A DNA stretch of 20,630 nt from Candidatus Desantisbacteria bacterium CG1_02_49_89 (GCA_001871075.1 MNUP01000111.1:1-20630), one strand, 5' to 3'. Shown: positions 1 to 20,630, counted from the stretch's first letter. Numbers and translations are program-made. The notes: generated by a model not told the origin, from the sequence alone.

Positions 1-27
1 GTCGACGAAACGATCACGGAGAAATAA
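1..27 (+). CDS. C-terminal tail of an upstream gene (partial)
   Basis: The first nine codons read V-D-E-T-I-T-E-K followed by TAA at 25-27 with no interruption. This fits the very end of a gene that begins before the window. Nothing can be said about its function. It ends 30 nt before the preferred start of the asparaginase-like gene, so the two may be co-transcribed. A chance open stretch of this length cannot be excluded. Confidence 0.35.
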   Translation, partial: VDETITEK

Positions 28-57
28 GTGCTGGCGCACCGCAAGTCCGGAGGATAT

Positions 58-1125
58 ATGCGAAAAATAAATAAATATTTTATAGCGGCGGTTCTTGTTC
101 TGGTCTTCATGCAGTTTTCCGCAGGTCTTTTCGCGAAGACACAGAAAAAAATCAAGATGATAAGCACGTGCGGCATGATAGCGCAGAGATACAGCTATTC
201 CAAAAGGGAGAAAATCCCCACCGTAAGCCCCCTGGAAGTGGTGAAGGCAGTCCCGGAGCTGAGGGAAATGGCAGAGATCGAGATAGAGGAGTTCTCCAAT
301 ATCAACGCGAGCCTTATGACGCCGCAGAAGATGTATGACCTTGCGGTAAGCGCCTGGAAGACTCTCAAAGACCCGGAAGTCGCCGGGGTTGTGATAATAT
401 ACGGCACAGAGACAATTGAGGAGGCGGCTTTCCTTACGGAACTCCTGATAGACAGCGAAAAACCCATAGTCATGACAGGCGCCCAGAGGAATCCTTCTGA
501 CCCGTCCGCGGACGGGCCCGCCAACCTGGTAGATGCGGTGCTGGTCGCGCTGGACGACGAATCCAGGAACAGGGGTACGCTCGTAGTGTTCAACAACAAG
601 ATTTTTTCGGCTAAGGAAGTCAGCAAGGTGAATTCAAACGGCGTGGATTCTCTGCAGTCGCCGTACGGGCCGGTAGGGACCATACAATCCGGCAGGGTTA
701 TATACCTGAGGCCCCGCGAGAAAAGGTTTACACTGGACGCTGCGGATGCGTCCAGGAAAGTGCAGCTTATAAAAATGGTTCCGGGGATGGACGCGCTTTT
801 TTTAAGGGTAGCGATCACGGGCGGCGCTGAAGCGGTTGTTATCGAGGGTTTCGGCGCGGGTATTTTGAATGAGGACAATTTTCTCGCGATAGACAGCGCG
901 TTTGAGCAAAAAATGCCGGTTGTCATTGTTTCAAGGTGCGGTTCGGGGTTCGTGGATGCCGGGTTTGACTCCCAGTTCGCGGGTAAGAGACTTGCCGATA
1001 AGGGAGTGATCTTCGGGGGGGACCTTACCGGTCCCAAGGCAAGGATACTCCTGATACTCGCGCTGAGTAAAACATTCAACACGAAGGAGATCCAGGGGTA
1101 TTTTGACAGGTTATACACAAGATAG
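58..1125 (+). CDS. exported L-asparaginase-family protein with substituted nucleophile
   Basis: The 355-residue protein is similar throughout to type I/II bacterial L-asparaginases, which hydrolyse asparagine to aspartate and ammonia. The start at ATG 58 is chosen because GGAGGA (49-54) precedes it and it gives a clean signal peptide (basic MRK, hydrophobic core about 8-24). A GTG at 28 would add ten residues that spoil the signal. Family landmarks visible are YGTETIEE (115-122, matching HGTDTMEE), the TGAQR stretch near 140, SADGPANL (150-157), the lysine of EVSKVNS (K190, matching K162 of E. coli AnsB), and the GPKAR end motif. The first glycine-rich motif, normally TGGTI, reads TCGMI (37-41). 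The Thr12 nucleophile position is therefore Met40, and Asp90 of the second triad is Glu118. Fold and export are well supported, while asparaginase activity is doubtful. It lies 3 nt before the next gene, probably in one operon. Confidence 0.85.
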   Translation: MRKINKYFIAAVLVLVFMQFSAGLFAKTQKKIKMISTCGMIAQRYSYSKREKIPTVSPLEVVKAVPELREMAEIEIEEFSNINASLMTPQKMYDLAVSAWKTLKDPEVAGVVIIYGTETIEEAAFLTELLIDSEKPIVMTGAQRNPSDPSADGPANLVDAVLVALDDESRNRGTLVVFNNKIFSAKEVSKVNSNGVDSLQSPYGPVGTIQSGRVIYLRPREKRFTLDAADASRKVQLIKMVPGMDALFLRVAITGGAEAVVIEGFGAGILNEDNFLAIDSAFEQKMPVVIVSRCGSGFVDAGFDSQFAGKRLADKGVIFGGDLTGPKARILLILALSKTFNTKEIQGYFDRLYTR

Positions 1126-1128
1126 AAC

Positions 1129-2682
1129 ATGAAAAAACTTATTTTTTCTGTTTTTATTCTTTCGGTGTCTACGATCCTGCCCCTTTCGGGCAGGTGCGCA
1201 TCGCTTAACAGCGTCAGTGACACGCTAGGCAATACTTTTGTGTCAGCCGTATGCACGCACACAGTTTCTTTTTCATCGCCGAATACGGCCGTCATAGGCA
1301 GGATCAGCATAGCTTTTGATCCCGGATTCGGAATATCATCCATACTGCAGGGAACAGTCACAGGCCTGAATTCAGGGACCCTGAGTGTCACAGGCGACAC
1401 GGTTATCTACACGGTAATATACCCGGACACTGTCGCCGCCGAGGTAACCTGCACCATCCCGCTGGGCAATATTACTAACGCGGCGGTATGCGCTGCCACA
1501 TACACGATCAGGGTAGCGACCCGGACCCCGGAGGACACGGTTATTAACGACCCTACCGTATCCACGCCGTTCGGCCTGGCAGGGAATTCATTGAGAATAA
1601 CTACTCCAGCGCAGGTCGTGCTTTCAGGCAGTCCTTCGTTACAAATAATCGTTATCGCGTGCGACGCGTCCGGGAACACCGACATTCTTTTCAACGACAC
1701 GGTCACTCTGGGCGGTTCTTCCGCTTCCGGCCTGTTCTCTCCCGATAAAGTTTCCTGGACTGCCGGGGATACTTTCATAACGCTTGTTAGCGGCAAAGGC
1801 TCGTTCTATTACGCGGATACCGTTGTCGGCACGGTCTCGGTAAGCGTTTCCAGGGAAGGATATGCGGACGCAGGTTATATCCAATCCCTGAAATTCGCTC
1901 CTTTCATTACAGGCGCGATCCCGCATGACACTCCCGGCACTGTCATTATAATGTCAGACTCGGTAACCGTTACTGTTCCTGCGGAGACATTCGGTTCCAC
2001 CTATGCTTTTGTTATCGACGATAATCCGGCAGGCCCGGATATAACTACCGCGAATAACGGTACTGCCACAGACCCCGGCCTTAAACTTGTGACAGAACTT
2101 GGCGGCACAATAAGAGAGATAAGCGCCTACGCGGTCGGCACGTCCGGTATAGTTGATCTCGGCAGTCCTTTGGATCCCCTGGCAGGGAAGTTCGTGATTG
2201 TCACGATACCTTATCCAGATATCGCGGTAATATCCGGAACCCTTGAGGATGGTCTGAGGATATTCAAGCTTGATGAAACCACAGACGGATGGATACTCGT
2301 GCTGGGAACGCAGAACGTCAATAAGATCTCGAAAACCGTTTCCGCTGACATGAGCTCGCTGAGCATATTCAGGATAATTTCCCTGGGGATAAGCCAGAAC
2401 CTTTCGGGTGTCATAGTTTATCCGAATCCTTTTGAGACCGCAAAGGCAAGGGGCGGGACCCTTAAATTCATTAACATACCGCTCCAGGCAACTATAAAGA
2501 TCTATAACATAGCGGGCGAGCTGGTCAGAACTATTCAGAAAGACGACACGGCAAACCGCGCGACCTGGGACGCGAAGAATGAATCAGGTGAGAAGGTGGC
2601 AAGCGGCGTTTATTTCTACGTTATTTCAAGCCCGCAGGATACCGTTAAAGCCACCGGTAAAATAGCTGTGATAGTAAATTGA
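1129..2682 (+). CDS. secreted Ig-like protein with FlgD/type-9-like C-terminal domain
   Basis: This 517-residue exported protein of unknown specific function has a signal peptide at 1-24 (KK, hydrophobic core, cleavage near RCAS). The body is rich in Thr, Ser, Val and Gly with beta-sandwich character. It includes an invasin/Ig-like segment at about 150-255 (TTPAQVVLSGSPS onward) and a domain at about 350-420 where a hydrophobic strand repeat precedes the end. The last 90 residues carry YPNPF (431-435), IKIYNIAGELVRT (456-468), the ATWDAKN turn and SGVYFY (492-497). This is the pattern of FlgD_ig domains and of type IX secretion sorting domains. Either the domain is a plain cell-surface Ig fold or it is a secretion signal; the sequence alone cannot decide. 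It starts 3 nt after the asparaginase homologue and ends 16 nt before the PorV-like gene, so the three are probably one transcript. Confidence 0.8.
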   Translation: MKKLIFSVFILSVSTILPLSGRCASLNSVSDTLGNTFVSAVCTHTVSFSSPNTAVIGRISIAFDPGFGISSILQGTVTGLNSGTLSVTGDTVIYTVIYPDTVAAEVTCTIPLGNITNAAVCAATYTIRVATRTPEDTVINDPTVSTPFGLAGNSLRITTPAQVVLSGSPSLQIIVIACDASGNTDILFNDTVTLGGSSASGLFSPDKVSWTAGDTFITLVSGKGSFYYADTVVGTVSVSVSREGYADAGYIQSLKFAPFITGAIPHDTPGTVIIMSDSVTVTVPAETFGSTYAFVIDDNPAGPDITTANNGTATDPGLKLVTELGGTIREISAYAVGTSGIVDLGSPLDPLAGKFVIVTIPYPDIAVISGTLEDGLRIFKLDETTDGWILVLGTQNVNKISKTVSADMSSLSIFRIISLGISQNLSGVIVYPNPFETAKARGGTLKFINIPLQATIKIYNIAGELVRTIQKDDTANRATWDAKNESGEKVASGVYFYVISSPQDTVKATGKIAVIVN

Positions 2683-2698
2683 TCGCGAGGACAGGATA

Positions 2699-3694
2699 AT
2701 GGCGTTTAAATTAAAAATTAAAAATTCAAAATTAAAAATGAGCGCAATAATCTTTGGTGCCATTGTTTTTGCCTTACACCTTACACCTTACACGTTACAC
2801 GTTAGTTACGCCGCCAGCCCCGGCACAGAAGGGGCTCCTTTCCTGAAGATAGGTCCGGGGGCAAGGGCAGTCGGTATGGGAGAGGCTTTTGTCGCTGTTG
2901 CGGACGATGCCACGGCTATGTTCTGGAACCCCGCGGGCATAGTGCAGCTGAAACAGCGAGAAATTTCATTTATGCATAACTTTTGGTTCCAGGGAGTATA
3001 TTACGACTATTTTGCCTATGTGCAGGAACTGCCCGGCCCGGGCAACGAAAAGTTAGGCATTAACGTGACTTATCTGCAATATGGCGACATGATCAGAACG
3101 CTTGAAGACGCGTCAGGTATCTACACCGGCACGGGCAGCAATTTTGCAGCTTCTGACCTTGCTCTTGGGCTCACGTATGCCTGGGAAATGGGCTCGAACC
3201 ACAGCCTCGGCGTCAATCTTAAATTCATACGTTCCATGATGGACGATGTGTCAGGTGACGCGATATGCCTGGATTTCGGCTATCTTTTCAGGATAAACCC
3301 CGCTCTTTCGGTGGGGGCAAACGCGCAGAACAGCGTTGTTTCAATGCCCATCCGTTTTTACAGGGGCCTGACCGCGGTTTCATCCCCGCACATCCTTCCC
3401 ATAAACGGAAAGGTCGGGCTTGCGTACAGGCTGCCTTTTATAATGCTTGTTTTTGACGTGAATTTCCCGCTTGAAAATTGCGTAAATTACCATGTTGGAA
3501 TGGAATATAAGGTCTCGGATCGTCTTTGCGTAAGGGCAGGATACAAGACTGACCTTATAACAAGTTTAGACGCGCTCTCGGGATTATGCGCCGGGTTTGG
3601 TTTTAACTGGGCAGGTTATAATATTGATTATGCCTTTGTTCCATATGGTGACCTGGGCCAAACCCACCGAATTTCACTTAGCATGAAATTCTGA
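2699..3694 (+). CDS. PorV/PorQ-like outer-membrane beta-barrel protein
   Basis: This 331-residue protein belongs to the PorV/PorQ (UPF0164) group of FadL-like outer-membrane barrels. The diagnostic N-terminal block is present: FLKIGPGARAVGMGEAFVAV (48-67) followed by ADDATAMFWNPAG (68-80). The rest alternates hydrophobic and polar residues as expected of beta strands, and the protein ends in SLSMKF with a terminal Phe typical of barrels. In Bacteroidota, PorV is the shuttle of type IX secretion; many relatives elsewhere are uncharacterised. ATG 2699 is preceded by GAGGA (2687-2691). An in-frame ATG at 2738 lacks a ribosome site. The N-terminus is odd: residues 4-14 and 25-38 are encoded by short tandem DNA words of the kind found in the spacers. 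Its neighbours are two secreted proteins with CTD-like ends. Confidence 0.82.
   Translation: MAFKLKIKNSKLKMSAIIFGAIVFALHLTPYTLHVSYAASPGTEGAPFLKIGPGARAVGMGEAFVAVADDATAMFWNPAGIVQLKQREISFMHNFWFQGVYYDYFAYVQELPGPGNEKLGINVTYLQYGDMIRTLEDASGIYTGTGSNFAASDLALGLTYAWEMGSNHSLGVNLKFIRSMMDDVSGDAICLDFGYLFRINPALSVGANAQNSVVSMPIRFYRGLTAVSSPHILPINGKVGLAYRLPFIMLVFDVNFPLENCVNYHVGMEYKVSDRLCVRAGYKTDLITSLDALSGLCAGFGFNWAGYNIDYAFVPYGDLGQTHRISLSMKF
2708..2740 (+). repeat. heptad tandem array AAATTAA inside a gene start
   Basis: Four 7-nt units (AAATTAA, AAATTAA, AAATTCA, AAATTAA) occupy 2708-2735 and a partial unit follows. They encode the lysine-rich n-region of the PorV-like signal peptide. The array resembles those found in non-coding spacers of this window. 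Confidence 0.8.
2773..2809 (+). repeat. heptad tandem array CTTACAC/GTTACAC inside a signal peptide
   Basis: Three copies of CTTACAC and one of GTTACAC fill 2773-2800, then GTTA and a diverged unit follow. Because 7 is not a multiple of 3, the word is read in successive frames and encodes residues 25-38 (LHLTPYT then LHVSY), just before the predicted cleavage site. Confidence 0.85.
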
Positions 3695-3708
3695 TACCCA
3701 TATTCCGG

Positions 3709-3761
3709 AAAAAAGCAAAAAAGCGAAAAAACTTGACAAAAGCCGGTATTTATGCTAATAT
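3709..3761 (+). promoter_or_regulatory. strong sigma-70-type promoter with upstream A-tracts
   Basis: A perfect -35 TTGACA lies at 3733-3738, followed by a 17-nt spacer ending in TGC (extended -10) and TAATAT at 3756-3761. Directly upstream, three runs of six A (3709-3714, 3717-3722, 3726-3731) recur every 8-9 nt, as in an UP element. It drives the secreted protein at 3816, giving a 5' leader of about 45-50 nt. This is the best promoter in the window and argues for high expression of that gene. Confidence 0.78.
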
Positions 3762-3815
3762 ATATATTACTTCAAGTAAAATATATAAATTTGAATATAA
3801 ATCATAGGGGGCGTC

Positions 3816-5099
3816 ATGAGGTTTAAATATATGTATTTATTGCTTATATTAGCAGTAATAGCAGGGGTCGTCGCAGGTCCCTGTTCCGCAGCGGTTGTTT
3901 CCAAGAAGGTTTACAACGTGGCAGAGGTCACCTACCTGCATTCAAACGGGGATACCCCTGCGCCGGACGAGATGACTCCGGACGGGAAGCTTGTGGTGCT
4001 TCCCCTTCAGAGCAACATCTGCCAGGCAAAGGGAGTGATAGATTCGCCAGACAGCGTTTTCGGTTTTAAAGCCACGTTTGTGAATACCGCGGTTATTATG
4101 ACATGGAGGCAAGTCGTAAGATACAACAATGACACCCTCGGGGACATAAACATCACCAAATACGTAATATACCGGGCCGGAGAGGACCGCAATTTCGCGT
4201 TCTTTGCCGAGGTTGACAGCCAGACCTTCTCCTGCACTGACCTTACGCCGCCGACGGTTGCCTACTACAAAGTTGTGGCGGTTGACGATATGGACAATAC
4301 AAGCGGCTATTCCTTAGTGCTTGACAACAACAGGATCGCCTACGTGTTCAGGGGAGACATAGACACGAGCAGGGATACGTTCACAAGGCTTGTAGTGCCG
4401 GCAGGCGCCCAGGGGATAATTTACGGGGGCGGTGACTACGACCTTCACCTTGAGGCGGCCAGGGACCAGGCGGACGAGGGCAAATCGCAGACGATCGGAG
4501 GGACCAAGGGCAATATTTCCACAAGCATATCCTTCAAGCCGTACAGGTATAAGAACAGGGAGCAGCTCGCGAGCCTGGGTTTTCCGGAGAAAGTCCAGAT
4601 AATGCTTCGCTACGAAATAGACGACAAGGGCCTTATCAAGAACACGACGCTTCCCGCAAGCAAGGCAAAAGACAAGCTGGGTTTTTATTATTATAACGGG
4701 ATCGAATGGGTGAAGATACCGGCAACGCTTGACCAGGCCAGCCAGACGCTTGTTGCCACTGTCAGCCACTTAAGCAAATACGCGCTCATAGCAGGTTTTA
4801 CCAATCCCACAGCCCTCACGCTGACAAAGAGGATCCCGCCCATTATAACGCCCAACGCCGACGGGATAAACGACAGATGTTTCTTCTACTACGACGGTTT
4901 CAAGGCGGGGACGACTCCCAGCCTAAAGATCTTTGACCTGAGCGGTTCGCTTGTCGCGGAAGTCACTCAGGTTATACCCGGGCAGATGGAATGGGACGGA
5001 AAAGACATGACCGGCGCGGTGATGGATTCAGGTATCTATGTATATCAGATCCAGGCAGGTGATGAGATAATCACCGGCAGTGTTGTGCTGGCAAAATAG
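3816..5099 (+). CDS. secreted FN3-like protein with gliding-type C-terminal domain
   Basis: This 427-residue exported protein has ATG 3816 preceded by AGGGGG (3806-3811). The signal peptide spans 1-26, with a long hydrophobic core and cleavage near SAA; the Cys at 23 follows Pro, so a lipobox is unlikely. A fibronectin-III-like domain is seen at about 80-165 (MTWRQ, KYVIYRA, AYYKVVAVD). A domain at about 240-325 ends in the pattern YYYNGIEWVKI then VSHLSKYALIA, common in bacterial surface proteins ahead of sorting domains. The C-terminus (about 337-427) has the gliding-associated motif ITPNADGIND (344-353), SLKIFDLSGSLV (369-380), MEWDGKD (391-397) and SGIYVYQI (405-412). This matches CHU_C/FlgD_ig or type-B sorting domains. 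It has its own promoter and terminator, so it is a single-gene unit. Ligand or substrate is unknown. Confidence 0.8.
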   Translation: MRFKYMYLLLILAVIAGVVAGPCSAAVVSKKVYNVAEVTYLHSNGDTPAPDEMTPDGKLVVLPLQSNICQAKGVIDSPDSVFGFKATFVNTAVIMTWRQVVRYNNDTLGDINITKYVIYRAGEDRNFAFFAEVDSQTFSCTDLTPPTVAYYKVVAVDDMDNTSGYSLVLDNNRIAYVFRGDIDTSRDTFTRLVVPAGAQGIIYGGGDYDLHLEAARDQADEGKSQTIGGTKGNISTSISFKPYRYKNREQLASLGFPEKVQIMLRYEIDDKGLIKNTTLPASKAKDKLGFYYYNGIEWVKIPATLDQASQTLVATVSHLSKYALIAGFTNPTALTLTKRIPPIITPNADGINDRCFFYYDGFKAGTTPSLKIFDLSGSLVAEVTQVIPGQMEWDGKDMTGAVMDSGIYVYQIQAGDEIITGSVVLAK

Positions 5100-5152
5100 G
5101 GTATACCCGGAGAGTGTCTGATAATAAACCTACTCTTATTAGGATTTGATAT

Positions 5153-5188
5153 AAATAAGCATACCTGCTGAGGGTGTGCTTATTTTTT
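5153..5188 (+). terminator. intrinsic terminator
   Basis: Twelve base pairs form between AATAAGCATACC (5154-5165) and GGTGTGCTTATT (5173-5184), with one T-G wobble and a 7-nt loop. A run of six T follows at 5183-5188. It lies 54 nt after the stop of the secreted FN3-like gene. Confidence 0.88.
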
Positions 5189-5191
5189 ATG

Positions 5192-5209
5192 CGGTGCCAA
5201 AAGGCACCG
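5192..5209. repeat. 7-bp hairpin with AAAA loop
   Basis: CGGTGCC (5192-5198) and GGCACCG (5203-5209) are perfect complements around AAAA. No T-run follows, so it is not an obvious terminator. It is the first of several adjacent hairpins in this gap. Confidence 0.7.
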
Positions 5210-5215
5210 TTGATT

Positions 5216-5269
5216 ATCCCCGCTGTCCCGATTACCTATCGGGACAAAACGCGGGGATCCCTTAGGGAC
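5216..5269. repeat. nested hairpin element with GGGGATCC-N4-GGGAC tail
   Basis: The outer stem ATCCCCGC (5216-5223) / GCGGGGAT (5251-5258) encloses the inner stem TGTCCCGAT (5224-5232) / ATCGGGACA (5238-5246). The tail, a 17-mer of form GGGGATCC-N4-GGGAC (5253-5269), recurs at 5354-5370 and 15383-15399. The inner stem recurs at 10273-10288 and 10455-10471. It is therefore a composite of dispersed repeat modules. Confidence 0.75.
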
Positions 5270-5280
5270 GCCGATTTTGA

Positions 5281-5401
5281 TGTCATTGCGGGCCCGCCAA
5301 TAAAAGCAGTGGCGGGCGCGGCAATCCCGTCGTTAAAAACGAGATTGTCCCAAGGGGATCCCCTTGGGACCTTTGGGACTTCGCTTTCGCTCGCAAAGAC
5401 A
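5281..5401. mobile_element. MITE-like 121-bp element with 10-bp inverted ends
   Basis: The left end TGTCATTGCG (5281-5290) and the right end CGCAAAGACA (5392-5401) are inverted repeats with one mismatch. Inside are a perfect 8-bp stem GCCCGCCA (5292-5299) / TGGCGGGC (5310-5317), an imperfect stem CAATCCCGT / ACGAGATTG around 5322-5347, and a perfect 24-nt palindrome (5347-5370) centred on GGATCC. GTCATTGCG...CGCAATGAC-ended dispersed repeats occur in many bacterial genomes. It has no coding capacity and no convincing target duplication. Copies elsewhere in the genome would confirm it. Confidence 0.7.
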
Positions 5402-5441
5402 AGCTACCAATGTATTATATGATTTTCCTTGAGAGGGTGAT

Positions 5442-6386
5442 GTGAAAACAGGATTCATAGCCGTTCTTATATTTTTTGCAGCCGCAGCAGCAGGCGTGCC
5501 GGGTCTTCATGCTTTCCAGTGCGAAAAAGCCGCGGTGCTGGGTAAAAACCAGGTGGTCCTGAGCGAAGGCCTTCTTTACACGAAATTTTCCCCTGTTACG
5601 GAACCGAAGGTTTTCGAGGAGAATCCCGCGCTCACGCTGAACGGTATCACGGCAGACCATGATATTTGGGATGTGCCTTTTGAAATAAGGATAGGTTTTA
5701 CCGAGAATTTCACGTTCGGTATTTCAGCGTCATATTTATGCAATATATTCAATGCAACAGGATGGGTTTTTGCCCTCGGCACATACAATTTTACCTCGAG
5801 CGGCATTTCGGGAATAGGTTTTAAGGGCCTGCAGCGTATTATCGCGGAAGACAGCCCTGTGCCGGGCCTTTCTCTTCTTTACGGAGTTTCTTTTCCTCTG
5901 GGTGAGGATGATTACGTAGCCCAGGACAAAAACGAAAGTTTCAGAATGCCTTTAGGTGATAGGGGGGTAACGCTTTCTGTGATCGAAGCGATCAGCAGGG
6001 ACCTGGGCTGGTTCGCCCTGCACCTTAATCTCGGTTATGACCTGAGGCTTCCATATACCCAGAAGAAGAACTGGAAGGGCGACGCGGTCTCTGACCGCAT
6101 TCTTGATCCGGGGGACAGGTTCATATACGGCGCAGCTTTTGAATGGAAATGGACAGGGGTTTCTTTTATATTTGAGATTGACGGCTGCGCCTGCGGCAAT
6201 TCAACGCTGGACGGCGCTTCCATAGAAGGTTCGGGCACGCATACGGTCCAGCTCATACCCGGCTTTAATTTCTCGCCCGGCGCATCACTTACCATTGAGG
6301 CCGGTTTTAAGGCGGCAGTGCTGAGCAGGGGCGCAAACGCGGAATATTTCTACGGACCTGTTTTCAGGATGGAACAGAAACTGTAG
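5442..6386 (+). CDS. outer-membrane beta-barrel protein heading the mla operon
   Basis: This 314-residue protein starts at GTG 5442, preceded by GAGAGGG (5431-5437); the ATG at 5440 is followed at once by a stop. The signal peptide covers 1-24 with cleavage near LHA-FQ. The rest is a string of amphipathic strands (FEIRIGFTENFTFGISASY, FKGLQRII, GLSLLYGVSFPLGED) reminiscent of the MetA-type outer-membrane transporter family. The protein ends PVFRMEQKL. A CAC motif (249-251) sits in a loop. It is followed after only 13 nt by mlaE, so its barrel may be the outer-membrane partner of the lipid transporter, although no MlaA lipoprotein is seen. The substrate is not known. Confidence 0.72.
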   Translation: MKTGFIAVLIFFAAAAAGVPGLHAFQCEKAAVLGKNQVVLSEGLLYTKFSPVTEPKVFEENPALTLNGITADHDIWDVPFEIRIGFTENFTFGISASYLCNIFNATGWVFALGTYNFTSSGISGIGFKGLQRIIAEDSPVPGLSLLYGVSFPLGEDDYVAQDKNESFRMPLGDRGVTLSVIEAISRDLGWFALHLNLGYDLRLPYTQKKNWKGDAVSDRILDPGDRFIYGAAFEWKWTGVSFIFEIDGCACGNSTLDGASIEGSGTHTVQLIPGFNFSPGASLTIEAGFKAAVLSRGANAEYFYGPVFRMEQKL

Positions 6387-6399
6387 GGCAGGGAGACAG

Positions 6400-7176
6400 A
6401 TGAAGGAAATTGTCGAAAACCTCGGCAGGCAGGCCCTGGCTTTCTTAAGGCACCTGGGAGGGATATTCCTTTTATTTTTTTCCACGATATACTGGACATT
6501 CCAGCCTTCAAGGCTGAAAAAAAATATTTTTTCCCAGATGGTATTTGTAGGAATGGATTCTTTACTTATTATCGGGGTCACGTCTTTACTTATAGGCATG
6601 GTAACTGCCTGGCAGACAGGAATTGCCATAGAGCAGTTCGGTGCCAAAACCTATATCGGCGGAATTGTGGCAGTAGCCATTGCCAGGGAGATGGCGCCGC
6701 TTATGGTCGGCCTGATGTGCGCCGGCAGGGTCGGTTCGTCCTTCGCGGCTGAGATAGGCTCAATGAAGGTGACCGAACAGATAGACGCGCTTAAAACGCT
6801 TGCGGTTGAGCCTGTTCAGTACCTTGTTGTCCCCAGGTTCCTCGCCTGCCTTGTAATGATGCCTGTGCTGGTTATTTTCGCTAACGTGATAGGGTTGTTC
6901 GGCGGCTGGCTTGTCGCGACCAGGAACCTTGGTGTGGATTCAGCCATATACATAAACCACGTGCTGTCGTTTACTAAGTTCAAGGACCTTTATGCGGGCC
7001 TGACAAAAGCAGCCGTATACGGGATAATTACGTCCATTTTCAGCTGTTACAGGGGCCTTGAGGTGAGAGGCGGGTCCGAAGATATAAGCCGCGCTACGAC
7101 TTTTGCCGTGGTATTTTCATGCCTTGCAATACTGGTTGCCGATTATTTCTTCTCGGTACTTTTCAACCTGATGTGA
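6400..7176 (+). CDS. mlaE: MlaE-family ABC lipid transporter permease
   Basis: This 258-residue inner-membrane permease belongs to the MCE-type system that moves phospholipids between inner and outer membranes. Five or six hydrophobic segments are seen (about 20-34, 50-70, 87-106, 147-172, 203-218, 233-255). The family signature lies at about 96-138: REMAPLM, then AGRVGSSFAAEIGSMKVTEQ, then IDALKTLAVEP. The conserved CYRGLEVRGG (216-225) precedes the last helix. Its length is normal for MlaE. ATG 6400 follows GGGCAGGGAG (6387-6396). It forms an operon with the barrel upstream and with mlaF and mlaD downstream. Confidence 0.93.
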   Translation: MKEIVENLGRQALAFLRHLGGIFLLFFSTIYWTFQPSRLKKNIFSQMVFVGMDSLLIIGVTSLLIGMVTAWQTGIAIEQFGAKTYIGGIVAVAIAREMAPLMVGLMCAGRVGSSFAAEIGSMKVTEQIDALKTLAVEPVQYLVVPRFLACLVMMPVLVIFANVIGLFGGWLVATRNLGVDSAIYINHVLSFTKFKDLYAGLTKAAVYGIITSIFSCYRGLEVRGGSEDISRATTFAVVFSCLAILVADYFFSVLFNLM

Positions 7177-7184
7177 TCTTCGAA

Positions 7185-7913
7185 ATGATAAAAATCCAGA
7201 ACCTGTATAAAAAATTCGGCGGGCATGAAGTGCTCAGCGGCCTTGACCTGGAGGTAAAATCCGGGGAGCTGATGGTAATAATCGGGCCAAGCGGCTGCGG
7301 CAAGAGCGTGCTGCTGAAACACATAATAGGCCTGGTCAGCCCGGATTCTGGCGCGATCTTTATCGACGGCATCGATATAACGAACCTCAGCGAAGCGAAG
7401 CTGAAAAAAATAAGGTTCTTGTTCGGCATGGTGTTCCAGGGCGGGGCTCTTTTTGATTCGCTTACGGTTGAGGAAAACGTCGCGTTCGGCCTGAGGCTGC
7501 ACACGGATAAAAGCGAAGAGGAGATCAGGCGGATAGTAAAGGAAAAACTGGGGCTTGTAGGGCTTGAGAACATAGAAGACCGCAGGATAGACGAACTTTC
7601 CGGTGGGATGAGGAAGAGGGTTGCCCTTGCCCGCGCCATTGTAATGAACCCCAGGATAATTCTTTATGACGAACCTACTACGGGCGTGGACGTGGCAATG
7701 ATAGACAACGTCAACCGCCTGATCAGGGATCTGCAGGACAGGCTTAAGGTCACCTCGGTCGTGGTAACGCATGACCTTGAAAATGCGTATAAGGTTGCGG
7801 ACAGGATAGCGGTTTTTCACTCCGGCAGGATCGCGCGGATAGAAACAGTCGAGAAAATGAGGGAAATGGAAGAAGAAATATTGCAAAAATACATGGGGAA
7901 ATCGGCTTTATGA
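7185..7913 (+). CDS. mlaF: MlaF-family ABC transporter ATPase
   Basis: This 242-residue ATP-binding subunit powers MlaE. Visible motifs are Walker A GPSGCGKS (34-41), Q-loop Gln85, signature LSGGM (138-142), Walker B IILYDE (158-163) and the switch histidine of VTHD (His196). DEPTTGVD is typical of the MlaF/Mkl branch. ATG 7185 lies 8 nt after the mlaE stop and lacks a good ribosome site. A GTG at 7173, overlapping that stop as GTGA, would add VIFE and is an alternative; either way translation is probably coupled to mlaE. Earlier in-frame starts inside mlaE encode a sequence unrelated to the family. Confidence 0.93.
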   Translation: MIKIQNLYKKFGGHEVLSGLDLEVKSGELMVIIGPSGCGKSVLLKHIIGLVSPDSGAIFIDGIDITNLSEAKLKKIRFLFGMVFQGGALFDSLTVEENVAFGLRLHTDKSEEEIRRIVKEKLGLVGLENIEDRRIDELSGGMRKRVALARAIVMNPRIILYDEPTTGVDVAMIDNVNRLIRDLQDRLKVTSVVVTHDLENAYKVADRIAVFHSGRIARIETVEKMREMEEEILQKYMGKSAL

Positions 7914-7921
7914 GGTGAGAT

Positions 7922-8782
7922 ATGAAGGATAAAAATCCTGAACTGAAAGCAGGCATACTGATATTCGCGGGCATCGCGGTTCTTTTCACGTTCACGTTCA
8001 TGATCGGCAGGTTCAATTTTTTCAAGAAGGGCTTCGAGATAAAAGCGAAGTTCAACTTCGTGGAAGGAGTTGAGGTCGGTTCACCGGTCAGGTACAGCGG
8101 AGTTAAAGTGGGAGCTGTCACAGCCATTCAGATAGACCCGGATAATCTTGTCTGCCTTTCGATCTGGTTCCAGGATGGCGCCAGGGTCAAGGACGATTCA
8201 AAGTTCTACATAAACACGCTGGGTTTCATGGGAGAGAAATATATCGAGATAGACCCCGGTGTTTCAACCGCATACCTTAAGAAAGGATCTGTGGTCATGG
8301 GTGAACAGTCAAGGCGCCTGGAAGAGCTGATAAGGCAGGGCACTGAGATAGCTTCTGACGCCGGCAGTATAGTTTCATCTATCAGGGGAGTAACGGATAA
8401 GTTGTCCCTGGATCAGCTGGAGGCAGCCATAGCAGACCTAAAGTCGATCATGGCGGAGCTGAACGCAAGCGGTACAAAGATACTAAGCAACCTGAAGAAG
8501 ACCACCGGGGACCTGAACGACATTACGTCCTCAAAAAAAGAGGACGTTCAGATAGCTATTTCAAAACTGAAGGAATCATCGATAAAACTGGATAAGAGCA
8601 TCACAACTCTGAGCGTTATTTTGGACAGGATAGAAAAGGGAGAAGGCACGGTAGGGGTCCTGGTCAGCGACAAGAAGGTGGCTGAAGATTTCAAGGAAAT
8701 AGTGACGAACCTTAAGGCGTTCAGCAAGGATATAAAGGACAACCCCCAGTGGCTTTTGATGGGCAAGCCGGGCAAGAAATAG
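7922..8782 (+). CDS. mlaD: MlaD-family MCE lipid-binding protein
   Basis: This 286-residue periplasmic protein is anchored by one N-terminal helix (about 9-28). A single MCE domain spans about 38-115 (FNFVEGVEVGSPVRYSGVKVG, then FMGEKYIEI), which in this family forms hexameric rings that carry lipids to or from MlaFE. The C-terminal half (about 145-270) is a long helical, coiled-coil-like region with GEGTVGVLV (240-248), longer than in E. coli MlaD (183 residues) and more like LetB/Mce relatives. ATG 7922 has GAGGTGAGA just upstream and lies 8 nt after mlaF. No mlaB or mlaC homologue follows. Confidence 0.92.
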   Translation: MKDKNPELKAGILIFAGIAVLFTFTFMIGRFNFFKKGFEIKAKFNFVEGVEVGSPVRYSGVKVGAVTAIQIDPDNLVCLSIWFQDGARVKDDSKFYINTLGFMGEKYIEIDPGVSTAYLKKGSVVMGEQSRRLEELIRQGTEIASDAGSIVSSIRGVTDKLSLDQLEAAIADLKSIMAELNASGTKILSNLKKTTGDLNDITSSKKEDVQIAISKLKESSIKLDKSITTLSVILDRIEKGEGTVGVLVSDKKVAEDFKEIVTNLKAFSKDIKDNPQWLLMGKPGKK

Positions 8783-8787
8783 TAACA

Positions 8788-8821
8788 GTTGAAGGTTAAA
8801 AGTTGAAGGTTAAAAGTTAAA
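8788..8821 (+). repeat. heptad tandem array GTTGAAG/GTTAAAA
   Basis: GTTGAAG and GTTAAAA alternate twice (8788-8815), giving a perfect 14-nt duplication, then GTTAAA follows. It begins 5 nt after the mlaD stop. Confidence 0.85.
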
Positions 8822-8850
8822 TCTGTGGTAATCCGTGTAAATCTGTGGTT
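8821..8850. repeat. decamer tandem array ATCTGTGGTA
   Basis: Three 10-nt units occur in register: ATCTGTGGTA, ATCCGTGTAA, ATCTGTGGTT. The same family occurs in reverse orientation after coaBC at 10124-10155, so the two copies bracket that gene as inverted repeats. Confidence 0.82.
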
Positions 8851-8863
8851 AAAAGAGATTAAT

Positions 8864-10066
8864 ATGCTGAAGGGGAAGGAAATAATTCTGGGCGTAACCG
8901 GAAGCATTGCCTGCTACAAGGCAGTGGAGGTAGTCAGCCGCCTGAGGAAGCTGGGCGCGAACGTCAATGTCGTTATGACAGACAGCGCTAAGCAGTTTGT
9001 CGCTCCCCTGACGTTCCAAACCATATCCTGCAACCCGGTCCATACAGGCGTCTTCGATATAAAAGAGTATAATATAGAACATGTTTCCCTTGCAAAAAAA
9101 GCGGAGCTTATTGTCATTGCGCCGGCAACTGCCAATGTCATTTCAAAGATGGCTTCAGGGATCGCTGACGACCTGCTGACCGCGACCGTGCTTGCGGCGC
9201 GCTCAAAAATACTCGTAGTTCCGGCAATGAACGAAGGCATGTTCAGGAACCCCATCCTGCAGGAAAATATCAGGAAACTGCGCAGGCACGGATTCCTTTT
9301 CGCCGGACCTTCTAAAGGCGGTCTTGCGTGCGGCGAGGAAGGCGAGGGGCGGATGATAGAGCCTTCTGAAATAGTCGATGAAGTCGTAAAGCTTATAGGC
9401 GCCAGGCAGGACCTGAAAGGCAAAAAAGTTATCGTTACGGCAGGGCCCACAAGGGAATTCATAGATCCGGTAAGGTTTATTTCGAATCCTTCCAGCGGGA
9501 AGATGGGTTTTGCGCTTGCAGAAGAGGCAAGAGACCGGGGGGCAGAAGTCGTGCTCATATCAGGTCCCGTAGGTATCAAAGCCCCGCAGGGCGTCAGGTA
9601 TATCCCGGTCACGTCTGCAGAACAAATGAGAAATGCAGTAAACAATGCCTTTAATGTCTGCAATGCCGTCATAATGTCTGCGGCGGTTTCAGACTGGGAA
9701 TCTTCAGGCTGTGCAGCGGACAAAATAAAGGCGCGTGAAGGACCTTTGGAGCTGAAACTCAATAGAACGCCTGATATAATTGCGGGGCTGGGCAGGAAAA
9801 AAGGCAAAAGGGTGCTTGTAGGTTTCGCCCTTGAAACAAACGGGCTTATAAAAAACGCCAAGATCAAACTGAAGGAAAAGAACCTTGATCTGGTTGTTGC
9901 CAACAGGGCAAGCAACGGTTACCCGTTCGGCAGCGATACCAACAGGGTTGTGATCATCGAGCGCAGCGGCAAAACCACGGAACTGCCTGAGCTGCCCAAG
10001 TCCGAAATCGCCAGGAAGATAATAGATAAGATCGTGAACATATTTACCACGAAAGTACGAAATTAA
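8864..10066 (+). CDS. coaBC: CoaBC: phosphopantothenoylcysteine synthetase/decarboxylase
   Basis: This 400-residue bifunctional CoA enzyme joins cysteine to 4'-phosphopantothenate (CTP-dependent) and then decarboxylates the product to 4'-phosphopantetheine. The N-terminal flavoprotein CoaC domain (1-180) shows TGSIACYKA (12-20), active-site His73 in EHVSLA, PAMN (120-123) and catalytic Cys156 in LACGEEGEGRM. The CoaB domain (187-400) shows TAGPTREFIDPVRFISN (192-208), SSGKMG (210-215), the AADKIK lysines (287, 289) and VVANRAS. Its length is normal. ATG 8864 is used; an in-frame GTG at 8825 would translate the decamer repeat and is rejected. The ribosome site is weak (AAGAGA). coaD lies downstream beyond a tRNA gene. 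Confidence 0.95.
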   Translation: MLKGKEIILGVTGSIACYKAVEVVSRLRKLGANVNVVMTDSAKQFVAPLTFQTISCNPVHTGVFDIKEYNIEHVSLAKKAELIVIAPATANVISKMASGIADDLLTATVLAARSKILVVPAMNEGMFRNPILQENIRKLRRHGFLFAGPSKGGLACGEEGEGRMIEPSEIVDEVVKLIGARQDLKGKKVIVTAGPTREFIDPVRFISNPSSGKMGFALAEEARDRGAEVVLISGPVGIKAPQGVRYIPVTSAEQMRNAVNNAFNVCNAVIMSAAVSDWESSGCAADKIKAREGPLELKLNRTPDIIAGLGRKKGKRVLVGFALETNGLIKNAKIKLKEKNLDLVVANRASNGYPFGSDTNRVVIIERSGKTTELPELPKSEIARKIIDKIVNIFTTKVRN

Positions 10067-10352
10067 CCACAGAGAGCACAGAGAAATTTTCTACTTTTGC
10101 AAATAACTAACAACTGCTTTTTAACCACGGATTAACACAGATTATCACGGATTTTAATTTTATAAACTATGTAAACTCTATAAACTTTGTAAACTTGTAA
10201 ACTACGTTTATAGCGATAAGCCATAAACGATATGCGATAAGCGATTTGTAAGTGCGGGGGTATAAGAACCTTCCCGATTAGCATCGGGAAGAACCTTGTT
10301 GCTTGATAATTAAACGTCGGTGGCGTGCCGCAATATGTCCGGGTGCGAGAAT
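10067..10352. repeat. 286-nt spacer composed of five short-word arrays and a hairpin
   Basis: No gene is visible. In order it holds: a nonamer-like pair (CACAGAGAG, CACAGAGAA) at 10070-10087; decamers ACCACGGATT, AACACAGATT, ATCACGGATT at 10124-10153; TAAACT five times at 9, 9, 9 and 8-nt spacing (10163-10203); heptads GATAAGC, CATAAAC, GATATGC, GATAAGC, GATTTGT at 10215-10249; and a hairpin flanked by direct repeats at 10264-10297. From 10298 to 10352, just upstream of the tRNA, no convincing promoter was found. Confidence 0.8.
10264..10297. mobile_element. mini-hairpin CCCGAT-TAGC-ATCGGG flanked by 9-bp direct repeats
   Basis: The 16-nt hairpin CCCGATTAGCATCGGG (10273-10288) is bounded by AAGAACCTT on both sides (10264-10272 and 10289-10297). 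The same stem occurs at 5227-5243 and 10455-10471 with loops of five. The direct repeats look like a target-site duplication, though a tandem-copy origin is possible. Confidence 0.55.
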
Positions 10353-10425
10353 GGGGGTATAGCTCAGCTGGTAGAGCGATTCGTTCGCAACGAATAGGTC
10401 AGCGGTTCGAATCCGCTTACCTCCA
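10353..10425 (+). tRNA. tRNA-Ala (anticodon CGC)
   Basis: The 73-nt sequence folds as a complete cloverleaf. The acceptor stem is GGGGGTA / TACCTCC and contains the G3-U70 pair, which is the identity element for alanine. The D stem is GCTC/GAGC with loop AGCTGGTA. The anticodon stem is ATTCG/CGAAT with loop TTCGCAA, so CGC (10386-10388) reads GCG. The T arm is AGCGG-TTCGAAT-CCGCT. The discriminator is A; the CCA end is not encoded. Confidence 0.95.
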
Positions 10426-10473
10426 ATTTTTTCGCTTTGCGAAAAAATTAGAGTCCCGATGCAACATCGGGAC
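10425..10473 (+). terminator. two hairpins directly after the tRNA, possible terminator
   Basis: An 11-bp perfect stem joins AATTTTTTCGC (10425-10435) and GCGAAAAAATT (10439-10449), using the tRNA discriminator base. A second stem, GTCCCGATG / CATCGGGAC with a CAA loop (10453-10473), follows. The T6 lies in the first arm and not after the stem, so classical termination is uncertain; 3' tRNA processing or the inverted-strand sense is equally possible. The second stem belongs to the CCCGAT...ATCGGG family. Confidence 0.45.
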
Positions 10474-10512
10474 GGTCCATTGCTCAATTTTCTGTATCTA
10501 AAAGAGGTATCT

Positions 10513-11010
10513 ATGAAACGCGTAGCTGTTTATCCGGGGGCGTTTGACCCGCCCACCTACGGGCACCTGGACGTGATCAAAAGAGCCCGGCACCTTTTTG
10601 ACAGAGTCGTGGTGGCTGTGCTGGAAAATCCCGGCAAGCGCTGCCTTTTCAGTGTTGATGAGCGCATGAAAGCCCTCGGGGAGATCACAAAGGGCATGAA
10701 GGGCGTGGAGATAAGCAGGTTCAAGGGACTTCTGGTAAACTATGTGAAGATGAGAAATGCATGCGCCGTCGTAAGGGGATTGCGGGCAGTGTCAGATTAC
10801 GAATACGAGCTGCAGATGGCGCAGATGAACCGGGAGCTAAGCACCAGGATCGAAACAGTGTTTTTAATGACCAGCACTCCTTATTCCTATCTTAGTTCAA
10901 GTATTGTCAAGGAGATAGCGGGGTTTGGCGGAGACGTGAGCAAGTTCGTCCCTCCCGCAGTGGAGCGCATGCTCAAGAAGAAATATGCTGTCGGCAAGAG
11001 CCGTCTCTGA
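10513..11010 (+). CDS. coaD: CoaD: phosphopantetheine adenylyltransferase
   Basis: This 165-residue enzyme transfers AMP from ATP to 4'-phosphopantetheine, the penultimate step of CoA synthesis. Nucleotidyltransferase motifs are PGAFDPPTYGHLD (8-20, with the TxGH histidine at 18), RGLRAVSDYEYELQMAQMN (89-107) and SSSIVKE (128-134). Its length is the family norm. ATG 10513 follows AGAGG (10503-10507). An in-frame ATG at 10459 falls inside a hairpin repeat and would add an unrelated 18-residue leader, so it is rejected. With coaBC it places most of CoA synthesis from phosphopantothenate in one region. Confidence 0.95.
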   Translation: MKRVAVYPGAFDPPTYGHLDVIKRARHLFDRVVVAVLENPGKRCLFSVDERMKALGEITKGMKGVEISRFKGLLVNYVKMRNACAVVRGLRAVSDYEYELQMAQMNRELSTRIETVFLMTSTPYSYLSSSIVKEIAGFGGDVSKFVPPAVERMLKKKYAVGKSRL

Positions 11011-11014
11011 TTTA

Positions 11015-11042
11015 ATTATGAATTATGAGTTATGAATTATGA
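11015..11042. repeat. heptad tandem array ATTATGA
   Basis: Four units occur in register (ATTATGA, ATTATGA, GTTATGA, ATTATGA), starting 4 nt after the coaD stop and followed by TTGAAGG. Confidence 0.82.
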
Positions 11043-11066
11043 TTGAAGGAAATTGAAATAGTTTTT

Positions 11067-11099
11067 ATCCGCAGCCATCCGTTAAAATCCGCTTAATCG
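11067..11099. repeat. decamer-like array ATCCG
   Basis: ATCCGCAGCC, ATCCGTTAAA and ATCCGCTTA follow each other at 10-nt spacing, then ATCG. The array lies between coaD and secD, 20 nt ahead of the secD start. Confidence 0.6.
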
Positions 11100-11119
11100 T
11101 ATTAATTGGAAGGAGAAAA

Positions 11120-12412
11120 ATGAGAAGAAACCAGTGGAGGATCATACTGATAGTCGGAGTCGTGGCGGTTTCGGTGTGGGCTATATACCCGCCGCAGGAA
11201 AAAATACACCTGGGCCTTGACCTTCTGGGAGGAATGCACCTGATCCTTGAAGTGGACACTTCAAAGCTTCAGGAGGGCGTTACAGCCTACGAAGCGGTTG
11301 ACCGGGCTCTTATGGTCATAAGGAACCGCATAGACCAGTTCGGAGTAGTGGACCCGCTCGTGCAAAGGCAGGGGGACAACTGGATAGTAGTCCAGCTGCC
11401 AGGGGTCAAGGACCCACAGAGAGCGCTGGACATAATAGGGAAAACCGCGCTTCTTGAATTCAAGCTGCTGGATGAAGAGGGAGACCTTGATTCGGCTCTC
11501 AAGAACCCGGAGGGCATGCCTGAGGAAGATGAGGTGCTTTACGACAGGGAAGGCAAGGCGTTCCTGATCAAGAAAGAGACGCTCCTCACAGGCGCGGCGC
11601 TTTCGCAGGCAAGGGTGGAGCTTGAGGAGTTCGGGCGCCCGTCAATAGGATTTGAGATGAACCCGGACGGAGCCAAGAAATTCGCGCGCATAACAAGAAG
11701 GAACGTGGGAAAATTCCTTGCCATCATTCTGGACGGCAAGATCTATTCCGCTCCCAGGATAAGCGAGGAGATCTCGGGCGGCAAGGGAAAGATAACCGGC
11801 AGTTTCAATATAGAGACAGCAAACGACCTTGCTATAGTGCTGAAGGCAGGCGCGCTTCCCGCGCCGGTGCAGATAATAGAAAAGAGGGTCGTAGGGCCTT
11901 CTCTCGGAGAGGATTCTATACGCAAGGGCTTATTCGCGTCAGCCTTAGGCCTGTTGCTTACAATGGCTTTTGTCGTTTTTTATTACAAGCTTTCCGGACT
12001 TGTCGCGGATTTCGCGCTTGCCCTGAACCTTGTGATACTTCTCGGAGCAATGGCGGGTTTCAAGGCAACGCTGACTTTACCAGGTATCGCCGGAATGATA
12101 CTCAGTGTAGCGATGGCAGTGGACGCGAACGTCCTGATATTCGAAAGGATAAAAGAGGAGATCGCCGCAGGCAAGAGCCCTTACCCGTCCATAGCCGCGG
12201 GGTATAAGAGGGCATTCCCGGCAATATTAGATTCCAACCTGACCACGCTCATAGCGGCCGCGCTTCTTTTCCAGTTCGGGACCGGACCCGTAAAAGGTTT
12301 CGCGGTAACGCTGACCCTGGGTATTTTGATCAGCATGTTCACGGCAATAATTGTCACCCGTGTCATTTTTGATGAGAGCGTCCCGAGGGACGCAGAAAGG
12401 CTCAGCATTTAA
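11120..12412 (+). CDS. secD: SecD protein-export membrane subunit
   Basis: This 430-residue subunit of the SecDF complex uses the proton gradient to help pull proteins through SecYEG. TM1 lies at about 8-23, a periplasmic region at about 24-268 begins with GLDLLGGMHLILEV (32-45), and five helices follow at about 271-288, 293-310, 318-337, 370-387 and 393-415. The SecD hallmark AVDANVLIFERIKEE is at 333-347. It is shorter than E. coli SecD (615), as is usual outside Proteobacteria. ATG 11120 has GGAAGGAG (11108-11115) upstream. secF follows after a 76-nt spacer. Confidence 0.95.
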   Translation: MRRNQWRIILIVGVVAVSVWAIYPPQEKIHLGLDLLGGMHLILEVDTSKLQEGVTAYEAVDRALMVIRNRIDQFGVVDPLVQRQGDNWIVVQLPGVKDPQRALDIIGKTALLEFKLLDEEGDLDSALKNPEGMPEEDEVLYDREGKAFLIKKETLLTGAALSQARVELEEFGRPSIGFEMNPDGAKKFARITRRNVGKFLAIILDGKIYSAPRISEEISGGKGKITGSFNIETANDLAIVLKAGALPAPVQIIEKRVVGPSLGEDSIRKGLFASALGLLLTMAFVVFYYKLSGLVADFALALNLVILLGAMAGFKATLTLPGIAGMILSVAMAVDANVLIFERIKEEIAAGKSPYPSIAAGYKRAFPAILDSNLTTLIAAALLFQFGTGPVKGFAVTLTLGILISMFTAIIVTRVIFDESVPRDAERLSI

Positions 12413-12416
12413 AGAC

Positions 12417-12468
12417 AGTTGTCAGTTGCGAGTTTAACTGACAACTCACAACAGATAACTCACAACTT
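12417..12468. repeat. opposed heptad arrays forming a hairpin between secD and secF
   Basis: GTTGTCA, GTTGCGA, GTTTAAC (12418-12438) meet ACAACTC, ACAACAG, ATAACTC, ACAACTT (12441-12468) in the opposite sense. AGTTGTCAGTT (12417-12427) and AACTGACAACT (12436-12446) are perfect 11-bp complements with an 8-nt loop. No T-run follows, so it probably does not terminate; it could tune secD/secF ratio or mRNA stability. Confidence 0.78.
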
Positions 12469-12488
12469 GCACTTAAACAGGGGGAGAA

Positions 12489-13499
12489 ATGGAATTTTTC
12501 AAGAACACAAAATTTGATTTCATAGGGAAAAGAAAAATAGCTTACACCGTGTCGATAGTGCTTGCGGTCATCGGTTTAGTTTCGATAATATCAAAAGGCG
12601 GGTTGAACCTGAGCATTGATTTCGTAGGCGGGACCCTTATCCAGATGAAGTTTGAGCCGATGCCTGGTATGGAAGAAATACGCAAGGTGCTTGCGGACAA
12701 CGGCCTGAAAGGCGCGCAGCTGCAGCATTTCCCTAAAGAGAGCGAGATAATCATCAGGGTCAAAAAAGGCGAGCAGATCACGGAGGAAGTAAGCCCTGAC
12801 ACAGCCGCGCAGGCTTCCGGAGAAACGCAGTCCTACGGTGAAACCCGGTCGCTGGCAGCTTTTTCTGAAACCGCTGCCGCGTCTCCCAGGATGGGCAGTG
12901 TCGAGAAGAAGTTTAATGATATGTTCAGCGCGGCATTCCCCGGCGCCAAGATAGGCATAATCAGGGCTGAAATGGTGGGGCCGAGTGTCGGAAAAAAACT
13001 GCTAAGCCAGGCGGTATGGGCTCTGTTCTGGGGTATGATAGGTATCATGATCTATGTGGGCTGGAGGTTTGAATTTAAATATTCGGCTCCGGCCGTGCTG
13101 GCTCTTTTGCACGATGTTTTCATAGTCACAGGCCTTCTGACCCTTTTCAACATGGAAATAGACATGACAATAATAGCGGCGCTGCTTACCATAGTCGGTT
13201 ATTCCATAAACGACACCATTGTTGTTTACGACCGCATAAGGGAGAAGGTGAAGATGTACGCGAGGGACGAGATAGGCAAGGTGATGAACGTGGCGATAAA
13301 CGACACGCTGGGCAGGACGTTTATCACCGGGCTCACGACGATCATTGTGCTGCTCTGCATTTTCTTTTTTGGGGGCGAAGTGATACACAGTTTCGCGTTC
13401 TCGCTGCTGCTGGGTGTCGTCATAGGGACTTATTCCTCCATATTTGTGGCAAGCCCGCTTGTATACGAATGGGATAAAAGGTACAGGAAAGCAAGATAA
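12489..13499 (+). CDS. secF: SecF protein-export membrane subunit
   Basis: This 336-residue partner of SecD has TM1 at about 18-35 and SIDFVGGT (42-49) opening the periplasmic domain. Helices at about 173-192, 199-219, 226-245, 276-293 and 299-322 include the SecF signature GYSINDTIVVYDRIRE (237-252). VGPSVGKKL (163-171) precedes TM2. Residues 100-136 form a Ser/Ala/Glu/Thr-rich, low-complexity insertion in the periplasmic domain that typical SecF proteins lack. ATG 12489 is preceded by GGGGGAG (12480-12486). Confidence 0.94.
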   Translation: MEFFKNTKFDFIGKRKIAYTVSIVLAVIGLVSIISKGGLNLSIDFVGGTLIQMKFEPMPGMEEIRKVLADNGLKGAQLQHFPKESEIIIRVKKGEQITEEVSPDTAAQASGETQSYGETRSLAAFSETAAASPRMGSVEKKFNDMFSAAFPGAKIGIIRAEMVGPSVGKKLLSQAVWALFWGMIGIMIYVGWRFEFKYSAPAVLALLHDVFIVTGLLTLFNMEIDMTIIAALLTIVGYSINDTIVVYDRIREKVKMYARDEIGKVMNVAINDTLGRTFITGLTTIIVLLCIFFFGGEVIHSFAFSLLLGVVIGTYSSIFVASPLVYEWDKRYRKAR

Positions 13500-13503
13500 A
13501 ACA

Positions 13504-13535
13504 GTGTCAGCGTATCAACGTGTCAACGTGTCAAA
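13504..13535. repeat. octamer tandem array GTGTCAAC (secF-recJ spacer)
   Basis: Four 8-nt units occur: GTGTCAGC, GTATCAAC, GTGTCAAC, GTGTCAAA. The array starts 4 nt after the secF stop. The same word family begins at the same place after clpP (16018). Confidence 0.85.
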
Positions 13536-13580
13536 CTGAAATACCATTGAAAATAAAAAAAATGATAGAAGGGAAAAAAT

Positions 13581-15269
13581 ATGAAATGGAATATAGCGTA
13601 TTGCGACGAGAATCTTAAAAAGAATCTCGCGAACGAGCTGGGCATCCCCATGCTGCTGGCGCAGATGCTCATGAACAGGGGTATCATGAAGATAGAGGAC
13701 GCGTTCAGGTTCATCAGCCCGCAGCTTAAGCACCTCCATGACCCTTTTCTTATGAAGGGCATGAAGGAAGGGGTGGACAGGCTAAAAAAAGCCATACAGA
13801 AAAAAGAACAGATGTGCATATACGGCGATTATGACACTGACGGCATTTCGGGAGCAGCCGTGCTTTTCATAATCCTGCAGAAACTCGGGGCGAACGTCAT
13901 TTCGCACATACCTCACAGGATCAAGGAAGGTTACGGCCTGAACGCGGATACGATAAAAAGGCTGAGCGAGGAAGGCACGAAGATCCTGATAACGGTTGAC
14001 TGCGGCATTACGTCTGTCAGCCAGATAAGCCTGGCAAGGCAGCTGGGGATAGACGTGATACTCACGGACCACCACCAGCCCCTGGCGATGTTCCCTCCCG
14101 CAAATATTATTATAAACCCGAAGCAGTCAGACTGCCCGTATCCGTTCAAGGAACTCGCCGGCGTGGGCGTGGCGTTCAAGCTGTGCCAGGCCCTTGACAG
14201 CGCTGAGGCAGGAGGCCTGCTGCGGAACGAGGAGCACCTGGACCTTGTTGCGCTGGGCACGATCGCGGACCTCGTGCCGCTGAGGGATGAAAACCGGATA
14301 TTTGTCAAATACGGCCTTGAATCATTTTCAAGGACCACAAAACCCGGGCTGAAAGCGCTCGGGGAGGTCAGCGGCACCGACCTGGAAGACATAGATGCGA
14401 GCCATATCGGTTTCAAGTTCGCCCCCAGGATCAACGCGGGCGGGAGGATGGGTGACGCGAAGAGAGGCCTGAGCCTTCTCCTGTCAAAGGATTTCCAGGA
14501 AGCGATGGTGCTTGCGACGATGCTGAACGAGGAGAACAGGTCAAGGCAGCGCGTGCAGGAGCAGGTTTTCAAGGAAGCGCAGGCAGCTGCGCAGGGCACG
14601 GACCACAAAGGGAAGGGCATTATAGTCATTTCTTCGGATAAATGGCACAGGGGAGTCATAGGCATAGTTGCTTCGCGCCTGGTCGAGGAATTCAGTTGCC
14701 CGGTCGTGGTCATAAGCATAGAAGACGGGGTTGGCTACGCGTCTGCGCGCAGCGTCGAAGGTATCAACATAATGGACGTTATCAATGAAGGCGCGGACCT
14801 TCTGTATTCCTACGGCGGCCACAAGTATGCGGCGGGTTTCACGGTAAAGGAAGACAAGATCGCGGAGCTCAAGGAGAAGATCGAATCCGCGATCGCGAAA
14901 CTGCCTGAAAGGACGGAAATACAGCGCCAGGCGCTGGCTGAGGCCGAGATGGACCCCACCGAAATTCTCTCAAGCGTTTTTAAGGACTGCCTCAGGCTTT
15001 TTTCGCCGTTCGGAAAAGAAAATCCCTATCCGGTCTTCATAGCAAGGGATATGAGGGTGATATCACCCCAGGTAACGGGAAGCGGGCACCTGCGCATACT
15101 GCTTGAGGGAAGCGGCGGCAAAATAGAGATGATAGGTTTCAGGAAAGGCGATATGGCGCAGGAACTCAGCGCGGGTATTTTCATCGACGTCGTATTTTCC
15201 CCGCATATAGACAAAAGCGGCGATCTTTACATGAGCCTTGAGGATTTCGAGATCCCGGAAGCGGTATAA
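13581..15269 (+). CDS. recJ: RecJ single-strand-specific 5'-3' exonuclease
   Basis: This 562-residue cytoplasmic DHH-family nuclease works in recombinational and mismatch repair. Metal-binding motifs are DYDTDG (83-88), VDCG around Asp140, and DHH (163-165). They are followed by LVALGTIADLVPL (222-234), APRINAGGRMGD (281-292), RGVIGIVASRL (357-367) and the DHHA1 motif GGHKYAAGF (412-420). A C-terminal OB-like domain (about 455-562) completes the usual RecJ layout. ATG 13581 has AGAAGGGA (13567-13574) upstream. It is probably transcribed with secDF. Confidence 0.95.
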   Translation: MKWNIAYCDENLKKNLANELGIPMLLAQMLMNRGIMKIEDAFRFISPQLKHLHDPFLMKGMKEGVDRLKKAIQKKEQMCIYGDYDTDGISGAAVLFIILQKLGANVISHIPHRIKEGYGLNADTIKRLSEEGTKILITVDCGITSVSQISLARQLGIDVILTDHHQPLAMFPPANIIINPKQSDCPYPFKELAGVGVAFKLCQALDSAEAGGLLRNEEHLDLVALGTIADLVPLRDENRIFVKYGLESFSRTTKPGLKALGEVSGTDLEDIDASHIGFKFAPRINAGGRMGDAKRGLSLLLSKDFQEAMVLATMLNEENRSRQRVQEQVFKEAQAAAQGTDHKGKGIIVISSDKWHRGVIGIVASRLVEEFSCPVVVISIEDGVGYASARSVEGINIMDVINEGADLLYSYGGHKYAAGFTVKEDKIAELKEKIESAIAKLPERTEIQRQALAEAEMDPTEILSSVFKDCLRLFSPFGKENPYPVFIARDMRVISPQVTGSGHLRILLEGSGGKIEMIGFRKGDMAQELSAGIFIDVVFSPHIDKSGDLYMSLEDFEIPEAV

Positions 15270-15289
15270 TTCCATAAGATAAATATTTT

Positions 15290-15324
15290 AAATTTCAAAT
15301 TGCAAATTTCAAATTGCAAATTTT
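15290..15324. repeat. heptad tandem array AAATTTC/AAATTGC
   Basis: AAATTTC and AAATTGC alternate twice (15290-15317), a perfect 14-nt duplication, then AAATTTT follows. It lies 20 nt after the recJ stop. Confidence 0.85.
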
Positions 15325-15343
15325 TTCCTTCAATCTGAAATTT

Positions 15344-15404
15344 ACAATCTACCCCCGCCGGTTTTTTATTAAATCTAGACGCGGGGATCCTTTTGGGACA
15401 ATCT
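15344..15404. mobile_element. about 47-49-bp hairpin element with 5-7-bp target duplication
   Basis: ACAATCT occurs at 15344-15350 and at 15398-15404, bracketing a GC-rich insert. The insert has a CCCCGC (15353-15358) / GCGGGG (15381-15386) stem and ends in the GGGGATCC-N4-GGGAC 17-mer (15383-15399) shared with 5253-5269 and 5354-5370. Removing the insert and one copy restores a continuous AATCTGAAAT-type tract (compare 15331-15341 with 15399-15409). This is the best evidence here that the 17-mer belongs to a mobile unit. Confidence 0.6.
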
Positions 15405-15423
15405 GAAATATGGAGGTGGGCAT

Positions 15424-16014
15424 ATGAATATGGAGCTTGTTCCGATGGTTGTGGAGCAGTCGCCCAGGGGAGAAAGGGCTTTCGATATTTATTCACGCCT
15501 GCTGAAGGATAGGATCGTGTTCATAGGTTCACCCATTGACGATCTGGCGTCAAACCTGATAATCGCCCAGCTTCTTTTTCTTGAGCAGGAGGATCAGGGT
15601 AAAGATATATTCATCTACATAAATACTCCCGGAGGCCTTGTTACGGCAGGACTGGCGATATATGATACGATGCAGTACATAAAACCCAATATCTCGACTA
15701 CCTGCGTGGGCCAGGCTGCCAGCCTGGGCGCGGTTCTTCTTGCCGCGGGGACAAAGGGCAAAAGATTCGCGCTGCCGCATTCCTCCATTCTGATACACCA
15801 GCCACTGGGAGGAGTGCAGGGCCAGGCGTCGGACATAGGTATTCAGGCAAAGGAAATACTGAAGGTAAAGGAGCGCCTGAACCAGATCCTCTCGCTGCAT
15901 ACCGGCCAGCCCATGGAGCGCATCCAGAAGGATACGGACAGGGATTATTTCATGAGCGCGGAGGAAGCGAAGGAATACGGCATAATAGACGAAGTCATTA
16001 AAAAGTGCAAATAA
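15424..16014 (+). CDS. clpP: ClpP ATP-dependent protease proteolytic subunit
   Basis: This 196-residue serine peptidase forms a tetradecameric chamber with ClpX or ClpA. The catalytic triad is intact: Ser100 in GQAASLGA, His125 in ILIHQP, Asp174 in TDRDYFM. Spacing 25 and 49 equals that of E. coli ClpP. INTPGG (66-71) is the oxyanion-strand motif. ATG 15424 has GGAGG (15412-15416) at good spacing. It is followed by lon; clpX and tig, frequent companions, are not in the window. Confidence 0.97.
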
Positions 16015-16017
16015 ACA

Positions 16018-16068
16018 GTGTCAAGTTAAAAAGCGTATCAAAGTGTCAACGTGTCAACGTGTCAACGC
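16018..16068. repeat. octamer tandem array GTGTCAAC (clpP-lon spacer)
   Basis: After GTGTCAAG at 16018, units GCGTATCA, AAGTGTCA and then GTGTCAAC repeats run to 16068. It is the same family and the same position after a stop codon as at 13504. Confidence 0.83.
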
Positions 16069-16084
16069 AACAGCAAGGATTTTA

Positions 16085-16114
16085 TTGAAGTTATGGCACA
16101 ATGTCCGATATTAT
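16085..16114 (+). promoter_or_regulatory. candidate lon promoter
   Basis: TTGAAG (16085-16090), an 18-nt spacer and TATTAT (16109-16114) resemble a sigma-70 promoter, 56 nt ahead of lon. The -10 matches 5 of 6, the -35 matches 4 of 6. No CIRCE or clear heat-shock promoter was seen. Confidence 0.4.
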
Positions 16115-16131
16115 GAGTTTCGGTAGTTACT

Positions 16132-16156
16132 CTGACACGCTGATACGCTGACACGC
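16132..16156. repeat. inverted copy of the octamer array upstream of lon
   Basis: CTGACACG, CTGATACG, CTGACACG is the reverse complement of the octamer family. TGACACGCTGATACGC (16133-16148) complements 16033-16048 at 14 of 16 positions, so the two could form a long stem enclosing the candidate lon promoter. Confidence 0.75.
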
Positions 16157-16169
16157 ATTTGAGGGAAAC

Positions 16170-18518
16170 ATGGCGCAGAATATGGCTAAAAAAATTGAAA
16201 GGGACAGGAACAAAGTGGTTGAGGCAGTTCCCCTGCTGCCGGTAAGGGACGTAGTAATATTTCCCTATATGGTGGTGCCGCTTCTTGTCGGCAGGCTGAA
16301 ATCCGTCAATGCCTTAGAGGAGGCAATGCTGCATGACCGCCTTATTCTGATCTGCACGCAGAAAGACCCGAAGGTCGAGGAACCTGTGCCCGAGGATATT
16401 TCCGGGATCGGGACCCTGTCGGAGATACTGCAGCTGCTCAAGCTTCCGGACGGCACCGCCAAGATACTGGTGGAAGGGCTGCGCAGGATGCGCGTGAAGG
16501 GATACCTGCCGTCTGACAGGTTCTTCCGCGTCGGTGTGGAAGACGTGGCCGGAGGGGTTGGCAGGACGCCTGAACTGGAAGCGCTTATGCGCGCGGTCCA
16601 GGAACAGTTTGAAAAATACGTGAATATTAACCCTAGGATCCCGCCTGAAATACTGGGCACGCTCATAGGGGTGGACGAGCCGGGAAGGTTCGCGGACATA
16701 ATAGTGGGCCACCTTCCCGTAAAGCTTCAGGACAGGCAGAAACTGCTGGAAGCGGTAAACCCGAAAGAGAGGCTTGAAACGCTCTTTGGGGTTCTGAAAT
16801 CAGAGCTTGAGATACTGTCCCTTGAGGACAAGATCCAAAAAAAGGTGCTGACCAAGATCGGCAAGGTCCAGAAAGATTATTATCTGAACGAACAGCTCAA
16901 GGCGATACAGGAGGAACTCGGCGAGAAAGGTGAAAGCAATGATGTAGAAGTTCTAAGGAAACAGATAAAGGAAGCCAAGATGCCCCAGGACATCGAGGAA
17001 AAAGCGCTGAAGGAACTTGAAAGGCTTAAACAGCTTTTCCCGCTTTCTCCCGAGACCGCTGTGATTCGGAACTACCTGGATTGGCTGGCCGGTCTTCCCT
17101 GGTCAAAGGAAACAGAGGACAAGATAGACATCGACAAGGCTGAAAAAATACTGGAAGAGGACCACTACGGCCTTAAGAAAGTAAAGGAAAGGATACTTGA
17201 ATACCTTGCTGTCAGGAAACTCGTGGACAGGATGAAAGGCCCCATACTGTGCTTTGTCGGGCCGCCTGGAACAGGAAAAACTTCGGTGGGCAAATCCATC
17301 GCAAGGTCTCTGGGCAGGAAATTCATAAGGGTTTCGCTGGGAGGGATAAGGGACGAGGCTGAGATCCGCGGTCACAGGCGCACTTATGTCGGGGCCCTGC
17401 CAGGAAGGATCATCCAGTCGATAAGGAAGGCGCAGTCAAAGAACCCGGTTTTCGTGTTCGACGAGATCGATAAGCTCGGGGTAGATTTCCGGGGCGATCC
17501 GTCAAGCGCCCTGCTTGAGGCTCTGGACCCGGAACAGAACAACTCTTTCAGCGACAACTACCTTGAAGTGCCGTTCGACCTTTCCAAGGTTATGTTCATA
17601 ACGACCGCGAATACCCTTTTCCCGGTCCCGGCTGCGCTGAGGGACAGGCTGGAGGTTATTGAATTTCCCGGTTACACCGATGAGGAGAAACTGCACATAG
17701 CCCAGAGGTTCCTGATACCGAAGGAACTGGAGGCCCACGGCCTGAACAAGGATAACCTTGAAATGTCAAAACCCGCCTTGCTGCGCATAATACACGAATA
17801 CACGAAGGAGGCCGGTGTCCGCAACCTTGAAAGGGAGATAGCGAACATATGCCGCAAAGCCGCAAAGAACATAGCCAGGAAGGACGAAAGGTCGCTTAAG
17901 CTGAGGATCGCAGAGTCCAATGTTCCGAAATACCTGGGCCCGGTGAGATTCGAGCGCTCCAAAAAGGAACAGAAGAAAGATATAGGCGTTGTGACAGGCC
18001 TGGCCTGGACAGAGGCAGGGGGCGACATACTCCTGGCCGAGGCTGTTGTCATTCCGGGCAAAGGCCAGCTGCTGCTCACCGGCCAGATGGGCGAGGTTAT
18101 GCAGGAATCCGCGAAAGCGGCGCTCAGTTACATACGCTCAAGGACCGGGATGCTGGGAGTTAAAAAGGATTTTTATAAAAAATACGACATACACATCCAC
18201 GTGCCGATGGGCGCCATACCAAAAGACGGTCCTTCTGCCGGCATCACCCTGGCCACAGCCATGGTTTCCGCGCTCACTAAAAAACCCGTTTCTCCGGATA
18301 TAGCGATGACCGGGGAGATCACGCTGAGGGGCAGGGTGCTTCCGGTAGGCGGAATAAAGGAAAAGGTGCTTGCCGCCCACAGGGCGGAAATAAAAACCAT
18401 CATTATGTCTTCCGAAAACAAGAAGGACCTTGAAGACGTCCCCAAGAACATAATGAAGCAGATCAAATTCAGGTTCGTAAAAAATATGGACGACGTGATG
18501 AAGATTGCCGGGCTTTAA
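16170..18518 (+). CDS. lon: Lon ATP-dependent protease
   Basis: This 782-residue cytoplasmic AAA+ protease degrades misfolded and regulatory proteins. The N-terminal LON substrate domain (about 18-210) begins at [20 protein letters not shown] coiled-coil linker (about 215-300) follows. The AAA+ module has Walker A GPPGTGKT (Lys370), Walker B VFVFDEID (about 425-433) and [13 protein letters not shown]. The protease domain has catalytic Ser689 in PKDGPSAG and Lys732 in [12 protein letters not shown], 43 residues apart as in E. coli. ATG 16170 follows GAGGG (16161-16165); an in-frame ATG at 16182 is possible. It lies 13 nt ahead of serA. Confidence 0.97.
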
Positions 18519-18531
18519 ACTGGGGGAGTAG

Positions 18532-20118
18532 ATGAAAAAGATCCTTGTCAGCGATTCCATAGATAAAGAAGGAATTGAACTTTTGAACAAAGAGAAAGAC
18601 TTCAGGGTTGACATTAAAACTGAACTGGGACCCGAAGAACTGGTTAAGGTCATCGGGGAGTACGACGGGCTTATAGTGAGGAGCCAGACCAAAGTGAACT
18701 CCGCGGTCATCGCCGCGGCCTCCGGGCTCAAGGTGATAGCGCGCGCCGGCACCGGCATTGACAACGTGGACGTTGAAACCGCCACCAGGAAGGGGATCGT
18801 GGTTATGAACGTGCCGGGCGGGAACACCGTGTCCGCGGCTGAGAATACCATAGCGCTTTTGCTTTCGCTTGCCCGCAATATCCCGCAGGCGAACGCCTCC
18901 ATGAAAAGCGGCAAATGGGAAAAGAAAAAATTTATCGGCATCGAAGTACACGGCAAAACGCTGGGTATTTTAGGCCTGGGGCGCATCGGAACAGAGGTCG
19001 CAAGGATGGCGCAGGGGATGGGAATGCTTACCATGGGCTCTGACCCGTTCGTGTCAGCGGAGCAGGCAAAAAAATCCGGCATTGAATACGTCCCTTTCGA
19101 GGACGTCCTGAAGAAGGCGGATTTTATCACGGTGCACACGCCGCTTAACAAGGATACAAAATACATGCTTGGCGAAAAAGAATTCGCCAAAATGAAAGAG
19201 GGCGCAAGGGTCATCAACTGCGCCAGGGGCGGCATAATAGACGAGAACGCGCTCTGCGCCGCCGTCAAGAGCGGCAGGATCGCGGGCGCCGCGCTTGACG
19301 TTTTTGAAAAGGAACCGCCCGAGAACAGCCCTCTCCTGGCGCTTGATAGGGTCATAACGACACCGCACCTCGGCGCGTCCACCGATGAAGCCCAGGCAAG
19401 GGTTTCCGCGGACTGCGCCGGGCAGGTGATCGATTTCCTGAAGAACGGCGTTATCAGGAACGCGCTGAACGTTCCCTCGATAGAACCTGAACTTTTAAGG
19501 CAGATAGAACCATACCTGAAGCTCGCGGGGAAACTCGGAAAGTTTCAGGGCCAGTTTGTGCAAGGGCCGGTTGACGTCATAAACGTTCTCTACAGCGGCG
19601 ACGTTTCCAGTTACAACTCAAACCCCATGACGCTTGCCGTGGTAAAGTCCCTGCTTGAAGTAATGCTGGGTAACACGCTGAATTTCGTAAACGCCCTTCC
19701 CATAGCCAGGGAAAGGGGAATAAAGGTCATAGAGGGCAAAACAGGCACGCCGGAGGATTACACCAACCTTATAACGGTTGAGGTAGGTTCCGCGGGCGGC
19801 AAAAAATCCGTCGCGGGCACTGTGCTCAGCAAGGAGATGCAGAGGATCGTGCGCATCGATGATTACGACGTGGACGTGGTGCCTTCAGAATACATACTTA
19901 TATGCACCCACGATGACAGGCCCGGAATGGTCGGCAAGATAGGCACGGTGCTGGGCGGGGAAAAGATAAACATCGCGGGCCTGCAGCTCAGCAGGAAGAA
20001 AAAGGGAGACGCGAACCTGACGGTGCTCAACGTGGATATCTCCCCGTCCGAGAAGGTTGTGGGGAAGCTGAAAAAGATCGAAGGCATCCGGGACGTGCGT
20101 TTCGTGGAGCTGAAATAG
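18532..20118 (+). CDS. serA: SerA: D-3-phosphoglycerate dehydrogenase (long form)
   Basis: This 528-residue enzyme oxidises 3-phosphoglycerate to 3-phosphohydroxypyruvate, the first step of serine synthesis. The substrate domain has ARAGTGIDNVD (70-80). The NAD domain has GLGRIG (148-153) with Asp171 as the ribose ligand. Catalytic residues are Arg232 (NCARGG), Glu261 (DVFEKEPP) and His279 (HLGAS), with the expected spacing of 29 and 47. An allosteric ASB-like domain (about 315-448) and a C-terminal ACT domain (about 454-526, ILICTHDDRPGMVGKIG) make it the long form, often inhibited by serine. ATG 18532 follows GGGGGAG (18522-18528). Confidence 0.96.
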   Translation: MKKILVSDSIDKEGIELLNKEKDFRVDIKTELGPEELVKVIGEYDGLIVRSQTKVNSAVIAAASGLKVIARAGTGIDNVDVETATRKGIVVMNVPGGNTVSAAENTIALLLSLARNIPQANASMKSGKWEKKKFIGIEVHGKTLGILGLGRIGTEVARMAQGMGMLTMGSDPFVSAEQAKKSGIEYVPFEDVLKKADFITVHTPLNKDTKYMLGEKEFAKMKEGARVINCARGGIIDENALCAAVKSGRIAGAALDVFEKEPPENSPLLALDRVITTPHLGASTDEAQARVSADCAGQVIDFLKNGVIRNALNVPSIEPELLRQIEPYLKLAGKLGKFQGQFVQGPVDVINVLYSGDVSSYNSNPMTLAVVKSLLEVMLGNTLNFVNALPIARERGIKVIEGKTGTPEDYTNLITVEVGSAGGKKSVAGTVLSKEMQRIVRIDDYDVDVVPSEYILICTHDDRPGMVGKIGTVLGGEKINIAGLQLSRKKKGDANLTVLNVDISPSEKVVGKLKKIEGIRDVRFVELK

Positions 20119-20125
20119 AGATCAG

Positions 20126-20630
<505 letters not shown>

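Follow-up and report, generated by a model that had tools for sequence, protein, structure and literature searches.

Short tandem arrays of a heptamer occur at seven places in one contig of Candidatus Desantisbacteria bacterium CG1_02_49_89, each with a word of its own and all with nearly the same total length, which raises the question of what could hold period and length constant while the word changes. The contig, taken whole, is the window of this study (20,630 nt) and belongs to a 2.48 Mb genome that is available as a draft of 150 contigs. Its genes are ordinary bacterial genes that run in one direction, including those for an asparaginase and a PorV-family protein, recJ, clpP, lon, serA and others; the names derive from reading of the ORFs, which were called with a simple hexamer-based script, and six of the proteins for which family matches were sought had one. 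A search of the window against Rfam matched a tRNA alone. Arrays in the window were detected with Tandem Repeats Finder (TRF), and the sequence examined overall comprised 1.37 Mb of the 2.48 Mb (~55% of the genome) on 101 contigs.

TRF returned an array of period 7 (or 14) at each of the seven places named in the original prediction, i.e., at 2708-2739, 2772-2804, 8783-8821, 10212-10245, 11014-11042, 12436-12467 and 15285-15323. Their description as sets of four to five units spanning 28-35 nt is correct, as is the alternation of two sub-words at 8787 and 15290. Their description as intergenic fails for the arrays at 2708 and 2772, both of which lie within the first 36 codons of ORF 2699-3694 and encode the N-terminus of a PorV/PorQ-family protein (MAFKLKIKNSKLKM, and ALHLTPYTLHVSYA, the end of the likely signal peptide). 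The window also contains arrays of 8-, 9- and 10-nt words, detected by TRF at 13503, 16032, 16128, 10159, 10121 and 8818, which are the same phenomenon as the heptamer arrays. The arrays and the elements to which they belong are listed in Table 1.

Table 1. Tandem-word arrays, arms and cores in the window
Feature	Coordinates	Strand	Context and basis
AAATTAA array	2705..2739	+	5' end of ORF 2699-3694; codes KLKIKNSKLKM; inward left arm of an unlike-word pair
CTTACAC array, exactly 31 nt	2773..2803	-	ORF 2699-3694; codes ALHLTPYTLHV (end of likely signal peptide); right arm paired with the AAATTAA array
RGTTRAA array	8787..8818	+	spacer between MCE/MlaD-like and coaBC-like genes (names from ORF reading), 4 nt past the stop
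10-nt word array, AATCTGTGGT / AATCCGTGTA	8818..8850	+	adjoins the RGTTRAA array; TRF 8818-8847
10-nt word array, TTAACACGGA	10121..10153		TRF
9-nt word array, TRTAAACTN	10159..10204	-	TRF and family scan
GCGATAA heptamer array, degenerate	10212..10245		TRF; one further copy in the sequence examined
ARTKATG array, 31 nt, left arm	11014..11044	+	3 nt past the stop of a phosphopantetheine adenylyltransferase-like gene
Remnant of shared inner core, TGAAGGAAATTGAAATAG	11045..11062	+	right arm absent; comparison with L060:13483 and other copies
Left arm of short inverted pair, AGTTGTCAGTTGCGAGTT	12417..12434	+	secD-secF spacer; sequence reading; local fold z -3.7
Right arm, 31 nt, ACTGACAACTCACAACAGATAACTCACAACT	12437..12467	-	secD-secF spacer; predicted as an ACAACTC array; TRF, sequence reading, folding
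8-nt word array, MGTRTCAR, solo	13503..13535	+	3 nt 3' of secF; TRF
AAATTKH array (AAATTTC/AAATTGC), left arm	15285..15324	+	recJ-clpP spacer; TRF
Core remnant TTCCTTC and imperfect right arm AATCTGAAATTTACAATCT	15326..15350	-	pairs with the AAATTKH left arm in the fold; sequence reading
Left arm, 8-nt word MGTRTCAR	16032..16067	+	clpP-lon spacer; part of the window's sole complete element (16032-16156)
Inner core of the clpP-lon element	16068..16127		starts CAACAGCAAGGATTTTATTG, as do the cores of ARTKATG elements
Right arm of the clpP-lon MGTRTCAR element	16128..16156	-	TRF and family scan

Recurring word families and a 31-nt length mode

The original prediction had proposed comparing spacers with shuffled controls, and among 871 spacers (173 kb) the excess of period 7 is clear: at a fixed threshold we found 61 arrays of period 7, 28 of period 8, 18 of period 9, 12 of period 10 and 29 of period 14, as compared to 0.1 arrays in total in dinucleotide-preserving shuffles. 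Periods 2-6 gave no arrays in the same spacers at that threshold. Essentially no such arrays were present in 161 kb of a related genome of the same order (38% GC), and a mixed set of control loci drawn from many phyla yielded 9 arrays with a period of 7 or 14 in 1.49 Mb, as compared to 102 in 0.78 Mb here.

That the word differs at each locus holds within the window but not beyond it, where most of its words recur. At 80% identity or more, the array at 11014 has 67 further copies in the sequence examined (its word, ARTKATG, defines the commonest 7-mer family), and there are 30 of the array at 8787, 26 of that at 15290, 18 of that at 2772, 8 of that at 2708 and 1 of that at 10212; the 43-nt stretch at 12441 has no further copy in that sequence at the same identity. 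Clustering distinguished about 9-10 families of recurring 7-mers, two larger families of 8-mers, one of 9-mers and two of 10-mers. In all, some 15 words recur, each at many loci and none with G-tracts, so that the window merely sampled several families and the contrast that had been drawn with genomes in which one word recurs at many loci does not stand. The sequence was also scanned with 17 consensus words of families, which had been drawn up manually on the first 0.78 Mb and overlap in certain cases (e.g., ACGTCGN and CGTRCGA); this identified 561 non-overlapping arrays, or about 1,000 if scaled to the entire genome. A trinucleotide universal to the words (AGT/CGT) was sought and seemed persuasive on inspection, but it was rejected: AGT or ACT occurs in 21 words as compared to 19.7±3.7 in within-word shuffles, i.e., without enrichment.

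A draft of 150 contigs in which a few arrays sit at contig ends might suggest an artefact of assembly or binning. This explanation can scarcely be credited when arrays of ~31 nt occur on 72 of the 101 contigs, leave the frames of conserved genes open and follow rules of orientation.

The prediction of a conserved period and total length with a variable word has been borne out genome-wide. Across unrelated families, including ARTKATG, AAGTRTC, CAGTRTC, ACGATGV, ACGTCGN and ACWAATG, array length has its mode at 31 nt, i.e., four units plus three bases, and in most families a single start phase and a single end phase predominate. The A-rich families run longer, with medians of 36 nt for RGTTRAA and 39 nt for AAATTKH. 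The same preference emerged from a test that is free of consensus words, in which 79 of 273 arrays had a length of 3 modulo 7 and 9.3 were predicted when arrays were trimmed to whole units and their flanks shuffled.

These lengths bear on the possibility of independent local slippage, by which arrays would grow in place from chance seeds; that polymerase geometry favors heptamers was proposed by Mrazek et al. 2007 (cited in both PMC4679880 and PMC4692102). Among short periods, 7 is likewise the most frequent in the control loci of other phyla, and lengths of 7n+3 would be compatible with arrays that grow between direct repeats of 3 nt. Against slippage stand the sharpness of the 31-nt mode, with few longer arrays, and the recurrence of word families.

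Inward polarity, inverted pairs and a shared core

The arrays have an orientation that is organized around the spacer edges. When polarity is defined for each family by its own majority, the family-preferred strand lies at the left edge of the spacer and its reverse complement at the right edge in 384 of 448 cases, with 64 exceptions; random strands treated with the same majority rule gave 256±7 and, in 1000 trials, never more than 277. Solo arrays share this inward polarity (181/213). Among adjacent arrays, those of the same word include 55 inward pairs, 13 on the same strand and none outward, and those of unlike words 33 inward, 36 same-strand and 1 outward. The original prediction had sought an organizing rule in words phased to begin TTA, TTG or TTT; the order lies instead in inward polarity from the spacer edges and in the pairing of inverted arms. 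Where two inverted arrays of the same word lie between co-directional genes (54 pairs), they start at a median of 3 nt past the stop codon and end at a median of 17 nt before the next start codon. An inverted partner of the same word (at least 70% identity) is found for only about 20% of arrays.

The clearest elements are those of the ARTKATG family, which are ~100 nt in length. The 25 complete copies have a mean pairwise identity of 82% over arms and core, and the same variant unit occupies position 3 in 15 of 19 cases. These elements are asymmetric, and a fixed direction relative to genes was considered for them and set aside at 16 versus 6. Their core, CAACNNCAAGGA-TTTTATT, or its mirror image, adjoins 25 of the 78 arms built of the 8-mer MGTRTCAR, as compared to 2.8 expected, and at L208:14661-14797 one core of the ARTKATG type is flanked by a left arm of 7-mers and a right arm of 8-mers. 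The core is thus common to the two largest families, one of 7-mers and one of 8-mers, and it is for these two families that the sharing is firm; it follows that a single arm architecture carries different words and even different periods. Like the inward polarity, the shared core counts against slippage.

It appears, on balance though only narrowly, probable that each array is a terminal arm, pointing inward, of one of many small non-coding intergenic repeat elements of a palindromic type, which have spread as selfish DNA in the manner of MITEs or REPs. A typical element would consist of two arms in inverted orientation with a core of about 10-60 nt between them, and in each arm one short word of 7, 8 or 9 nt would be repeated in tandem about 4.4 times. 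Families would be defined by their words, with one core serving at least two families and with paired arms free to differ in word. Such elements would fill spacers from just past a stop codon to just 5' of the ribosome-binding region of the next gene, and their arms would also occur singly and as in-frame stretches of genes, above all at N-termini. Selfish spread is the likeliest mechanism; dispersal of whole elements is evident for the ARTKATG family and is presumed for the others. The word arrays of the arms would most likely have been made by reiterative copying with fixed degenerate positions and then retained where harmless. In favor of this explanation are the inward polarity, the inverted pairs, the likeness of the complete ARTKATG copies, the shared core, the 31-nt mode, the position-locked variation of units, the stretches that arrays encode in conserved genes and the near absence of arrays from the related genome. 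Weighing against it are the minority of arrays with an inverted partner, the weak conservation of units by place in several families, the lack of linkage to Y1 transposases and the equal conservation of solo and doublet arms; no empty site and no movement of an element was seen, the relatives being too distant. Of the two possibilities raised in the original prediction, a common generating process or a structural role, what can be affirmed is that the common architecture is real.

Several properties of the elements were followed further. Solo arrays are not simply decayed doublets, because the arms of doublets are no better conserved than solo arms; singlets are equally or slightly more alike. 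A role in RNA through strand-biased G-U pairing of hairpins was rejected, there being no bias either in wobble mismatches (57 versus 69) or in mean folding energies (-34.7 versus -34.8), and spacers with arrays fold only slightly more strongly than other spacers (median z -2.1 versus -1.7). Linkage with Y1 transposases was not seen: the genome has 10 Y1_Tnp matches, and one of the seven that fall in the examined sequence has an array within 1.2 kb.

Position-locked variation and arrays within genes

The units of an array are no more like one another (0.81-0.89) than they are like units in other arrays of the same family (0.79-0.89), and their differences are confined to particular positions of the word. 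Minority units differ at the restricted positions in 44 of 44 cases for GTTRAAR (two positions), 72 of 80 for ACTNTRTAA and 22 of 26 for GTCATTN (one position); in the RGTTRAA family, variation is limited to its two R positions. The restriction is present in all 12 clusters tested (permutation p <= 0.012, most < 0.0005), and variants per site amount to 0.20 at the two variable positions as compared to 0.016 at the remaining positions. In several families, units at the same place in the array are conserved weakly or not at all from one locus to another. The lack of any greater likeness within arrays than between them, together with variants at fixed word positions, argues against slippage and against neutral decay. 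Independent slippage is therefore already disfavored and seems quite improbable to us; with the 31-nt peak and the position-confined variation, these comparisons uphold the prediction that ordinary slippage is not responsible. The remaining positions of each word are held either by purifying selection or by an array-making process with fixed degenerate positions.

About 79 arrays lie inside genes, 24 of them within the first 120 nt where 8 would be expected. They are mostly single arms of ~31 nt, occur in several reading frames and are found in conserved genes that include leuS, thrC and hypF. As judged by homology, the insert adds 7 residues to leucyl-tRNA synthetase (relative to the closest homologue), 7 to threonine synthase and 8 to TsaD; HypF has two arrays, which add 12 to 15 and 6 to 8 residues, and a LeuC-like isomerase gains about 0. 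A constant insert of 21 nt per in-gene heptamer array, which would fit LeuRS and ThrC, is contradicted by LeuC and by the longer HypF insert. Short repeat blocks are thus read as peptides in essential enzymes and as parts of likely signal peptides. Arrays in genes have the same positional restriction in weaker form (53/82, against an expectation of 2/7 for a heptamer), and perfect arrays are commoner there (36/82 versus 29/270). In the repeated domains of giant adhesin-like proteins, one homologous site carries four different words at unchanged length, and this site provides the strongest hint that one word may be replaced by another in place.

Two further explanations turn on these observations. 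The arrays may be functional binding sites, each word being recognized by a separate regulator that binds DNA or RNA, in line with MacGregor's proposal for TAACTGA. Selection would then maintain the invariant positions of the word, the number of sites per array at about four and the location of arrays at the edges of genes. The confinement of variation to one or two positions per word does resemble purifying selection on each unit, and arrays do lie near stops and starts. We nevertheless regard this explanation as unlikely: the same words code within leuS, thrC, hypF and other genes with the same restricted positions, about 15 words would require equally many regulators, the hairpins lack an RNA strand bias, and a core common to different words is not predicted. 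The other explanation is a template-directed writing of repeats, telomerase-like or diversity-generating in manner, in which a short template with degenerate positions would be copied about four times at DNA or hairpin ends, each family representing a template. A length of four units plus 3 nt, the dominant start and end phase in most families, and the position-locked degeneracy that extends to in-gene arrays, many of them perfect, are all compatible with writing of this kind, and the four words at the homologous adhesin site suggest that a site might be overwritten with another word at unchanged length. Against it, no writer enzyme was found in the genome, which has one partial reverse-transcriptase match, and no template RNA was identified. 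A dedicated activity that copies short guide words, with one or more built-in degenerate positions, about four times at DNA ends or hairpins and that can overwrite one word with another is entirely something that we infer, and both it and the writing of repeats in general strike us as very doubtful.

Relation to known bacterial repeats

Reports of a heptamer excess in bacteria go back to 2007, and no agreement on its explanation has been reached. Heptamers are the commonest class of long SSR in prokaryotes and were explained by slippage (Mrazek et al. 2007, as cited in PMC4679880 and PMC4692102); the passages that cite that work there report no fixed length, polarity or pairing rule for long SSRs, all of which are present here, and the greater likeness of units within arrays than between them that marks slippage microsatellites is lacking. 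The heptamers GGGNATC and GGGGAYT of Xanthomonas and Nostoc are mostly in four units and intergenic (Rehm et al. 2015, PMC4692102), and in Xanthomonas GGGNATC forms ~70 convergent inverted pairs per genome, lies nearer the 5' neighboring gene and has been tied to G-quadruplexes. The present arrays share with these repeats the period-7 excess, the majority of four units, the convergent pairs (55 inward versus 0 outward) and the degenerate word positions, but they differ in that those genomes each have one G-rich word and this genome has about 15 words without G-tracts. Families of many words, 8- and 9-mer arms around a shared core and in-frame stretches in essential enzymes are found here and are not described for Xanthomonas or Nostoc in the parts of PMC4692102 consulted. 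Our finding is best filed as a many-word variant of the bacterial heptamer repeats, with an architecture like that in Xanthomonas. The presence of many word families in one genome makes word, length, orientation and unit variation separable. Any explanation is constrained by the length mode, by the inward polarity, by the core that families share and by the position-locked variation, all of which argue against slippage and G-quadruplexes as a general cause.

The likenesses to dispersed elements are also partial. REPINs (Bertels and Rainey 2011, PMC3116915) similarly consist of two inverted conserved arms around a spacer, form hairpins, are extragenic and occur as several families per genome, but their arms are palindromic REPs, unlike the tandem words here. 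REPIN doublets are better conserved than singlets and have RAYT (Y1 transposase) genes adjacent (PMC3116915), and neither property was found for the present arrays. Inward arms recall the terminal inverted repeats of MITEs. Rickettsia palindromic elements (reviewed in PMC10969869) are likewise palindromic and small, belong to several families and lie in frame within protein genes; they are ~150 bp with a conserved peptide and are described without tandem-word arms (PMC10969869), whereas the in-gene stretches here are mostly single arms of ~31 nt.

Direct repeats of TAACTGA occur in Beggiatoaceae, Cyanobacteria and Bacteroidetes just upstream of start codons and have been proposed as the site of a translational regulator (MacGregor 2015, PMC4679880). 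The present arrays resemble them as heptamer sets of two to six units in spacers with a patchy occurrence across phyla, and differ in that TAACTGA is a single favored word with related heptamers rare (PMC4679880). In a search of 290 genomes the RGTTRAA word was present in ten, among them one (G206) with 31 matches at many places and the same A/G variation, and arrays of AGTTATN were met in another (G116), which indicates that the system is patchy but extends beyond this lineage. Nine distant genomes, picked for carrying other words, lacked the word of the commonest 8-mer family. TAACTGA is the reverse complement of AGTTATC, a word close to the AGTTATN arrays of G116.

Heptamer arrays within coding sequences

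Giant adhesin-like proteins of this genome (L-numbers denote its stretches) are built from repeated domains marked by the motif FYYRDxxVGSPVLTVxRxxLxxDTQ (L059, L202 and L022), and in several domain copies one homologous 27-nt site is filled by heptamer arrays of four different words, the net length being unchanged. Two other proteins (L207:9473-10543 and L187:3381-4322) carry a non-array stretch translated in frame as SPLALNGQAGGISLPA, which in the L207 copy has a heptamer array on either side; the homologue of the L207 protein in the related genome G001, 70% identical, is without this stretch.

Spacers, other repeats and a second genome

The gene layout is strikingly co-directional, with same-strand genes flanking 782 of the 820 spacers of at least 20 nt in 101 contigs. 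Besides the arrays, the spacers hold further abundant repeats (e.g., L046:11315-11532, L008:3582 and the flank of L024:3766), and some of them are nested inside array elements, the inverted array arms around a core. A short Y1 transposase (L194:3536-3898) with a hairpin, CCCCGCGGCTTGCCGCGGGG, on each side is IS200-like. Because the reversed AATTATG pattern, searched as a control, matches 32 times in genome G206, that genome seems to carry its own, different heptamer family.

PorV and type IX secretion

In the window (1129-5099), a PorV-family gene (2699-3694) sits between two genes whose products match the type IX secretion C-terminal sorting domain, an arrangement suggesting that this lineage has a T9SS-like route for export.

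Repeats and protein features of the genome
Feature	Sequence	Location
Other intergenic repeat	TGTCATTGCGAG/GAAGCAATCTCG	spacers
Other intergenic repeat, in pairs ~21 nt apart	GATTACRGTGATT	spacers
Other intergenic repeat, hairpins	GTAACTCAGGGCTTTAGCCCTGAGTTAC and CGGGGCGAGACCTCGCCCCG	spacers
Giant adhesin-like proteins, repeated domains		L059:4196-19999; L202:2-7384; L022:5563-18369
Type IX sorting-domain match		window 1129-2682
Type IX sorting-domain match, weaker		window 3816-5099
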